Part shown: piece by piece, positions 1-64,000 of the stretch
How positions within the stretch are numbered: the stretch's first letter is position 1
How the letters are laid out: each line of letters starts with the position of its first letter
Assembly (NCBI RefSeq): GCF_017052465.1
Contig: NZ_JAFHKT010000141.1
Coordinates: forward strand, 62,001 to 126,000
Length of the DNA: 64,000 nt
Origin: Arthrobacter pascens
GTDB taxonomy: Bacteria > Actinomycetota > Actinomycetes > Actinomycetales > Micrococcaceae
Reading direction: 5' to 3'
Translations under genes and position numbers: made by a program
The notes under the pieces: model-generated
The model's input: the letters and a program-made list of their open reading frames with translations, nothing else
What the model was told of the DNA's origin: nothing
Database searches by the model: none

Positions 1-2094
1 GATATTGATGGTTGAGGCGACGCTGGGCACCCCGGTGGCGTCCACGGCAAAGAGCAGGTAATTGCCCGGCACCAGCACACCGGTATCCGCCGGCAAGGCC
101 AGCGACGCGGTGTTGCCCGAGACGGCGGTTGCGGTCAGCGGGATCCGCCGCTGGTCGGTGTTCACGGTGTGGGTCACCGTACTCATCCGCATCAGCGAGA
201 AATTGGTGGTCGGCGAACCTGTGGTCACGGAAATCGTGCTGCCGGGCGCGGCGGTGGCCGGTGCGCTCACAATCTCCGGCCGGACACGCGCGCTGCCGTC
301 GGCGTTCAGCAGGTAGGGCGGGGTGAAGATCTCTCCGTCGAGATGGTTGGTGGTGCACTCGCCGTCGCACAGCCCGCCGCCGCCGACGAAGACCCGGGCG
401 TCCGGGAGCAGCACGGCCACACTGTGGTACGTCCGCGGAATGGCCATCTGGGCCAGGGTCGTCCACTGCCCGGTCTCCGGGTTCCAGATTTCCGGAGCCA
501 TCCTGGCACCCGTGTCGGTGAACTGGACGGGGGTGGCCTGGCCGCCGACCACGAGCACCTGGCCGTCGGGCAGCGCGACGCCGTTCGCGAAGGAGCGGCT
601 GAAAGCCATGTCCGCGGTCCGGGCCGCGGTGGCTCCGTTGTTGATGTCGATGGTGTACGCCCGCGCCGTGGCAGGGGTGTTCTTGTAGGCGGTCGCCCCG
701 CCCATGGTGAGGATCTTGCCGACGTCGTACATCACGGCGTCACCGTTCATCGCGTGTGCACTGTCGGACCGCAGCCCGGCTGAGGCGATGCTGCCGGCGC
801 CGGTGGTGGAGATCCAGTTCATCTGGCGGCTCGGCCCGGCGTGGAACACGCGGCCGCCAGGGGCGGCGAACAGCCAGGGGTGATTGTCGGCATGGTGTTC
901 TGCAGGGTCATCGGTAACGATGTTGTCGACCAGCACGTTCGGCAGAGTTCGCCAGCCGCCGGCCTCGGACCATACCTCGCCGTGCTTGTTGCCGATGCCG
1001 CCTGACCATGACCCGCCGATGGTGAACACCTCATTGCTGGACGTGGTGACGTTGGACTGGTAGCCCCGGGCGATTTTCATGGCCGGCCCCGCGGTCCAGG
1101 TGTTCGTCCCCGGGTTGTAGAGGGTGGTTTTGGAGCTGTTGCTGCCGCCGCTGATCAGGATGCGCCCGTCCGGCAGCATCGAGGTCCCGGGGCAGAACAT
1201 GTCGTGGCCGGTGTTGGCCACCTGGGTCTGGCTCACGGCTCCGGTGGTGAGGTTCAGGATGGACGTCTGGGTGTATCCGTTGCTGCCGCCGAAGGTGGTG
1301 GGCGAATAGGCGGACCAGGTCAGCAGCTTGTTGCCGGGAAGCAGCGCCGCCGCGGCCGGGACGAGCGGGAAGTTGATGGTCGGACCCCAGGATCCCGACG
1401 ACCCCGTTGCCACTGCCTGGGTTGTCAGGTTGCCGCTGCCCTGGCCGACCAGGTTGATCTCCGTGGCGCTGCTCCAGGAGCCGCGGTTGCCGGCTTCGGT
1501 GGTGGCCCGCAGCCGGACGTAGCGCGCCGACGCCGCCGCGAACGTCGCAGTTTTCTCGGCACTGCTGTCCGCCCAGGTGCCGTGGGCCACCGGGGCGCCC
1601 CACGTGGTGCCGTTCGTGCTCACCGTGATCTCGAAGCTGCCGATCCGCCCGTTCTCGACGTCGGCACGTGGGAGATAGCGGAAGCCGGTGATGTTTTGCG
1701 TCACCTTGGTGTCGATGGTGAGAGTATGCGGCAGCGGTACAGCAGGCGCCGAGCCCTTGCTCTGCCAGAACGTCACGGGGTCCCCGTCAAGGACGTTGGC
1801 GGCCCGGCCGCTCCCGCCCGAAACCTCTTCGTCGCTGGCCGCAACCGTCCATCCGTCCCGGGGCAACGGAGGCGGAGCCGGCTCCATCGCGGCGGCCGGT
1901 AGTGCAGGGTTGTGCTCGTGTGTGCCGTTCGCAGTCGAGGAGTCGTGCGCCACCAAGTGCGCGTCCGTCCGGCTCCATGCCACGGATCCTCCGAGCAGCA
2001 GGGACGCCGCCACCACTGCGGTGACCGGCGCCGTCAGGGCCGACCTGCCGCTCATCCTGGAAACGGCGGACCGAACACGGCTCACAACAGACAT
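1..2094 (-). CDS. Secreted galactose oxidase (copper radical oxidase), 3' end cut by window edge
   Basis: The minus frame is open from ATG 2094 to the edge (698 codons, no stop). Order of parts: a basic N-terminus with a hydrophobic segment at about residues 20-38 (export signal), a discoidin-like F5/8C region around 75-215, kelch repeats around 225-600, and a DUF1929-type C-terminal domain. The copper/radical residues of galactose oxidase can be matched one by one: Cys301 in HDMFCPG (Cys228 of the fungal enzyme), Tyr345 in RGYQ (Tyr272), Tyr556-His557 in PRTYHS (Tyr495-His496) and His642 in VTHTVNTDQRR (His581). A thioether Cys-Tyr cofactor and oxidation of a primary alcohol to an aldehyde with H2O2 release are therefore expected by family knowledge. 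The substrate could be galactose, a polysaccharide or another alcohol. It stands alone on the minus strand. Confidence 0.9.
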   Translation of the reverse strand, partial: MSVVSRVRSAVSRMSGRSALTAPVTAVVAASLLLGGSVAWSRTDAHLVAHDSSTANGTHEHNPALPAAAMEPAPPPLPRDGWTVAASDEEVSGGSGRAANVLDGDPVTFWQSKGSAPAVPLPHTLTIDTKVTQNITGFRYLPRADVENGRIGSFEITVSTNGTTWGAPVAHGTWADSSAEKTATFAAASARYVRLRATTEAGNRGSWSSATEINLVGQGSGNLTTQAVATGSSGSWGPTINFPLVPAAAALLPGNKLLTWSAYSPTTFGGSNGYTQTSILNLTTGAVSQTQVANTGHDMFCPGTSMLPDGRILISGGSNSSKTTLYNPGTNTWTAGPAMKIARGYQSNVTTSSNEVFTIGGSWSGGIGNKHGEVWSEAGGWRTLPNVLVDNIVTDDPAEHHADNHPWLFAAPGGRVFHAGPSRQMNWISTTGAGSIASAGLRSDSAHAMNGDAVMYDVGKILTMGGATAYKNTPATARAYTIDINNGATAARTADMAFSRSFANGVALPDGQVLVVGGQATPVQFTDTGARMAPEIWNPETGQWTTLAQMAIPRTYHSVAVLLPDARVFVGGGGLCDGECTTNHLDGEIFTPPYLLNADGSARVRPEIVSAPATAAPGSTISVTTGSPTTNFSLMRMSTVTHTVNTDQRRIPLTATAVSGNTASLALPADTGVLVPGNYLLFAVDATGVPSVASTINI

Positions 2095-2503
2095 AGTCTT
2101 ACCCCTCAGACGGTAGGCCAATACTGGAACGCATAAGCCGTGTCTGCTGAGCCCAGACGTGGTGGATCGGAGCTTACGGAGTCAGCGAGGCATCGGGCCA
2201 GAGTACTCACTACCTGTGTTCGCTCCACCAGCTACTCGCAGATCAGCGTTTCCTACCTGTCGTCGTCCAGGGGCTACTTGGCCTGCACCAACGACGACGT
2301 GATACAGCCTTATTGCCCAATTACGAGAGGATGTTCTGTTTCCGGAGCCCGCACCGAGCCCAAACAGAGCACCAAGCCGAAACGGACGTGGTCACCACGA
2401 CGCGAATCGTCATCGCGGCCACGCCACCCGATTACGGCATCAGCAGTTTCGGCCGGCTCCTCGACACCGCTACCAATGACCCGGGCTTCACTTCCCCGGG
2501 CAG
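2095..2503. other. Intergenic stretch between two minus-strand genes
   Basis: About 410 nt. It must carry the promoter of the galactose oxidase gene at its left end. Short plus-strand frames exist (the longest about 120 codons) but have no recognisable domain, no good ribosome site and unconvincing composition. I see no RNA gene and no clear hairpin terminator. Confidence 0.5.
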
Positions 2504-2950
2504 CTAGTGGGTAGGGCCTTCCGCCGCAGCGTCGGCAGGAGGCTCATCGGCGGGAACGTAGTCTCCGTGGCGGTGGACGATCTTCCACTCCCCCTCTTCA
2601 CGGCGGTAGACGTGGGTGACACGGAGCTTCGTGGACTGGGGCGGACCGCCGTCGACCGACAGGTCCGAGCGTTCGAACCCGACAGTGTAGGCAAGATCCC
2701 CGCTGGCACCGGCCGCAACAAGTTCAAAACTGTAGGCGGTGCAGTCGGAGAATCGTGAGGCAACCCAGCGGAAGGTCTGGCTAACGGCATCCCAGCCCAC
2801 ATTGGACATACCCATGGCACCGAATAACGTGACGGGATCGGATTGGGACCACAAGGCTATCCGGGGCTCCACGTCACCGTTATGGATCGCCGTTTCCGCC
2901 GCTATCTGCCGATCCAGCATGGCCGTCAGGAAATCCTCGAGCTCGCCCAT
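2504..2950 (-). CDS. SnoaL-like / NTF2-fold protein
   Basis: A 148-aa soluble protein of the usual length for the SnoaL/DUF4440 group. An N-terminal helix begins MGELEDFLTAMLD. It is followed by the family's typical segment about a varying load (NGDVEPRIALWSQSDPVTLFG, split here), a WDAV stretch, and a C-terminal pattern of beta strands ending in LRVTHVYRREEGEWKIVHRH, which is the hallmark of ketosteroid-isomerase-like NTF2 proteins. These form a cone-shaped pocket and act as small-molecule isomerases, cyclases or binding proteins, and the specific ligand cannot be told. No membrane segment or signal is present. It lies alone between the oxidase gene and the toxin-antitoxin pair on the other strand. 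Confidence 0.75.
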   Translation of the reverse strand: MGELEDFLTAMLDRQIAAETAIHNGDVEPRIALWSQSDPVTLFGAMGMSNVGWDAVSQTFRWVASRFSDCTAYSFELVAAGASGDLAYTVGFERSDLSVDGGPPQSTKLRVTHVYRREEGEWKIVHRHGDYVPADEPPADAAAEGPTH

Positions 2951-3176
2951 GTCCGCCTCCTTCGCCGGTCCACACAGTCATCGCCTTTTGGGAAGCAACG
3001 CGTTGCCGCCAGACTGGCAGGTCGCAGCTACGGCGTCAACGGGACCCAGCTGCATCGGCTCGCTGGTTGAGCCTGGGCCCTCGCCAGCAGGGTTCCCTGA
3101 CCGAGCTTGCGAGGTTAGGGGGCTGGTGGGGAGCGAAACCAGAGATGCCCTTGCTACGATTGCTACGGAGGCAGCC

Positions 3177-3440
3177 ATGACAACAATCCCGCACCGCGAG
3201 CTCCGCAACCAGAGCAGCAAGATCCTCGAGCGTGTGAAGAATGGCGAAACCATCGACGTCACCAACAACGGCGAGGTGGCAGCTACCCTGATTCCCCCTT
3301 CGGCCTCACCCTTCGAACGGCTCTTGCTATCCGGGAATGTCCGCCCCGCCTCAGGTCCTGTTGATTTCCAGGGGCTCCGCCGCAGCACGTCCCACGCGGG
3401 CACCGCAGAAATGCTGTCCGACGTGCGCGGTGACCGTTGA
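3177..3440 (+). CDS. Antitoxin, Phd/YefM type, partner of the following PIN toxin
   Basis: 87 aa from ATG 3177. The frame is open further upstream, but homology starts here, and a purine-rich GGAGG lies a few bases before this ATG. The N-terminal half reads TTIPHRELRNQSSKILERVK followed by NGETIDVTNNGEVAATLIP, which is the Phd/YefM fold: a swapped dimer that binds DNA and represses its own operon. The C-terminal tail (about residues 45-87) is variable and would wrap the toxin. The stop overlaps the toxin start by 4 nt, so the two are translationally coupled. The fold assignment is strong. Autoregulation is inferred from the family. Confidence 0.85.
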   Translation: MTTIPHRELRNQSSKILERVKNGETIDVTNNGEVAATLIPPSASPFERLLLSGNVRPASGPVDFQGLRRSTSHAGTAEMLSDVRGDR

Positions 3441-3826
3441 TCATCTACCTGGACACCTCGGCTGCGCTCAAACTAGTCGTCGAGGAAACTGAGTCCTCGG
3501 CAGTTGCTGAGTACCTCACGGCAGCTGCGCACCGGGGCGACCGGCTGGTCGCCTCGATGCTCCTGTACACGGAGCTGCATTGCGCCGGGAAACGCCGCGG
3601 GCTGCCGGCCGAACTCATCACCACGGTGTTGGGCGGAATCAACCTGGTGGATGTGGCCCGCTCGGATCTCATGTACGCGGCCGCCATGCCGGGCAAGCTG
3701 CGCAGCGCCGACGCCATTCACCTGGCGACAGCAATCCGCCTGCAGACCGACGTGCTGGTCGTCTATGACCTAGAGCTGGTCACTGCCGCGACAGCGGCTG
3801 GGTTGAGGGTCCTTTCCCCGGCGTGA
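3437..3826 (+). CDS. VapC-type PIN-domain ribonuclease toxin
   Basis: 129 aa, standard VapC length. It starts at TTG 3437, which overlaps the antitoxin stop as TTGA. The metal-binding acidic residues of a PIN nuclease are all visible: Asp6 in IIYLDTSAALKL, Glu46 in YTELHC, Asp92 in SADAIHLATA and Asp111 in VVYDLEL. PIN toxins cut tRNA or rRNA in a Mg2+-dependent way when freed from the antitoxin. The pair ends about 110 nt before the first Wadjet operon and may have arrived with it. The catalytic set is complete, so the toxin is probably active. The exact RNA target cannot be read from sequence. Confidence 0.9.
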   Translation: MIIYLDTSAALKLVVEETESSAVAEYLTAAAHRGDRLVASMLLYTELHCAGKRRGLPAELITTVLGGINLVDVARSDLMYAAAMPGKLRSADAIHLATAIRLQTDVLVVYDLELVTAATAAGLRVLSPA

Positions 3827-3935
3827 TGCCGTGCCGCTGAAGCTGTCGCTCCGGGCGTAAACTCCTCCACAGAGTTTGTCCGCGGTGCCCTTTAGAGTGG
3901 ACTGACAGAGTGTGAGCCGCCGCACGAAGGACACG

Positions 3936-5378
3936 ATGGACTACTACGCAATCAACGCCCTGCGTGAGAACCATGCAGGCTGGTCCCTGCTGCGCGCCCA
4001 GAACGCCCCGCTCGCAGTCTCGTTTTTCATGGCGGCCTTCACCGGGCCCAACCAGCGCAACCTCGGCCGGCAGCAGCTCATCGACAGCTTGGACGACGTG
4101 CTGTTCGGCCTGCGGGATGCCTACGGCGAGGACAAATTCCCCCGGCAGGCGTCGGAGTACCTGGACGACTGGGCCGCCCCGGAAAGGGCCTGGCTGCGGA
4201 AGTACTACATCCAGGGCCAGGACGAACCCCGCTACGATCTCACCGCGGCGGCAGAGGACGTGGTGCGTTGGGTGGAGAGCCTGCGCGGCCGGGACTTCGT
4301 TGCCACCCAGTCGCGGCTCACCAGCATTTTCGCCGTCCTCGAGCGGCTGGTCCAGCAGTCGGAAACGGACCCTGAGGTGCGGCTTGCGGAACTGCAGCGG
4401 CAGCGCGATGGGATCGACGCCGAGATGCAGCGCATCCGGGACGGCAACATCCGGGTCATGACGGCACCGGAAGCCCTGGACCACTTCCAGCAGCTGACCA
4501 CCCTGGCCAAGGATCTCCTCTCGGACTTCCGCGAGGTTGAGCAGAACTTCCGCAAGCTGGACCGCCAGGTCCGCGAGCAGATCGCCACCTGGGACGGCAC
4601 CCAGGGCGAGCTCCTCGAATCGATCCTCGCCAACCAGCAGGACATCAGCAGCTCCCTGCAGGGCCGGACATTCCAGGGATTCTGGGACTACCTCATGTCC
4701 CCGCAGCTGCGAACGGAACTGCGGGACCTCCTGCAGCGCGCCACGCAGATCGAAGCGCTCGCCTCGATGGACAACCTGCACGCCATCACCAACCTGCACC
4801 AGGACTGGCTGCCTGCCGTCGAGCAGACCCAGGGCACTGTGCGCCAGCTGTCCCAGCAGATGCGCCGGCTGCTCGATGACAAGGTGTTCCTGGAGAACAA
4901 GCGCATCATGCAGCTCATCCGCAGCGTCGAGTCCGGCGCGCTGGCTACCCGGGAGCAGCCGCCGTCGGGGGATTTCATCGACATCGCGGCACCGTCCGTT
5001 GACATCACCCTGCCGTTCGAACGACCCCTGTATGAGCCGAGTCGGCGGGTCATGGTCGAGGACCATATCGAAACCGCCAACGACGCGGACGTGGACGCCG
5101 GTGCCCTGTTCAGCCAGTTCCACGTGGACAAGGAACGCCTCAAAGCCAATATCGACGCCGTCCTCGCCGAGGCGGAGCAGGCCACTCTCGCTGAGGTCAC
5201 CGCCGCCTACCCCGTGTCGCAGGGGCTGGCCGAGATCGTGGCCTACTACCAGCTCGCCACGGAATCGGACTGGGCCAGCATCAACCCGGACGCTGAGCAA
5301 CAAATAGCCTGGCAACTGGAGGACGGCAGCATCCGCGAAGCAACACTCGAGCAGATCATCTTCGGAAGGCCCGCATGA
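3936..5378 (+). CDS. jetA: Wadjet JetA (DUF3375), kleisin-like subunit, first system
   Basis: 480 aa from ATG 3936, preceded by GAAGGAC at good spacing. An in-frame GTG at 3912 would add 8 residues and has a poorer ribosome site. The start MDYYAINALRENHAGWSLLR followed by AQNAPLAVSFFMAAF is the DUF3375 signature. A wHTH-like N-terminus is followed by long amphipathic helices (about residues 150-350, many Glu/Arg/Gln), as in MksF-type kleisins. JetA clamps the JetC SMC heads and, with JetB, forms the loop-extruding complex that recognises small circular DNA. It is the first gene of jetABCD, and its stop overlaps jetB as ATGA. The role is known for the family. Activity here depends on jetC being intact. 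Confidence 0.93.
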   Translation: MDYYAINALRENHAGWSLLRAQNAPLAVSFFMAAFTGPNQRNLGRQQLIDSLDDVLFGLRDAYGEDKFPRQASEYLDDWAAPERAWLRKYYIQGQDEPRYDLTAAAEDVVRWVESLRGRDFVATQSRLTSIFAVLERLVQQSETDPEVRLAELQRQRDGIDAEMQRIRDGNIRVMTAPEALDHFQQLTTLAKDLLSDFREVEQNFRKLDRQVREQIATWDGTQGELLESILANQQDISSSLQGRTFQGFWDYLMSPQLRTELRDLLQRATQIEALASMDNLHAITNLHQDWLPAVEQTQGTVRQLSQQMRRLLDDKVFLENKRIMQLIRSVESGALATREQPPSGDFIDIAAPSVDITLPFERPLYEPSRRVMVEDHIETANDADVDAGALFSQFHVDKERLKANIDAVLAEAEQATLAEVTAAYPVSQGLAEIVAYYQLATESDWASINPDAEQQIAWQLEDGSIREATLEQIIFGRPA

Positions 5379-6019
5379 ATCCGGCAGCGAATTTCCCCAG
5401 CGAAGCGGAAACGGAAGCACGGACGCCCGAGGAGCTTCCCGGCGTCGTCACCCGGCTCTTCAAGGGCGTGCTCTACGCCGAAGGAGACGAGAAACTCTGG
5501 CAGTCGCTGCTGGGCCTGACCTCTCAGGTCCGCGACTACGTTTCCGTGCTGGGGCTGGACCTGATCCTCGACGAGTCCGAGGGCTACGCGTTCCTGAAGT
5601 CGCGCGAGGACGCGGACGGCACGCTCCCCCGGCTGATCCCGCGGCGGCAGCTGACCTTCAACGTCAGCCTGCTGCTGGCTCTGCTGCGCGGCCGGATGCT
5701 GGAGTTCGACACCAACAGCAGCGAGCTCCGGCTCATCATGACAGAGCAGGACATCGCGGACATGGTGGCCGTCTTCCTGCCCGAATCCAGCAACGAAGCC
5801 CGGATCATGGACCGGCTCGCCACCGACATCAAGAAAGTGGTGGAACTCGGCTTCCTGCGCAACCTTCGCGGCCAGCCCGGCACCTACGAGGTGGCCCGCA
5901 TCCTCAAGGCGTTCGTGGACGCCCAGTGGCTCGAGGAGTTCGACGCGCGGCTGGCGGACTACCGCGCGTCGCTCGCCGGGGCCGGGCTCACCAAAGCGGC
6001 GGAGGAGGACAGCAAGTGA
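5375..6019 (+). CDS. jetB: Wadjet JetB (DUF4194), KITE-like subunit, first system
   Basis: 214 aa with an ATGA overlap with jetA, so translation is coupled. The body (roughly residues 15-185) reads as the tandem winged-helix DUF4194/MksE fold: VVTRLFKGVLYAEGDEKLW near the start, a central LLLALLRGRMLEF helix and a second winged helix ending FLRNLRGQPGTYEV. JetB dimers sit on JetA and help load the SMC ring on DNA. The last residues are acidic and lysine-containing (AAEEDSK). Its stop overlaps the following GTG start by 4 nt. Confidence 0.92.
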   Translation: MNPAANFPSEAETEARTPEELPGVVTRLFKGVLYAEGDEKLWQSLLGLTSQVRDYVSVLGLDLILDESEGYAFLKSREDADGTLPRLIPRRQLTFNVSLLLALLRGRMLEFDTNSSELRLIMTEQDIADMVAVFLPESSNEARIMDRLATDIKKVVELGFLRNLRGQPGTYEVARILKAFVDAQWLEEFDARLADYRASLAGAGLTKAAEEDSK

Positions 6020-9000
6020 CCACTGAACTACAGGACACCCTGTTCAGCCTGGAGGAAAAGACAGACGACGGCGGCACTCCCCCAGGCTTCCGGCTGCACC
6101 GTCTAGAGCTGCTCAACTGGGGCACCTTCCACCAGGGCGTGCGGACGTTCCGGCTGGACGGCGCCAACAGCCTCCTCACCGGTGACATAGGGTCCGGGAA
6201 GTCGACGGTCGTGGACGCCATCACCACGCTGCTGCTGCCCGCGAACCGGATCGAGTACAACAAGGCCGCCGGGGCGCAGAAGAAGGAACGCTCGCTGATG
6301 TCGTACGTGCGCGGCTTCCACAAGAGCACGCGCAGCACCGGCGGCGAGTACTCCAAGCCCGTGGCACTGCGCAGCACCGGGGCCCTGACCGTTGTGCTCG
6401 CCGTGTTCCACAACGCGGTTCTGGAGAAGTCCGTCACCCTGGCCATCACGCTCTGGGCCACGCAGGAAGCGGGCCAGCCCAGCCGCTTTTTACTCACTCG
6501 CCGAGACCGACCAGACGATCGCCGGCGACTTCTCGAACTTCGGCCAGGACCCGGCCAAGCTGAAAAAGAAGCTCCGCGCGGCCGGCGCTGCCGTGCACGA
6601 CACTTTTGAGCCCTACGCTGCCGCTTTCAAGCGGCAGTTCGGCATCAGCGGCAACCAGGCCATGGAGCTGTTCCACCGGACTGTGTCGATGAAGCAGGTG
6701 GAAAACATCACCTCCTTCGTGCGCACCAACATGCTGGAGGAAGACAACGTTGGCGAGCGCATTGGCAACCTGATCCACCACTTCGACGACCTGAAGAAAG
6801 CCCACGACGCCGTGCTGCGGGCCAAGGACCAAATCGCCCTGCTGACGCCGATCAGGGAGGGCGCCGCCCAGCACGCGCAGCTGAGCCGCGATGACGAACT
6901 GGCCCGCCAGCAGCGGGACCAGCTGCATCCCTGGTTCACGGACCGGAAGCTGCAGCTGAGCCTGGAACACCAATCGGAGCTGGAAAGAACCGGAGAGCGG
7001 CTTCGGGATGACAGCACCAAGCTGCGCACCGACATCACGGAAAAGCGGCACGAGCTGTCCGCCGTTCAGGAGGACATCCGCACCAACGGCGGCGGCCGGC
7101 TGGCTGCGATCGATGCGGAGGTCGCGCGGCTTGCTGACCAGTCCCGGACCCAGCGGCAGCGCTTCGAAACCTACGCTGCCGCCGCAAAGGACTTGGGGCT
7201 CCGGCCTCCGGAGGACCGGGTGCTCTTCGACTCCAACCGCGCCCGTCTCGGCGAGGTCGAAGCGGACCTCGGCGCCCAGTCCGATGAACTGCAGGAGAGC
7301 CGCACCGGGCTGACCATCGCCCGCACCGAGCAGACGGCGCGGCTGACCGAGATCGGCGTCGAACTGCGCAGCCTGCAGTCCCGGCCCAACCTGCTGCCAC
7401 TCCCCCAGCTGGAGCTCCGCCGTCGGCTGTGCGACGGAACCGGCATCGCGGAAGCGGCGCTGCCGTACGCCGGCGAACTGCTCCGCGTGCGGGACGGCGA
7501 GGGCGCATGGGAGGGCGCGGCGGAGCGCACGCTGCACGGCTTCGCGCTGTCCCTGCTGGTGCCGGCCAAGCACTACGCCGCCGTGAGCAGCTGGGTGGAT
7601 GCCAACAACCTGAAAGGCCGGCTGGTTTACCTGAGGATCGGGGAATCCCCCGCGGCCAGGGCGGCAGAGCAGGGCACGCTGGCCGCGAAGATCGCCATCA
7701 AGCCGAACACGCCGTTCCGCAACTTCCTGCTGGATGAGCTCGCCACCCGGTTCGACCATGTCTGCTGCGACACGCTCGCAGACTTTCGCCGCTATCCCAA
7801 GGCGCTGACGGTCAACGGACAGCTCAAGGGCGGCCGAGGCAGGCACGAAAAGAACGACCGGCGGGAGCTGACGGACCGGCGCAACTATGTGCTCGGCTGG
7901 GACAACCACGACAAGATCAGCCGTTTCCTCGCCGAGCAGGACGAGGTCAAAGGCCAGCTCGCCGTCACGCAGGCCCAGCTGACGAAGGTCGACGTGTCCC
8001 TGGGTGATCTGGGCCGGCGGAACCAGCAGCTCGGCACCGTCCGCTCGGTGGCCGACTTCAGCGAGATCAGCTGGCAGCTCACGGCCCGGCGGATCGAGGA
8101 GCTCAAGGCAGAAAAGCTCGATCTGGAGACCGCCAGCGACGTGTTGAAGCAGCTGACCGCCAAGGAGTCCGCGGTGGCAGCGGAGCTGGAGCGGCTGGAG
8201 GAACGGGCCGGCAAGCTGCGCGAGCGGCTGGGCGCCAACGAGAAGGACGCGAGGGACATCGCCGAGGCGATTGAGGAATGCCGCGGCATTCTCGCGGAGA
8301 CTCCCCTGACGGACGACGGCGGGGTGCTGGCCGCCGTCGAACATCTCACCAAAGCGGCGCTCGGGGACAAGACGCTGACGTACAAGAACACCGGCACGGC
8401 GGAGAGCACGGTCCGTTCCGGGCTGACGGACACCATCGATGCGCTGTCGAAGCGGATCGCCCGTGCGGCCGAAAGCACCGTCCGGCTGATGGCTGATTTC
8501 CGCAACAAGTACCCGAACGAGACCACGGACATCGACGCCGCGCTCGAGGCCGCGGCGGACTACAACCGGCTGCTGGAGCAGCTGGTCGGCAACGACCTTC
8601 CCCGCTTCGAGGACCATTTCAAGGAGTCGCTGAACCAGAACACCATTCACGAGGTGGTAGCGTTCAACGCGTTCCTGGACAGCCGGCGGCAGGACATCGT
8701 GAACCGGATCGGCGAGATCAACCAGTCGATGGCCGGGATTGAATACAACCCGGGCCGGCACATCCAGCTGGAGCACCAGAACACCTCGGACCAGGATGTG
8801 CGTGAGTTCGGCGTGGATCTGCGGGCGTGCTCGGAGGGGACCATCGGCGACGACGACCAGTACTCGGAACAGAAGTACCTGCAGGTGGAGCGCCTGATCG
8901 AGCGCTTCCGCGGACGGGAAGGTCTGACGTCGCTGGATGAGCGCTGGACGGCCAAGGTCACGGACGTCCGGAACTGGTTCACGTTCTCGGCGTCCGAAAA

Positions 9001-9409
9001 GTGGACCGAGACCGGCGAGGAGTTCGAGCACTTCACGGACTCGGGCGGCAAGTCCGGCGGCCAGAAGGAGAAGCTGGCGTACACGATCCTGGCGGCGGCG
9101 CTGGCATTCCAGTTCGGGCTGGCGTCCGGCAAGAACGCGGCTAAGAAGGCGAACAGCGGCCGGAGTTTCCGGTTCGTGGTGATCGACGAGGCGTTCGGCC
9201 GCGGATCGGACGAGTCCGCGCGGTACGGGCTGCAGCTGTTCCAGCGGATGAAACTGCAGCTGCTGATCGTCACGCCGCTGCAGAAGATTCACGTGATTGA
9301 GCCGTTCGTCTCGCACGTGGGGTTCGTGGCGAACACCAACGGCGACGACTCGCAACTGCGCAACATGACCATCCAGGAGTACCGCGACGAACGGGACCGG
9401 CGTGCCTAA
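6016..9409 (+). CDS. jetC: Wadjet JetC, SMC-like ATPase, first system; one-base frameshift near codon 158
   Basis: It starts at GTG 6016 (GTGA overlap with jetB). The first part carries the RLELLNWGTFHQG entry and the Walker A GDIGSGKST (residues 56-64). The frame fails at the five-T run at 6487-6491. Read in the next frame from there, homology goes straight on (FYSLAETDQTIAGDF) to the stop at 9409. With one T fewer the protein would be about 1,130 aa, normal for JetC. The second part has a very long coiled coil (about residues 280-960 with a hinge in the middle), the ABC signature SGGKSGGQKEKLAY and Walker B FVVIDEAFGRGSDE. As written, the product is a 198-aa stub and the ATPase is split. 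Sequencing error, a true mutation or transcript slippage could explain this. Confidence 0.9.
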
Positions 9410-10736
9410 GCGGCGTCCCGAGGGCCCCGAACAGAGCCTGCGAGGTTTGGGAAAGGACCTCCGCGCTGACGCACCCAAGACGTGGACCACGATGGCGGGG
9501 CTGCGGGCGCTGTCGCTAAAGGCGTGGAACAGCGGTGCGTTGCTGCAGGACGTGCTGGAACCCACGGGCGCCTATCCACGCCGTCGTGCTTTGAAGCGCC
9601 CGACGGCGGCGGAACTGCTAAGCGATTACGCTGCGGCCCAGCGGTGGGCTGCTGAGCTGTTCGAAGGGGCCGGTCCCTACACGCTGGAAACAGTGGAGGT
9701 GGGGCGCCGCACCGTGGGCTCCAACCGGATTCCGGCCGCGGCGGTATTCCCGACCGTGGACGACGAGATCGGGTTTGTCGGCAAGTCCCAGGAGGCGGCG
9801 CGGTTCCGGGAGCTGGCGGCGGAGCTTGATGTGCTGGATCCGCTGCTGCCGGGCTGGGCGGCGCGGCGGCCGCTGAAGCTGCTCGAACTGGGTTCAGATG
9901 CCCTGACCTCGGCGCGGGTGGCGCTGTGGCTTCGGGACAATCCGGGCCCGGGAATCTACGTCCGGCAACTGGGACTGCCCGGAGTGCACACAAAGTTCAT
10001 TGAGCGGCGCCGGCAGGTGATAGATCAGCTGTTGGCCGCCGTTGCGCCCGGCGCCGATAGTGACGAAGTGGAGGCCGACGCCGAAGCTCCCGTGGAGCCT
10101 CCCGTGGAAGCAGCCGGGCCGGAAGTTGCCCTGGACGACGGTGCCGGACGTACGCCGGCCGCACGCTTCGCCCGCCGGCACGGTTTCCTGCATCCGCCAG
10201 AGCTCGTCCGGTTCCGTATTCTGGACCCCGATATTCCTGCGCTCGGCGGTGCCCGTGACATCACGGTCACCGCCGAGGCATTCAGCACTCTGCGAGTGCC
10301 GGTTCGCACGGTCATTGCGACGGAGAACCTGGTAAATTTCCTCGCGCTGCCGGAGCGTTCCGGAACCCTGGCACTCTACGGAGCCGGCTACGGTTTTTCA
10401 TCCCTCCAGGATGCGGCATGGCTGCGCGAGTGCGAGGTCCTCTACTGGGGCGACATCGACACTCACGGCTTCCGGATCTTGGACCAGCTCCGCGCGGTGC
10501 ACCCGCATGTGGAGAGTGTGCTGATGGACGAGGAAACGCTGCTCGCGCATCGGGACGCGTGGGGAACCGAGCCGTCGCCGTCGCGGGCGGTGCTGACCAG
10601 ACTGGCGGCGGAAGAGTCTGCGCTCTACGAAGCACTGGGCAGCGACACCTACGGCAGGTCGGTCCGTCTCGAGCAGGAGCTGATCCGCTGGGACTGGGCG
10701 CTGCGGTGGTTGAGCCTGTCGAAACCCGGTGGTTGA
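9402..10736 (+). CDS. jetD: Wadjet JetD nuclease (DUF3322/DUF2220), first system
   Basis: 444 aa, GTG start inside the end of jetC (8-nt overlap). The N-terminal DUF3322-like arm (about residues 20-200) contains GPGIYVRQLGLPGVHTKFIE. The C-terminal Toprim-like domain related to topoisomerase VI/Spo11 has the glutamate of ATENLVNF and the acidic pair of YWGDIDTHGF (about residues 348-356), the metal site of the nuclease that cuts the trapped plasmid. An Ala/Glu/Pro-rich linker of about 40 residues sits between the arms (VEADAEAPVEPPVEAAG). The stop lies inside an interspersed GGTTGAG repeat, so the last residues (SLSKPGG) are repeat-derived rather than conserved. Confidence 0.92.
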   Translation: MPKRRPEGPEQSLRGLGKDLRADAPKTWTTMAGLRALSLKAWNSGALLQDVLEPTGAYPRRRALKRPTAAELLSDYAAAQRWAAELFEGAGPYTLETVEVGRRTVGSNRIPAAAVFPTVDDEIGFVGKSQEAARFRELAAELDVLDPLLPGWAARRPLKLLELGSDALTSARVALWLRDNPGPGIYVRQLGLPGVHTKFIERRRQVIDQLLAAVAPGADSDEVEADAEAPVEPPVEAAGPEVALDDGAGRTPAARFARRHGFLHPPELVRFRILDPDIPALGGARDITVTAEAFSTLRVPVRTVIATENLVNFLALPERSGTLALYGAGYGFSSLQDAAWLRECEVLYWGDIDTHGFRILDQLRAVHPHVESVLMDEETLLAHRDAWGTEPSPSRAVLTRLAAEESALYEALGSDTYGRSVRLEQELIRWDWALRWLSLSKPGG

Positions 10737-10762
10737 GTCCGTCGAAACCCGGTGACTCAACC
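10705..10762. repeat. Interspersed GGTTGAGCC-TGTCGAAACCC element, double copy with hairpin
   Basis: Two 23-nt units (10705-10727 and 10728-10750) differ at two bases. The second GGTTGAGTC (10731-10739) pairs perfectly with GACTCAACC (10754-10762), giving a 9-bp stem with a 14-nt loop. It lies exactly between the convergent jetD and mazF-like genes and provides the jetD stop codon. A bidirectional terminator role is an inference. There is no T-run. Confidence 0.75.
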
Positions 10763-10764
10763 TG

Positions 10765-11091
10765 TCAGCGCCCCAGCCCAAGAAAGACGGCAAGCGACTG
10801 TTCAACGGCAACCATCGTCTTGGAATCTATTCGACCCATCCGCCGCCCCAGGTTAGCGCGACGGACTGTTGTGAGTTTGTCCACCATGATCTGGCTTACG
10901 GTCTCCAAGCCGGTGAGCTGTCCCGGCTCAACCGTCAACCTCAGCAGCGGGGCGTCCGTGAGGTGGGACGTTATCGGCAGGAGGGTGACTGACTCCGACG
11001 CTTCAAACAGGTCATCCTGAATGATGAGTGCCGGTCTGCGCTTTTGCGCATATGTTCCGCCGGATACGGTCCACAGCTCACCGCGATTCAC
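10765..11091 (-). CDS. MazF/PemK-type endoribonuclease toxin
   Basis: 108 aa, standard length. MNRGELWTVSGGTYAQKRRP opens with the family's G-x-[LI]-W start. It continues with the RPALIIQDD strand, LLPITSHL (the conserved Thr/Ser loop) and LRLTVEPGQLTGLETVSQIM, with a Q-x-M-V-DKLTTV segment shared by MazF proteins. The fold is an SH3-like barrel that cuts single-stranded mRNA at short motifs. It is read after its antitoxin with a 4-nt overlap (start ATG 11091) and ends 28 nt from jetD, tail to tail. The toxin class is certain. The cleavage sequence is not predictable. Confidence 0.9.
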   Translation of the reverse strand: MNRGELWTVSGGTYAQKRRPALIIQDDLFEASESVTLLPITSHLTDAPLLRLTVEPGQLTGLETVSQIMVDKLTTVRRANLGRRMGRIDSKTMVAVEQSLAVFLGLGR

Positions 11092-11291
11092 TCCGGCCAG
11101 TCTTCCGAAATCTGTTCGATGAAATCTTGGTCGTCGCCGGACCGGTCCGAAGCAGCAACCGCAAGCGCCTGCCGCCGCGCCTCATGCTTAAACTTCTCCG
11201 TGCGTATGTCTGGCACCCACATTTGAATCTGCCGGAACCCTCGCTCGCGCATGGCAGCCCGGTGCCTGGCAACACGATCCCGTACGCTCAT
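11088..11291 (-). CDS. Antitoxin of the MazF-type pair (DUF3018-like)
   Basis: 67 aa. MSVRDRVARHRAAMRERGFR followed by QIQMWVPDIRTEKFKHEARR is the short antitoxin-MazE-like (DUF3018) sequence that regularly precedes MazF-type toxins in actinobacteria. The second half is acidic (SDRSGDDQDFIEQISEDWPE) and would occupy the toxin's RNA groove. Immediately upstream on the plus strand at 11293-11310 lies an AT-rich patch, ATGTTACATGTAACA, with a TGTTACATGTAACA palindrome, a likely operator/promoter for the pair. Confidence 0.85.
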   Translation of the reverse strand: MSVRDRVARHRAAMRERGFRQIQMWVPDIRTEKFKHEARRQALAVAASDRSGDDQDFIEQISEDWPE

Positions 11292-11295
11292 GTGT

Positions 11296-11311
11296 CTATG
11301 TTACATGTAAC
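11296..11311. promoter_or_regulatory. Palindrome upstream of the MazEF-type pair
   Basis: The sequence TGTTACATGTAACA is a perfect 14-nt inverted repeat directly before the antitoxin start on the minus strand, in an otherwise G+C-rich region. Its place fits an autoregulatory operator overlapping the promoter. Binding by the antitoxin complex is inferred, not shown. Confidence 0.6.
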
Positions 11312-11378
11312 ACCTAGGCGTTGTCCGCGCGGATCGCCGCTCAGATCGCCACGTCTAGAGCCGGGTTGGTTGGAAGAT

Positions 11379-11534
11379 TCAGCCGCCGTTGTAGCGGGCA
11401 AGTGCTTCCTTGTAGACAGCGGCGGTTTCAAGGTCGCCCCAGGCGGTGTATTTGGCGATGATGTTCGCTAGGTCGCGTTTGATGACCCAATGCGCGTCAT
11501 ACCGCTCCCGAGGACGGGGAACGTAATCGTTCAT
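11379..11534 (-). CDS. Small protein of unknown function (51 aa)
   Basis: 51 aa. The start ATG 11534 overlaps the stop of the preceding small gene as ATGA. The sequence MNDYVPRPRERYDAHWVIKR and then DLANIIAKYTAWGDLETAAVY is soluble, rich in charged and aromatic residues, and predicted helical. I recognise no family. Coupled translation with the upstream gene, the strong ribosome site of that gene and normal codon use argue that both are real. The role is unknown. The two could be subunits of one complex or a tiny two-part regulatory or toxin-antitoxin unit. Confidence 0.6.
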   Translation of the reverse strand: MNDYVPRPRERYDAHWVIKRDLANIIAKYTAWGDLETAAVYKEALARYNGG

Positions 11535-11656
11535 GATTTCCCACCCCCTTGCGCCTCTTCACGCTCCAGCAGATAGCGCAGGAATGCCGCCTGGTTGTCG
11601 ATTTCCCGCTGTTTGCGCGGGGAAACCCAGTCCAGCAATTCTTGGTTGTCAGCCAT
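11531..11656 (-). CDS. Small protein of unknown function (41 aa), first of a coupled pair
   Basis: 41 aa from ATG 11656, preceded by a very strong ribosome site GGAAGGAG at 8-nt spacing. The frame is open much farther upstream, but nothing there looks coding. Sequence: MADNQELLDWVSPRKQREID, then a helix NQAAFLRYLLEREEAQ and a Gly/Lys tail. It is amphipathic and helical, with no membrane segment. It overlaps the 51-aa gene by 4 nt. No family recognised. Confidence 0.6.
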   Translation of the reverse strand: MADNQELLDWVSPRKQREIDNQAAFLRYLLEREEAQGGGKS

Positions 11657-11836
11657 GGTGTTCACTCCTTCCAGGTATGAATCGATGTTCACCCCGTTCA
11701 GGCAAGATCGGCCAAAGTTTCCGGCAAGATCAGCGAAGGTCTTATCGGCGCGAGACACGCCAAGGCGCGGAAACGCGGAGAGATGTCGACCGCCTGAGAC
11801 ACTGAGGGCTGGCCCGAACCAATCAAAGGAGCAGCC

Positions 11837-12211
11837 TTGGAGGCAGCAGCAGTAACCACGTGGATGTTCGTCGATGAATGTCCGATCCCCAATGACGTTG
11901 CGGAGCTTATGCTCCCGGGCGAGCAGCCCGTGGCCGCGTACAAGACATTCCGGGACAGCGCCGTTTTCACGACCAAGCGGATGATCGTCCGGGATGCCCA
12001 GGGCCTGACGGGTAAGAAGGTGGAGGTGTACTCGCTGCCCTACTCCGCCATCAACATGTGGTCCTCGGAGAACGCCGGAAAATTTGATCTCGACGCTGAG
12101 CTGGAGATGTGGACCCGTGCGGGGCACATCAAGATCAAGGTGGGGAAGAAGGTCGATGTGCGGCGCCTGGACATGCTGATCGCGACTTCGGTCCTCGGCG
12201 CGCAGCACTGA
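11837..12211 (+). CDS. PH-domain-like protein (YvbH/bPH_3 type)
   Basis: 124 aa from TTG 11837, with AAAGGAG placed 7 nt before it. The body begins at about residue 18 with NDVAELMLPGEQPVAAYKTF, then a strand pair with FTTKRMIVRD, then KVEVYSLPYSAINMWSSENA and a closing helix LDMLIATSV. This is the bacterial PH-like fold used in short stress-related proteins of Bacillus and actinobacteria. No transmembrane segment or catalytic motif is present. Its function is not established for the family. It is divergent from the two tiny genes and followed about 100 nt later by the GntR regulator. Confidence 0.75.
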   Translation: MEAAAVTTWMFVDECPIPNDVAELMLPGEQPVAAYKTFRDSAVFTTKRMIVRDAQGLTGKKVEVYSLPYSAINMWSSENAGKFDLDAELEMWTRAGHIKIKVGKKVDVRRLDMLIATSVLGAQH

Positions 12212-12315
12212 TTTCGGATGCTCTCCTGGGCACTCTGAGGTAAGGCTTCCACCTTGTCCAACAAACGCGTAGCACTTGTTAGGCTGGATCAACCACAGAT
12301 CTAAGCGAGGCAAAC

Positions 12316-13098
12316 GTGCACGAGGACGCCGCCAGGTTCCTGTCCCAGCCGGTGGAGGCCCAGACCGGCTCGCCGCTCCGGGTTGCCGTCTACTCCCGGA
12401 TCGCCGAGGCCATCCGCAACAACCTGCTCACCCCCGGCTCCATGCTCCCCACCGAGACCGACCTCGGCGCGGACATGAAGGTCAGCCGCACCGTGGTCCG
12501 CGAAGCCCTGATGCTGCTCGAGGAGGACGGCCTCATCCGGGCCCGCCGCGGCGTCGGCCGGTTCGTCTCCGACACCCTCCCTCGCATCGGCATCGAACGG
12601 ATCCGCCCCTTCGAGGAAGTCCTCGGCGGCCCCGGACAGCACCTTGAAATCAAACGCATCCAGCGGGAACGGCAGCCCGCCTCCGAGTTTGTTGCCCCCG
12701 GCGTCGGCGTCGAGCCCGGCGCCGACTGCTGGCTATGGGAATCGGTCCTGATCCGCGACGGCGAAGCCATCGCCCACCTGCAGGAAAACATCTCCGCGGG
12801 GCCGCTCCGTGTCGGCAAAGCCGCCCCCGCACCGCTGGAGATCGACGACGACGGCGGCACCACGCTGCTCGCCGCCCTCAACTCCCGCATCGGCCGGGTT
12901 CTGGGGCCGGGCGAATGCCAGATCGGCCTGAGCCAGGTGGGCCCCAGCCGTGCCAAGCTGCTCGACCTGCGCGCCCCGGATCCGGTCCTCGTGCTGACGC
13001 AGTACGTCAGGCACGGAAACCGGCCCTTCTACCTGGCCAAGTGCCTGGTCGCGGCACGCGCCGGGCACCTGTCCGTGATGCAGTCGCTCCAGTCCTGA
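12316..13098 (+). CDS. GntR-family regulator with UTRA domain (HutC subfamily)
   Basis: 260 aa from GTG 12316 with GCGAGG upstream. The N-terminal winged helix (residues about 20-88) has the GntR pattern: YSRIAEAIRNNLLTPGSMLP, TETDLGADMKVSRTVVREAL and a wing RARRGVGRFV. The C-terminal ligand domain (about 100-255) ends with RPFYLAKCLVAARAGHLSVM, typical of UTRA. Such proteins bind a sugar phosphate or similar effector. The nucleoside hydrolase, transporter and ribokinase genes 4-8 kb away are plausible targets, since a short GTTGT-TAT-ACAAC palindrome lies in their promoter region. That link is inference. A decayed copy of the 3' end of a close paralogue lies at 14.5 kb. Confidence 0.88.
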   Translation: MHEDAARFLSQPVEAQTGSPLRVAVYSRIAEAIRNNLLTPGSMLPTETDLGADMKVSRTVVREALMLLEEDGLIRARRGVGRFVSDTLPRIGIERIRPFEEVLGGPGQHLEIKRIQRERQPASEFVAPGVGVEPGADCWLWESVLIRDGEAIAHLQENISAGPLRVGKAAPAPLEIDDDGGTTLLAALNSRIGRVLGPGECQIGLSQVGPSRAKLLDLRAPDPVLVLTQYVRHGNRPFYLAKCLVAARAGHLSVMQSLQS

Positions 13099-13108
13099 GG
13101 CGAATAAG

Positions 13109-13262
13109 TCCGGCTGAGCTGAGGCGGCCCTTCCCCGCATAACCGGTCCGGTCCCCGGCCGTTCAAGCGGGCGAAGGCCGTTCATGCGGTGGAGGCCACG
13201 GGCCGTTACCCGCGACGGCCTTGCAAGCGTTCACGCGGCCATGTGCCCAGCCCCCACTCGTC
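13109..13262 (-). pseudogene. Duplicated patch: intergenic DNA plus the last codons of a subtilisin-like protease gene
   Basis: 13109-13250 matches 15269-15409 along its length, including CCCGCATAACCGGTCCGG. In the second place this sequence is the spacer and the 3' end of the intact protease gene. Read on the minus strand, 13212-13250 still gives WAHGRVNACKAV, nearly the LWEHGRVNACKAV tail of the protease, then loses similarity. It is the stub of a former protease copy. Confidence 0.75.
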
Positions 13263-13286
13263 CGGGCGCTCTGCCGTTATCCACTG

Positions 13287-14135
13287 CTAAAGGCACTTGG
13301 GCTGGTAGGCCGGGTCAGCCGGACCGGACACCTTACCCAGCGCGTGGGCCACGAACTGGTGCACCACGGGGTCGTTTGGCGTCTGGTCATGTTCGAAGAC
13401 GTCGGCGGGGCACTTGTCCTGGATGGTGATGTTAGTGACCTGCCGCGCCGGACCGTTGAGGAACTGGCTGTTGTAGGGGATGACCACTTCGTCGTGGACC
13501 GTGGAGATGACCGTGTAGGAGGGACCTGCAACAGTATCCCCGATGGAGTTGAGCTTCTCCATGAACGCCGACCCTGCCTGCTGGTCGGCGCAGGCGGCAC
13601 AGCCCAGGCCGGTGTAGTCCGGATCCGGGACAAAGCCCGGCGGCGGGACGATCACACCTTCGGTGCCGTGGTTGGAGGGTGCGACCCCAATGAGCTGATG
13701 GACGTATTTGGCGCCGCCGAGAAAGCCAATGTAGTACCGGGGCATCATGCCGCCTTGGCTGTGGCCTACCAGATTCACTTTCTTGGCGCCGGTGGCGGCA
13801 AGCACTGACTCCACGAACGGTGCGAGTTCCTGCGCCGATTCGGCCACCGGCGCGGTGGCATACACGCCGTTCGTCTCGCCGTAGTTGAGGGCGAAAACGC
13901 AGTACCCGGCGCTCTTGAGGTAGGGCGACAGGGTGGACCAGTTCTTCTCCATGCTCTCGAAAGTTCCAGGCACCAGAATGACCGGATACGGGTGCTCGGC
14001 AGTCGGTTTGCAGGACCAGTCATTGGCTCCCGGCGGGGAAATCTCAACGACTCCGGCTTGGGCCGGAGCTGCGGCCAAGGAAATCGTAAGCGCAGCAACG
14101 GCGGCAACGGACAGGGCTCTGGTGAGCAGCGACAT
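13287..14135 (-). CDS. Secreted lipase/esterase (LipA/EstA-type alpha/beta hydrolase)
   Basis: 282 aa. A clear signal peptide (residues 1-27, hydrophobic SVAAVAALTISLAAAPAQA) indicates export. The mature part starts with the oxyanion segment PVILVPGTFES, carries the nucleophile elbow VGHSQGGMMPRYY (Ser126), and has candidate Asp and His late in the chain (STVHDEVVIP and PVVHQFVAHAL). Paired cysteines (CAACADQ, DKCPADVF, QPKCL) fit disulfides. Length and order match actinobacterial class I secreted triacylglycerol lipases. It sits between the two duplicated patches and so may have been brought in with the rearrangement. Confidence 0.9.
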   Translation of the reverse strand: MSLLTRALSVAAVAALTISLAAAPAQAGVVEISPPGANDWSCKPTAEHPYPVILVPGTFESMEKNWSTLSPYLKSAGYCVFALNYGETNGVYATAPVAESAQELAPFVESVLAATGAKKVNLVGHSQGGMMPRYYIGFLGGAKYVHQLIGVAPSNHGTEGVIVPPPGFVPDPDYTGLGCAACADQQAGSAFMEKLNSIGDTVAGPSYTVISTVHDEVVIPYNSQFLNGPARQVTNITIQDKCPADVFEHDQTPNDPVVHQFVAHALGKVSGPADPAYQPKCL

Positions 14136-14524
14136 GAAAACCTCTTTGTTCGTGTGTCAACGGAACCGGGGCAGAAAGTAGAAACTGGTTCGGCGTGCCA
14201 ACCAGGGTTTGCCCGGGTACTCAAATGTAGGCAGCGCGGAGTCCGGTGCGGCCATGGTTTTGCACGGATGTGCGCGGAATTCGGCTGCCTGGCGAAGCCT
14301 GTCTGCGCTGCAGTGACGCTCCTGTCCCGAGCCAAAGCTACTGGTCAGTAACCATTTTCTAGGGCGACAGCCAGGAAAAACGGCCAAACGCGCCTGCACA
14401 AAAGTGCAATGGCCGAATGGCAGTGAAGCAGGTCAGGGAACATCGGATGTTGCTGCCGAGGAATTCTCCGGCGAGGCTAGGAGCCGTGCCCTGCAGGTGG
14501 TCCGAGGCAGCCTGGTGGGCGCCG
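14136..14524. other. Upstream region of the lipase gene, no gene seen
   Basis: About 390 nt containing the lipase promoter region at its left end. Only short frames without homology cross it. The composition is less G+C-biased than the neighbouring genes, and it leads into the remnant of a GntR-type gene. No terminator or RNA is evident. Confidence 0.5.
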
Positions 14525-14662
14525 TCCGCATCGTGCTGACGCAGTACGTCAGACATGCGAACCGGCCCTTCTACTTGACCAAAATGCCTGGTTGCGGCAC
14601 GCGCCGGGCACATCTTGCTGATGCACTCGCTGCAGTCGTAGGCCGAACTAATATGCGGGGCC
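14525..14662 (+). pseudogene. 3' remnant of a GntR/UTRA regulator gene
   Basis: The plus strand gives IVLTQYVRHANRPFYLTK, almost the same as VLVLTQYVRHGNRPFYLAK of the intact regulator at 12.3 kb. After an extra A in AAAA (about 14580) the neighbouring frame continues CLVAARAGHILLMHSLQS and stops, again matching the end of the intact gene. Only the final 45 or so codons remain. The DNA-binding part is gone, so it is non-functional. Confidence 0.85.
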
Positions 14663-14678
14663 CGCTAAAGGGAAGTTT

Positions 14679-15263
14679 CTATCTTTCCGGGTCCAGCATG
14701 AACGACAGCCACCATGCGTCTCCCCTAATCTGAGACAGCCTCATCTGAGCATCAAAGTCCTTGAGCTTCCCGCGCGCTTCACAGGTGATCCAACTGCTGT
14801 TCGTGTACTGCAGCTCGCAGTTTTCCTCGTTGATGACCAGCTTTCCCTGCCACCCGCTGTCACGGATAATCCGTTCCACGTCTGCCCGCGTCATGCCCTG
14901 GCCTTCAGGCCCCGACCACTGCCGGTGCAGGGACGGGCAGGGTGCAGTCACCGCCCCGCAGGGAAGGAATGCCGTGGCTTGAACGATCCGCCCTGACCTT
15001 CCCTGCACATTCCCGAGCTTGAAGCCCTCAGGAACTGCAAGGTCGTCTGCTTCACGTAGCATCTCATTGGTTCTAGCCGCCTCCAGAAACCCGCTGGCAA
15101 CCACGAAGGCGGCAATCAGCAGCACCGTTGCACTGCTCAGGATCAAGGCAGTCCGGCGCTTCTTCAGGCTGTTGAGGACAAGAGCAATAACGCCGACAAG
15201 AACGGTGACCATGACAGACACAAGGATCACCGGGAAGTTCACTGTGAAGGCAGGGTATTCCAT
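14679..15263 (-). CDS. Membrane protein of unknown function (two N-terminal helices)
   Basis: 194 aa. Two hydrophobic helices (about residues 9-31 and 38-60) are separated by a short basic KKRR turn. A soluble part outside or inside the membrane follows (about 65-194) with four cysteines (FLPCGAVTAPCPSLHR, ENCELQY, ITCEARGK) that could form disulfides. The C-terminal half has alternating strands and an ADVERIIRDSGWQGKL helix. No family recognised. It occupies DNA present in only one of the two duplicated patches, that is, it interrupts the spacer between the GntR remnant and the protease. Confidence 0.7.
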   Translation of the reverse strand: MEYPAFTVNFPVILVSVMVTVLVGVIALVLNSLKKRRTALILSSATVLLIAAFVVASGFLEAARTNEMLREADDLAVPEGFKLGNVQGRSGRIVQATAFLPCGAVTAPCPSLHRQWSGPEGQGMTRADVERIIRDSGWQGKLVINEENCELQYTNSSWITCEARGKLKDFDAQMRLSQIRGDAWWLSFMLDPER

Positions 15264-15268
15264 GGGCT

Positions 15269-15347
15269 CCGTCCGAGCTTAGGCGGCCCTCCCCCGCATA
15301 ACCGGTCCGGGCCCCGGCCTTTCATGCTGGCGCGGGCCGGTCATGCG
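15269..15347. repeat. Second copy of the duplicated spacer
   Basis: It matches the spacer following the intact GntR gene (13109 onwards): TAGGCGGCCC, CCCGCATAACCGGTCCGG and the following TTCATG segment. The match continues into the protease 3' end up to about 15409. It marks the right border of the inserted membrane-protein segment. Confidence 0.75.
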
Positions 15348-16655
15348 CTAGTGCAAGGGGCAATCACCATCGACGGCCTTGCAGGCATTCACGCGGCCGT
15401 GCTCCCAGAGGGTGCCCGTTCCATCAATATTGTCAGCGGTGAGTTCGACCTTGTCGCGGACTGCATCGTTATCGATGTCGGCAGATGTGCTCCAGACAAG
15501 CGCGGCAACGCCGGCCACAATCGGTGAGGCCATTGAGGTGCCGCTGCCAATGTCATAACCCGTGGACCGGCCATTCTGCGTCCCCAGGACGAAGGGGTGG
15601 TTCGGGAAGGTCGAGTAGACATTAACACCCGGCGCCGCGAGATCCACCCATTTACCATAGGTCGAGAACGACGCTTTGACATCCCTGTTGTCCGTTGCAG
15701 CCACGGCAATAACGTTGGGATACGCGCCAGGGTAGATCTTGGCCTGCGTACCGGCATTGCCGGCCGCGGCTACTATCACCACGCCTCGGTTCCATGCGTT
15801 GTTGACGGCAGTTTCCAGCGTGCGTGACGAGACACGCTGTCCGAGGCTCATGTTGATCACTTTGGCACCGTTGGCGGCGGCCCAGCTGATGCCGTTTGCA
15901 ATGGCCGAGCTGGAGCCGGACCCGCTGTCATTGAGCACCTTGACATCCAGGATGGTGCAGTCCGGGCAGACACCGGCAACACCTATCGTGTTGTTGGCTT
16001 TGGCGGCAACGATGCCGGCGACGTGGGTGCCGTGGCCGTACTTGTCCTCAGGGTCTGCTTTGGGATCTTCTTTGGTGTCCGCACTCACGAAGTTGGCGAA
16101 TCCAACAACCTGCGGTGCGATGTCGTCGTGGACATTAGCCACCCCTGAATCGAGAATGGCGACTGGTGTGCCTTTCACGGTCGCGGCGGTCCACGCTTCG
16201 ACGGCATCGACATCGGCGTCCGCTGTGCCGTCGGCCGCCACCGGCGTGCCGTTGGCGCTGGTGAGAGACTGACCAGTGTTCTGCAGGGCGTACTGTTGCG
16301 GGAAGTACTGGTCATTGGTGGCGGCAGTAACCTGCTCGTCCGGCTCGGCGTACTCAACTACCGGGTTCCGGCTCAAGGCTTCGATGAGCTGCAGTTCTTT
16401 ACCGGCGGGCACCTTGATGAGTTGAGCGCCAGTGCTGCCGATACCGGGGCCCTCCCTGAGGCCGTGCTGGCGCAGGGCGCCAGCCGCCGCACCCTTGTCG
16501 CGGAATTTGACCATGATCTGTCCCGCAACATGTGATGACTGGGTCGCCGCGTTGCCCGGCGCCACGGCGTTGCCCGGGGCTGCCAGGGTGATTCCGCCGA
16601 ACCCCATGGCTACCGCGGCGACGCTGGCTATAACGATCTTTTTCATAAAGAGCAT
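15348..16655 (-). CDS. Secreted subtilisin-like serine protease (S8 family)
   Basis: 435 aa. Signal peptide at residues 1-26 (KKIVIASVAAVAMGFGG) and an inhibitor-I9-like propeptide (about 40-110, ending VVEYAEPDE). The catalytic triad is complete: Asp169 in VAILDSG, His208 in GHGTHVAGIVAAK and Ser374 in GTSMASPIVAGVAAL. The oxyanion Asn is in VIVAAAGNAG. Two Cys (CPDC) are close together, with further Cys at the C-terminus. The layout is that of thermitase/fervidolysin-like secreted proteases, which degrade extracellular protein after self-processing. The start could also be the ATG 9 nt later (MKK). The 3' end is shared with a duplicated stub at 13.2 kb. Confidence 0.93.
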   Translation of the reverse strand: MLFMKKIVIASVAAVAMGFGGITLAAPGNAVAPGNAATQSSHVAGQIMVKFRDKGAAAGALRQHGLREGPGIGSTGAQLIKVPAGKELQLIEALSRNPVVEYAEPDEQVTAATNDQYFPQQYALQNTGQSLTSANGTPVAADGTADADVDAVEAWTAATVKGTPVAILDSGVANVHDDIAPQVVGFANFVSADTKEDPKADPEDKYGHGTHVAGIVAAKANNTIGVAGVCPDCTILDVKVLNDSGSGSSSAIANGISWAAANGAKVINMSLGQRVSSRTLETAVNNAWNRGVVIVAAAGNAGTQAKIYPGAYPNVIAVAATDNRDVKASFSTYGKWVDLAAPGVNVYSTFPNHPFVLGTQNGRSTGYDIGSGTSMASPIVAGVAALVWSTSADIDNDAVRDKVELTADNIDGTGTLWEHGRVNACKAVDGDCPLH

Positions 16656-16696
16656 CTTGCTTCAATCTGCACCAGCTAGATAGAGCTGTCGCCCAA

Positions 16697-17710
16697 TTAC
16701 ACGGCCGGTGACGTGGCCGCGGAGGCGAGGGCCGGCGTCGTACTCTCAGTGAGCGACAGCAGCACCTCCACCAGGTGTGGCGCGAAGTCGCCGTCGAGCG
16801 CCAGCACCACCCGGCAGCGGGCGCCGGCCTGCTCCGGGTAGTCCAAGTAGAGTCCGCGGAGGTCGCAGACGGTCTGGCCGCGGCCGGGACCGTCGGTGGT
16901 GTCGACGGCGACATGCACCACCGGGGCGACGGCGGCCTTGACGCCGCCCACCGCGAGAGCCGCAGCGAGGGGGTCGTGCATGGCCGAGCAGGCCCGGCCG
17001 AAGATGCCCTCGTAGAACCGGAAGTAGTAGCCGAGCATCTCCCCCAGCGCCTGCGGAACCGGGTGGCCGGCGGCCAGCAGCTCCTGCCGGTGGCTTTCCT
17101 CCAGCACGTTGGACATGGTCACGTCCAGCGGCACCAGGGTGACGTTCCAGCCGGCGGCGAAGACATCCGCGGCGGCCTCGGGGTCGTTGGCGATGTTCGC
17201 CTCCGCCACCGCCGTGATGTTGCCGGGGGCCAGCGCCGCACCGCCCATGATGGTGATCTCCTCCACCAGCCGGGGCAGCTCCGGTTCCAGCCGCAGGGCC
17301 TCGGCGATGTTGGTGAGCGGGCCGATGGCCAGGACCCGCAGCGTGCCGGGCTGCTCGTGGGCAAGCCGCACCAACATCTCCGCCGCGGTCTCGGACGCGA
17401 GTTCAGCCGCCGCCGTCGAAAGGGAGACCTCGCCGATGCCGTTGGCGCCGTGGACATGCGGGGCGCCGCCGTGGAACGTGCCGGTCTGCGGGTCGTGGGC
17501 TCCGAGGGCGACGGGGATGTGCGCGTGCCCGGCGAGCTGGAGCAGGTCCAGGGTGTTCCGGGCGCCGACGGCGGCACTGACGTTGCCGCTGACGGTGCCG
17601 ATCCCCCGCACGTCCGCCTGCGGGGAGGCGAGCAGGTAGGCCAGGGCGAGGGCGTCGTCGATGCCGGTGTCGCAGTCGAGGTAGAACGGGTGGCTGATGG
17701 ACGTGGTCAT
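16697..17710 (-). CDS. Nucleoside hydrolase (inosine/uridine-preferring family)
   Basis: 337 aa, normal length. The N-terminal calcium and ribose binding motif DCDTGIDDA (Asp12, Asp14, Asp18, Asp19) is complete. Other family signatures present are GTVSGNVSA, LAIGPLTNIAEAL, IMGGAALAPGNITAVAEANI (which includes the N-x-x-x-D ribose contact) and MHDPLAAALAV near the end. The enzyme splits nucleosides into base plus ribose in the cytoplasm. It follows the transporter gene on the same strand with a 42-nt gap and lies opposite to ribokinase, so uptake, hydrolysis and phosphorylation of ribose form one pathway. Base preference cannot be read. Confidence 0.93.
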   Translation of the reverse strand: MTTSISHPFYLDCDTGIDDALALAYLLASPQADVRGIGTVSGNVSAAVGARNTLDLLQLAGHAHIPVALGAHDPQTGTFHGGAPHVHGANGIGEVSLSTAAAELASETAAEMLVRLAHEQPGTLRVLAIGPLTNIAEALRLEPELPRLVEEITIMGGAALAPGNITAVAEANIANDPEAAADVFAAGWNVTLVPLDVTMSNVLEESHRQELLAAGHPVPQALGEMLGYYFRFYEGIFGRACSAMHDPLAAALAVGGVKAAVAPVVHVAVDTTDGPGRGQTVCDLRGLYLDYPEQAGARCRVVLALDGDFAPHLVEVLLSLTESTTPALASAATSPAV

Positions 17711-17752
17711 GGCGGTGGTTCTCGTTTCGTTGGTGCTGGGGTTGGCGTGGGG

Positions 17753-19189
17753 CTAGAGGGATTCGCCCTTGGGGGCGGCGACGAAGAGGCTGACGATGAA
17801 CGCGGCGGCGGTGATGGCCACCGAGATCCAGAGGGCGGTGGCATAACCGGCGGAGGTGGCCTGGGCGGCGAACGGCGCAACGAGCACGACGCCGAGGCTC
17901 GCGCCGATGCCGAAGGAGGCGCCGTTGATGCCAGGCAGGGCAGCGGGGGCCTCCTTGGGCGAGAGCAGGACGGAGAGTCCGTTGATGGCGGTGAGGAAGA
18001 AGCCGTTGTAGAAGATGCCGAGGGCGGCGACGGCGATCAGCACGGCCACCTGGTTGTCGGCGAACGTCGCGGCGATGATGGCGCAGGCGAGGCTGAGCCC
18101 GGTGCCGGCGCGGAGGGTTTTGATCCAGCCGCGGCGGTCGGCGAGCCAGCCGGCGAGGGGCGCGGCGAAGACGCCGATCAGTGCGGCGGGGGTCAGGAAC
18201 AGCAGCGCGGACAGGGAGGCGCTGAGTCCGAAGCCATTCTTGGTGTCCTGGCTGAGCAGCACCACAGTGAAGTTGATGATGGCGAAGATGCCGGCGAGGG
18301 TCAGGACGGTGGTGGCGATTACCGGCCAGACCTGGCGGGAGCGCAGGTGGTGGACGGCGATGAGCGGGTGGCTGCGCTTCTTCTCGATCATCCAGAAGGC
18401 GGCGAAGGACGCGACGGTGCCGGCCAGCAGGGCCAGGGTGCTGGGCGCGGTCCAGCCGGCGGCCGAGCCGCCGGAGACGAAGTAGGTGATGAAGACCAGG
18501 AACAGGGACAGGGATCCGGCTCCCCACCAGTCCATCGCGCCGCGCACTCCCTGGGGGCGTCCGGCCGGGACGGTTTTGAGGATGCAGGCGGCGGCGATGG
18601 CGGTCAGGACCAGGACGACGACGAAGATGGACCGGAAGCCCAGTGTTTCGGCCATGAGGCCGCCGACGTAGCCGTCGACGCCGCCCACTCCCCCGTTGAT
18701 GGCGGCGATGATGCCGACGGAGGTGCCGAAGAGGCGGGCCTGCAGGTTCTCGCTGAGGACGATGTAGGCGAGGGCGAAGACGGCGCTGGACACGCCCTGG
18801 AGGAACCTGCCGGCAATGAGCAGAGGCAAAGTGGGGGCGGCGATGCAGAGGATGGTGCCGGCGCCCATGATGGCCAGGACCAGGAGCAGGGCCGCGCGGC
18901 GGCCGATAAAGTCGCTCCACCGTCCGATCACCGGGCCGGCGATGGCGCCGGCGAGGAAGAACATGGACTGCACGGGTGCGGCGCTGTCGGCGCTCTGGCC
19001 GAAGGAGGCCGCGATCTGCGGCAGCGCAGGCGTGACCATGCTGGCGTTGAGCTGGAAGGACAGCACGCCGAGCAGCAGGGTGGAGATGAGGAGGGCGGCG
19101 CGGCGCCCAGCGAATTGCGGCTGGCCTGCGTTTGTTTCGGCACCGACGACGGCTGGCGGCGGGGCGGTTGCGGTGGCTGGGGTGTTCAC
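17753..19189 (-). CDS. MFS transporter, probable nucleoside uptake
   Basis: 478 aa from GTG 19189, preceded by AAAGGAG. The frame extends 27 codons further but without a ribosome site. About 14 hydrophobic helices begin near residue 30 (ALLISTLLLGVLSFQL). The major-facilitator motif between helices 2 and 3 is visible as GRWSDFIGRRAALL, and a second GWLADRRGWIKTLR occurs in the C-terminal half. This length and helix count fit the DHA2-like group of drug/H+ antiporter relatives. The neighbours (nucleoside hydrolase just after, ribokinase divergent) suggest import of nucleosides instead. That substrate is inferred only from context. Confidence 0.88.
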   Translation of the reverse strand: MNTPATATAPPPAVVGAETNAGQPQFAGRRAALLISTLLLGVLSFQLNASMVTPALPQIAASFGQSADSAAPVQSMFFLAGAIAGPVIGRWSDFIGRRAALLLVLAIMGAGTILCIAAPTLPLLIAGRFLQGVSSAVFALAYIVLSENLQARLFGTSVGIIAAINGGVGGVDGYVGGLMAETLGFRSIFVVVLVLTAIAAACILKTVPAGRPQGVRGAMDWWGAGSLSLFLVFITYFVSGGSAAGWTAPSTLALLAGTVASFAAFWMIEKKRSHPLIAVHHLRSRQVWPVIATTVLTLAGIFAIINFTVVLLSQDTKNGFGLSASLSALLFLTPAALIGVFAAPLAGWLADRRGWIKTLRAGTGLSLACAIIAATFADNQVAVLIAVAALGIFYNGFFLTAINGLSVLLSPKEAPAALPGINGASFGIGASLGVVLVAPFAAQATSAGYATALWISVAITAAAFIVSLFVAAPKGESL

Positions 19190-19235
19190 ATCAAACTCCT
19201 TTGTTCTGCAGGCTGGTCCTGCTGTTGGGATGTGA

Positions 19236-19273
19236 GTTGTTATACAACCACGTATGACGCACAAGTACAACCA
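19236..19273. promoter_or_regulatory. Operator-like repeats in the divergent transporter/ribokinase promoter region
   Basis: GTTGT-TAT-ACAAC (19236-19248) is a perfect inverted repeat. Its right half with the next bases, TACAACCA, recurs at 19266-19273, 23 nt further on. The site lies between the divergent transporter and ribokinase starts and resembles GntR/HutC-type operators. Regulation by the GntR protein at 12.3 kb is an inference. Confidence 0.6.
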
Positions 19274-19330
19274 TGGCGTACACTATTTCCTGATTCAGCC
19301 GCCCCTGGCTCGACCTGATAGGACTTCCTC

Positions 19331-20203
19331 ATGAGCACTCGACTTCCTGCCGTCACCGTCGTTGGCAGCATTAACCTGGACATCATCGCCACCACGGACC
19401 GGCTCCCCACCGCCGGGGAAACCGTCGGCGGCGGTATCCTGCAGCAGCAGCCCGGCGGCAAGGGGGCCAACCAGGCAGTGGCCGCCGCACGCCTGGGCGG
19501 GAGCGCGAGGATGATCGGCGCTGTGGGCGACGACGCCCAGGGCCGCCTGATGCTTGATGCCTTGGCCGCTGCCGGCGTGGACACCGCCGATGTGGCAGTG
19601 CTCGACGGCGACGCGACCGGCACGGCGCTGATCGTGGTAGACCGCGAGGGCGAAAACCAGATCGTGGTGTGCCCGGGCGCCAACTCTGCGTTTTCGCTGG
19701 ATGGCGTTTCGTTTGCGCCGGACGAGACGGTGCTGTGCCAGCTCGAGGTCGGACTGCCCGTGGTGCTGGAGGCCGCCCGGCGCTCCACCGGGTTCTTCGT
19801 GCTGAACGCCGCCCCGGCGATGGACCTGCCGGCGGAGCTGCTGGAGCGCTGCGACCTGGTGATCGTGAACGAGACCGAGTACGAGCTGATTCCGGCGCTG
19901 GCGGAGGCGAAGCTTGTCGCAGTGACGTACGGGAAGGACGGTTCGGCGATGTTCGAGCACGGACGGAAGGTGGCTGAGGCACCGGCCGCTTCCGTGGCTG
20001 TGGCCAATACGATCGGCGCGGGTGATGCGTTCTGCGCCGCGCTGGTTCTGGCACTCGGGGCTGGGCTAGACTATTCCGCGGCGTTGGCCGTGGCCAACGC
20101 TGTGGGGGCCGATGCGGTGAGTGATCCGTCATCGCAGCCGGCACTGGCACCGCTGGAAGAGTACGTTGCCCGGGTGGCTGAAGCCAGGGTTGCTGCGCGG
20201 TGA
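19331..20203 (+). CDS. rbsK: Ribokinase (PfkB family)
   Basis: 290 aa. The first PfkB signature is PGGKGANQAVAAARLGG (about residues 41-57) and the second is NTIGAGDAFCAALVLALG, with the catalytic base Asp232. The start VVGSINLDIIATTDRLPTAG is typical of ribokinase. It phosphorylates ribose released by the nucleoside hydrolase, giving ribose-5-phosphate. It is transcribed away from the transporter/hydrolase pair from a shared promoter region, and its stop overlaps the acetyltransferase start (GTGA). The chain is slightly shorter than E. coli RbsK (309 aa) but contains all catalytic parts. Confidence 0.92.
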   Translation: MSTRLPAVTVVGSINLDIIATTDRLPTAGETVGGGILQQQPGGKGANQAVAAARLGGSARMIGAVGDDAQGRLMLDALAAAGVDTADVAVLDGDATGTALIVVDREGENQIVVCPGANSAFSLDGVSFAPDETVLCQLEVGLPVVLEAARRSTGFFVLNAAPAMDLPAELLERCDLVIVNETEYELIPALAEAKLVAVTYGKDGSAMFEHGRKVAEAPAASVAVANTIGAGDAFCAALVLALGAGLDYSAALAVANAVGADAVSDPSSQPALAPLEEYVARVAEARVAAR

Positions 20204-20739
20204 ATCTGGTTTTCAGGCCGGCAACGCCCGCCGACTATTCGGAGGTCCGGAGAATAACCCGCGAGGCGTATCTCCATGCCGGGCATTTCACTGCCGACCA
20301 CCCGTACATGAGCGTGCTGGCCAACGTGGAACACCGGGCGGAGCATGCTGAGGTGTGGGTGGCCGAAACGTCCGGCGCGGTGGTCGCGGCAGTGACGCTA
20401 ACCTTCGCGGGACAGCCATACAGCGAGATCGCGATTGAAAATGAGCTCGAGTTCCGGATGCTCGCGGTCGATCTGGCGGTACAGGGCAGCGGGGTTGGCC
20501 GCACTGTTGTCCGCCGGATTATTGAACACGCGCAGTCATTGCCGGCTATCAGCGCGATCAGCATCACGAGTGCGACCTTTATGGAACGGGCCCATGGTCT
20601 CTATGAATCCCTGGGCATCCAAAGGGTTCCGGCCCGTGACTGGTATGTGCCCGGCGAGAACGTTCTGCTTTGGGTATTCCGGCTAGAGCTGTCGATGGTT
20701 GAGCTTGTCGAAACCGTGCCTGACAAGAGCGGTGGTTGA
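20200..20739 (+). CDS. GNAT-family N-acetyltransferase
   Basis: 179 aa, GTG start overlapping ribokinase by 4 nt. The N-terminus NLVFRPATPADYSEVRRITR is the GNAT entry. The acetyl-CoA binding motif A is at about residues 88-105 (RMLAVDLAVQGSGVGRTVVR), and a later strand-helix has FMERAHGLYESLGIQRV. The substrate is unknown. The last 16 or so residues (SMVELVETVPDKSGG) are encoded by the interspersed GGTTGAG repeat, so the original C-terminus has been replaced. This should not touch the acetyl-CoA site. Co-transcription with ribokinase is likely, but a pathway link is not evident. Confidence 0.85.
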   Translation: MNLVFRPATPADYSEVRRITREAYLHAGHFTADHPYMSVLANVEHRAEHAEVWVAETSGAVVAAVTLTFAGQPYSEIAIENELEFRMLAVDLAVQGSGVGRTVVRRIIEHAQSLPAISAISITSATFMERAHGLYESLGIQRVPARDWYVPGENVLLWVFRLELSMVELVETVPDKSGG

Positions 20740-20753
20740 GCCTGCCGAAACCC
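20694..20753. repeat. Interspersed GGTTGAGC-TGTCGAAACC element, double copy
   Basis: Units at 20694-20715 (GATGGTTGAGCTTGTCGAAACC) and 20731-20753, the latter with GGTTGAGCCTGCCGAAACCC, are separated by 15 nt. This is the same element as after jetD. It supplies the acetyltransferase stop codon and abuts the truncated DeoR-type gene, so its insertion or recombination at it probably removed that gene's 5' end. Confidence 0.75.
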
Positions 20754-21396
20754 GAAAGGCATGGCCGGCTGGCCCGCACCTACGGCGGTGCCATGGCCCT
20801 GGGTGCGCACCACCCGGAGGCGTCGCTGCGGCAGCGCACGGGTGAGGCGTTTGAGCAGAAGCATGCGATCGCCCGCTGGGCGGCGTCCGTGATCCAGCCC
20901 GGGGAGAGCATCCTGCTCGACGCCGGCTCCACCGTGGGTGCCCTGGCGCATGAGCTGCGCGGCTTCGAGAAGCTGTCCGTGACGACGCCGGGTATCAACA
21001 CCATGCAGGAGCTGGCCGATTCGGAGGGCATCGATGTGGACTGCCTGGGCGGCCGGCTGCGGAGCCTGAGCCAGAGCTTCGTGGGCCCGCTGGCCGAGGC
21101 GGCGCTGGAGCGGATGAGCTTTGACCGGGTGTTCCTGGGCGCCGACGCCGTCACCGCCGAGGACGGCATCTGCGAGGCTAACCACGCCCAAACCGTCTCA
21201 AGGAGTTCATGGCGCGGCGGGGCCGCGAGGTCTACGTGGTGGCGGATTCGTCCAAGCTCGGCCTCCGGCCTTTCCATGCGTGGGCGCGCTTGGCTTTGCC
21301 CTGGACCTTGTAACGGACGACGGCCCGGACGCGGGGCAGGTGCGGAAGTTTAGGGATGCGGGGGTTCAGGTTGAAGTGGCCGCGGTCACGGGTTGA
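20754..21396 (+). pseudogene. DeoR-family regulator, lacking its HTH domain and frameshifted
   Basis: Homology begins at LARTYGGAMALG, the end of the DeoR DNA-binding region, and runs through the sugar-phosphate-binding domain: ILLDAGSTVGALAHELRGFE, VTTPGINTMQELADSEGID, CLGGRLRSLSQSFVGPLAEAAL and FDRVFLGADAVTAEDGICEAN. At about 21190-21200 one base is missing (ACCGTC where ACCCGTC is expected). Another frame then gives LKEFMARRGREVYVVADSSKLG and ends VQVEVAAVTG at 21396. The winged-helix N-terminus is absent, replaced by the interspersed repeat. It is therefore inactive as a regulator. Confidence 0.85.
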
Positions 21397-21446
21397 ATCC
21401 CCGTGGGTACGCTACTTCTAGCAACGAGCGAACCCACGGGCACGCA

Positions 21447-21807
21447 GTGCTCGCATACCTCTACGTCGACAACTACCTTCAGACCCGCGAAAAGTACCGC
21501 TCAGTCCACCTCATGGCGGCGTGGGAAGCAGTCGAACGCGGCGATCTTCTGCTAGGTGGAGCCGTTGGTGACGGACCCTTCAGTGGGTTGCTGATATTCA
21601 CGGGCGAAAACGCACTCGAAGCCGCACGAGCTTTTGCAGCCGCCGATCCCCTACGTCACCGGTGGCGTCGTGACGTCGTGGACCGCTCGCCCATGGAGAA
21701 CGGTGGTGGGAAAAGAGGCGGCGACACCCGTTCGCCCCCAAGCCCATCAGCCCCATGTCACCGCAAGGCAGGACGTGCTGCTGAGGGTGTTTACTCGGGA
21801 GCTTTGA
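21447..21807 (+). CDS. YCII-related protein, frameshifted at a C-run
   Basis: From GTG 21447 the frame gives VLAYLYVDNYLQTREKYRSV and HLMAAWEAVERGDLLLGGAV, then FSGLLIFTGENALEAARAFA, the ferredoxin-like YCII fold with its conserved R-x-x-HL. At the CCCC run 21648-21651 the frame shifts. With one C fewer it continues DPYVTGGVVTSWTARPWRTV and stops at 21807 (about 120 aa, normal). As written, the open frame instead runs to 21845 with an unrelated Arg/Pro-rich tail. The fold is known from small hydrolase-like or stress proteins without a common reaction. Confidence 0.7.
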
Positions 21808-21942
21808 TCGTGGTGGCCTGCTTTAGGCGGGGATTGAGCCCCTAGTTGAGGCCACCCAGTCCGAGCTGGCGACGACTAGATGCAGCTGGCCGGACAAAGA
21901 TGTCTGGGACCGCTGGAACGGAAGTAGACCAAGCGCAACCGG

Positions 21943-23076
21943 TCAGCGCCGTGTCGAGATGAGCACCGCCATGGCGGTCATCCAGTCGATCCGTTCCTGT
22001 TCTAGACGCACGTTGCCGCGTACCGCCAGCTGTTCCACTACGGCAAGCTCCTCCGGCAAAAGGTGCTGCATGAACCCAACGGCCGGTTTGGGCTCGTGTC
22101 CCCACAGGTCTTTGAACGCCTCCAACGTGGCCACGTCCATCAACACCGTGACGACGGCAATGTTTTGGGCCCGCAAGCGGTTCAAAATGCCAAACCCGTG
22201 GCTGTCTAGATCGCCCCAATAGACGACGCCATGGTCGCGGATCCACGGGATGCGGGCCAACCTGTCCACTGCGTAGCCGGAGCCATGGACCACCACAGCG
22301 CCCGGCAGAGGTGGCATGGCCAACACGGACTCCAGATTCTCAAACACGTAGACCACCTCGGGGCTCAGGTCCATAGCGGCCAACTCCGTGACCGGTGCAG
22401 CCAGATCCGCCAATCCGCCCGGCGCCAGAGCGGGGTCGAGGAAACGCACGCGGACCAGGTCCGGTTTGTCCGCCAGTCCCAACCCACTTCTACCGGTGGC
22501 TGCTTCATGCAGTCGCGTGACGAGGGGCCTGTACTTCTGGACCCATTTGGTGTCGACTCCGCGGATGGGCAATTGGCGGATGTACAGTCCGGACGCCGGA
22601 TGCACTCTGAGCCATTCCAGTACGCCGGCGAGCCGGGTGAAGTCTTCGGGAGCCAAGGCGGCAAGTTCCACAGCGCTGCGGCCCACCGCGCTCGCAAACC
22701 GGTCCGAAGGGGGCAGCGGTACCGAGTCGAGCAGTGCTTTGGCCCTGAAGGATGCCCGTTGCCAGTGGGTGGTTTTGCCGGCAAATGCAGCGACAGCCCC
22801 GGGGGTGTCGAGTTGCACACGGTCGGGAATCCGCTGCTGGCCCAGGCTGGCCCAGCGGCGTTCCGTCCACAACACGTCGGCGGCCCCTTCCCATGACTTG
22901 GCCCAGTCGACGGCGGCGGACACGGAGGCCAATGCCTGTGCTTCGGTGGGCGGATGCAAGGGGATGCCAAAGGGAAGCGACGCGTCGTCGCCTACGGACC
23001 ACGAGCCAACGTGGCGGTTGTATTTCTTGAGCGCCTGCGCGGCCGCCCCGGCAGGTGTCACCGGCGTGGGGCTCAA
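21943..23076 (-). CDS. jetD: Wadjet JetD nuclease, second system
   Basis: 377 aa, TTG start overlapping the jetC stop (TTGA). It is shorter than the first JetD (444 aa) because the acidic Pro/Glu linker is missing. The N-terminal arm holds ASGLYIRQLPIRGVDTKWVQ, parallel to the first copy. The Toprim-like half has VFENLES (Glu246) and VVYWGDLDSHGFGILNRL (Asp289, Asp291), so the nuclease metal site is complete. By family knowledge it cuts the circular DNA captured by JetABC. It is the last gene of the minus-strand operon. Sequence divergence from the first copy indicates separate acquisition rather than recent duplication. Confidence 0.92.
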   Translation of the reverse strand: MSPTPVTPAGAAAQALKKYNRHVGSWSVGDDASLPFGIPLHPPTEAQALASVSAAVDWAKSWEGAADVLWTERRWASLGQQRIPDRVQLDTPGAVAAFAGKTTHWQRASFRAKALLDSVPLPPSDRFASAVGRSAVELAALAPEDFTRLAGVLEWLRVHPASGLYIRQLPIRGVDTKWVQKYRPLVTRLHEAATGRSGLGLADKPDLVRVRFLDPALAPGGLADLAAPVTELAAMDLSPEVVYVFENLESVLAMPPLPGAVVVHGSGYAVDRLARIPWIRDHGVVYWGDLDSHGFGILNRLRAQNIAVVTVLMDVATLEAFKDLWGHEPKPAVGFMQHLLPEELAVVEQLAVRGNVRLEQERIDWMTAMAVLISTRR

Positions 23077-26000
23077 AACAGCGCGCCCGTCTCCGCAGGA
23101 TCTTCAGCATCCAGGGTTTCCAGCAGCCCTGTGCCGGCCGGCTGCTCCCGGACCGGCACCTCGGCAGGCGGTGGCGCAGAGTCCGGACCCTCGCCGTCGT
23201 CCATGGACAGGGAGCCGATGCGGGAGTCCTGGAACTCCCGGCAGGTGACCACGGCCATGCCCCCAATGTAGTCCTCCAGCGTTTGCAGGAGTTTCAGCGG
23301 GGTGGCGAGCACCATGTGGAAACCGAATTCAGTGAAGACATCCATGGCGATGCGGGTGAAGTTGCTGTCCGCCTTATCGAACGCCTCGTCCATGATGACG
23401 GTTCCGTAGCGCGGCACGTCCTCGTCATCGCCGGCCAGCTGGTAGCGCAGGGCCGCGGCCAGGCAAAACGTGACAAGCTTTTGTCGCTGACCGCCGGAGA
23501 GACCCGCGCTGGAATCGTATACATTGAGCTGCCTGCCGGCGGAGTCCACCTCTGTGGCGGTGAAGCGCACGTGCAGCCGGGTGTCCAGGCATTGGTTCCG
23601 CCAGGAGGTGTCGCCGGGTTCGCTCGAGGCGAGTTTCTCCATGATGCGCCGCATGACTTCGAACTTGGCTTCGGCATCGTCGCGGCTCTGGGCCACCCAT
23701 GAGCCCGTACTGATGTCCTGCAGGTCGCTGAGGAACTTCCTGCCCAGCTCGCCCCGGTTCTCCTTTACAACGATCTTCAGGAACCGCCCGGCGTCGAAGG
23801 CAGACCGTTTGAGGGAGCCGTTGATGGGGGCCACCCTGTCGCGCACTTCCAAGGGCGCGCGGCGGATCTCATTGGCCAATGTGGCCACATTTTGCTGCGA
23901 CTGGCGTTCCATGAGTTCGAAGAACCGGGTCTCAAAGTCCGGCAGGCGGTCCGCGACAAGCTGCTCCAACAGAGCAAGATATCCGCCGCCATCCTCCACC
24001 TGGTCGGTCAAGTCCCCGGCTTTGGCGGGCCAAAGACGCCGGAACTCTCCTGCCAGCGAGGCGAAGGCTGTTCGGGCGGCTGCGGCCTGGGACGTGGCCT
24101 GCTTTTCCTCCGCGCTCAACCCAGTGGCCACCGTCAGTGCGACTTCGTCGATCACCTCGTGGACGATGCTGCGGCGCTGCCTCAGGAACCGTTCCCGCAG
24201 ACTGGCTGCAAGCTCCTCAGGCACGTCGGCCGACGCGGCAACACGCGGTTCAAGCCCTAACACGGTGCGGTCCAATCCCGCCAGTTGTGTTCTGACTTCA
24301 GCCAGCGACTCCATGGCGGCCTGCTGGGCCTTCTGCGCAGCCGCCCAGCGCGCCCTGGCCTCCTTCGCGACAGCTTCGGCTGCTCGAAGGTTGCCACTCG
24401 CCGCGAGGATCTCCGCCAGCCGTTCTTTGTGGCTCTCCACCCTGGCGCGGGCCCGGCCAGCATCCAGTTGGTCCCAGCCTTGGGTTTCAGTCAGTGCCAG
24501 TGCCTCGGCGCGCAGGCGTTCGACCTCGCGCCGATTCTCAGCGGCGTCGACCCTGTCGGCGAGTTGGTCAGCCGTGGCTCGGGCGGCCTGGACCAGTGAA
24601 CTCAGTAGCTCCAGTTTGTCGGCGTTGTCGAATCCGAGCACCCACGTTGAGCGGTCGTCCACCCGTGACCGATCGTCTTTTTCGTGTCGGGTGCGTGAGC
24701 GTTTGACCTGCCCGGCACGAGTGACGGCTTTCTCCGAACCGCCGAGTTCCGCGGGCGAATCGACGCATTCATAGTCATAGTTGCCTGACAGAACCGCGTG
24801 CAGCCAACCGGCCATAGGACCGTCGGCAACCTGGACCCGCGAGACCAAGGACCGCTCGGTCCGTGCGGGCCGCGGCGGCTCTGACCGGCTGGGGACGGAC
24901 TCGAAGACGAGCCGCGCGCCCAGAAATAGCCCGTCGACGGCCTCGCGCACACGGTCAATGTGCTTCTCCGGGACGAGCATGACGGTGGCCAGCGGACGCA
25001 GCACCCGCTCGATGGCTCCGGTCCAGTCCGCGAATTCCTTCCGGACCTCTAACAGTTCACCGGCGAACGGAAACGCCGACGCCGGCAGGCCCGCCGCTTC
25101 GGCTACTACGGACCTCGCTGTGACCAGCCTGTCGCCGAGATTGGACCGTCGGCCGCGCAGGGATTTGAGCTCCGTTTCGAGGTCGCGGACTTTCGCTTTG
25201 GCGGCACCGCGGGCCTCATGAAGCTCATTGACGGTCTGTCTGCTAGCCGCCCGGGCGGCCTCCAAGCCGCTGCGTTCGGTGCGGGCCGCGGCCCGAAGTT
25301 CCTCGTACTCTTCGAAGCTGGCGGGGAAGCTAATGCCTACCGCCTCCAACTTTGAGGCCAGCTCCGCGCGCCGGCCCAGGACATCGCGTTCGCGTTCCTG
25401 AGCCATGTCCACCTGCGTCTGTTGGTCACGCACGGCCTGGCCGCCATGGCCGTCCACTTGCCGGCGGGCGGCCGAATGAGCCTCTTCCAATTCCTCCGTA
25501 GTGGCGGTGGCTAAATCGACGTCATGCTGGGCGGTGAGCGCGGCAGACTCCGCGGCCGCTTTGGCGTCCTTGGCCAGCTTGAGCTTCCATTCATCCCTAA
25601 AGCTGGTCAACGCCGCGGAAAGTGCGGCGGCCTCGGTGGCGCGCGCGCTGTTCAGCCCGAACGCGCGGGCCGGTTCCTCCATCCCCCGCAGATGTTCCAC
25701 TTGCTCGCGCGCTTCCACCACCAGCCGGTGGGCCTCGGACAATTCGCCAAACTGCGCCACTGCGGTAGTGGCGATGTCGAACGTCTTTGGCCTGTCCAGC
25801 ATGAATTGGCGGAATAGGTCATCAAGGCTGCCCAGCGACTTGGCCGATTGCGTCTTGTGCAGCAGAAGCACGGCATTTTCGCCGGAGATGCCCATCAGGC
25901 GGCAGAAGCGGCTGGCAAAGGCCGAATGCTTGTCGGTGACGTACGCGGCCGGCCAGGTGCTCTTGATGCGCCGGGTCTCGATGCCGTTGCGAAGGTAGTC

Positions 26001-26507
26001 GACAAACTCAGTGAGTTGAGCATCCTCCTGCAGGAGGATGCTCAATTCGCTGACGTCAGCGGGCGTGTTGGAGCCTCGGCGCAGGTGGTACAGCTTGAGC
26101 AACAGCACCGGCTTAGCCCCTGTGTTGTCGTTGTAGCGCAGCAGGATGCCGCTAAACGTGGCGCCGGTCCGCAGATATTCCGCACGCACTTCGCCCGTTT
26201 CGTCATCTGCGCTGCGCCGCCACGCGCCGCGGATGTAGCTCACAATAGTCCGGTCTTCTCCCCGGGCGGAGGCGTCCTGGGCGGCCGCGTTGAAATGCAG
26301 CTTTCCGCGGGGCGTCAGCACGGCTGAGATGGCATCGACCAGTGACGACTTTCCCGAGCCGGAATGGCCAGTCAGCAGGAAGCCCTTTCGTGCAATGTCC
26401 AGGCCGTGGTGGCCTTGAAACGTCCCCCAGTTGAGCAGCTCTACCCGTTCCAGCCGCCACTGACCGGTCCGGATGCCTGGCGCCGTGGCCGCCATCGTCA
26501 TGCTCAT
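23073..26507 (-). CDS. jetC: Wadjet JetC, SMC-like ATPase, second system (intact)
   Basis: 1,144 aa in one frame. ERVELLNWGTFQGHHGLDI leads to Walker A GHSGSGKSS (residues 47-55). A long coiled coil (about residues 260-900) surrounds a hinge-like middle. The signature LSGGQRQKLVTFCLAAALRY and Walker B YGTVIMDEAFDKAD lie near residues 1020-1070. Ala/Glu/Arg content in the coils is high. The last 60 residues are acidic and may be flexible. Four-nt overlaps join it to jetB and jetD. This JetC can supply a working ATPase even if that of the first system is broken, but mixing of subunits between the two systems is unproven. Confidence 0.94.
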   Translation of the reverse strand: MSMTMAATAPGIRTGQWRLERVELLNWGTFQGHHGLDIARKGFLLTGHSGSGKSSLVDAISAVLTPRGKLHFNAAAQDASARGEDRTIVSYIRGAWRRSADDETGEVRAEYLRTGATFSGILLRYNDNTGAKPVLLLKLYHLRRGSNTPADVSELSILLQEDAQLTEFVDYLRNGIETRRIKSTWPAAYVTDKHSAFASRFCRLMGISGENAVLLLHKTQSAKSLGSLDDLFRQFMLDRPKTFDIATTAVAQFGELSEAHRLVVEAREQVEHLRGMEEPARAFGLNSARATEAAALSAALTSFRDEWKLKLAKDAKAAAESAALTAQHDVDLATATTEELEEAHSAARRQVDGHGGQAVRDQQTQVDMAQERERDVLGRRAELASKLEAVGISFPASFEEYEELRAAARTERSGLEAARAASRQTVNELHEARGAAKAKVRDLETELKSLRGRRSNLGDRLVTARSVVAEAAGLPASAFPFAGELLEVRKEFADWTGAIERVLRPLATVMLVPEKHIDRVREAVDGLFLGARLVFESVPSRSEPPRPARTERSLVSRVQVADGPMAGWLHAVLSGNYDYECVDSPAELGGSEKAVTRAGQVKRSRTRHEKDDRSRVDDRSTWVLGFDNADKLELLSSLVQAARATADQLADRVDAAENRREVERLRAEALALTETQGWDQLDAGRARARVESHKERLAEILAASGNLRAAEAVAKEARARWAAAQKAQQAAMESLAEVRTQLAGLDRTVLGLEPRVAASADVPEELAASLRERFLRQRRSIVHEVIDEVALTVATGLSAEEKQATSQAAAARTAFASLAGEFRRLWPAKAGDLTDQVEDGGGYLALLEQLVADRLPDFETRFFELMERQSQQNVATLANEIRRAPLEVRDRVAPINGSLKRSAFDAGRFLKIVVKENRGELGRKFLSDLQDISTGSWVAQSRDDAEAKFEVMRRIMEKLASSEPGDTSWRNQCLDTRLHVRFTATEVDSAGRQLNVYDSSAGLSGGQRQKLVTFCLAAALRYQLAGDDEDVPRYGTVIMDEAFDKADSNFTRIAMDVFTEFGFHMVLATPLKLLQTLEDYIGGMAVVTCREFQDSRIGSLSMDDGEGPDSAPPPAEVPVREQPAGTGLLETLDAEDPAETGALF

Positions 26508-27202
26508 TCTGTCTCCTCATCGGTGTCGGGCAGTTCTGCGGAATCGGTGTCGGGCAGTTCTGCGGAGCCGGGCTCCACCTCCGCCGCCAGCCGCCGGTAC
26601 TCCGCCTGCACGGCTGCAATCTCCTCCGCACCGAAGACGAGCCTCAAGACGGGCGAAACCTCGAAACGGCCCTCCGTGCTAGTTGCAGCCAACAGCCCGT
26701 ATTTGACCATTTTTTGCCAGGACGAGTTGATGCGTTTGGAGAATCCCGCGATGTCGGCATTGTCTTTCCCTCGGTAAACCTGCAGCTGATCGGCCACCTC
26801 GTCCGCGCCGACGATGGTTTTCCGACCGCCGCTTTCCTGCAGTAGCGTCTGCCGCAGGTGGAGCAGCAGCGCCGTGTCCAGGAACGTCAACGTGGCGGTG
26901 CGCATGACCTTTGGCGCGTCAACGTCCGCGGACGTGTTGCGGACGAAGGCGACCTGTGCGGCGTGATCAGTGACAAGGTCCAAGAACAGGTCGGCCAAGC
27001 TGGACCGGACGGCGTCCTCGTCGGACAAGAGCGCCGTCCAGAGGTTCCCGTGCCGGGAAGCGGAGAGATAGGGGCCCCGCAGAAGCTGGACGAGGACGCG
27101 GCGGGAAGGCTCGCGCAGGGTGCCGTTGTCGCCATCCCACAGCACGACGTCGGACACCGACTCCTCGCCTCCGGCCGGTCCGGGTACGCCTGATTCGCTC
27201 AC
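26504..27202 (-). CDS. jetB: Wadjet JetB (DUF4194), second system
   Basis: 232 aa, ATGA overlaps on both sides. After a 20-residue acidic leader the DUF4194 fold begins (SRRVLVQLLRGPYLSASRHG) and runs to about residue 200 (KMVKYGLLAATSTEGRFEVS marks the second winged helix). The C-terminal tail contains SAELPDTD twice in tandem, from a 24-bp DNA duplication, then ends in EETE. KITE subunit by family; it bridges JetA and DNA. The tandem repeat is absent from the first copy. Confidence 0.9.
   Translation of the reverse strand: MSESGVPGPAGGEESVSDVVLWDGDNGTLREPSRRVLVQLLRGPYLSASRHGNLWTALLSDEDAVRSSLADLFLDLVTDHAAQVAFVRNTSADVDAPKVMRTATLTFLDTALLLHLRQTLLQESGGRKTIVGADEVADQLQVYRGKDNADIAGFSKRINSSWQKMVKYGLLAATSTEGRFEVSPVLRLVFGAEEIAAVQAEYRRLAAEVEPGSAELPDTDSAELPDTDEETE
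26520..26567. repeat. 24-bp tandem duplication inside jetB
   Basis: TCGGTGTCGGGCAGTTCTGC plus GGAA, two adjacent copies (26520-26543 and 26544-26567, one mismatch at the last base). In frame, it encodes SAELPDTD twice in the tail of the second JetB. The length is a multiple of three, so copy number can vary without breaking the gene. Confidence 0.85.
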
Positions 27203-28671
27203 GGGTGGATCCTTTCGGTGAAGAGGTAGCGGCCAACGGTGCCGCGGCGCGTGGTGCCGGAGCCGTTGGTGGAGGGTGCCGGAGGCTGCCAGGTGACGTC
27301 TTCACGGCCGCTCAGCGCGGTGGCGTGCTCTTCGGCGAGCACTAGGAGTCCGACGACGCTTGCCACACCTTGGGTGGCCGGACGATCAGCCAAAACGTCG
27401 GCAATGGTTGCAGAGCTTTGCCGACTCAGCACGGCATTTATATTCCCGGTCAATTCGATCATGTCGATCTCAGAGGCGCGGGCCAAAGCCCGGAGTTCCT
27501 CAATGTCCACTGTCTCGGCGTCATGCTCGGTGATCTCGCCAGCGGCTTCGAAGTCGGCCGGATTGTGCAGGTTTAAAGCGGCCACTGTATTGAGCGGAAC
27601 ACTGGTCAGGTCCAGCGACAATTCCGTCTTGGCATAGGGCTTCACCGATTGCGAGGTCTCTAAAGCTTGCCGCAATGCAGAACGCAGCCGCTGGTTGATC
27701 AGCCGGTCCTGTTCGAGTTCCTGGGACTGGACAAAGCGGCGCAGGCTGCGGCTGAACGCAGTCATGACGGCATGGATTTCGGAGCTACGGTCCTGGAGCG
27801 TGGGCAGAATCCGGCGCAGGGTCCTCACTTGCGTCGCGGAGAGCCGGGACGTGAATTCCCTGTCCATGATGGTGTCGATGCTGTCCTCGAAATCACGTCC
27901 CTGTTCCGGGTCAAGCAGTAAAGCGTAGAAGCCGGAAAAGCTCCGTCCAGCCTCTGACGCGGCCAAGAGATCAACACCGCGGAAGATGTCATCCAGGACG
28001 CTGCCGCGCGGGCCATCCTGTTCGATCAGCCGTTCCCGCAGGTCCCTGTTGAGTTGCTCAAGCTCGGACCGGACCCGGGCAAAATCACTGGGTATTTCTT
28101 CAATGAGCGACAGTACGTCGCGCAGCCGTTCAGCGGCCTGCTCTGCGGACAGCACGTCGACGTCCCCGCCGGCGGCACGCTCGATCTGGGCATCGATGCG
28201 GGCGCGTTCCTCATGCAGTGCCCGCAGCCGCGACGTACTGTCCGGGTCTGTCTCGCGGGCCAGCACGCGCACCCTGTCCAGGATGGTGGCAAGACGCGAT
28301 TCGGTCACGGCCTGTCGTGGCTCAGACAACTCGGTGACAAAGCGAATGGCCTGCAGGGAACCGAGCGACAACTCAAAGGTCTCCTCGCGGGATCCCTCTG
28401 CCGTGCGACGGATCAGGATGCCGTCATTACGCCATGCCGTGCAATATGCCTGAGCCGTCTGCGGCAGGTCGAAGCCATTGCCGCGCAGCTCCTCCAGGTC
28501 CTCCTCAACCTGCTCAAAGAGCGCCGGCGCCGCCAACCGCCGTTGCTCGCCGCCCAGATGCTTGCTCAGCACAGCCACGGCGATGGCTGCGTTGTTTGCA
28601 CGGAGCAGACGCCACGCCGGGTCTTCGCTCAACAGACGGGAGGCCGTGAGGGCGGCGCGGAGAACAGTCAT
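27199..28671 (-). CDS. jetA: Wadjet JetA (DUF3375), kleisin-like subunit, second system
   Basis: 490 aa from ATG 28671 (MTVLRAALTASRLL). The frame is open 21 codons more, but those have no homology. PAWRLLRANNAAIAVAVLSK corresponds to the AGWSLLRAQNAPLAVSFF entry of the first copy. Long charged helices (about residues 140-380) fit the kleisin role. The operon order jetA-jetB-jetC-jetD and the domain set are the same as in the first system, so both look like type I. The promoter must lie in the 180 nt before it, next to the DeoR remnant. Confidence 0.9.
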   Translation of the reverse strand: MTVLRAALTASRLLSEDPAWRLLRANNAAIAVAVLSKHLGGEQRRLAAPALFEQVEEDLEELRGNGFDLPQTAQAYCTAWRNDGILIRRTAEGSREETFELSLGSLQAIRFVTELSEPRQAVTESRLATILDRVRVLARETDPDSTSRLRALHEERARIDAQIERAAGGDVDVLSAEQAAERLRDVLSLIEEIPSDFARVRSELEQLNRDLRERLIEQDGPRGSVLDDIFRGVDLLAASEAGRSFSGFYALLLDPEQGRDFEDSIDTIMDREFTSRLSATQVRTLRRILPTLQDRSSEIHAVMTAFSRSLRRFVQSQELEQDRLINQRLRSALRQALETSQSVKPYAKTELSLDLTSVPLNTVAALNLHNPADFEAAGEITEHDAETVDIEELRALARASEIDMIELTGNINAVLSRQSSATIADVLADRPATQGVASVVGLLVLAEEHATALSGREDVTWQPPAPSTNGSGTTRRGTVGRYLFTERIHP

Positions 28672-28855
28672 GCGTCTCACACTAGTCAATGCCGCAGACA
28701 ATGATTCCTTGCCAGATAAACCCGAAGTCCTCAAGGGTAAGCGCCATCGCCGCCCCTGTTGCTGCCGGCCAACCGGGTGATACAGCAGTAAGTTTGTAAG
28801 GGGTTTGTTTTACCATTGCGGGACAATCCGTGGAGGAACTCTTCGCCCGGTTCGA

Positions 28856-29172
28856 GGTGGGGGGCGTCCGTGATCGAACCCTGCGGGAACATCCTGCTCG
28901 ACGCCGGCTCCAACGTGGGTGCCCTGGCCCAAGAACTGCGCGGGTTCGAGGAGCTCTCCTGACCACGCCGGGCATCAACACCATGCAGGAGCTGGCCAAT
29001 TCGGAGGGCGTCGAGGCCGGGAGTCTACGTGCTGGCCGACTCGTCCAAGCTTGGGCAGCGACCCTTCCACGTCTGGCACGGCTGGCACTGCCGTGGACCC
29101 TGGTGGCGGACGACGGCACCGACCCCAATCAGGTGCAAAAGTTCCGGGATGAGGGATGCTGTTGAGGTGGCT
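28856..29172 (+). pseudogene. Second DeoR-family remnant, internally deleted
   Basis: GGCGTCCGTGATC leads into ILLDAGSNVGALAQELRGFE, then a shifted frame with TTPGINTMQELANSEGVE. Then a jump of about 180 nt relative to the pseudogene at 20.8-21.4 kb leads to VYVLADSSKLGQRPFHVW and a decayed end matching its last 100 nt. The DNA-binding half is missing here too. It has the same orientation as the other remnant, so the two form diverged direct repeats around the second Wadjet operon. Confidence 0.82.
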
Positions 29173-29267
29173 GAAATTCATTTTGGAGGCCACTACGGCG
29201 TCCTGCTCAATAATTTGAAGCAGCTGATTACGCCGAAGCCTGCACCAACCCGGTCGATCAGCATTAC

Positions 29268-29894
29268 CTAGCTAGATGCGCCGCCCTCAAAGGTAACCTC
29301 GTATCCGAGCGACCCGAACAGACCAGTCAGCATGCTCTTGGTATTTTCACCTGCTCGCTGCCGCAGCTCGGACTTCTCCGCAGCGTCAGCCATATCTGAT
29401 TCGGCGAGGAGATAGAGCTCCGCCTGCTGAGGCGCCGTGAAAGCATCTACGACTCGGTCAGCGATGCCACGGTCCTGGCTGTACACATAGGACCGGTCGT
29501 GGTCAATATTGGGCTTGTCGAGCTGCGGCTCGGGAAGCCGCAGCGTCACCGATTTGCCGTCCGCTGACAGAGTAAGGTCCTCTTCGGCGAGACCTGCAAG
29601 GTCGACATAGGCATTGACGGTCCCAGCGGCCACAAAGAGCGTCCGTCGTCCTGCTATGAAATCGGGAAGCCCCCCGGTGCTTTCTTTCTCGTCCAACAAA
29701 AGCTCAAAATTACCGACCGCAGCGTGGTATTGGCTTACGTTTTTGACGGACTCCAGAAGAACGGTTTGGTTCCGCTCGCTCTTGCTCGAAAACGGGCCGA
29801 ACCCAAGCATGCTCGCCACCAACAGTGCAGCCAGAAGCACCGCCACGGCAGATGCAACGAGCGCGACGGGCTTGAATGATTTGGCTTCGGACAT
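29268..29894 (-). CDS. DUF4230-type membrane-anchored protein
   Basis: 208 aa. One hydrophobic helix near the N-terminus (about residues 10-32, LVASAVAVLLAALLVASMLG) anchors the rest, which is outside. The DUF4230 pattern is seen in SVKNVSQYHAAVGNFELLLD, then GRRTLFVAAGTVNAYVDLAG, then VTLRLPEPQLDKPNIDHDRS and YVYSQDRGIADRVVDAF, followed by a long helix rich in Glu/Ala and a beta C-terminus. The function of the family is not known. A decayed copy lies at 40.0-40.5 kb in the same orientation. Confidence 0.78.
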   Translation of the reverse strand: MSEAKSFKPVALVASAVAVLLAALLVASMLGFGPFSSKSERNQTVLLESVKNVSQYHAAVGNFELLLDEKESTGGLPDFIAGRRTLFVAAGTVNAYVDLAGLAEEDLTLSADGKSVTLRLPEPQLDKPNIDHDRSYVYSQDRGIADRVVDAFTAPQQAELYLLAESDMADAAEKSELRQRAGENTKSMLTGLFGSLGYEVTFEGGASS

Positions 29895-30145
29895 TGGACC
29901 CCTTTTGCCTTGAAACGGCGGAGGTTCCGTTCCTGGTGATTGCTTCCAGAATTACTGTCTGGCTGATTCAGGATCAGTGTAGCGGGACTCGCCCGACGGT
30001 TAGGGTGGCGACACTTTCAGAAGTTCTGATCTCTATGTGGGACGATAACGACCGGTGACAATTGGGCAAGGATCACGTTCTTGGCTCCCCCAGGCGCCGT
30101 CGCTAGCACCGCCCAGGGCGGCTTCACTTCATCGAGGGGAAACAA

Positions 30146-31468
30146 GTGACTACTACTGACAGCAAGGCACTCGTACCGGTGTGGACACTGGCTACAGAGG
30201 CGGTCAGCGTGTCTGACTTGCTTGGCACCGAGGGCCTAACGCCGGCCCGCCTTGCAGAACTGCGGACGGTTTTGGCAGCACTTGCGGACGCCCCGATCGC
30301 AACACTCGAGATGCATTCCATGCCACCGACTCGTGACCGTAAAGGCGGGATCCCACTTGACGTTGCAAGCCCGCTGGCAAAGCAATTGGCGCAGCTGGTA
30401 ACCCAAACAGCGAAATCCGCTCCCCCGCAACTGAACGTGGCCGATACCGGAGAGGTGCTGTACCGGATGGTAGTCCCTGCCAAGGTTGCCGCACAGGTGG
30501 GCAAGGGGCTTGTGCGGCCCATGGCGGCCAAAGGAGTCGCAGGAGCTATTCATGGTCCTCTGATGGGCTCGACCAGAATCGTAGGTGCGGCGAAGTTCGT
30601 GCCTGTTGCAGGCAAAGCCGCAGCTGCAGGCACTGCCGGCGCTGCAACTGGTTCGGCAGCGACGGCTGGCGTTGCAGTAGCCAGCGCTGGAGCTCTGACA
30701 GTGGCCGCGCCACTCGTGCTGATGGCTGTGGCCGTCAGCGTCAGCGCATATGCCGAGCACCAGCGCCAGGAAGCAATTGAGCGGATCACTGACCTCTTGG
30801 AGCAGTTGCACGAGGACAACCTCGATAAAGAACGCAACGAGTTGGACGGTTGCCGTGAAGCGATCGACAAGGCGACGTCGATCCTCCTTGACCAGGGCCG
30901 GATTGGCCTTTCGCTGGGTCTGGATTCCTCCGTGCACGGCATCAATACCGCTATCGCTGCCACTCGGCGGCGGCTGAAGAAGTGGGAAGCGGCACTGGAT
31001 GCGCTGTCCGACGGCGCAGTCGAGGTAAGCGAATTGAAAAAGCCGTTTCCCGGCATCACCGAGGAAGGTGGAACCTTCCGGGCGCACCTGGAGATTGCAC
31101 GGCTGGCCATCGCTCTCAAGCGGCGGGTGCTCGTGCTTCAAGCAGTCGAGCACGCCCAGCAGGACACCGGCAATTCCTTCAAGAGTTTCATCGGGACGCT
31201 CCACGACGACGGGCGCAGCACCGACGAGTTGGAGTCAGGTATCAACCAGGTGCTCCTTCGACTCTCTGCGCTCCAGGTGAAGCGCGACGGCGGTTTCCGC
31301 CTTCCCGCGTTTACGGCTGGCGAAGTAGACCAACTGCTACAAGCCTCGTACCGACTTCGCGCTCTGGGAGACGAGCTACAGGTATCTGGCCACCGGGATG
31401 ACGTTGCAATTGAAATTGAACGGAAGCGTGACGGATCCCTCGTCGTATTCCCTGGAATCGCAGCCTAA
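30146..31468 (+). CDS. Protein of unknown function with Ala/Gly-rich hydrophobic centre (440 aa)
   Basis: 440 aa from GTG 30146, with GAGGGGAAACAA upstream. Residues 1-120 form a soluble domain. Residues about 150-205 are an Ala/Gly/Val-rich stretch (AAAAGTAGAATGSAATAGVA then LTVAAPLVLMAVAVSVSAYA) that could form a membrane hairpin. Next is a long charged helix (EHQRQEAIERITDLLEQLHE) and more helical segments to about 400, ending in a small beta tail. I recognise no family. The layout (soluble head, hydrophobic hairpin, coiled coil) recalls membrane-active effectors, but this is only a resemblance. It is followed 89 nt later by a tiny Lys/Ala-rich gene. Confidence 0.7.
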   Translation: MTTTDSKALVPVWTLATEAVSVSDLLGTEGLTPARLAELRTVLAALADAPIATLEMHSMPPTRDRKGGIPLDVASPLAKQLAQLVTQTAKSAPPQLNVADTGEVLYRMVVPAKVAAQVGKGLVRPMAAKGVAGAIHGPLMGSTRIVGAAKFVPVAGKAAAAGTAGAATGSAATAGVAVASAGALTVAAPLVLMAVAVSVSAYAEHQRQEAIERITDLLEQLHEDNLDKERNELDGCREAIDKATSILLDQGRIGLSLGLDSSVHGINTAIAATRRRLKKWEAALDALSDGAVEVSELKKPFPGITEEGGTFRAHLEIARLAIALKRRVLVLQAVEHAQQDTGNSFKSFIGTLHDDGRSTDELESGINQVLLRLSALQVKRDGGFRLPAFTAGEVDQLLQASYRLRALGDELQVSGHRDDVAIEIERKRDGSLVVFPGIAA

Positions 31469-31557
31469 TCAACTCGGGTGAGCAAAGCGCTTACTACCAT
31501 TTGCAGCATACTCAGCTCACTAAGACAACAACCCGCCTACGATTTTACGGAGCAACC

Positions 31558-31785
31558 ATGGCCGGAAAAGCAGCCAAAGCCGCTGCTGTTATGAAGGACG
31601 GCGGGCAGAAGGCAAAAACTGCCGCCGCCAAGCTTTACGCTCTCGCCAAGGACCCCGAGACGCAGGCCAAGGCAGAGAAACTGCTTGAGGACGGCAAGAA
31701 GATATATCATGCAGCAGCAAGCCCCGAAGCCAAAGAGGCCTACCGCAAGGCAGCGGAAGTCATAAACAAGATGCGGAAGAAATAG
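31558..31785 (+). CDS. Small Lys/Ala-rich helical protein (75 aa)
   Basis: 75 aa from ATG 31558 with ACGGAGC before it. An in-frame TTG at 31501 has no ribosome site. MAGKAAKAAAVMKDGGQKAK begins a strongly basic, Ala-rich helix that goes on to VINKMRKK. The heptad-like Ala/Lys spacing and high net charge suggest a nucleic-acid- or membrane-surface-binding helix. It resembles H1-like or late-embryogenesis-like small proteins in composition only. It is probably co-transcribed with the 440-aa gene. Its stop lies just before the alcohol dehydrogenase remnant. Confidence 0.6.
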   Translation: MAGKAAKAAAVMKDGGQKAKTAAAKLYALAKDPETQAKAEKLLEDGKKIYHAAASPEAKEAYRKAAEVINKMRKK

Positions 31786-31854
31786 CCGAGGGCTGGATTC
31801 CCACCAGGTCACCAAGACGGCGTTGATCCCGCCGATCCCGCGAATTACTTGTGC

Positions 31855-32088
31855 GAGGAGGGTGTCGAAGCCCTGATCCACCAAGTCCTCCAGTGCCATC
31901 CGGCCAGTGATGAATGGTTTGAGGTCCACCTTGCCCTCCTGCACCATCTTGATCACGGCAGGGTGTTCGCGGACTTAGGCGATGGTGCCGTGCAGGTCGA
32001 TCTCCTTGAGCACCAGCTTCTGCAGGTCCAGCGTGGCCGGTGCGCCCCAGCTGAACATGTTCGCCACCATTCCCCCGGCCGGACGGCG
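31855..32088 (-). pseudogene. C-terminal remnant of a zinc alcohol dehydrogenase (butanediol dehydrogenase-like)
   Basis: Minus strand: GGMVANMFSWGAPATLDLQK, LVLKEIDLHGTIA, then a stop TAA (31975-31977) where TAC (Tyr) is expected, then VREHPAVIKMVQEGKVDLKP and FITGRMALEDLVDQGFDTL in the same frame. These are the closing 80 or so residues of medium-chain Zn dehydrogenases of the 2,3-butanediol dehydrogenase type. The part before is missing, and the matching N-terminal piece lies at 39.4-39.9 kb on the same strand. Confidence 0.85.
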
Positions 32089-32231
32089 TCGTTCGACAAT
32101 AAGGCTATGCCGACGCAGGTGGGGCCAGTGATCACAGTTCGGGGCCCCTACGAGAAACATTCCAGCGCCCGCGCTCGTGGAACTGATCGCTAAGGTCAGG
32201 TTGAAGCCGCTGCTGTGGATAGAATACGCGG

Positions 32232-34283
32232 GTGAAAGCGCCTCAAGTGGTCTTGGACCTCGATAAGAAATCTCGGGTGGTCCTTCGAGAGGGACTCCTA
32301 GTCGATCGCAAGGGCGTTGAGGTCACAGTTCTTTGGAGTGACGGGTCAACCGATGATGTCCGACTCGGTCGCCATGGGGACCACATACTGCTTGCTACCG
32401 CGGCTGGTGGGCTAGGCCACCGAAGGCACGTCGACCCGGCTGGCGCCTCAGAGCTGGTGCGCTCGTCGCCTGCACAGGCTTTCGCGTTCGCCCTTCTCGA
32501 CTCATTAAACCCGCTGTCGAGCAAAGACCTCATCGCGCGCGTCTCGCAGGTATTCAGCGGCGATGTCAGCGCCCTTTGGAAGCAGGCTCGCTCGACTTTC
32601 GAGACGAACGAGAATGTCAAGGCATCGGGCAAGGGGACTGGCCTCAAGTACGTCTGGGTGGGGCAAACTCCGCCCGATGCATTTTCGGCTGGCCTAGCAG
32701 CCCAAATGCGCGGGCGGACAGCCATGAAAGAGAACACCGTGACTGCGGGACTCCATGCCGGAAATGCAGAGCGAGGCCGTGACGTTGCTCCGCAGGTCGC
32801 CGATGGCGCTGTCGACGGGCCAATGGATTCGGGAAACCGGAACGAGGGCCGAGGCAGCGCACGCAGTGCTGAGGACGGGCAAATACACCCGGCTGTCGAA
32901 CTCGTCCGCGCGACATCAGTCTCAGGCCAACTGCCTGAGAACTGGGCTGGGGTACTGGGCAGTGTCATGCGGAATCCTTTGGCAGCTGGGCTCGCTGTGG
33001 ACTCGCTGTCCGATGATGCGCTTCAAGCGGCCGTTCCGGCGCTCGGTCAAGCTGCTTTGATCCTGCAGGCCCTGCCGAGGGACAGCAAGGCTCTCAAGAC
33101 AATTGATGCGGTGCAATTGGCGGGACCCAAGGGCGCGGCCGCTCTGGTAGATGCGGCAGACGCCGAGTTGCGCAGTCTTGAGCCGGCGTCTGCTAAAGCG
33201 CAGGAGCTACGACGCGCCAGGGAATTCCTGATTCGGAGGCTGTTGAACTCGCCCTCGGTGGGTCTCCTCAGCCTGGACACTGTCCTTCGTGCCACCCGCG
33301 AGATGGAATCGCCGAAAGATGCTGCCAAGAAGGGCGAGTGGGTTGCTGAGGTTCTGGCGACCGTCATAGGCGCGATGGATCAGGACTCTTGGAAGAATCT
33401 CGCGCTCCAGGACAAGTCTGCGGTGGCCCGGCAGCTCACGTCCGTCCCACTGAATGCGCCCGGCTCAAGGGCACGCGTACTGGGGTGGATCTGGCGCAAT
33501 CACCCAGCAGATCTCGCCGACGAAATGTGGTGGCGGGGCGTGGAGTTTGAAGATCTGGCTTCGGTCGCCACCACGCCCTTGGCCAGCGCGCTCGAGAGCG
33601 ATGCGATAGCGTCCGCCGTAGTCAAGCCCTTGGTGGTTAAGAGGCTCGCGTCAGCCACGACGAGGCGCCAGCTGCTCACGTCGCTCGCCGCCCCCACTGC
33701 ACTTGCTCGCCTCATGGATGAAAGTGCCGTTCAGCAAGCGTTCGACCGAGTCCTACTGGATGACAACATCGGCCGGGCCTGGCTTGTGCGCCTCAGGAAT
33801 GAGACACGGATATCCGAGCTTGCTCACCAAGTAGAGGCTCTCACTCGCCAGGCGAGGGAGATGACGGAGCTGCTTGGCAAGGCCCAGGAAGCCGTGCGGT
33901 TGCGTGATGACCGGCTGCACCGCGTGGAGGCACGACTTGGCGAGGCCGCCGCGAGCACCAACGAGCTTCGCGAATCTCAGTCGCGCCAGATCAGGATCGA
34001 TGTCATGCGCGCCTTTGCGGGGCTCTGCGCGTACGTCGACGGGGCTGCCGACAGTCAGCCCGCCCAGCGCGTCCGGGAGCGGGTACGGCGAATGGCCGCC
34101 CGCGAGGGACTGACTCCGTCGGGTGCCCCGGGCCGGACGGAGCCCTATGACCCACAGCGTCACGATGTCATCGGGGAGCCGCCACTGCCCAACACACCAG
34201 TGACTGTCACCGGCATCGGATATACATGGGGCGAGGGTGCCGATGAGATCGTTCTCGTGCGCGCGATCGTCGAACGAACTTAG
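32232..34283 (+). CDS. Large protein with GrpE-like C-terminus, partner of the following Hsp70 (683 aa)
   Basis: 683 aa from GTG 32232. The N-terminus (1-60) is beta-rich. Residues about 85-165 look like a winged helix (LSSKDLIARVSQVFSGDVSA and wing GKGTGLKYVWVG), followed by a low-complexity linker and a large helical region (about 225-510). Residues about 525-590 form a coiled coil (VEALTRQAREMTELLGKAQE). The end gives a short helical bundle and then YDPQRHDVIGEPPLPNTPVT, VTGIGYTWGEGADEIVLVRA: the D-P-x-x-H signature and two-strand wing of GrpE. GrpE exchanges nucleotide on DnaK, and the next gene is an Hsp70. A dedicated, DNA-binding exchange factor is inferred. I know no named family with this full layout. 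Confidence 0.72.
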   Translation: MKAPQVVLDLDKKSRVVLREGLLVDRKGVEVTVLWSDGSTDDVRLGRHGDHILLATAAGGLGHRRHVDPAGASELVRSSPAQAFAFALLDSLNPLSSKDLIARVSQVFSGDVSALWKQARSTFETNENVKASGKGTGLKYVWVGQTPPDAFSAGLAAQMRGRTAMKENTVTAGLHAGNAERGRDVAPQVADGAVDGPMDSGNRNEGRGSARSAEDGQIHPAVELVRATSVSGQLPENWAGVLGSVMRNPLAAGLAVDSLSDDALQAAVPALGQAALILQALPRDSKALKTIDAVQLAGPKGAAALVDAADAELRSLEPASAKAQELRRAREFLIRRLLNSPSVGLLSLDTVLRATREMESPKDAAKKGEWVAEVLATVIGAMDQDSWKNLALQDKSAVARQLTSVPLNAPGSRARVLGWIWRNHPADLADEMWWRGVEFEDLASVATTPLASALESDAIASAVVKPLVVKRLASATTRRQLLTSLAAPTALARLMDESAVQQAFDRVLLDDNIGRAWLVRLRNETRISELAHQVEALTRQAREMTELLGKAQEAVRLRDDRLHRVEARLGEAAASTNELRESQSRQIRIDVMRAFAGLCAYVDGAADSQPAQRVRERVRRMAAREGLTPSGAPGRTEPYDPQRHDVIGEPPLPNTPVTVTGIGYTWGEGADEIVLVRAIVERT

Positions 34284-34292
34284 GAGTTTGAA

Positions 34293-35942
34293 GTGGCTCG
34301 AGAGCAGTTCTTAGGTGTCGACTTTGGCACGAGCACGACACTGATCGCGGAGAGCATGCCGGCGGGCAGGCCGACAGTGGTCCCAATCGGTCACGCCGAA
34401 TCGTGGATGCCCTCCGCAGCTGCGGTCAGCGCTGATGCCTTGGTGGTCGGCGAGGACGCACTCACGCACAATCCCGCCGCTCTGATCACTTCCGTCAAGC
34501 GCTGCATCACCGGACGCGCAGTAGTCGCGCGGAGCGCCGACGGTTCCGTCGAACGCGACGCCGACGAGGTCATCGGCGCGGTCCTTCGCGAGATCGCAAA
34601 CCGTGCCCGCGCTGATCGGCTCCCCATCTCCGATAAAGGAGTCACGCGACTCGGCTGCCCTGCAATGTGGGACGCGGATCAGCGTGAAAGGTTGCTCGGC
34701 CTCGCCGAGACGGCGGGCTTCAACGTCGGCCCCTCGACTCTGATTGATGAGCCGATCGCCGCTGGACTGAACTGGATCGGCCAACGAACGGAACAGAGGG
34801 AGTACTTCGACGAAGAGCGCGTGCTCGTGTTCGACATGGGCGGAGGAACGCTCGACGTCGCCGTCCTTGACGTCACGACCGGTCCGCTCCGGGATCCTGA
34901 AATCTACGTCCTCGCCTCAGACGGCCTCAATGAGGCCGGTGACGTGCTCGACGGAACGATCGCCGCTGACCTGGAGATCGCTCTCCGCGACCAAGGGATC
35001 GAGCTCGAGGCGTTGCCCGACGCTGATCTCGCGAGGGCTTATCTGATGCGCGCAGCAGCTGAGGCGAAGGTTGACCTCTCGACACACCACGAGACGCAGG
35101 TGCACGTCGGCTATCAGGCTGGCGACCTTCCCAGCCTGCACTACACCCGCGAGCAGCTGGAGGATGCCATGCGTCCGCAACTGGATCGCGCCTGGTCCCT
35201 GATCCTCTCGACCCTGCGCGCGTCATACCTGACCCGTGCCGAAGGTGCGGTCACATCTGCCCTGCGCCAGATTTCGGAAGAGAGCCTCGCCTCAAACGTT
35301 CATCACGTTCTCCTTGCCGGGGGCATGAGCCGTGCCTCCGCGGTGGAGAAGTTCCTTAGCAGGAAGCTACCCAGCGCCAGGATCCACACCTTCCCCGGCA
35401 GGAACGGTGCGCGGGAGGCGATCGTTGCGGGGCTTGCCGAGAACACTTCCTACGAGCAGGTGAATCTGCATCGTCCCGCCTTCGACTTCGTGCTCGAGTT
35501 CTCGGCGGGAGGCGGGGACCTGACCCGGGTGCCGCTCTACCGAGCACACACGAAGCTCTACGATTGGTGGCAAGCACTGAGCCGGGACCGGGTCAGGTAC
35601 GAGTGGCCAGATGGCGCCACCGCGGTCAATCGCGATTCAGCTCGATCATTGCCAGCAATTGGCTACGGCCGCCTCGCTGTCTATGCGATGGACGGAACGC
35701 CGGTCGCTCTGCGGCATAACGAGACCGATGTGCCTGGATTGAAGGTTGCCTTCGGCTATGACGGTGTCCGCTTCGACCTGTCCACGGAGGGGCACGTCAA
35801 TATCACCGATGGCCGCGGAACGAGTCAGTCATTCCGCGTCACGCGCTGGCCTGTGCTCACGGGGGGGTTCGCCCGCCTTGCCCTTCCTGTCGAGGCGCCG
35901 GACTGGCAGCCAATGGAACGCCGTGACTGGGACGTCAAGTAG
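34293..35942 (+). CDS. Divergent Hsp70 (DnaK-like) ATPase
   Basis: 549 aa from GTG 34293 (TTAGGAG upstream), 9 nt after the GrpE-like gene. The actin-like ATPase domain (about residues 1-375) has all loops: phosphate-1 GVDFGTSTTLIA (Asp10), phosphate-2 VFDMGGGTLDVAVLDV (about 179-194) and adenosine VLLAGGMSRASAVEKFL (about 340-355). The C-terminal part (about 385-549) has beta character but does not look like the normal substrate-binding domain with its DnaK lid, so this is not a housekeeping DnaK (over 600 aa). The coding end overlaps that of the helicase by 8 nt, tail to tail. It probably remodels the helicase or its target using the upstream exchange factor; this is inferred from context. 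Confidence 0.88.
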   Translation: MAREQFLGVDFGTSTTLIAESMPAGRPTVVPIGHAESWMPSAAAVSADALVVGEDALTHNPAALITSVKRCITGRAVVARSADGSVERDADEVIGAVLREIANRARADRLPISDKGVTRLGCPAMWDADQRERLLGLAETAGFNVGPSTLIDEPIAAGLNWIGQRTEQREYFDEERVLVFDMGGGTLDVAVLDVTTGPLRDPEIYVLASDGLNEAGDVLDGTIAADLEIALRDQGIELEALPDADLARAYLMRAAAEAKVDLSTHHETQVHVGYQAGDLPSLHYTREQLEDAMRPQLDRAWSLILSTLRASYLTRAEGAVTSALRQISEESLASNVHHVLLAGGMSRASAVEKFLSRKLPSARIHTFPGRNGAREAIVAGLAENTSYEQVNLHRPAFDFVLEFSAGGGDLTRVPLYRAHTKLYDWWQALSRDRVRYEWPDGATAVNRDSARSLPAIGYGRLAVYAMDGTPVALRHNETDVPGLKVAFGYDGVRFDLSTEGHVNITDGRGTSQSFRVTRWPVLTGGFARLALPVEAPDWQPMERRDWDVK

Positions 35943-38900
35943 CAGGACCGAGGAGCTCAATCACTGCGACCGTCCTGCGGCTCATCGAGAAGGCCCGCTT
36001 CTCCTCCAGCTCGGCCTCAAGCTGCTCGAGGTCCTGACCGAGGTTGCGGATGCGACCTTCTGCCATCCGGATGACCCTCGGATCGCGTTCCCGCTCCATA
36101 ACGACGTCCAACGTGGCTCTCGCCTTAAGGATCTTGACCTCAAGACTCGCCTTGCGCGCGTCGAGGCGGGCCCTTACCAACGCCTCGTTGTCCAAACGTC
36201 TGCGTGCCTCCTCCTCACGGTGCCGAGCCCAGCTGACCTCCTTAAGCGATATGAGGAAGTGCTCCATCGGCGTTGGCGTGGCTCCAGTAGCTTCCTCCAG
36301 CGATCCGCTCGCCACGGCCTCCAGCAACTGAACGCCGATGTCCGGCGCAACGGCCCCGGTCTGGATATCGATCGCCGTTGACCACAATTCCTTGGTTGGC
36401 CTCACTCCGGTCGACGCTACCAAGTCCACCGTGACGGCATAGCGAGTGCCGGGCGGCAGCGTTGCAACCCTGCCTATGCCATAACGATGCAACCCGAGCC
36501 TGTCCTGTTCCAATTGGTGCAGTGCCACGTCAACGATGGGATGTCGGACAGATAGGAGTTCCACGTCTCGCGTGCTTGCCAGGTCGGCGTCGAAGGTCAC
36601 TTCGATTGGTTCTCCGTTGCTGATACGGCCTTGGAACAGTAACGCTGACCGACGGCTCGCTCCCTGGGTGCCTCGAAAGCGATAGATGAGGTCGGAGAGC
36701 TCAATACTTCCCCGTAATAGCAGGATGCCGGGATGCTCCGACTTCTCGAGCTTGCCTCCAGTGGCTCGCAGTATGTGCTCAATGAGGGTGCGCACTTCTG
36801 TCGTTCCGACATACCGCCCGTCCGTTGGCCCTGATTCCGAGAGGCCTTCCACCTGCATCTCATCAATCGTGGACAGAGTGGCGCGCTCCTCATTCAGTCG
36901 CCGAAGGTTCGCCGCCCTCGTCTCGATGGCCGTTGCGATTTCTTCCGCTCGCTGCCTTCGCTGGGAATCGTCCAGTCGCGGATCAAGGATTTGGTTAGCC
37001 AGGTCACGGAAGTCGTCCCTGAGGATGGGCTCGAGGTCTCCAATTGAGTTCTGAAATACGCCGATTCGGGTGTATAGGCGTTCCAAGATGTCGGACTCGA
37101 TCGTCCCCGGCACATGCATGTTGAGGATAAGGACCTTCTCGTGCTTTTGGCCGAATCGGTCCAGACGACCGATTCGCTGTTCGACTCGCATGGGGTTCCA
37201 GGGTAGGTCGTAGTTCACCAGTACGTTGCAGAACTCGAAGTCCAGACCCTCCGATGCCACCTCGCTCGCAATGAGGAAGTCGAATTTCCCATCGCGAAAG
37301 GCATCGATGATCGGCTGGCGATCCACCATGTGGATACCGCCGTGGAGCTGCTGGACCCGGAAGTCTGAACTCAGGCGTTCTGCCAAGTACGCGATAGTCC
37401 CCCGAAAGGTGGAGAAGATTAGTGCCTGACGCAAGCCTTGTTCGCGCAAGTGCGTGAGCTGCTCCAGCAGGGCTTCAAACTTCGAGTCCTCGCCATGCCA
37501 CTCGAAGGATGTCCGGTCCTCGCGCATTTCCGCCAAGTCCTCTTCGCCGTACTCCTCGTCGTAGTCCTCCACCGAGCGGGCGAACTGGTCTGCGTTGGCA
37601 GAGAGTCGCGCCTGCATGGCCGGCAGGCAGCTCGCGACCTGTCGCAGCGGCATCTGCATGGCGAAGCCGGGTGGCGTTCCGTGCGCGCGAGCCCGGGACA
37701 TGAAGTGGTCGACGACGCGGTCGTAGAAGCCCTTCTCATCCGGCGACCAGTTCACGACAACCTGATGGGGTTCGCGCACTGCCTTGGCGTCAGGTACATC
37801 CACCTTCCGGGTCCTCGAGAGCACGCCGCTCAAGGTGTTCAGCTCGGAAACGAGGCGTTTGACTTCTGCCCGTTTGCCCGCTTCCAGGGGTGCAGCAGTG
37901 TCAAGAAGCTCCTCTAGGCGCGCGTAGTCCGGGCGGTTCGAGACGGCGCGGCCGAAGGGCAGTGTCTTGATCGACCGCAGGTGGTAGCGCAGTGCTGCGC
38001 CGGATGAGCCGTGAGAGATGCCGCGTTCGATCGCGTTGAGGTGCTGATTCGGCTCGAGCTGCATATGGAAGATTTGGGAGTCCTGGTACATGCCGTCGTC
38101 GAGCAGAGTCAGCAGGTTGTACAGGTCGTCAGAGCGCAGGTTGATGGGGGTGGCCGACAGGAACAACAAGTGATCGGCCCAATCGGACAGCAACCCGCCT
38201 AGCAGGTTCGACCTCGTGCCGGTATTGCGCAACACATGGGCCTCGTCGACGATGACAAGATCAAATCTCGGTCGGATCCGGGTCAGCTGCTCGAGCACGT
38301 CACTCGCACTGCGGAGGGATTCCACCGAGATGATCGCGTGGATTTCCGGGTCTCGACCGGCGAGGAGATCGTCGGCGAGGTCAGCCAGCTTGCGAGGCTT
38401 GATGACCTCGAGGTCACGGTCGAAACGCCGGCTCATCTCCATGCGCCATTTGTGAGTCAAGGAGGAAGGCGTGACCACAAGCGTGCGACGAAGCGGTGAC
38501 CTCTGCTCCAGCTCGCTCCACACCAGTCCCGCCTCGATCGTCTTTCCGAGACCCACCTCGTCCGCCAGAAGTAGCCGCCCGGTCGGAGAGTTGAGGATCT
38601 TGAGCGCAGGGATGAACTGGTAGGCACGAAAGACCGTTTTTGTCGCTCGGTAGGAGTACAGGGTGTTCGAGAGCGGCTCGCTCAACTTCGTCCACGTCAG
38701 AGTCATTGCGATCTCCCGTGCCGAAGCGGGTGCCGAGGTTACCCAGAAGGCTGGATCGCGTGGGTCTCCATCCACCTTCTGGAGAGACTCTGGCGCGACG
38801 TGCTGCAGCTCGCCGTCGACACTCACTTCAATCACGTAGCCAGCGCGCGTGCGAGTAACCCGCCGCACCCGACCAATGCGATCGGACCCGAGCACCTTCA

Positions 38901-39291
38901 CGACGTCCTCGGGCGCAAACGAACTTGTGCCGACGAAGGGCAGACCGTCCTCCCACTGCTCAACCAGGTCCTCTCGAGCCTCCGCGAGGTGACGCATCCC
39001 TCCGTCCGCAGTGAATCGATGGCGGGCGGTTGCACTTGGCCTTTCTTGGCCCTCTCCACGGACGACGAGGGTCTCCCATCGACCCTTGCGGTAGACCCCG
39101 TACACACCGTTGAAGAGATTGCCGCCGGAATATCCGGGCGGGAGCTGACGGACGTCGGCGTCGAGCGCCTCCAACTCTTCGACGTCCGGCCCCGTTAGTT
39201 CACCGCGAACGAGGACCCGCTGGGCTCCGATCTCTTTCAGCCAAGCAAGCCCAGATTTCAGGCCCCGATAGACCAGGTCATCCATCGACAT
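35935..39291 (-). CDS. SNF2-family (RapA/HepA-like) DNA helicase/translocase
   Basis: 1,118 aa from ATG 39291, with GAGAGAGG 9 nt upstream. The frame continues 40 codons further into DNA of low coding quality. The N-terminal 110 or so residues are of unknown fold, followed by a Tudor-like barrel (SDRIGRVRRVTRTRAGYVIE). Helicase lobe 1: Walker A LLADEVGLGKTIEAG (about residue 240-250), DEAH in VIVDEAHVLRN (about 348) and LFLSATPINL. Lobe 2: ALIFSTFRGTIAYLAERL, then FLIASEVASEGLDF and MRVEQRIGRLDRFGQ. A long C-terminal arm with charged coils follows (about 900-1118). ATP-driven translocation on DNA is expected. Partnership with the convergent Hsp70/GrpE-like genes is inferred from shared borders. 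Confidence 0.9.
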   Translation of the reverse strand: MSMDDLVYRGLKSGLAWLKEIGAQRVLVRGELTGPDVEELEALDADVRQLPPGYSGGNLFNGVYGVYRKGRWETLVVRGEGQERPSATARHRFTADGGMRHLAEAREDLVEQWEDGLPFVGTSSFAPEDVVKVLGSDRIGRVRRVTRTRAGYVIEVSVDGELQHVAPESLQKVDGDPRDPAFWVTSAPASAREIAMTLTWTKLSEPLSNTLYSYRATKTVFRAYQFIPALKILNSPTGRLLLADEVGLGKTIEAGLVWSELEQRSPLRRTLVVTPSSLTHKWRMEMSRRFDRDLEVIKPRKLADLADDLLAGRDPEIHAIISVESLRSASDVLEQLTRIRPRFDLVIVDEAHVLRNTGTRSNLLGGLLSDWADHLLFLSATPINLRSDDLYNLLTLLDDGMYQDSQIFHMQLEPNQHLNAIERGISHGSSGAALRYHLRSIKTLPFGRAVSNRPDYARLEELLDTAAPLEAGKRAEVKRLVSELNTLSGVLSRTRKVDVPDAKAVREPHQVVVNWSPDEKGFYDRVVDHFMSRARAHGTPPGFAMQMPLRQVASCLPAMQARLSANADQFARSVEDYDEEYGEEDLAEMREDRTSFEWHGEDSKFEALLEQLTHLREQGLRQALIFSTFRGTIAYLAERLSSDFRVQQLHGGIHMVDRQPIIDAFRDGKFDFLIASEVASEGLDFEFCNVLVNYDLPWNPMRVEQRIGRLDRFGQKHEKVLILNMHVPGTIESDILERLYTRIGVFQNSIGDLEPILRDDFRDLANQILDPRLDDSQRRQRAEEIATAIETRAANLRRLNEERATLSTIDEMQVEGLSESGPTDGRYVGTTEVRTLIEHILRATGGKLEKSEHPGILLLRGSIELSDLIYRFRGTQGASRRSALLFQGRISNGEPIEVTFDADLASTRDVELLSVRHPIVDVALHQLEQDRLGLHRYGIGRVATLPPGTRYAVTVDLVASTGVRPTKELWSTAIDIQTGAVAPDIGVQLLEAVASGSLEEATGATPTPMEHFLISLKEVSWARHREEEARRRLDNEALVRARLDARKASLEVKILKARATLDVVMERERDPRVIRMAEGRIRNLGQDLEQLEAELEEKRAFSMSRRTVAVIELLGPAT

Positions 39292-39445
39292 CAGACGCGG
39301 ACCTCTCTCGTAGTGATCTGCCCCGAGTTTGGTTGATCTTGAGGAGATCGATGTCGTCGTGTGACCGGCAATTCCATACAGCCATCTTCCCCTGCAGACC
39401 ACTGAGAGCAATTTTCGACACTCTGTTGTCTATAGGAACATCTCT

Positions 39446-39880
39446 ACTGCGTGGTGCGCCACGGACAGCGGCTCGATCAGCGCCGCCTCGTCCAGCGGGA
39501 TGTCGCCGATGGGGTGCACCCACCGCGCGTCCACCACTATTTTCTCGCTCAGCACTCCCCCGCCACCGGACAGCCCGATGAAGCCCATCTGCCGGCACAG
39601 GTGGTACTTGCCCGCCTGGCACATGTAACAGTCGCCGTCCACAAAATAGGGCTCGACGACGACGTTGTCCCCTTCGCCAGGCCCGGCACCCCTTCGCGCA
39701 CGTCAGAGACAGTCCCGGAGAATTCGTGCCCGATGGTGATTGGCGCGTCCTCGCTGGACAGCGGGGTGCGGATGCCCCGGGGCGGGCACGAAGATCGGCC
39801 CCTCCAGGTACTCGTGGAGGTCCGAGCCGCAGATGCCGCACCAGGTGGCGTCGATCGAGGGCCGAATCGCTCGGCGGCTT
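39446..39880 (-). pseudogene. N-terminal remnant of a zinc alcohol dehydrogenase
   Basis: Minus strand from about 39880: ATWCGICGSDLHEYLEGPIF with the catalytic Cys, then after a one-base shift at a CCCC run the sequence APITIGHEFSGTVSDV, a further shift, and then VVVEPYFVDGDCYMCQAGKY, HLCRQMGFIGLSGGGG and IPLDEAALIEPLSVAHHAV. Homology stops at about 39446. Structural-zinc cysteines are visible in CYMCQAGKYHLC. This is the first 150 or so residues of the gene whose last 80 residues lie at 31.9-32.1 kb; the middle is missing, and the helicase/Hsp70 module is in its place. Confidence 0.85.
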
Positions 39881-40004
39881 TTGTAAGCGGGGTGGGGTCG
39901 CCGCACATTGGCACACATTGGCCCGGAAATAACCTGCGGGAGACATGCACCGCAGCTCGTCCCTTCTGTTTGCTACGCGAAAGTGCGGGTCCATAGGGTT
40001 GAGC

Positions 40005-40543
40005 GTGCACTTATGGAAGCACGCTCGCGGAGCTCGAACTTTTCAGCCGCAGCAGCCATTTCGGTCTCAGCTCGGAGGAAAATCGCCGCCTGTGCATGCG
40101 ACCCAAAAACGTCAGCGATGCGGTCAAGCACTCCGCGGTCACTGCGATACACCTGGGAAGCTTCATGGTCCAGGTTGGGTTTTCCAGTTGGGCCTCAGGC
40201 AAACGCAAGGTGGCAGACTTTCCGTCTGAGGATACCTTCAGGTCGCCCTCTTTGATACCTGAAAGATCGACGTGGGCGTCTACCGTACCCACCGCTAGGA
40301 AAAGGGTTCGCCGCCCGGAGATGACATCGGGCATGGCTGCGTTGTCGTCGCCAGTGTCTACGACCAATTCGAAAGTCCCGATAGCACTCTGGAGCTGCGA
40401 AACATCCTTGATGGACTCCAGGATGACTGTATGGTCAGCGATTTCTCACTCCAGGGGTACTCGTTGAATCCAAGGAGGCCGGCTCCACCTTTCATTCCCA
40501 GCACGGCGACGGCCAAAAAAGTGACGCCCTTCAATGCCTTCAA
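40005..40543 (-). pseudogene. DUF4230-type gene, decayed copy
   Basis: The start KALKGVTFLAVAVLGMKGGA has the anchor helix. After a frameshift near 40440, TVILESIKDVSQ and GRRTLFLAVGTVDAHVDLSG and SATLRLPEAQLENP follow, matching the intact gene at 29.3-29.9 kb segment by segment. A second shift near 40165 destroys the rest. No full frame remains. The similarity is at protein level, so it is an old paralogue rather than a fresh duplication. Confidence 0.82.
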
Positions 40544-40925
40544 GGCTGCGTTCCACCCAGGTATGCGAAACGGCTAACTCGCGTTCCGTCAGTGAGACCC
40601 CGGCCAAGAAAAATATCCGGTCAGAAAGTCTCTGGCTGAGTGTAACCGGGCTCACCGACGCAGTCAGACGAAACGCCAGAGGTACCAATTAGCATCGATT
40701 GGGCTGGCCCGCCGTCCACGTGAACGCTTCAGTGACTCACCCGCGGAGGGACGGAGATCCAATGCATCGGAACGGTGGAAGATGGGCCTGGATCTCTAAC
40801 CGATTCCTTTCCAGGTCGTGCCGCAGTCGAGCACTGGCGCCACTGTTCTTTCAGCTCCACGCTGGGCACTGGGCTTCTGCTGTAGGTTACGGAGCAAGAA
40901 CTCATAATCAGAGTCAAGGAATTCT
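40544..40925. other. Intergenic region before the unknown/PLD operon
   Basis: About 380 nt. The left part is upstream of the DUF4230 remnant. The right part (40800-40925) has AT-richer patches (GTAGGTTACGG, CTCATAATCAGAG) suitable for the operon's promoter. No conserved frame or hairpin terminator seen. Confidence 0.45.
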
Positions 40926-42398
40926 ATGCAACTTGTGAAGGGCCCAGTTTGGGGCGGAGGGCTCGACGGTCGATACCCCGGACGATACCCGCTATCTGTA
41001 GAGCGCCATGTGCTCCGTTCTGTGGCAGAACTTATGCCTGGCGTCACGACTGTAACGAGGAATGCGCGCTACTACAGCCTGCATAGCTATATCGCGCACT
41101 ATGCGTTGGCACGAGGATTGACGGAGGTGGAATCACTAGAATTTCTTCGCCGCTCGGAAACGGTAATGGCTGCGATCTCCATACTCCATGAGGGGCAACA
41201 TGCATGGCTCCCGCGACCCCATGGGGCGGACTACCTCGAAAGCAGGATTAAGGACGGACTCGACCTTGATCGGCTTTCTCAGCCAGGTGCATACGCAGGG
41301 CGTTCCATTGGCTACAAAGGTCAATATCAGGCCTCCGAAGCTCTCTTGGGGCTCCTGCCTAGTGGTAGCAACGAGCAAACTCCGGCATTCGATGCGACCC
41401 GGATGGACCATGGGTTCCGTGGACTTTTTGAGATAACGCGCCATGATCATATAAGTGAAGAGCAGCTGCGAACGAACAGCCACCTCTGCGTCTGCGGCTC
41501 CCGAACCGAATCAGATGGGCCTCTGCTCAGGGAGTTGCTGTTAGCAAATGAAGCGGAACCGGGGAGCGATCACGACAAACGGCGACAAACCGTGCGGATG
41601 ATGCTCCGGCTGATACAAATGAGTTCGCCCTCCAACATCAATTCCGAAATGACTGACACACTGAATTTCTCCCCCTTGGTCGGCCAGGATGAGCTGCTTT
41701 CTCAACTCGATGTCGTAAAGGCCTGGCAGGGGGTGGCACTTCGGAACCGCTCCGTTGGAGCGTGGCGAGGACTGTGGGCCGACCTCGTAGAAGCCGTCCC
41801 GGGGCTTTGCCATCGATCTGAGTTCTCTTCCCCGTTGGTCGACGCCCTACCAAACGTCTCAGTCGGGCAGTACGTTGGCTCGTTTCCCCCCGTCTGGGCA
41901 TCCGATGGAACAGCTCTACCCGCGGAACTGGACCAGTCCGCTGCATCCGAAACAGCAATGGAAGCACACATGGCTACGCTTTTCGTCGGATCCATGCGCC
42001 TGGCAGGGATTCCCGTCCATGTCAGACCCTATTTCGAGTCGAAGAGTGACTCACTCCAAGAGCTATCGCCGACTTGGCTATCTGCCCGAGTTCGCGAGTG
42101 GGACGGGCGCCCGCTGCGGGACTTCGCACAACATGTCGTCGAGCTGCTCCTGCATAGGGCGAACAGGCTCTCGCTGAGGAAAGCGAGGTTCGACGCATCG
42201 CAGGGAAACGTCAAGATTCCGACTCGGATCTTCTTCAGGGACGACCTAGTCTTCAAAGACTCGAACGAGGGCGGCGGCAACGTCTCTCTCCGGTGGGCCC
42301 CGCTCGTGCACATTCTCTCCGGCATCGATCTGACCATCCGAGACGAAAACGAGCACTGGCAGATCACCGATCGAGGAGCTGAGGCACTTGGCGAGTAA
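40926..42398 (+). CDS. Protein of unknown function, first gene of the PLD operon (490 aa)
   Basis: 490 aa from ATG 40926 (CAAGGAATTCT before it). It opens with GPVWGGGLDGRYPGRYPLSV, then VTRNARYYSLHSYIAHYALA, a long helical body with DATRMDHGFRGLFEITRHDH, a CVCGSR pair near residue 185, and a C-terminal winged-helix-like end (WAPLVHILSGIDLTIRDENE). It has no transmembrane segment and no known catalytic motif. It overlaps the nuclease-like gene by 11 nt, so the two are almost certainly made together. G+C and codon use look more relaxed than in the Wadjet genes, suggesting different origin. No family name that I can support. Confidence 0.72.
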   Translation: MQLVKGPVWGGGLDGRYPGRYPLSVERHVLRSVAELMPGVTTVTRNARYYSLHSYIAHYALARGLTEVESLEFLRRSETVMAAISILHEGQHAWLPRPHGADYLESRIKDGLDLDRLSQPGAYAGRSIGYKGQYQASEALLGLLPSGSNEQTPAFDATRMDHGFRGLFEITRHDHISEEQLRTNSHLCVCGSRTESDGPLLRELLLANEAEPGSDHDKRRQTVRMMLRLIQMSSPSNINSEMTDTLNFSPLVGQDELLSQLDVVKAWQGVALRNRSVGAWRGLWADLVEAVPGLCHRSEFSSPLVDALPNVSVGQYVGSFPPVWASDGTALPAELDQSAASETAMEAHMATLFVGSMRLAGIPVHVRPYFESKSDSLQELSPTWLSARVREWDGRPLRDFAQHVVELLLHRANRLSLRKARFDASQGNVKIPTRIFFRDDLVFKDSNEGGGNVSLRWAPLVHILSGIDLTIRDENEHWQITDRGAEALGE

Positions 42399-45030
42399 TT
42401 ATCAACAGATTCCAAACCCTTTTCCGATGCTTCTCGAGGAGGAACGGACTGGGCAGGTGCAGGCGAGAGAGGCCCTTTTCCTGACGTTTAACGTTGATCT
42501 TGCCTTCTTCGAGGCCCAAGTCCTTGGCACCTGTCTGGCCACGGGTGCGCGAGTGTCCGTCATCGCAGATGGAAACGTCTGGGCACCGGATCCGCGGGCG
42601 GTGCGACATGCGGGGCACTCGTACAGCGTCGGCCTTGTTACAGGACGCGCCGCATTTCACCCCAAGGTTGTCATCCTTGCAGGCCAGGAGAGAGTTCAAG
42701 TAGCTATAGGCTCGGGTAACCTGACGCTTGGCGGATGGCAATATAACGATGAGGTCTGGATCCAATTTTCCGGTGACAAGACGTCGCACCCAGTGATATT
42801 CCATCAGATTGCCGAGTGGCTCCTGGGGTTCGCGGAATTCCGGTGGCTCGACGCCGACTCAAGCGATTCGGTTCGAAGAACGTCCGCACTTCTACAACGT
42901 CTCCTCGATCAGGGCGCGGCAGTTGATACTGGCCACGTGTTTATTACTTCCGCCGAGGAGCCGATTCTTCTTAGCCTCCCATCTGGGCCAGTGTCGGAAC
43001 TCCGCCTACACGCACCGTTCCTGGACAGTGCCATGGCTGCGACTTCAAAGTTGCACGAAAGGTTAGCGCCTCAGAAGTCATCCTTACTTCTCCAACCTGG
43101 TCTGACGGTCTTCGACCCTGCCGAAGTACAAAAGTGTGCGGACAAATTGGGAATTGACGTTCAGGTGCAAGAAGGCGACCTCAAGAAAAAGTACCGTCAC
43201 GGAAAAGTAATTTGGTGGAGCTCCGACGGAGTTCCTCAAGCCCTTGTCGGCAGTCCAAACCTTTCAGGCGCTGCGTTATTAAGAGCTTGGCCATCTGGCG
43301 GGAACTACGAGACGGCAGTTATGGGACCTGCTTCCTCCCTCACCATTCCAGATGGACGCTCGACCGATGCGACCACCGTGAGTCCAGCAAGTACCGGAAC
43401 GGCTTACCCCTCACTACCGATGGGACCTTCAATCAGGTCAGCCCGAGCCGTAGATGGTGATTTGATGATTGCGCTGTCTGGCCCGTCGGCGACAATTTTG
43501 GAATTGGAAGCGTCCGAGTTCAGGGACCCTCCTGAACAATGGCGGCTGCTCGGATCGATCGAAGCAGGGCAAGTAGAAGTCCGGTTTGCCGGTGCGATCA
43601 GTGCCGTGAGCAGGGTCCGGCTTTTTTGGCATGACGCAGGGACGAAAATCAGCGGACCGCTCGTGTTCGTCATGGATCCACTCAAGATCAGCGCCGCTCC
43701 CAGGGTCCCGTCGAGCGCAAAGTCGTACAAATCGCCCACGCTGGGTGAGCTATGGCAGGATGCCGGGCGCGCTCTCGATTTCTTGGACAAAGATTTCGCG
43801 GCGCTTCGGGAAGTATCCCTGCGCTCTATTGGTCCAAGGCCGACGGTGGTTGGAGAAGGCGCGCCGTCCAGGCAGCCTCTCCCCGCTGAAGAGAAAGTGA
43901 ACGTCGAAAGCCCGTGGCTGTGGGATCTTGAAGCGGCATCACGCATTCAAGGCCCACTCTTGACTGCGTTCGTGTTGGGTTTACCTCCAGCCCCCGCTTC
44001 GAGTGACGAGGTGGTAGCACCACCCCGATGGGCTGACGTCCTAGTGGACGACAACGAGGCTGTCCTCGACGACGAACACGATGATACGGTCGCCGATGTC
44101 ATCACGGAGGTTTCGGATACGGAGGCGTCAGCCCCGGACCATTCCAAATCTCCAGAAGCGGATCGACGACGACGTAGAAAACGATGTGCTCAGTGGGTGG
44201 CAAGCATCGATGATCAGCCCCCGTTCGTTCAGCTCGCCATGCTTCGCATAGTCACGAGTTTCTTTAGCGCCGGCAATTGGGATTCGTCGGATGTAGAGCC
44301 TCTGCGGCTCATGACTACCCTCGTCCGGCACCTAGCCGGAGAACCGATTCCCGACGAACTCCAAGCCTCCGTTTCCAGCATGACGCTCGTAAGTTGCGCC
44401 GTAATGCGGGGCGCAACCGACCTCCGGACGACAAACGAATCAACGATCACATATCGAAGCATTCTGGAGAGCGCAGCGACTCAGCTTGGGCACTTCGACG
44501 AAGACTTGGCTTCGGAATACTGCCGAACGTTAGTCGGTCACGGCTCTCAGACACTACGTCTTGACCATGTGCAGCATGTAATCGAGAGCGATCTGACCGG
44601 TGATGAGTTCAGGGAGGCTCGTGCGGCGTCAGTGCAAGCGGGGTGGGAATTCCTGAGCCAAGGTGGAACCAGGGTCTTTGTGCAGGGCAAATTCACAAAC
44701 CCAGAGTTGGCTGCCATCACCGTCGCCGGCTGGATTGATCGAGACGATCCTCCACCAGTCTGGGCCATCAGCCAGAATGGAAACTGGTGCATGTGCATAT
44801 GGGAGCGTCCCAACCTCATCATCGCGGATGGCAGGGGTCCCAAGCCGATCTGGAAGCATTTCCGTCTCGCGCCCCATATGTCACCCGCCGCGTTTGCCAA
44901 TCAGCGGCGCTCTGACGACTCGTATTCGAACGGCAAGCAGCGGGTGGCTCGCCCTTGGCTGCCATTCCCCGAGGCCGAACGAGCACTGGATCGGTGGAAC
45001 ATGGCCGGGCCAGCCCCGCTGCTGCCTTGA
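42388..45030 (+). CDS. Phospholipase-D-like protein with two HxK motifs, probable nuclease (880 aa)
   Basis: 880 aa from TTG 42388, overlapping the previous gene (GAGGAG 11 nt before). The N-terminal 300 residues have the PLD layout: FLTFNVDLAFFEAQVLG, VIADGN, then motif 1 FHPKVVILAG followed by VAIGSGNLTLGGW (about residues 90-115), and motif 2 RHGKVIWWSS followed by ALVGSPNLSGAAL (about 270-300). The Lys and Asn of both HKD half-sites are present; the Asp is replaced. PLD-type nucleases of this sort cut DNA or RNA without metal. The middle (about 330-560) is beta-rich and the last 250 residues are helical. It ends 128 nt before a small gene and 617 nt before pglW. The target is unknown. Confidence 0.82.
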   Translation: MASNYQQIPNPFPMLLEEERTGQVQAREALFLTFNVDLAFFEAQVLGTCLATGARVSVIADGNVWAPDPRAVRHAGHSYSVGLVTGRAAFHPKVVILAGQERVQVAIGSGNLTLGGWQYNDEVWIQFSGDKTSHPVIFHQIAEWLLGFAEFRWLDADSSDSVRRTSALLQRLLDQGAAVDTGHVFITSAEEPILLSLPSGPVSELRLHAPFLDSAMAATSKLHERLAPQKSSLLLQPGLTVFDPAEVQKCADKLGIDVQVQEGDLKKKYRHGKVIWWSSDGVPQALVGSPNLSGAALLRAWPSGGNYETAVMGPASSLTIPDGRSTDATTVSPASTGTAYPSLPMGPSIRSARAVDGDLMIALSGPSATILELEASEFRDPPEQWRLLGSIEAGQVEVRFAGAISAVSRVRLFWHDAGTKISGPLVFVMDPLKISAAPRVPSSAKSYKSPTLGELWQDAGRALDFLDKDFAALREVSLRSIGPRPTVVGEGAPSRQPLPAEEKVNVESPWLWDLEAASRIQGPLLTAFVLGLPPAPASSDEVVAPPRWADVLVDDNEAVLDDEHDDTVADVITEVSDTEASAPDHSKSPEADRRRRRKRCAQWVASIDDQPPFVQLAMLRIVTSFFSAGNWDSSDVEPLRLMTTLVRHLAGEPIPDELQASVSSMTLVSCAVMRGATDLRTTNESTITYRSILESAATQLGHFDEDLASEYCRTLVGHGSQTLRLDHVQHVIESDLTGDEFREARAASVQAGWEFLSQGGTRVFVQGKFTNPELAAITVAGWIDRDDPPPVWAISQNGNWCMCIWERPNLIIADGRGPKPIWKHFRLAPHMSPAAFANQRRSDDSYSNGKQRVARPWLPFPEAERALDRWNMAGPAPLLP

Positions 45031-45158
45031 GTTCCCCGACACGATCTTCACCACCTGTTCGGTACAGCCTCCGCTAAGGCGCCAGCGCGACGCCTCGTGA
45101 CTCCCTGGGTCAGACCCGTGGCAGAATTGAATACCCGCGAAAACCAAGAGGACGCACC

Positions 45159-45473
45159 GTGAACGACAGTACGTTTGATATCTTCAAGGAGCCCGACGCT
45201 CCGGCCCCGCTACTCGCCGATCTGCCCATAGATGACGCACAGGTGCAGCAGCTCCGAGAGGCGTTTGCTGCGGCCGGCATCGTTTCCATGGACGATCGCC
45301 GAGAAATCATCGAGAGCTGCACCGTTCGCGCGGTCGCTTCAATTCGGGAACTGTTGGCAAAGGACGTACGTCCGATCCTCCGCCGGATCGAAGAGTGGAG
45401 CCTTCCGCCCAAACAGACTTCCGGCTCGGCGTGGGATAACCGCGAAGAGGACACGTGGATCGACAAGCTCTAA
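45159..45473 (+). CDS. Small acidic protein of unknown function upstream of pglW (104 aa)
   Basis: 104 aa from GTG 45159 with AGGACGCACC in front. MNDSTFDIFKEPDAPAPLLA is an acidic leader, then an alpha-helical core (VQQLREAFAAAGIVSMDDRR, VRAVASIRELLAKDVRPILR), and an acidic Trp-containing end (WDNREEDTWIDKL). It could bind a partner by the charged tail. No family recognised. It lies between the PLD operon and the BREX operon in the same direction. It could belong to either. Confidence 0.65.
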   Translation: MNDSTFDIFKEPDAPAPLLADLPIDDAQVQQLREAFAAAGIVSMDDRREIIESCTVRAVASIRELLAKDVRPILRRIEEWSLPPKQTSGSAWDNREEDTWIDKL

Positions 45474-45647
45474 TCGGAATCGTTCACTAGCGCATGACCA
45501 GCCCAACAATGCCGGCGTCGCTGCGGGCGCCCGGTCATAGGTTCGCTAGGATCAAAGCAGCTTCAAGTAACACTTATGCAGCCGAATCTCTCGCATATCG
45601 TTGTGCGGAACGAACAACCGGCTTAGTCTCGCTCCAGGGGGTAAATA

Positions 45648-48600
45648 GTGGATCCGGATTCCAACCATTGGTTTGAACTCGGCGATGCAGCGACCCCTGC
45701 AGAGCGTCAGGCCCTGGAAAAGTTTAAGGCACTCCTGCCCAATGATTCAGTCACCTACGCGTGGTCGAATCTGACGTTCATTGACGCCAGTGGCCGCACC
45801 AATGAAGTGGATGTCCTGCTGCTGACGCAGCAAGGCCTCTTCATCGTCGAGCTCAAGGGCTGGCACGGAACACTGACTGGAGACCAGCAGAGCTGGACTC
45901 TGACCAGTCCGACTGGCAGCAGCAGCGTGCGCCCGAATCCGTACATATTGACGGACAGCAAAGCCAAGCGTCTGGCGGGCCTCTTGAAACTGAAGGCCCC
46001 CAATACAGCAGCAGCCAAGAACGTCCCCTTCATCAGGCCCATGGTCGTCCTGCACGGACAGGACTCTGTCGTAAAGCTGGATGAACTGGGCGCAACTGGA
46101 GTCTGGGCACTCGATGGATACAAAGTCTCCGGACTGAAAAACCGCTCCGTCAGTGATTTCCTTAGGTCTCCGGTGTCTAACCACCATGACCTTGTAGACG
46201 TCCCTCGCGCCAACAAGATTCGGACGCTCATCCAAGCGGCCGGGCTCAAGCCCACCCCAAAATCCCGCTTCGTTGGCCAGTACTCCCTGGAGAAGGCCGA
46301 TCCCCTAGGCGAAGGCCCGGATTGGCAAGACGTGCGAGCCGTGCACCCGGCCATTAAGGCGGTGCGCCGCATACGATTGTTCGATCTTCCACCGGGCGCA
46401 TCGGCGGAGGTCCGCAAGGAAATCGAGCTCTCCGCGAAGCGCGAGTACGCACTCACGCACGGGATATCCCACAGTGGCATCACGACGCCGCTAGATTACC
46501 TTGCTACGGATTCCGGTCCGGCCTTGGTCTTTGATCATGACGACGAGGAGCTCGCCTTGGGCGAGTTCATCCACCGAAGCTGGGCCGACCTTGGAATCGA
46601 CGAAAAAATCAGTCTCATCAGGGCAATCGGCGAAATCCTCCAGTTCGCTCATTCGAGGCGCCTGGCTCATCGGGCTCTAACGCCCCGGCAGGTATTCCTC
46701 CGGGAATCCAAGTCTGGTCTTCATGTGTCCATACGTGACTGGTTCACAGGAACGAAGTCGCTCAGCTCAACATCGGCCGGCCCCTCCGAGTCGAGAACTT
46801 CCTTCGGCGCCGCAGAGCCTCAAAACCTCATCAGTGCTGAAAACTGGGTCTATCTCGCCCCCGAGACACTGACGGCCCGCTCCGAGCTGCCCCCGATACC
46901 TCTGGACGTATATGGTCTCGGCGCCCTGTCCTTTTTCATCCTTAGCGGGCGAGCGCCCGCCAACACCTTGGCCGAACTTCAGGAGATCTTCGCCAACCAC
47001 TCCGGCCTGGATCTTGGCGCCATCGGTGACCTACAAGGGCCTTTCGTTGAACTGGTCCTGAACGCGACTCGGCAGTCGGAGGCCGATCGCACGGCGAGCA
47101 TTGATGCCTTCCTCAAAGAACTGGATGCCGCAGTTGAAAAGCTAACCCGGCCTGATCCCAACAACCGTCCAAAGGCCAGCACTCCGCAAGAAGCATCCAC
47201 AGGTCAGATGATTGGCGACCGATTCGAGGTCAAGGGACGTCGCGGGAGCGGATCCACCGGCACCGTTTTTGAGGTCGACGATTACGAGACGGGCAGAGAA
47301 GGCCTCATCCTAAAGGTTGCTAGAGACGACGCCGCAGCGCTCCGTCTTCGTGACGAAGCTGACATCCTCGCTGCGCTGGATCATACGAGGCTTGTACGGC
47401 TTGTCGAAGGACCGCTTAACGTCGACGGGCAAACCGCTCTGCTGTTGACTGATGCCGGCGACGAAACTCTTGCCCTCCGAATTCAGTCAGAAGGCCGAGC
47501 CACGATCGAACAGCTTGAAAGCTATGGAGCTGATCTATTCGCGGCCGTGGCCTATTTGGATTCAGTGGGCATCTACCACCGGGACATCAAGCCGGCCAAC
47601 CTGGGAATCGTTCGGGACTCATCTACACGGAAACCCCGGCTGGTCCTCTTCGACCTGTCGTTGGCACGCGAACCTCTCGCCATGATTGGATCCGGAACGC
47701 GTGGATACCTGGACCCGTACCTCGGGCCTCCGAGGCGCAGGCAATACGATAAAGCTGCCGAGCTCTACGCCGTCGCCATAACACTCTTCGAGATGGCCAC
47801 CGGCTCCCTCCCTTGGTGGCGGGACGGCGACGCAGGGCCCAGCAGCCCTGCCGACGAAGTTGTGCTGGTGCCACAGTCTTTCGAATCGGCCATTGCCGAT
47901 TCATTGATCGCCTTCTTCAGGGTTGCACTGTCCTCGGATGCGTCCACGCGTTTCTCGGACGTGCACGCCCTGGCTGCTGGCTGGGCCGCTGTCTTTCGTT
48001 CCTTGGACGAGGCACCAGGTGGAGACGACGCAGATGAGGCCCTCCGTGATGCTGCGGCGGATGCCGCAACCCTTGACACGCTACTCGCTGAAGCAGGGCT
48101 AACAGCGAGGGCTATTTCCGCCGTCAACAGACTCGGCGTCGCGACGGTGGGCGAGCTGCTCGGCACCTCACCGATGCAGGTGAATTCGATCCGCGGCCAG
48201 GGCGAGAAGACACGAAAGGAAATTCAACGACGCATCCGGGACTGGAAGTCCAGGCTGCTGACTGGCGGCACAACTGCCGCTCCACGCCCCCTCGGCAACC
48301 TCGACAAGAGTATTGACACCCTGCTCGGGGGTCTGGTCCCTGTACCAAACAAAGCGAACGGTACAGAGGTCTTCGTTCTGCGCCTGCTTTTGGGCATTCG
48401 AACCCCACGGCCCGGCGGCGACCCAGCAGAACTGATTGCGTCAAGTGCAGCTTGGCCGACAATATCGCAGGTGGCCGAGCTGAGCGGAGTCAGCAGCGGC
48501 AGGGTCTCGCAAATTGTTACCGCCGCGGCGGCCCGATGGCAGCGAAGCCGTGTTCTAGCTGAGGCCCAGGACGAGGTACAGAGCATCCTAGCGGCCGAGG

Positions 48601-49874
48601 GAGGCGTAGCAGAGCTAGCCGAGGTTGCATCCGCGCTCCTGATCTCCCATGGCTCATCCTCTACAGGAGACGACCGTTTAAGACTGGCTCAGGGACTGGT
48701 CAGGGCGGTCGTCGAAGTAGACGCACGCTCATCGAACGCGCGTTTGGCTCAGCGACGGCTCAGCTCCACCGGACGAATCCTCATAGCAGCGCAGATTGAC
48801 CAGGATGAGGCCCAACCCAGTGATCCGGAATCGTTGCTGGTGCTGGCGCAAGAGTTGGCCGCCAAGGTAGACAGCCTTGTGGACTCGAGGGACGGATCGT
48901 TCAGGCTGTTGCCCGCGGCGACGGTGAGGCCGGTCTTACGGGAACTGGACAAAGCCGCGATCCTGCACGACGACAGGATACTGCGTCTGGCCGTTGCGGC
49001 CTCACACACTGCGGCCCTATCCGGCCGCGGAGAGTTGTACGCTAAGACACTCCCGGCGGAGAAGGCCCTTGAGTTCACGCTCCGGGACGTCGTGGTGCGG
49101 GAGCTTAGCGAGTCGAGCGCACAGAAACGGGTGACATCGCGTTTCCCCACAGTGAGGGAACTGCCTTCACGGCCAGAGCTTGACGGCCTCATCGAAGCAG
49201 CAATGCCGGGCATGAGGTGGCGGGACGGAAGCTACACCCGAGTAGAGCGCTCCGAATTCGCCTCCGTGGCAGGGTCCACTACGCATACAAAGCTGTCTTC
49301 CACACAGATACTTGAGATCGAACGGCAGCTTGCCCAGTCGCTGACCCGGAAATCGGCGGTGACACTTGCTGTTCGCCCCAGGGACTTCATCAGGACTTCG
49401 AAGGCACTGACCCAAGTCTTTGGACTCAAGCTAGTGGACGTCTCAGCCGAAGTGGTCAAAGCAGTCCGCGCCACCGCACAGTCCAAAAATGTCGATTGGG
49501 ATGTGGTTCTGCGGGCGGATGCCAAATCCGCTTCGCCGTCAGACCATGCGAACCTGGCCCAGCTGGTCAGGATGGCAGTCGCACCCTTGTGGGTGGAGTT
49601 GGTAGACAATCCGAATCCTTTGCTGCTCACTAATATTGGTCCTCTGCTGAAATTTGGGTTCGGCGCCGAAGTGGCCAGGCTTTTTGATATGTCCGTCCCG
49701 AGGCCGGCCGCTCGCTGGGTTGTAGCACCGAAACGCGGTTCTGCAAATACCCCGTCCTCAGACGGGCGCGTCCCTCCCATGGGTCCGGATGGATTCGTAG
49801 ATATTTCGCCCGGGCTCGCCTCGGCTCTCAGCAAACGTGAAAGCACCATAACGTCCGGAAAGGACATCCTGTGA
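45648..49874 (+). CDS. pglW: BREX type 2 PglW: NERD domain plus tandem kinase-like domains
   Basis: 1,408 aa from GTG 45648 (AGGGGGT upstream). NERD nuclease-related domain at about residues 15-130 (NEVDVLLLTQQGLFIVELKG). A first kinase-like domain (about 250-460) has LAHRALTPRQVFL in place of HRD, so it lacks the catalytic Asp. A second kinase (about 520-790) has the glycine loop GRRGSGSTGTVFEV, the ATP Lys in LILKVARDD, and the full catalytic loop YHRDIKPANLG (about 643), but DLS instead of DFG. A helix-hairpin-helix stretch follows (VNRLGVATVGELLGTSPMQV, about 825-870), then a long helical region. PglW is the Ser/Thr kinase of the Pgl/BREX-2 system. First gene of the operon, GTGA overlap with pglX. 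Confidence 0.93.
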   Translation: MDPDSNHWFELGDAATPAERQALEKFKALLPNDSVTYAWSNLTFIDASGRTNEVDVLLLTQQGLFIVELKGWHGTLTGDQQSWTLTSPTGSSSVRPNPYILTDSKAKRLAGLLKLKAPNTAAAKNVPFIRPMVVLHGQDSVVKLDELGATGVWALDGYKVSGLKNRSVSDFLRSPVSNHHDLVDVPRANKIRTLIQAAGLKPTPKSRFVGQYSLEKADPLGEGPDWQDVRAVHPAIKAVRRIRLFDLPPGASAEVRKEIELSAKREYALTHGISHSGITTPLDYLATDSGPALVFDHDDEELALGEFIHRSWADLGIDEKISLIRAIGEILQFAHSRRLAHRALTPRQVFLRESKSGLHVSIRDWFTGTKSLSSTSAGPSESRTSFGAAEPQNLISAENWVYLAPETLTARSELPPIPLDVYGLGALSFFILSGRAPANTLAELQEIFANHSGLDLGAIGDLQGPFVELVLNATRQSEADRTASIDAFLKELDAAVEKLTRPDPNNRPKASTPQEASTGQMIGDRFEVKGRRGSGSTGTVFEVDDYETGREGLILKVARDDAAALRLRDEADILAALDHTRLVRLVEGPLNVDGQTALLLTDAGDETLALRIQSEGRATIEQLESYGADLFAAVAYLDSVGIYHRDIKPANLGIVRDSSTRKPRLVLFDLSLAREPLAMIGSGTRGYLDPYLGPPRRRQYDKAAELYAVAITLFEMATGSLPWWRDGDAGPSSPADEVVLVPQSFESAIADSLIAFFRVALSSDASTRFSDVHALAAGWAAVFRSLDEAPGGDDADEALRDAAADAATLDTLLAEAGLTARAISAVNRLGVATVGELLGTSPMQVNSIRGQGEKTRKEIQRRIRDWKSRLLTGGTTAAPRPLGNLDKSIDTLLGGLVPVPNKANGTEVFVLRLLLGIRTPRPGGDPAELIASSAAWPTISQVAELSGVSSGRVSQIVTAAAARWQRSRVLAEAQDEVQSILAAEGGVAELAEVASALLISHGSSSTGDDRLRLAQGLVRAVVEVDARSSNARLAQRRLSSTGRILIAAQIDQDEAQPSDPESLLVLAQELAAKVDSLVDSRDGSFRLLPAATVRPVLRELDKAAILHDDRILRLAVAASHTAALSGRGELYAKTLPAEKALEFTLRDVVVRELSESSAQKRVTSRFPTVRELPSRPELDGLIEAAMPGMRWRDGSYTRVERSEFASVAGSTTHTKLSSTQILEIERQLAQSLTRKSAVTLAVRPRDFIRTSKALTQVFGLKLVDVSAEVVKAVRATAQSKNVDWDVVLRADAKSASPSDHANLAQLVRMAVAPLWVELVDNPNPLLLTNIGPLLKFGFGAEVARLFDMSVPRPAARWVVAPKRGSANTPSSDGRVPPMGPDGFVDISPGLASALSKRESTITSGKDIL

Positions 49875-52800
49875 TCGATTCCAAGCTTCTTCTCGCAGAT
49901 CTCAAGAAACAGCTGAAGCTTCTGGAATCCGATCTACGAAGTGAAGCTAAGCGCCCTTCGGGTGAAGAGTCCGAAAGGTGGGCAAAGGAGCTCCGCGAAG
50001 AGCACCAGCATGCTCGCGACCACGACCGCACAGCACGCACTTTCGATGACTGGCTCGAGGGAGAAGTCTCCCAAGCCGCTGTTGCCTGGATTGTCGCCAG
50101 CGTCTTCATCCGCTTTTGTGAAGACAACGCCCTCCTAAATGATCTCTGGATTGCGGGACCAGCCGATCGTACTCAACGGGCCTCTGAGGCCGAGATGGCC
50201 CACTACGCGAAACTACCCACCGACAATGCCCGCGATTGGCTGAAGACTGCTTTCGGCGCCCTCGCGGATTTGCCCGCTGGCCGGGCGCTTGTTGACCGAA
50301 GGCACAATCTGGTGTGGCGGGCGCCCATCAGCGCTGAGTCAGCCAGCGCTCTGCTGAAGTTCTGGCGACAGACCGATGACGGCGGCGCCCTTCTGCACGA
50401 TTTCACTGACCCCGAGTTAGGAACACGATTTCTAGGTGATCTCTACCAGGACTTGTCTGATTACGCGAAGGACACGTTTGCTTTGCTTCAGACGCCCGAC
50501 TTTATCGAGGAATTTATCCTCGATAAGACCCTCACTCCAGCCATCACTGAGTTCGGCATAGCAGGACTCAAGCTGATTGACCCCACGTGCGGCAGCGGCC
50601 ACTTCTTGCTGGGCGCCTTTGAACGCCTCCACGACGAATGGGAAGCCTTTAACCCCGGACTCTCCAGACGCCAGCGGGTCCAGAACGCTTTGGACTCCAT
50701 CTACGGGGTCGACCTGAACCCGTTCGCGGTGGCCATAGCAAGATTCCGGCTCACTGTGGCTGCCCTTCGGGCCTGCGGCGAATCATCCCTCGTCACAGCC
50801 CCCGCTTTCTCCTACCACTTGGCCGTGGGCGACTCACTGATCAGCCAACAAGGCCGCCAGGGAGATCTCTTTGAAGATGCGGAAGAACCCTACTCATACA
50901 CTTCCGAGGACATCGGTGAATACAAGGGAATTCTGGAACCCGGCACCTACCACGTGGTTGTTGGCAACCCTCCCTACATAAGCGTGAGGGACAAGGCCCT
51001 GAACGCGTGGTACCGCGAGTCCTACGAATACTGCAAGGGTAAGTACCAACTTACGGCGCCATTCATGGAGCTCTTCTTCCGTCTCGCGATCAGGGGCTCA
51101 TCTGAGTCCGGTTCAGGACATGTCGGGCAGATCACATCCAATGGCTTTATGAAACGCGAGTTTGGAAAAAAGCTCATTCAGGAATTCCTTTCCGGTAAGT
51201 CCATCTCGAACCCTGTGGATCTCACGCACATCATCGATACATCGGGTGCCTACATACCGGGCCACGGCACTCCCACTGTGATTCTTGTGGGCCGAAGGCG
51301 CTCCCCTGCGGAAAGCAAGGTTCGGGCAGTCTTAGGGGTACGAGGAGAACCTGGAAGACCCAAAGACCCTGCTAAAGGCCTGGTGTGGAGCGAGATCACA
51401 GCCCATGTGGACGATCAATCATTCGATGGGAAGTTTGTCACCGTGGCTTCGCCTGCGCGTGATTCCTTTGCCCATCATCCATGGTCACTCTCAGGCGGCG
51501 GCGCCGGCGAGCTGAAGCAAATCCTTGACAGCCAGGCAAAAGGGCCGTTGGGGGAGATCGCCCAACGTTTGGGTGTATTCGGAATCATGGGAGCCGATGA
51601 CGCATTCATGACTACTTCCAGTGAGCAGAAGCGACACAATGAACCGTCAGCTTATATGCCTTTAGTGGTCGGCGATCAGATCCGAGATTTTCGAATACGC
51701 CAATGTGATCCTACGTTTTTCCCCTATGATAAGGGTCACAAATTGCGGCCCCTATCAGATTTCCCCTCGACTGCCCGGAAGTTGTGGTCACTTAGGACGG
51801 AGCTGGGGAACCGAGCAACGTTTACAAAGGGAACCTACTTTTCAGACGGACGACCATGGTACGAGTGGCATCAGTTACCGAAGGATACGGGAGTACACAA
51901 ATGGACCATAACTTTTGCTTTCGTAGCAACACACAACCACTTCGTCTTGGATCGAGGCGGAAGAGTATTCAAACAATCGTCACCAGTCATCAAGTTGCCA
52001 TCAAACGCGACTGAAGAGGAGCATCTCGCCCTTCTCGCTATTCTCAATTCCTCCACGGCGTGCTTCTGGCTCAAGCAGGTCTGCCACGACAAAGGCAACG
52101 GGGGTATCGGAGGAGGAATCGCAGACCAAGAATGGGAACGGTTTTTCGAATTCACGGGGACCAAGCTGCAAGAATTTCCGCTGCCCAGCGAGCTGCCTGT
52201 TAACCGTGGCCGGGTATTGGATGAGCTCGCGTCCAACCTCGAAGGCACCTCGGCCAAAGCGACGGTCAATAATTTCGTCAACGATGTGTCCGGAAAGACA
52301 TTGAAGGGGGAACTGAGCCGTGCCTTTGACACATGGACCTCAACGCTGGCCAAAATGCGGTTCGAGCAGGAGGAACTAGATTGGGAAGCATATCGTGCGT
52401 ATGGCTTAGTCGGGACTGATCTGACCTACGAGGGCTCGGGCATGGGAAACGGTCTAGACCGAGGCGCGAGGAGTTTCGAGCTACTACTCGCACAGCGACA
52501 GGCCGCCGGAATCGAAGAAACGGCTTGGTTCGAGCGTCACGACACTACTCCCCAGACCTCAATCCCCTCGATCTGGCCCGATGACTATAAGGACCTCGTG
52601 CAGCGCCGTCTTCGGGAGATCGAAGACAACCCGGAGATCCAGCTTCTGGAACGTCCCGAGTTTAAGCGCCGATGGGCTACTGAAGCGTGGGACGCACAGC
52701 AGCAAAGGGCGCTTCGTGAACTCATTCTGGATCGGCTCGAGAACCCCGCCCTGTGGAAGGACGCCCAAGGCGCATGCAGCAAGTCGGTGGCCCAACTGGC

Positions 52801-53491
52801 CGACGTAGCAGGGCACGATGCGGTCCTGGTCGAGGCCCTGCAGGTTCTGACTGGATCCTCACATGTTGAGCTTGTTCCGGCTTTGACTTCGCTTCTCGCG
52901 GACCCATCCGTGCCCTACCTCGCGCAGCTCCGGTACAAGGAATCAGGCCTCACCAAATATCGCGGCTGGCAGGCTGTTTGGGATCTGCAGCGGCGCGAAG
53001 ACTCCGGGGAAAAGGTCGACGTCCCCGTCCCGCCCAAATACAAACCTGTCGACTTCCAGAAGACTAGCTATTGGCAAGCACGGGGCAAGTTGGATGTCCC
53101 TAAGGAGCGGTTCATCTCCTACCCTGGACTCCTGCGCAGTGGCGACACCACCCCCGTGTTCGGTTGGGCAGGTTGGGATCACGCAGCTGCTGCCTTGGCA
53201 TTGGCGCGGGCTACCGCCGAGCTTGACGCCGAAGGCGCTACTCCGGAGCAACTGAAGCCCCTGCTGGCTGGCCTGCACGAACTAGAGCCCTGGGTGGCTC
53301 AATGGCATGCTGACGTGGACCCGGCCATCGGCTCAAGCCCTGCAGTAGCCATCACAGGGATGTTGGACGGCTATCTTTCACGGTTGGCCCTGACGCGAGC
53401 TGACCTTATCAAGTTGCGACCCGCTGCATCCGCACTGAGAGGCCGCCGTCGTACTAGCGCAAGCGCCGAGGATACGGAGGCCTCTGTATGA
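49871..53491 (+). CDS. pglX: BREX type 2 PglX: adenine-specific DNA methyltransferase
   Basis: 1,206 aa from GTG 49871. The N-terminus is helical. SAM-binding motif I is LIDPTCGSGHFLLGAFERL (about residue 235-255), and the catalytic N6-adenine motif is VVVGNPPYISV (about 365), then a region around 500-700 with target-recognition character (PSAYMPLVVGDQIRDF) and a long C-terminal arm typical of PglX. It methylates host DNA at a specific site, marking self, and is needed for exclusion of phage. The end overlaps pglY by 4 nt. Alternative: a type IIL-like restriction enzyme, unlikely given the operon. Confidence 0.94.
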   Translation: MIDSKLLLADLKKQLKLLESDLRSEAKRPSGEESERWAKELREEHQHARDHDRTARTFDDWLEGEVSQAAVAWIVASVFIRFCEDNALLNDLWIAGPADRTQRASEAEMAHYAKLPTDNARDWLKTAFGALADLPAGRALVDRRHNLVWRAPISAESASALLKFWRQTDDGGALLHDFTDPELGTRFLGDLYQDLSDYAKDTFALLQTPDFIEEFILDKTLTPAITEFGIAGLKLIDPTCGSGHFLLGAFERLHDEWEAFNPGLSRRQRVQNALDSIYGVDLNPFAVAIARFRLTVAALRACGESSLVTAPAFSYHLAVGDSLISQQGRQGDLFEDAEEPYSYTSEDIGEYKGILEPGTYHVVVGNPPYISVRDKALNAWYRESYEYCKGKYQLTAPFMELFFRLAIRGSSESGSGHVGQITSNGFMKREFGKKLIQEFLSGKSISNPVDLTHIIDTSGAYIPGHGTPTVILVGRRRSPAESKVRAVLGVRGEPGRPKDPAKGLVWSEITAHVDDQSFDGKFVTVASPARDSFAHHPWSLSGGGAGELKQILDSQAKGPLGEIAQRLGVFGIMGADDAFMTTSSEQKRHNEPSAYMPLVVGDQIRDFRIRQCDPTFFPYDKGHKLRPLSDFPSTARKLWSLRTELGNRATFTKGTYFSDGRPWYEWHQLPKDTGVHKWTITFAFVATHNHFVLDRGGRVFKQSSPVIKLPSNATEEEHLALLAILNSSTACFWLKQVCHDKGNGGIGGGIADQEWERFFEFTGTKLQEFPLPSELPVNRGRVLDELASNLEGTSAKATVNNFVNDVSGKTLKGELSRAFDTWTSTLAKMRFEQEELDWEAYRAYGLVGTDLTYEGSGMGNGLDRGARSFELLLAQRQAAGIEETAWFERHDTTPQTSIPSIWPDDYKDLVQRRLREIEDNPEIQLLERPEFKRRWATEAWDAQQQRALRELILDRLENPALWKDAQGACSKSVAQLADVAGHDAVLVEALQVLTGSSHVELVPALTSLLADPSVPYLAQLRYKESGLTKYRGWQAVWDLQRREDSGEKVDVPVPPKYKPVDFQKTSYWQARGKLDVPKERFISYPGLLRSGDTTPVFGWAGWDHAAAALALARATAELDAEGATPEQLKPLLAGLHELEPWVAQWHADVDPAIGSSPAVAITGMLDGYLSRLALTRADLIKLRPAASALRGRRRTSASAEDTEASV

Positions 53492-56400
53492 ACGCGACTA
53501 TCAGCCTGCTGAAAGACGCCATTGATATTCCCGAGCATGTTGACGCAGCGGACTACGTTCTTCAACTTCACAGTGGCGTGGAAGCCGCCGAGAAAACCCT
53601 AAGTGAATATGTCGTCACTGATTCGCTGGCCAAGTCCTTTGATGAGGCCTTGGGACTTGTCGAACGATCCCTGGAGAACGGGCGCAGTAACGGTGCGTTT
53701 GTCCACGGTTCATTCGGTGCCGGTAAGAGCCACTTCATGGCCGTCCTGCACCTCTTGCTTGCAGGAAACCTCCACGCCCGGCAGCTGACAAATCTCCAGT
53801 CGAGCGTTGCCGAGCACGAGGGTCTCTTGTCGAAAAAACTGCTGGCAGTCGACTATCACCTGCTGGGCGCGGAAAGTTTCGAAAGCGCCTTGTTCCGGGG
53901 CTACCTGGACCAGACGCGAAAGCTGTACCCCGATGCGCCTGCGGCCGTTCTGCACCGCAGTGACGAGCTGTTTATAGATGCTGCAAACATGCGGAAGGAG
54001 CTCCAAGACGAGGCATTCTTCCGCATCCTGAACGGTGATTCGCAAAGTAGCGGTTGGGGCGAGCTCACAACCAGCTGGAACGGAGACAGATTCGATGCAG
54101 CTCTACTAGAGCCAGTCGGCAGCTCAGAAAGAGACCAACTGGCCCGGGCACTAACCGCCACGCTCTACCGAAGCTACGAGAACACCGGCCAATGGCTGGA
54201 TATCTCCAGTGGGCTCCGAGCGATGACCGACCATGCGCATGGCCTCGGTTACGACGGCGTCGTTCTGTTCCTGGATGAACTCGTCCTCTGGCTGGCCCAG
54301 CACCTGGGCAACAACGACTTTATCCAGTCGGAAACGTCCAAAGTGGCCAAGCTCGTTGAAACAGGTACCGGCTCTCTCAGCATTCCACTGATCTCTTTTG
54401 TGGCGAGGCAGCGAGACCTGAAAGACTTCCTCGGAAGTACGGCCATCGGCGCCGAACGTGAAGCTATTGGTCAGAGCTTTTCGTGGTGGGAAGACCGATT
54501 TGAGGCTATAACACTGAAGGCCGCAGACCTCCCCCGCATCGTCAACCAGAGACTCCTGCAGCCCACTTCCACTGAAGGGTCCAGTGCCCTCGCCCAAGCT
54601 ACGGCCAGTGTCAAAGCCAATCCCGGAGCCATGCGCCACCTGCTCTCCGATGAGGCCGGCTCGAGTGCCGTGGACTTCGAACTGGTTTACCCGTTTTCCC
54701 CGGCGCTCATAGACGCCCTGGTCGCGTTGTCCTCGCTTCTTCAACGCGAGCGGACGGCGCTGAAGGTGATGGGTGAGCTGCTCAGCTCGGGACGCGAACA
54801 GCTGCTGGTCACAGACGTTATCCCGGTCGGCGACCTGTTCGAGGCTGTCGTGTTGAGCGACAAGAAGCCTCTCAGCTCGGATATCGAGAAGCTATTTCGG
54901 ATCGCTGCCGACTTCTACCTCAATAAGCTGCGACCCTACCTGCTGTCGAAGCACGGGATTAGCGAAGCTGATGCCGGGGCGCTTCCTCGAACTCACGCAT
55001 TCGTTGCCGAAGACCGACTGGCCAAAACACTCCTGGTGGCCGAGATCGTACCGGGTACGCCGTCGTTGCAGAACCTCACGGCGGCAAAGCTGGCAGCACT
55101 GAACTACGGCACAATCAAAAGCTTCATTCCAGGTCAGGAAGCATTCGCCGTGCTGGAAAAGGTCCGGGACTGGTCCGGGGAGTTCGGCGAAATCAGTATC
55201 TCCGGTTCTTCCTCGGACCCGATTTTGAGCGTCAGCCTCTCGGGGGTCGACTATGACTCCGTTGTAGAGAGAGTCCAGAACGAGGACACCGAAGGCGCAC
55301 GGCAGTCGGTTCTGCGCAACCTGGTCAGTGAATTCCTAGGTCTCCCACCGGCGGTGGGGTTGATGTCGACGCGCGAGTTCCCTCACGTGTGGCGAGGAAC
55401 CAAACGGGTTGTTGACGTCATTTTCGGGAACATCCGTGACGCATCGTCGCTCCCGGACGATGCTCTCCGCGCTGAAGGGGATCGATGGAAGGTCGTCATC
55501 GACGTTCCCTTTGACTCCGGCAATCACAGTGCACAGGAAGATCTGAACCGCCTTGCACAACTGCGTGATGCTGGCCTTGAATCACGAACTATTGCCTGGG
55601 TTCCGCATTTCCTCTCCTCGGCACGTCTGAACGACGTCGGTCGGCTGGTCCTTCTCGAGCACCTCCTCAAAGGATCTGGAGAGCAATTCGAGGCGAATGC
55701 CAGCAACTTGCCCGTCTCTGATCGGCCGATTGCAAAACGTCAGCTTGAAAGCCAGCGCTCCAATATCAAGGAGCGCCTAAAGAGCGCGCTCCTTCAGGCC
55801 TACGGAATTGATAGCGCCACTGCAGATGATGTGGACGCGGTCATCGCCGGCGATTCAGTCCTCACAAGTCTCCTGCCCGGCCTTCAGCTTCAACCGCCGG
55901 TAGCAGCTGATCTGCGGGCCGGTCTCAACTCCGCGTTGGCGAACGCACTGACTTACCTCTATCCCAGACATCCGCTGTTTGAGCCTAGTGAAACGGAAAT
56001 CAGAAAGGCCGAGCTCTCCGCTGTTGCCTCGTTGGTCGAAGAATGTGTATCCAGGGGCGGCCGTCTGGACGGGATAGAAAGGTCCAAAGCAGCGACACTT
56101 CGCCGCATTGCTATCCCCCTCCAGCTGGGTGAGCCACGAGAGACCGTATTCTCCCTTAATTCGTCCAACTTTGGGTGGATGGAGAACTTCACCAAGTGGA
56201 CTGCCGCCGAAACACTCGACGTCAAGATACCCACCCTTCGGGCGCATCTGGAGGACTTTGGGGTATCCACCGATGTGGGTGACCTGCTAATCCTCGCTTG
56301 GACTTTGCTCGAAGACCGGCAATGGTTTCGCGCTCAAGCGCCGCTTCCTACAGCCCCAACGGTCGGTGGCATCACGTCCGACATGTCGCTCAGAACACCA

Positions 56401-57258
56401 GAGCTCCCTTCTGCGGATGATTGGACGATTGCAAACCACCGCGCCGCGACAGTGTTTGGTATTCCAGCAGAACCCCGTCTGAGCGCCCAGGGCGTCAGCA
56501 GACTGGCACGGCTGGTTCGGCAGGCCGCATCAGTGGCCCAGACGTCAGCTCACCAGCTTGTCCAAGAACTTCAACGGCACGCCGAGGTTCTAGGGTTTAA
56601 CACTGAGAAGCATGAGTCGACCGGCAACGGCAACCGACTCAAAACCGCTACGGAGGCTTCAAGTTTGACAGCTGCGCTGGCTAGCGAAGTGAACGACACT
56701 TCGCTGCTAAGTGCCTTAGCCATTGCCGACATTCCAGCCGAACCTCAGGCGTTAGGCAAGTCTATTGCCAGTGCACCAGCCGTTGTTGCCATGCTCCGCA
56801 ACGCGGAGTGGAAGGTTCTGAACCAGCTCACAACACGATCAGAGTCCGAATGGACCCATGTGCTGGACACACTCCAGACTGCCGCGATCGCTGACGAGTT
56901 CCATTCACCGCTCGCTCCGGCAATCGCTGCTGCCAAAGAGACCGCCCTCAGCATCCTCATGCGCCAACCTCCTCTGCCTCCGACGACTCCGCCTGAAGAG
57001 GTCGAAACCCCGACCACGGGCGGCGAGGCTGCTCCCGGGGACCTGCCAAGCAGGACTCAAGAGCCTCAATCAGTTCCAACGAAGCCAGCTGATCAAGCTA
57101 ACGAGCCTACTGAAAAAGAGACATTGGCTACGGTTAACGCCGTCGATCTCATCCTGAATGGGCATGTAGTGGACCTGAGCCAATTCGAGATGCAGCTCAA
57201 GCGCGCGATGGTTGACCACCCGGGAAAGACAGTCCATGTGAAGTGGTGGATCGAGTGA
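53488..57258 (+). CDS. pglY: BREX type 2 PglY: large P-loop ATPase
   Basis: 1,256 aa, ATGA overlap with pglX. Walker A GSFGAGKSHFMAVL begins near residue 74, and Walker B VVLFLDELVLWLAQH near 258. The region between has HLLGAESFESALFRGYLDQT and RQRDLKDFLGSTAIGAE. The C-terminal 600 residues are helical with an acidic/Pro tail (PPLPPTTPPEEVETPTTGGE) before a last conserved VDLSQFEMQLKRAMVD block. The partner of PglZ in known BREX-2 systems; its exact reaction is not known. The overlap with pglZ is 4 nt if GTG 57255 is used. Confidence 0.93.
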   Translation: MNATISLLKDAIDIPEHVDAADYVLQLHSGVEAAEKTLSEYVVTDSLAKSFDEALGLVERSLENGRSNGAFVHGSFGAGKSHFMAVLHLLLAGNLHARQLTNLQSSVAEHEGLLSKKLLAVDYHLLGAESFESALFRGYLDQTRKLYPDAPAAVLHRSDELFIDAANMRKELQDEAFFRILNGDSQSSGWGELTTSWNGDRFDAALLEPVGSSERDQLARALTATLYRSYENTGQWLDISSGLRAMTDHAHGLGYDGVVLFLDELVLWLAQHLGNNDFIQSETSKVAKLVETGTGSLSIPLISFVARQRDLKDFLGSTAIGAEREAIGQSFSWWEDRFEAITLKAADLPRIVNQRLLQPTSTEGSSALAQATASVKANPGAMRHLLSDEAGSSAVDFELVYPFSPALIDALVALSSLLQRERTALKVMGELLSSGREQLLVTDVIPVGDLFEAVVLSDKKPLSSDIEKLFRIAADFYLNKLRPYLLSKHGISEADAGALPRTHAFVAEDRLAKTLLVAEIVPGTPSLQNLTAAKLAALNYGTIKSFIPGQEAFAVLEKVRDWSGEFGEISISGSSSDPILSVSLSGVDYDSVVERVQNEDTEGARQSVLRNLVSEFLGLPPAVGLMSTREFPHVWRGTKRVVDVIFGNIRDASSLPDDALRAEGDRWKVVIDVPFDSGNHSAQEDLNRLAQLRDAGLESRTIAWVPHFLSSARLNDVGRLVLLEHLLKGSGEQFEANASNLPVSDRPIAKRQLESQRSNIKERLKSALLQAYGIDSATADDVDAVIAGDSVLTSLLPGLQLQPPVAADLRAGLNSALANALTYLYPRHPLFEPSETEIRKAELSAVASLVEECVSRGGRLDGIERSKAATLRRIAIPLQLGEPRETVFSLNSSNFGWMENFTKWTAAETLDVKIPTLRAHLEDFGVSTDVGDLLILAWTLLEDRQWFRAQAPLPTAPTVGGITSDMSLRTPELPSADDWTIANHRAATVFGIPAEPRLSAQGVSRLARLVRQAASVAQTSAHQLVQELQRHAEVLGFNTEKHESTGNGNRLKTATEASSLTAALASEVNDTSLLSALAIADIPAEPQALGKSIASAPAVVAMLRNAEWKVLNQLTTRSESEWTHVLDTLQTAAIADEFHSPLAPAIAAAKETALSILMRQPPLPPTTPPEEVETPTTGGEAAPGDLPSRTQEPQSVPTKPADQANEPTEKETLATVNAVDLILNGHVVDLSQFEMQLKRAMVDHPGKTVHVKWWIE

Positions 57259-59945
57259 CCGTTTCGGAAGTTGGGTCCCCTCTTAGGGTGGCCTCACCGC
57301 AGATCATCGAGGAGTACGCGCAGCGGATAGCGCAGTCCCCCGAACCCGGCCGGATCATGCTCTTGGCAGCCCGCCCCATTTGGCAAGGCCCGTCATCGAT
57401 CGCTACTCAGGGTGTGACGGTTTGGGTCAGGGCGGCCGTGTCGCAGCTTGCCGCTCTGGAGGCGGTCTCGGACCTTCCTGCTGGTGATCTCCTGATCATT
57501 CTGACTGACGTCCCGGAGGAGGAGCTAGGCGATGCAGTCACCATTCCGTCCCGTGGACAGCGGGTCAACTTCTTAGACGAGTGGTCGACCATTCCTGAGC
57601 TCTTCAGTGCTGTGAGCTATGACCCACAGCTACGGGAATACGGCAATTGGCTGCCGCAGAGCCTTATCGCACACCGCCCACCAGGAGGCTGGCCGAAAGC
57701 ACCTTCTGGCATTGTTACTGCAGATCTGGCGATGAGCGGTCTTCTCACGTCTGCACTGGGGATGAGCGTCAACGATTCGACCGATGAAGCACACCTTCTG
57801 GTCGCATTGGATGTTCCAGAAATCCGGACTCGATGGGCCGGGGCTAGCTCGGAGCTTCGAACCGCCCTAATCTCCTGGGCCGGCCGAAGTCTCGGAGAGG
57901 CCGCTAGGCTCGCCTTGGCAGCTTCATCCACGAGCAAGATTTCAGTACTGGCCTTTGGAATCGCGCTAGATGTGTTGTGGCCGGATGCCGCCGATGCGGG
58001 CAGTCCAGCGACCGAACAGATAGCCGCGAGGACCCGAGCCGAACGCTATTTTGACAGCGCCCCGATTAGCCCCAGGGAAGCGCGTGCACTTGCATCGGCT
58101 TCCAGGCAGGCCCTGCTGCGAATGAGTCTCGCAGGTGACTCCATGGTCCCCGCGGTGATGCAACAAGCTGAAACGTGGCTCTCGGACCTCGGCTGGGCCG
58201 AAGGCGCTTCCCGGTCCGATCTAATGCCGGCAGGATTCGCTGCACGGGCCGGGCAGCTGGCCGAGGCCCTCATGGGTGTGGACCTGGCCTCCGTAGATCT
58301 GCCGCGGATCGAAGGCGTGCTTAATGATCTCTTGGACCACCAGCTTGCAGCAGGGCCGTCGGGGGAAGCCTTGGCGGCCCGTATGGTCGTCAGGCTCGTC
58401 CGTTGGCTAGCTTCGGAGGAACCAGTTCCGCAGTCGTTGAGCGATTGTGTTTCACTCCATATGACTGACGGCAGCTGGGTGGACCGTGCAGCTGCCACTG
58501 TCTGGACTGGATCCAACTTCGAGTCCAATGCTGCCGCCTACGCCCGTGTCCTGAATTCGGTTCAGGTGCGACGAAGTCTGCGTGATCGACAGTTTGCCAG
58601 AGAAGTCTCGGAAGAGCTCGCAGGTCGCCCTGTCGACACTGTGCCGGGAACGGAGGACATCCTGCCTCATGTTGTGAGGCCCCTTACTGGAGCGACTGGC
58701 TGCCTGCTGATAGTCCTCGATGGCATGAGTGCAGCTACGGCAAACTCAATTGTCGAAGATGTATTGAATAGCGGATGGCAGGAACTTGTGGAAGATCTCG
58801 AGGGGTCAGGCCATTCCCGCCGTGGTGTTCTCTCTGTAATTCCATCCGTAACGACCTTCTCCAGAACGTCCTTGTTTGCTGGTCATCTTGCGGCCGGCCA
58901 GCAGGCCGACGAGAAGCGCTCTTTCGGAGCGCCCTTGTTTCATAAAGACGATCTTCGTGCACCGGCCGGTGCCCGCTTGCCCGGCGAGTTAGTTGCGGGC
59001 CTCAACGACCCGCGAAAGCCGCTCATCGGCGTCGTTCTCAACACAATAGACGACGCCCTTGCCAAGCAAGATCCAGGTGGAACCACCTGGACGCTTAACA
59101 ACATCCAGCATCTGGCGGATCTGCTCCAAGCCACCGCATTGGCAGGTCGGACGCTTATTATGACGTCGGATCATGGGCACGTCGTCGAACGAGGATCTGA
59201 ATACCGACCTGTGGCGGAGGCCGCTGCCCGATGGCGCCCGACCATGTCGGGGCCGGCAGCGGCAGATGAGGTGGAATTGTCAGGGAGACGGGTGCTGGCA
59301 CCGGGCGGCTCCGCTGTCCTGCCGGTTATTGAGGACCTCAGATACTCACAGAAGCAGGCTGGTTACCATGGGGGCTGCACGCTGGCGGAAATGATAGTGC
59401 CGGTTGTGGTTCTCAATCGGGCGGGGGCGCCGGCCCCCAAAGGTTGGCGGCCTGCGCCGCCTCAAACCCCAGGATGGTGGAACGATCCGGTCCGCGCGCA
59501 GCCCACGGACTACATTCAGGCCCGCCCGAGAGCCTCAAGGAAGGCAAAGGCGACAGAACCGCGCCAAGAACAGCCACTCTTCCAATTCGGCCCAGAGCCG
59601 GTGGCGGAACCGCTGGCCGCGGTTACTGGCCCATGGATCCCCCGGCTGCTGCAGAGCAGCATGTACAAGGACCAACGGTCCCGCGCGGGGCGCCGAGCAC
59701 TCTCGGATTCCCGCGTAGAGCAGCTTCTGGCTTTGCTCGGGCAATACGGTGGGCGCATCCACAGGGACTCTCTGGCCAGCGCGGGTGGCGTGTCTGTGGC
59801 CGAGTTAACTAGCGAATTGGCTGCATTGCGGCGGCTTCTGAATGTCGAGGGCTACCAGGTTTTGACCCAAGACAGTGATGGCGTCACAGTCGTCCTGGAT
59901 GTTGGCCTGCTGACTGAGCAGTTCAGTCTCGGAGTGGTCCGATGA
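57255..59945 (+). CDS. pglZ: BREX type 2 PglZ: alkaline-phosphatase-like protein
   Basis: About 896 aa. GTG 57255 gives a 4-nt overlap (GTGA) with pglY; GTG 57243 or 57246 in the same frame are possible. The PglZ core appears in the middle of the chain: TGCLLIVLDGMSAATANSIV (about 480-500), then VIPSVTTFSRTSLFAGHLAA, and TLIMTSDHGHVVERGSEY (about 635), which carries the metal-binding Asp and His of alkaline-phosphatase-like enzymes, and a later YHGGCTLAEMIVPVVVL. The first 300 residues are a helical adaptor. The C-terminal 120 residues carry a Pro/Arg-rich linker then a winged helix (RIHRDSLASAGGVSVAELTS). Needed for phage exclusion. Confidence 0.94.
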   Translation: MTVSEVGSPLRVASPQIIEEYAQRIAQSPEPGRIMLLAARPIWQGPSSIATQGVTVWVRAAVSQLAALEAVSDLPAGDLLIILTDVPEEELGDAVTIPSRGQRVNFLDEWSTIPELFSAVSYDPQLREYGNWLPQSLIAHRPPGGWPKAPSGIVTADLAMSGLLTSALGMSVNDSTDEAHLLVALDVPEIRTRWAGASSELRTALISWAGRSLGEAARLALAASSTSKISVLAFGIALDVLWPDAADAGSPATEQIAARTRAERYFDSAPISPREARALASASRQALLRMSLAGDSMVPAVMQQAETWLSDLGWAEGASRSDLMPAGFAARAGQLAEALMGVDLASVDLPRIEGVLNDLLDHQLAAGPSGEALAARMVVRLVRWLASEEPVPQSLSDCVSLHMTDGSWVDRAAATVWTGSNFESNAAAYARVLNSVQVRRSLRDRQFAREVSEELAGRPVDTVPGTEDILPHVVRPLTGATGCLLIVLDGMSAATANSIVEDVLNSGWQELVEDLEGSGHSRRGVLSVIPSVTTFSRTSLFAGHLAAGQQADEKRSFGAPLFHKDDLRAPAGARLPGELVAGLNDPRKPLIGVVLNTIDDALAKQDPGGTTWTLNNIQHLADLLQATALAGRTLIMTSDHGHVVERGSEYRPVAEAAARWRPTMSGPAAADEVELSGRRVLAPGGSAVLPVIEDLRYSQKQAGYHGGCTLAEMIVPVVVLNRAGAPAPKGWRPAPPQTPGWWNDPVRAQPTDYIQARPRASRKAKATEPRQEQPLFQFGPEPVAEPLAAVTGPWIPRLLQSSMYKDQRSRAGRRALSDSRVEQLLALLGQYGGRIHRDSLASAGGVSVAELTSELAALRRLLNVEGYQVLTQDSDGVTVVLDVGLLTEQFSLGVVR

Positions 59946-61279
59946 TTGACATCAGCCCTCGCCGACGCCGCGAAGTCATCGATGCTCTTCGTAGGGGCAC
60001 GGTGCCTCAGCAAGGGCTTGATGTTCTGGCAGTGGGCCTGAATAGATTCGATCCAGCCATTTCCCACGAACTCGAATCCGTTGCCACGGGCGGTGCAGTT
60101 TTTAAGGCGGTCCGCGGTGAATATGGATCCGGCAAGACCTTCTTTGCGCGTTGGCTCGTGGAGGCGGCCAAGAAGCGTGGATTCGCGACTGCCGAGATGC
60201 AGGTTTCAGAGACAGAAACACCTCTGCATCGACTTGAGACGGTATATCGTCGGGTGACTGAGAATCTTGCGACTTCCGAATTCGCACCGAGCGCGTTACG
60301 AGAGATCGTCGACGGTTGGTTCTTTGCACTTGAGCAGGATGTGATTGCTGCCGGTTCCGCTTCCCGTGAGGATCCTGAGGCATTTGACGATGCTGTCGTG
60401 GCTCTCATGGAACGCAGGTTGGAGCGGGTAACACGCACAGCGCCTGCATTCTCAGCGGTGCTCCGCGCTTACCGTGAGGCGCTTCAGGTTTCCGACGCCG
60501 GTCAGGCGGAAGGACTTCTTGCCTGGCTGGGTGGTCAGCCTCACGTGGCAGCCTCCATACGACGAACGGCAGGAATCAGAGGAGAACTCGACCATTTCGG
60601 CGCTCTTGGCTCGCTACAGGGTCTTCTCGCCATTCTCCGGGACAGTGAGTACAAGGGCCTTGTCATCGTTCTTGATGAGGTCGAAACGCTCCAACGGGTC
60701 CGCTCCGACGTTCGCGAGAAGTCGCTGAACGCGCTTCGACAGCTGGTTGATGAAGTAGACGCGGGACGCTTTCCTGGCCTCTACATTCTGATGACTGGTA
60801 CCCCTGCTTTCTATGACGGCCCCCAGGGCATGCAACGGCTCCAACCCTTAGCACAGCGCTTAGCAGTTGATTTCAACACCGACAGCCGGTTCGACAACCC
60901 TCGCGCGGCCCAGATCAGGCTTACAGGGTTCAGCCAGGAATCTCTGGTGGAGCTGGGCTGCAGGGTGCGGGACATCTACGCCTCGGGCAGCGACACGCCG
61001 AACCGCATTTTGTCCATAGTGGATGACCCGTATGTTGGGGTACTAGCACGTGCCATCTCCGGCGAGCTGGGAGGCCGTACCGGCGTCGCCCCAAGATTAT
61101 TCGTCAAAAAACTCGTGGGCGATGTTCTGGACCGCGTGGATCAGTTTCCAGATTTCGATCCGCGCAGGGACTACGCGCTAACGGTGGCGAATGCTGAGCT
61201 CAGCGAGTCAGAACGGGCTGCTTCGAAGATGGGCGAAGTCCGCGGACGATCCGTGGACGATGTTGACCTCGAAATCTGA
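59942..61279 (+). CDS. brxD: BREX type 2 BrxD: AAA-type ATPase
   Basis: 445 aa with an ATGA overlap with pglZ. RREVIDALRRGTVPQQGLDV is the entry typical of BrxD/DUF2791 ATPases. Walker A RGEYGSGKTFFARWL at about residues 58-70, Walker B GLVIVLDEVETLQRV near 240, sensor-like LYILMTGTPAFYDG near 280, and a C-terminal helical lid with GGRTGVAPRLFVKKLVGDVL. Six-fold or similar ring assembly is expected. It precedes the helicase by 2 nt and forms with it the BREX-2 specific part of the operon. Confidence 0.93.
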   Translation: MIDISPRRRREVIDALRRGTVPQQGLDVLAVGLNRFDPAISHELESVATGGAVFKAVRGEYGSGKTFFARWLVEAAKKRGFATAEMQVSETETPLHRLETVYRRVTENLATSEFAPSALREIVDGWFFALEQDVIAAGSASREDPEAFDDAVVALMERRLERVTRTAPAFSAVLRAYREALQVSDAGQAEGLLAWLGGQPHVAASIRRTAGIRGELDHFGALGSLQGLLAILRDSEYKGLVIVLDEVETLQRVRSDVREKSLNALRQLVDEVDAGRFPGLYILMTGTPAFYDGPQGMQRLQPLAQRLAVDFNTDSRFDNPRAAQIRLTGFSQESLVELGCRVRDIYASGSDTPNRILSIVDDPYVGVLARAISGELGGRTGVAPRLFVKKLVGDVLDRVDQFPDFDPRRDYALTVANAELSESERAASKMGEVRGRSVDDVDLEI

Positions 61280-61281
61280 TC

Positions 61282-63387
61282 ATGGGTGACCCAACTGGAC
61301 TGAACGAAGCTGTCGAGTATCACATTGTGAATTCGCTGGGGTGGTCCACGTTGCGACCGCTCCAGCGAACTGCAGTCAAGCCAATTCGTTCGGGATCGGA
61401 CTGCCTTCTACTTGCCCCCACTGCCGGTGGCAAAACAGAAGCGGCAGTCTTTCCCTTACTCTCCGAGATGATAGACCGTGAATGGACCGGCCTATCCGTC
61501 CTGTACGTGACACCCCTCCGGGCGCTTCTGAACAACCTGCAGCCCCGCATCAACTCATATGCCTCATGGGTCGGCCGGCGCGCCGAGCTCTGGCACGGGG
61601 ACGTTGGGCCGTCCCAGCGCAGGCGCATCCTCAGCAATCCCTCGGAAATACTTCTGACGACCCCGGAATCACTGGAATCGATGTTGGTTTCGCGGCGCGT
61701 GGACCATGCTTCTTTCTTCGCCAACATCAGGGCAATCGTTGTTGATGAAGTCCACGCCTTCGCTGGTGACGATCGCGGTTGGCACCTGCTGTCTGTCCTT
61801 CAGCGAATTCAGCGAATTGCGGGTAGACCTATTCAGCGGATTGGTCTGTCGGCCACCGTAGGAAATCCGCAGCAAATACTGGATTGGCTGCAAGGATCGG
61901 CCTTGTCTAAGGGAAAGTCGTCCGCCATCGTATCGGAAGAAGCCGCACAGGCTAATGATGTGGAAGTTGTGCTGGACTATGTCGGATCAATCGACAACGC
62001 AGCCCAGGTCATTTCCAAGCTGCATCGTGGAGAGAAACGGCTCGCATTTTGCGTTTCGCGATCAGATTGTGAAGAACTGGCCTATGCGCTGAGACAACGC
62101 GGAGTCACTGCATTCGTCTCTCACGCATCTCTCTCCGCAGACGAACGCAGGCTGAGCGAACAAGCATTTGCGGAGAGTCGTGACTGCGTAATCGCTGCTA
62201 CATCCACCCTGGAACTCGGCATCGACGTCGGCGATCTGGACCGAGTAATTCAAATCGACTCAACCTGGACCGTCTCCTCGTTCCTGCAACGACTGGGACG
62301 CACGGGGCGGCGATCTGGCACGCGCCGCAATGCGCTTTTCCTTGCGACTAACTACGACACACTGCTCCGAGCGGCCGCTGTCTTGTTGCTCTGGAAGCGT
62401 GGTTTCGTCGAGGCAGTCGAACCACCGGCAGCACCCAACCATATAGCCGCTCAACAGATATTGGCCTTGGCTTTGCAAGAGGGGCAGTTCTCGCCTGGTT
62501 CGTTAACGCACTGGTGGGGCGATCTTCCCGTGATGGACAATGCCGGCGATATTCTGAAGTTCCTCCGCGACGACGAGTTCCTTGCGGAAGACGGCGGTTT
62601 TCTCTTCATCGGTCCTCAGGCCGAAAAGAAATTTGGCCGCCGGTACTTCATGGACCTGTTGAGCGCTTTTACCGCGGCGCCTGAATTGACCGTGATCGCA
62701 GGCCAGCGGGAAATAGGCTCCGTGGCGCCAATAAGTTTGGTAGCCACCGGTCCAGAGGGTGCGGCCCGAAAGCTGTTGCTTTCTGGACGCTCGTGGCTCG
62801 TGGAGGCGGTGGACTGGGATCGGCATGTTGTGCGCGTAAGCGAAATGGCCGAAAAAGGAGCTTCGCGATGGCAGAGCGGAAGCGTCGCAGAATCCTACGA
62901 GATGATGCAGGCCATGCGGGAGATCCTCTTAGGTGCAACGCCGGACGTGCAAATCTCTAGGCGCGCTCAAGAACATATGCCCCAACTCCGTGCGAGCCAG
63001 TCTGGAACGGTGGAGAAGTCGGGCCTCGTCATCCACCGCTCCGAGGAGAGCCAAGTTTTTTGGACCTGGGCGGGATTGAAGGCCAACCTCACGTTGCAGG
63101 CTGCTCTGGGAATCGACGATGCGCATGCCGATAACGCAATGATCCGTTTGCCAACTTCGGTGACCATTGCTGATATTCGCGAAGCTGCGAGCCGAGTGGC
63201 TTTCGCGCTGCCGTTCGTCCCCCCGCAGATGATTCAGGGGTTGAAGTTCTCTGCTGCCCTGCCGATGGAATTGGCAGTAGGCACGCTGGCTGACCGCGTG
63301 CGAGATCCACAGGCAGCTGCCGTTAGCTCTTCCTCATCCATATCAGTAGTAGAAGTTTCCAAGCAGGAAGGTCTGGTCAACGATTGA
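61282..63387 (+). CDS. brxHI: BREX type 2 BrxHI: DEAD/DEAH-box (Lhr-like) helicase
   Basis: 701 aa from ATG 61282. GWSTLRPLQRTAVKPIRSGS is the Q-motif area. Walker A LLLAPTAGGKTEAAVF (about residue 45), motif II VVDEVHAFAGDDRG (DEVH, about 153), motif III IGLSATVGNPQQIL (about 188), and lobe 2 with LAFCVSRSDCEELAYALRQR, VIAATSTLELGIDVGDLDRV and SFLQRLGRTGRRSGTRRNAL. The C-terminal 300 residues are Lhr-like. It translocates on nucleic acid 3' to 5' by family expectation. Its stop overlaps the next gene's start (TTGA), so translation continues into a seventh gene. Confidence 0.94.
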   Translation: MGDPTGLNEAVEYHIVNSLGWSTLRPLQRTAVKPIRSGSDCLLLAPTAGGKTEAAVFPLLSEMIDREWTGLSVLYVTPLRALLNNLQPRINSYASWVGRRAELWHGDVGPSQRRRILSNPSEILLTTPESLESMLVSRRVDHASFFANIRAIVVDEVHAFAGDDRGWHLLSVLQRIQRIAGRPIQRIGLSATVGNPQQILDWLQGSALSKGKSSAIVSEEAAQANDVEVVLDYVGSIDNAAQVISKLHRGEKRLAFCVSRSDCEELAYALRQRGVTAFVSHASLSADERRLSEQAFAESRDCVIAATSTLELGIDVGDLDRVIQIDSTWTVSSFLQRLGRTGRRSGTRRNALFLATNYDTLLRAAAVLLLWKRGFVEAVEPPAAPNHIAAQQILALALQEGQFSPGSLTHWWGDLPVMDNAGDILKFLRDDEFLAEDGGFLFIGPQAEKKFGRRYFMDLLSAFTAAPELTVIAGQREIGSVAPISLVATGPEGAARKLLLSGRSWLVEAVDWDRHVVRVSEMAEKGASRWQSGSVAESYEMMQAMREILLGATPDVQISRRAQEHMPQLRASQSGTVEKSGLVIHRSEESQVFWTWAGLKANLTLQAALGIDDAHADNAMIRLPTSVTIADIREAASRVAFALPFVPPQMIQGLKFSAALPMELAVGTLADRVRDPQAAAVSSSSSISVVEVSKQEGLVND

Positions 63388-64000
63388 CGAACTCCGCCGC
63401 GCACCCCAGTGCACAGAACACAGACAGCGTGATACAGAAACTCGACGCTTTGATGGACAAGGCAAATCGCGGCTTCGAATTGAGGGATTCTGCACCGACT
63501 CCCGAAATACTCACAGACCTTCACGAATTCTCTGCCGTCAATCGAGCTGATGAGGTCTACGGGCTATTGGTTCGGCGCGACAGCGCAGTTCTAGCCGGCT
63601 CCTTGTCACGGACGGTGCTGGAGTCGGCCCTGTCAAGTAAATGGATGGGCTCACCCTCGGGGAGTGCTGCAGCCTTGGAGTCCACTCTGGCCTCGGATCG
63701 AGAGTCACTTCACGAGTTCATCTCGAAAAGTGATCTGTCTGTTCCGAACATTGACCGCTGGTGCAACCCAATTCCGACGGATCGCCTGGCTAGCGCACAT
63801 GCCGGTCCCGGACTGCCCAATTTCCAGATCGACCTTGCGCGTAGGGTACCGGTTACCGTTGAAGCAGTGACGGAGCTGCCCGCACCGGTAGCGAATTTGC
63901 TGGGCATGTGCGGCCACCTCAACTATGCCTCTACTTGGACTTCTGTCTCGCGGGAGTCCGGCAATATCGGCGCCACGGCCACGGCCCCCATGGCTGCACT
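63384..64000 (+). CDS. Unknown gene coupled to the BREX operon, 3' end cut by window edge
   Basis: Open from TTG 63384 (TTGA overlap with brxHI) to the edge: 205 codons, no stop. MTNSAAHPSAQNTDSVIQKL is a variable leader; then helices with LVRRDSAVLAGSLSRTVLES and ALSSKWMGSPSGSAAALEST, and later VTVEAVTELPAPVANLLGMC and GHLNYASTWTSVSRESGNIG. The spacing of Arg, Glu and Trp along helices suggests a helical protein, perhaps related to abortive-infection-like proteins, but I cannot name a family. The translational coupling makes it part of the BREX transcript. Not a standard BREX-2 core gene. Confidence 0.7.
   Translation, partial: MTNSAAHPSAQNTDSVIQKLDALMDKANRGFELRDSAPTPEILTDLHEFSAVNRADEVYGLLVRRDSAVLAGSLSRTVLESALSSKWMGSPSGSAAALESTLASDRESLHEFISKSDLSVPNIDRWCNPIPTDRLASAHAGPGLPNFQIDLARRVPVTVEAVTELPAPVANLLGMCGHLNYASTWTSVSRESGNIGATATAPMAA

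What the first reader, a model, noticed from the sequence alone, without database searches (positions are those of the whole stretch)
32089..39446. Candidate new system: GrpE-like exchange factor + divergent Hsp70 + SNF2 helicase
Seen: three genes fill one discrete 7.3-kb insertion. One encodes a 683-aa protein with a winged-helix-like N-terminus, a coiled coil and a C-terminus with the GrpE D-P-x-x-H/wing pattern. The next is an Hsp70 ATPase with intact nucleotide loops but a non-standard C-terminus. The third is a RapA/HepA-like SNF2 translocase whose 3' end overlaps that of hsp70. Known: GrpE drives ADP release from DnaK, and SNF2 enzymes move along DNA. Inferred: a chaperone cycle controls a DNA translocase, perhaps as phage or plasmid defence, given Wadjet and BREX on either side. 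I know of no named defence system of this make-up.
Basis: partly seen in the sequence, partly recalled or inferred. Interest (0 to 1): 0.92.

Follow-up and report, generated by a model that had tools for sequence, protein, structure and literature searches.

The report
Chaperone-wired SNF2 motor, candidate phage defence
Three genes that travel together in actinobacteria pair a dedicated Hsp70 chaperone and its nucleotide-exchange scaffold with a DNA-translocating motor, mostly next to phage-defence genes, and look like a defence system that has not been named.

Summary
A 7.35-kb insert (32092-39445) splits a dehydrogenase gene that is intact in two relatives and carries exactly three genes. 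The 683-aa protein is modelled as beta-barrel, winged helix, HEAT-like domain, a 95-residue helix and a GrpE beta-domain; Thermus GrpE is the best PDB match of its family profiles. The Hsp70 has an intact catalytic core and a beta substrate domain but no helical lid in the model. The third protein is a DrmD-like SNF2 translocase with its main motifs intact. An Hsp70-only scan of 84,980 genomes gave 38 further full-length relatives, all actinobacterial. With the window, 39 of 39 have a GrpE-domain protein beside the Hsp70 and 23 a convergent SNF2. All 23 carry the HEAT domain; 14 pairs outside that branch have neither; two later losses hit both. So HEAT plus GrpE probably links the chaperone cycle to the motor. 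At least 16 of 21 other module loci adjoin known or candidate defence genes. PADLOC (2023) has no significant match for two of the three proteins, and eight searches of open papers found no system of this make-up. Defence and control of the motor are inferred, not shown.

The parts
32092..39445 (.). Inserted 7354-bp unit, splitting a zinc alcohol dehydrogenase (butanediol-dehydrogenase-like; name recalled) gene
   Evidence: flanks align to the intact gene in L142/L143 with 282 nt missing between them; no inverted or direct repeat of 9 nt between the two end stretches tested
32232..34283 (+). 683-aa scaffold protein with a C-terminal GrpE nucleotide-exchange domain
32232..32405 (+). small beta-barrel ('SH3-like' from its strand pattern), residues 1-58
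   Evidence: model; HMM hits in all 23 SNF2-bearing loci and L075, none in the 14 pairs outside that branch or in L069
32406..32666 (+). winged-helix domain, residues 59-145
   Evidence: model; winged-helix rows among VIA matches; HMM hits in 37 of 39 loci, not in L069 and L080
32889..33758 (+). HEAT-like helical domain, residues 220-509
   Evidence: PP2A-A/importin-like matches, Z 6-8, a common range for helical repeats; found in the 23 SNF2-bearing loci and as a fragment in L069
33765..34277 (+). GrpE unit: 95-residue helix 512-606, then beta-domain 627-682 with F/Y-D-x-x-x-H
34293..35942 (+). Hsp70: nucleotide-binding domain about residues 2-386, beta substrate domain about 390-517, no helical lid
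   Evidence: PF00012; structure matches Z about 30; 12 of 16 core positions checked are identical in 39 of 39 and in two DnaKs
35935..39411 (-). DrmD-like SNF2 translocase (helicase core about residues 260-790); true start probably near 39291, where most homologues begin to align
   Evidence: motifs in 22 sequences
31859..32091 (-). 3' (C-terminal) remnant of the interrupted dehydrogenase
39446..39856 (-). 5' (N-terminal) remnant of the interrupted dehydrogenase

Best explanation
A three-gene defence module in which a dedicated Hsp70 cycle is wired to a DNA translocase. The scaffold protein dimerises through its GrpE helix, drives ADP release from its own lidless Hsp70, and holds the SNF2 motor through its HEAT domain; the barrel and winged-helix domains dock on nucleic acid or a partner. 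The most likely cycle: Hsp70-ATP, reset by the built-in exchange factor, keeps the motor assembled but silent or loads it, and a change on infection (invader DNA or a phage protein) releases the motor to travel on foreign DNA and block it or hand it to neighbouring nucleases. Shown here: composition, insertion as a unit, coupled gain and loss of parts, intact active sites, defence setting. Inferred: dimerisation, exchange activity, the HEAT-SNF2 contact, defence, and the order of steps.
For: GrpE by profile and fold. GrpE-domain gene beside the Hsp70 in 39 of 39 loci; convergent SNF2 in 23 (L067 cut by its contig end). HEAT and SNF2 go together: 23 of 23 with SNF2 have HEAT, 0 of 14 pairs outside that branch have either; in L075 the SNF2 is a C-terminal 126-aa remnant and HEAT is not detected in a 441-aa protein that keeps the barrel, winged-helix and GrpE parts; in L069 only the last fifth of HEAT remains and no SNF2 match. 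The SNF2-bearing rows fall on one Hsp70 branch (25 rows, support 91/97) with two losses inside it. The three proteins co-diverge, r 0.90-0.93, 0 of 2000 permutations as high. Hsp70 core positions identical in 39 of 39 and SNF2 motifs kept in 22 of 22, so both ATPases look active. Hsp70 and SNF2 3' ends lie within 55 nt apart to 92 nt overlapping in 22 of 22. The window copy inserted as a unit. Defence neighbours at 16 of 21 other module loci. Patchy: the Hsp70 in 2 of 295 genomes of the family, the window's own included.
Against: No nuclease or other effector domain was reported in the three proteins. The GrpE signal is weak for single sequences (Pfam GrpE at E up to 0.1 in 6 of 23 long and 1 of 17 short proteins); the two profiles share the window and are not independent; Foldseek's E for 3a6m is 0.028. 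No interface could be measured; pTM of the full-length model is 0.51, so its domain arrangement is unsure. Co-divergence is also expected from plain vertical descent of a linked cluster. The key branch (91/97) falls short of the tool's strong level and the base of the tree is open. Related SNF2 motors (38-43%) in 6 of 394 class genomes work without this Hsp70, beside another protein family. Five of 21 module loci showed no defence neighbour or were not fully examined, and no random-locus control was run. The HEAT model was built from SNF2-bearing rows, though protein length (about 210-290 against 600-800 aa) says the same.
Confidence: 0.55

Rival explanations
1. Guard model: the Hsp70 with its scaffold is the sensor, binding a phage protein or an overloaded folding state, and the SNF2 protein is only the downstream trigger or effector.
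For: The Hsp70 keeps a beta substrate domain. Chaperone-dependent phage sensing exists: the abstract of PMC12169576 reports that bNACHT25 needs host DnaJ to detect phage coat protein.
Against: No J-protein in the module. The winged helix and the motor point to nucleic acid. Nothing here decides which component senses.
Confidence: 0.2
2. Dedicated assembly chaperone: Hsp70 and scaffold merely fold or stabilise a large, unstable SNF2 protein, with no part in regulation.
For: Tight linkage and coupled loss of HEAT and SNF2.
Against: The GrpE-Hsp70 pair exists without SNF2 in 14 loci and persists after SNF2 loss in L075 and L069, and related SNF2 motors occur without it.
Confidence: 0.12
3. Not defence: a RapA-like transcription or DNA-maintenance complex with its own chaperone that happens to ride in islands.
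For: RapA-family similarity, 195 bits.
Against: Better matches to the defence SNF2 family DrmD; defence neighbours at 16 of 21 module loci; patchy, inserted distribution.
Confidence: 0.1
4. The GrpE-like domain is a structural relic that holds the Hsp70 without exchange activity.
For: Divergent sequence, not matched by Pfam's GrpE model in most members.
Against: The D-x-x-x-H loop, the G-Y pair and terminal strand residues are invariant or nearly so, and a GrpE-domain protein adjoins an Hsp70 with intact core in 39 of 39 loci.
Confidence: 0.1

Closest known systems
DISARM (DrmD SNF2 helicase)
   Same: The SNF2 protein's best model is a DrmD profile, 461 bits.
   Different: 339.5 bits against NCBIfam's DrmD cut-off of 610; no DrmA, DrmB or DrmC in the module; Humibacillus L052 carries another DrmD (1268 bits) and a DrmMI about 2 kb upstream of the module.
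GAP1-N2 GTPase-centric conflict systems (Kaur et al. 2020, PMC7159879)
   Same: About 14% of those neighbourhoods encode an HSP70 with GrpE, predominantly in actinobacteria and firmicutes (section 29 read).
   Different: The module has no GTPase, GAP1, FNIII or DnaJ component by Pfam; the passages and section read do not describe an SNF2 or a HEAT-fused GrpE with that pair.
CoCoNuT type III (CnuD Hsp70-like; PMC11090510)
   Different: CnuD Walker A-like motifs are reported as degenerate and the systems centre on McrB GTPases; here the Hsp70 core is invariant and the partner is an SNF2 motor.
Housekeeping GrpE-DnaK
   Same: Helix plus beta-domain GrpE, Hsp70 NBD and beta substrate domain.
   Different: GrpE fused to barrel, winged-helix and HEAT-like domains; Hsp70 without helical lid; SNF2 partner; patchy, insertional distribution.
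SNF2 + 620-670-aa partner cassette (6 of 394 class genomes, L127-L132)
   Same: SNF2 38-43% identical, with the same best DrmD model in the one tested.
   Different: The partner is a protein family of its own (35-53% identical among five loci, partial in L131), weakly GajB/UvrD-like in the two tested; no Hsp70 or GrpE match in the stretches searched.

Membership tests
GrpE nucleotide exchange factor | long helix followed by the GrpE beta-domain | tested here: met
   3a6m top in PDB by two overlapping profiles; model TMt 0.73, Z 7.8 over 154 residues
GrpE nucleotide exchange factor | window protein matched by the Pfam GrpE model | tested here: not met
   not listed at E up to 0.1; 6 of 23 long proteins match, best 1.5e-4
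GrpE nucleotide exchange factor | accelerates ADP release from an Hsp70 | not testable with these tools
   needs biochemistry
Hsp70 | Hsp70 ATPase domain with catalytic-core residues | tested here: met
   PF00012 75.5 bits, cut-off 20.6; D10, T13, K69, E153, D181, T186, D188 identical in 39 of 39 and aligned to the same letters (D8, T11, K70 and so on) in two actinobacterial DnaKs; that these are catalytic is recalled
Hsp70 | helical lid (SBD-alpha) after the beta substrate domain | tested here: not met
   the model ends after the beta domain with a 30-residue disordered tail
DISARM | SNF2 protein passes the DrmD equivalog cut-off | tested here: not met
   339.5 against 610 bits
DISARM | DrmA, DrmB and DrmC encoded in the same unit | tested here: not met
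   the other two genes of the unit have no such match; the 880-aa PLD protein outside it has a DrmC hit of only 14.8 bits
GAP1-N2 conflict systems | GAP1 plus TRAFAC GTPase beside HSP70/GrpE | tested here: inconclusive
   none among 7 window proteins; of the 54 and 75 neighbour proteins scanned only the top 25 families are shown
CoCoNuT | McrB-type GTPase with CnuB/CnuC | tested here: not met
   no McrB-type GTPase among the three module proteins
Anti-phage or anti-plasmid defence system | protects against phage or plasmid | not testable with these tools
   genomic association only

The most novel reading that the evidence does not exclude
A new kind of prokaryotic immune machine: an Hsp70 and GrpE ATPase cycle wired by a HEAT adaptor to an SNF2 translocase, so that chaperone nucleotide state decides when the motor attacks invading DNA. 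It arose when a stand-alone winged-helix-GrpE/Hsp70 pair captured a DrmD-like motor; eukaryotic remodellers with actin-related proteins (the same ATPase fold superfamily) would be a parallel (that comparison is recalled, not tested).
Probability: 0.4. Interest if true: 0.9.

Novelty: categorically new. Interest (0 to 1): 0.78.

Why it matters
If true, a folding-machine ATPase cycle is used as the timer or switch of a DNA motor in immunity, which no system met in these searches does. Each domain belongs to a known family; the wiring is what is new. The coupled gain and loss of HEAT domain and SNF2 gives a direct, testable prediction of the binding interface, and the GrpE-Hsp70 pair without SNF2 is a natural control. 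It would also give the DrmD-like SNF2 family a second, chaperone-controlled setting.

Tried and rejected
RapA/HepA identity of the SNF2: rejected in favour of DrmD-like. DISARM membership: rejected (a separate DrmD in L052). Plasmid and viral spread: tblastn of the 683-aa protein (E up to 1e-5) and of the Hsp70 (E up to 1e-15) found nothing in 72,556 plasmid records; the SNF2 (E up to 1e-60) found two Sphingobium plasmids at 36%, and the one opened shows hypothetical proteins beside it and nothing annotated as Hsp70 or GrpE. Of four viral-contig scans one found nothing and three gave only distant viral Hsp70s from four contigs, 22-27% over the full length (three of the four compared by BLASTP with all three module proteins). 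Terminal repeats at the insert ends: none of 9 nt in the stretches tested. Promoter and terminator scan: no promoter-like and one terminator-like site, fewer than shuffles give. Of the 70 loci, L087-L118 (32 loci, E 9e-20 or weaker) were dropped as generic or partial Hsp70s before all counts; L111 (39% over a short stretch of a 6-kb contig) may be a missed partial relative. A direct test of the GrpE-Hsp70 interface was tried with a single-chain model, but neither coordinates nor interface scores are given, so it serves only for the Hsp70 fold. An SNF2 tree does not settle a single origin of the module's SNF2: 2 changes, one clade in 19% of bootstraps, with long outgroup branches. PADLOC was not run on the neighbours of the SNF2-less pairs, and no random-locus control was run; the contrast rests on Pfam (25 of 153 families shown) and protein clustering.
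Full report
What is there. The window holds three ORFs, a 683-aa protein at 32232-34283 (+), an Hsp70 at 34293-35942 (+) and an SNF2 protein at 35935-39411 (-). Its genome is of the same genus as G002, which is Arthrobacter ipis IA7 (L049) judging by the same 668,980-base contig and the same match place. The three genes are an insertion: window 31859-32091 and 39446-39856 align, in order and at 86-89% identity, to one intact zinc alcohol dehydrogenase gene in two relatives, with 282 nt of that gene missing, so 32092-39445 is a unit of 7354 bp. No repeat of 9 nt was found between the end stretches tested. The Arthrobacter ipis copy lies elsewhere: the right flank has no match in that genome at E up to 1e-10, and neither flank matches the stretch of it that was fetched.

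The scaffold protein. AlphaFold2 with 38 sequences gives mean pLDDT 87.3 and pTM 0.51: a small beta-barrel (5-57), a winged helix (about 60-142), a disordered linker (163-215), a helical domain (220-509), one helix of 95 residues (512-606) and a beta-domain (627-682). 'SH3-like' is read from the strand pattern, not from a fold match. Two profiles place T. thermophilus GrpE (3a6m) first in the PDB: A5, 23 long proteins with the window's (E 1.8e-4), and A6, 17 rows of shorter relatives with one further 292-aa protein and the window's last 125 residues (E 8.5e-5); they overlap and are not independent. The model matches 3a6m over the GrpE part (rank 2, TMt 0.73, prob 1.00, E 0.028; no match of the whole model reaches 0.001; Z 7.8, 3.6 A over 154 residues); GrpE of a DnaK complex (1dkg_B) is listed weakly. 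The middle domain resembles PP2A-A and importins at Z 6-8. The tool warns that Z under 8, or under about 13 for repeats and long helices, may mean only a common arrangement, so the sequence profile is the firmer ground. Single sequences are mostly below Pfam detection.

The Hsp70. PF00012 matches at 75.5 bits. The model superposes on DnaK structures at Z about 30 over the ATPase domain, and part of the beta substrate domain aligns in several rows; a 30-residue disordered tail follows and there is no helical lid. Of 16 core positions checked, 12 are identical in 39 of 39 family members and in two actinobacterial DnaKs; S14, T15, R70 and R347 vary (28, 38, 35 and 26 of 39 keep the window's letter) (an earlier check on 29 rows is).

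The SNF2 protein. Best PADLOC model DrmD, 461 bits; NCBIfam DrmD 339.5 bits against a cut-off of 610; RapA 195 bits. In 22 of 22 sequences the Walker A stretch, D-E-A-H and S-A-T are invariant and Q-R-I-G-R-x-D-R-F-G-Q holds; the A-S-E-V stretch varies at five of ten positions. No nuclease domain is reported by Pfam.

Relatives. A scan of 84,980 genomes with the Hsp70 alone returned 70 loci; 38 (L049-L086, tblastn E 4e-63 or better) are full-length relatives, all actinobacterial, some genomes holding two or three; 32 weaker loci were dropped as generic or partial Hsp70s. The scan used two exact 8-residue motifs, so 38 is a lower bound; it made no use of the partner genes, so the partners were not selected for. 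Abundance is low: the Hsp70 in 2 of 295 genomes of the family, the scaffold protein in 2 of 246 genomes of the phylum, the window's own genome counted in both.

Partners. With the window, 39 of 39 loci have a GrpE-domain protein encoded beside the Hsp70 (L080's contig starts inside it), and 23 have the SNF2 gene convergent to it (L067 cut by its contig end). In 22 of 22 measurable loci the Hsp70 and SNF2 stop codons lie between 55 nt apart and 92 nt overlapping; 11 overlap. The 23 SNF2-bearing loci all have barrel, winged-helix, HEAT and GrpE parts, the HEAT score being low (75-86 bits) in the two Streptomyces. Fourteen Micromonosporaceae loci have only a GrpE part, with a winged helix in 13, and neither HEAT nor SNF2. 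Two loci inside the SNF2-bearing branch of the Hsp70 tree have lost both: Streptomyces sp. ISL-100 (L075) keeps the C-terminal 126 residues of SNF2 and a 441-aa scaffold protein without detectable HEAT; Micromonospora globispora (L069) has no SNF2 match and only the last fifth of HEAT, although its contig reaches far enough upstream to show more. The branch has support 91/97, and the base of the tree is open. So the SNF2 partner and the HEAT domain came and went together, which is the main new evidence that HEAT is the link to the motor. The three proteins co-diverge, r 0.90 to 0.93 over 22 loci, as a linked cluster would in any case.

Setting. Beside the window copy lie Wadjet and BREX/Pgl genes ('type 2' for the BREX is recalled). 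Of 21 other module loci (L067 left out because its contig is 5.3 kb), at least 16 have a neighbour that falls in the protein cluster of the L049 protein named GmrSD by Pfam (7 loci) or matches a PADLOC model at E up to 1e-40: ZacB and ZacC beside L051, DrmD and DrmMI in L052, type I methyltransferase in L050 and L054 (with restriction enzyme in L054), PglW in L066, PDC-S68 in L059 and L064, PDC-S37 in L062, Druantia/kinase-like in L055, kinase-like in L058; L056 is counted because its neighbour clusters with that of L055. PDC entries are candidates and kinase matches are generic. L053, L061, L065, L068 and L086 showed none or were not fully examined. Neighbours of the SNF2-less pairs look mostly ordinary in the 25 of 153 Pfam families shown (two-component, transport, TPR), but the list also has two each of nSTAND1, NB-ARC and AAA_21, which can be defence-related, and a HerA-like ATPase in L078; PADLOC was not run on them. 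The GmrSD cluster has members in 7 of 24 loci of the SNF2 branch and 0 of 14 loci outside it.

Where the parts come from. SNF2 proteins 38-43% identical occur in 6 of 394 class genomes, with no Hsp70 or GrpE match in the stretches searched; beside them lies a 620-670-aa protein family of its own, weakly UvrD/GajB-like in the two tested. The Hsp70 tree, with two DnaKs as outgroup, is most simply read as an older winged-helix-GrpE/Hsp70 pair that acquired HEAT, barrel and SNF2 once; the SNF2 tree neither proves nor excludes a single origin.

Literature. Eight searches of the open library listed no paper that I could recognise as describing this gene set; I opened six of the listed papers and judged the rest by title and start of abstract. 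Most subscription papers and current DefenseFinder lists are not covered. Nearest: HSP70 plus GrpE in about 14% of GAP1-N2 neighbourhoods (PMC7159879, passages and section 29) and Hsp70-like CnuD in CoCoNuTs (PMC11090510, passages). Chaperone-dependent phage sensing has a precedent in bNACHT25 (PMC12169576, abstract and outline). PMC8195603, PMC7824862 and PMC3710099 were checked by passages and show no such system there.

Reading. The best-supported claim is a physical unit: a lidless Hsp70, its built-in exchange factor and, through HEAT, an SNF2 motor. That the unit serves defence is likely from its setting. That the nucleotide state of the Hsp70 licenses the motor on invading DNA is the favoured but untested mechanism.

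Noticed in passing
window 31859-32091 and 39446-39856: The insertion splits a butanediol-dehydrogenase-like gene that is intact in two relatives; 282 nt of the gene are missing.
   Followed up: yes
L075:8587-9912 and 11695-12072: Streptomyces sp. ISL-100 has a shrunken module: SNF2 remnant and a scaffold protein without detectable HEAT domain, with the Hsp70 kept.
   Followed up: yes
L070-L074, L076-L083, L085: A minimal winged-helix-GrpE/Hsp70 pair without SNF2 in Micromonosporaceae, among mostly ordinary chromosomal genes; function unknown.
   Followed up: partly
L009:11911-12789 and 12799-15036: A 292-aa winged-helix/GrpE-like protein directly followed by a GmrSD-like gene (E 2e-27 to the L049 GmrSD protein), with no match to this Hsp70 or SNF2 on its 18-kb contig.
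   Followed up: partly
L127-L132: A two-gene cassette of DrmD-like SNF2 plus a 620-670-aa partner family in 6 of 394 class genomes, possibly a separate defence system; in L131 the SNF2 match is split over two frames.
   Followed up: partly
window 34293-35942 and relatives: The Hsp70 C-terminal tails carry lineage-specific endings (such as R-x-W/Y-D-x-K or K-E/D-W/Y-A-P-P) past the last folded part, which might be docking tags.
   Followed up: no
window 40926-45030: A 490-aa protein without any match and an 880-aa PLD-domain protein (weakly ZacB-like, 34 bits) lie between the insert and the BREX genes.
   Followed up: no
window 15348-16655: Subtilase-like protein matching PADLOC subtilase (99.5 bits) and IetS (45 bits).
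   Followed up: no
L073:3697-6388: Two copies of the short GrpE-like gene, with a 254-aa Hsp70-related ORF between them.
   Followed up: no
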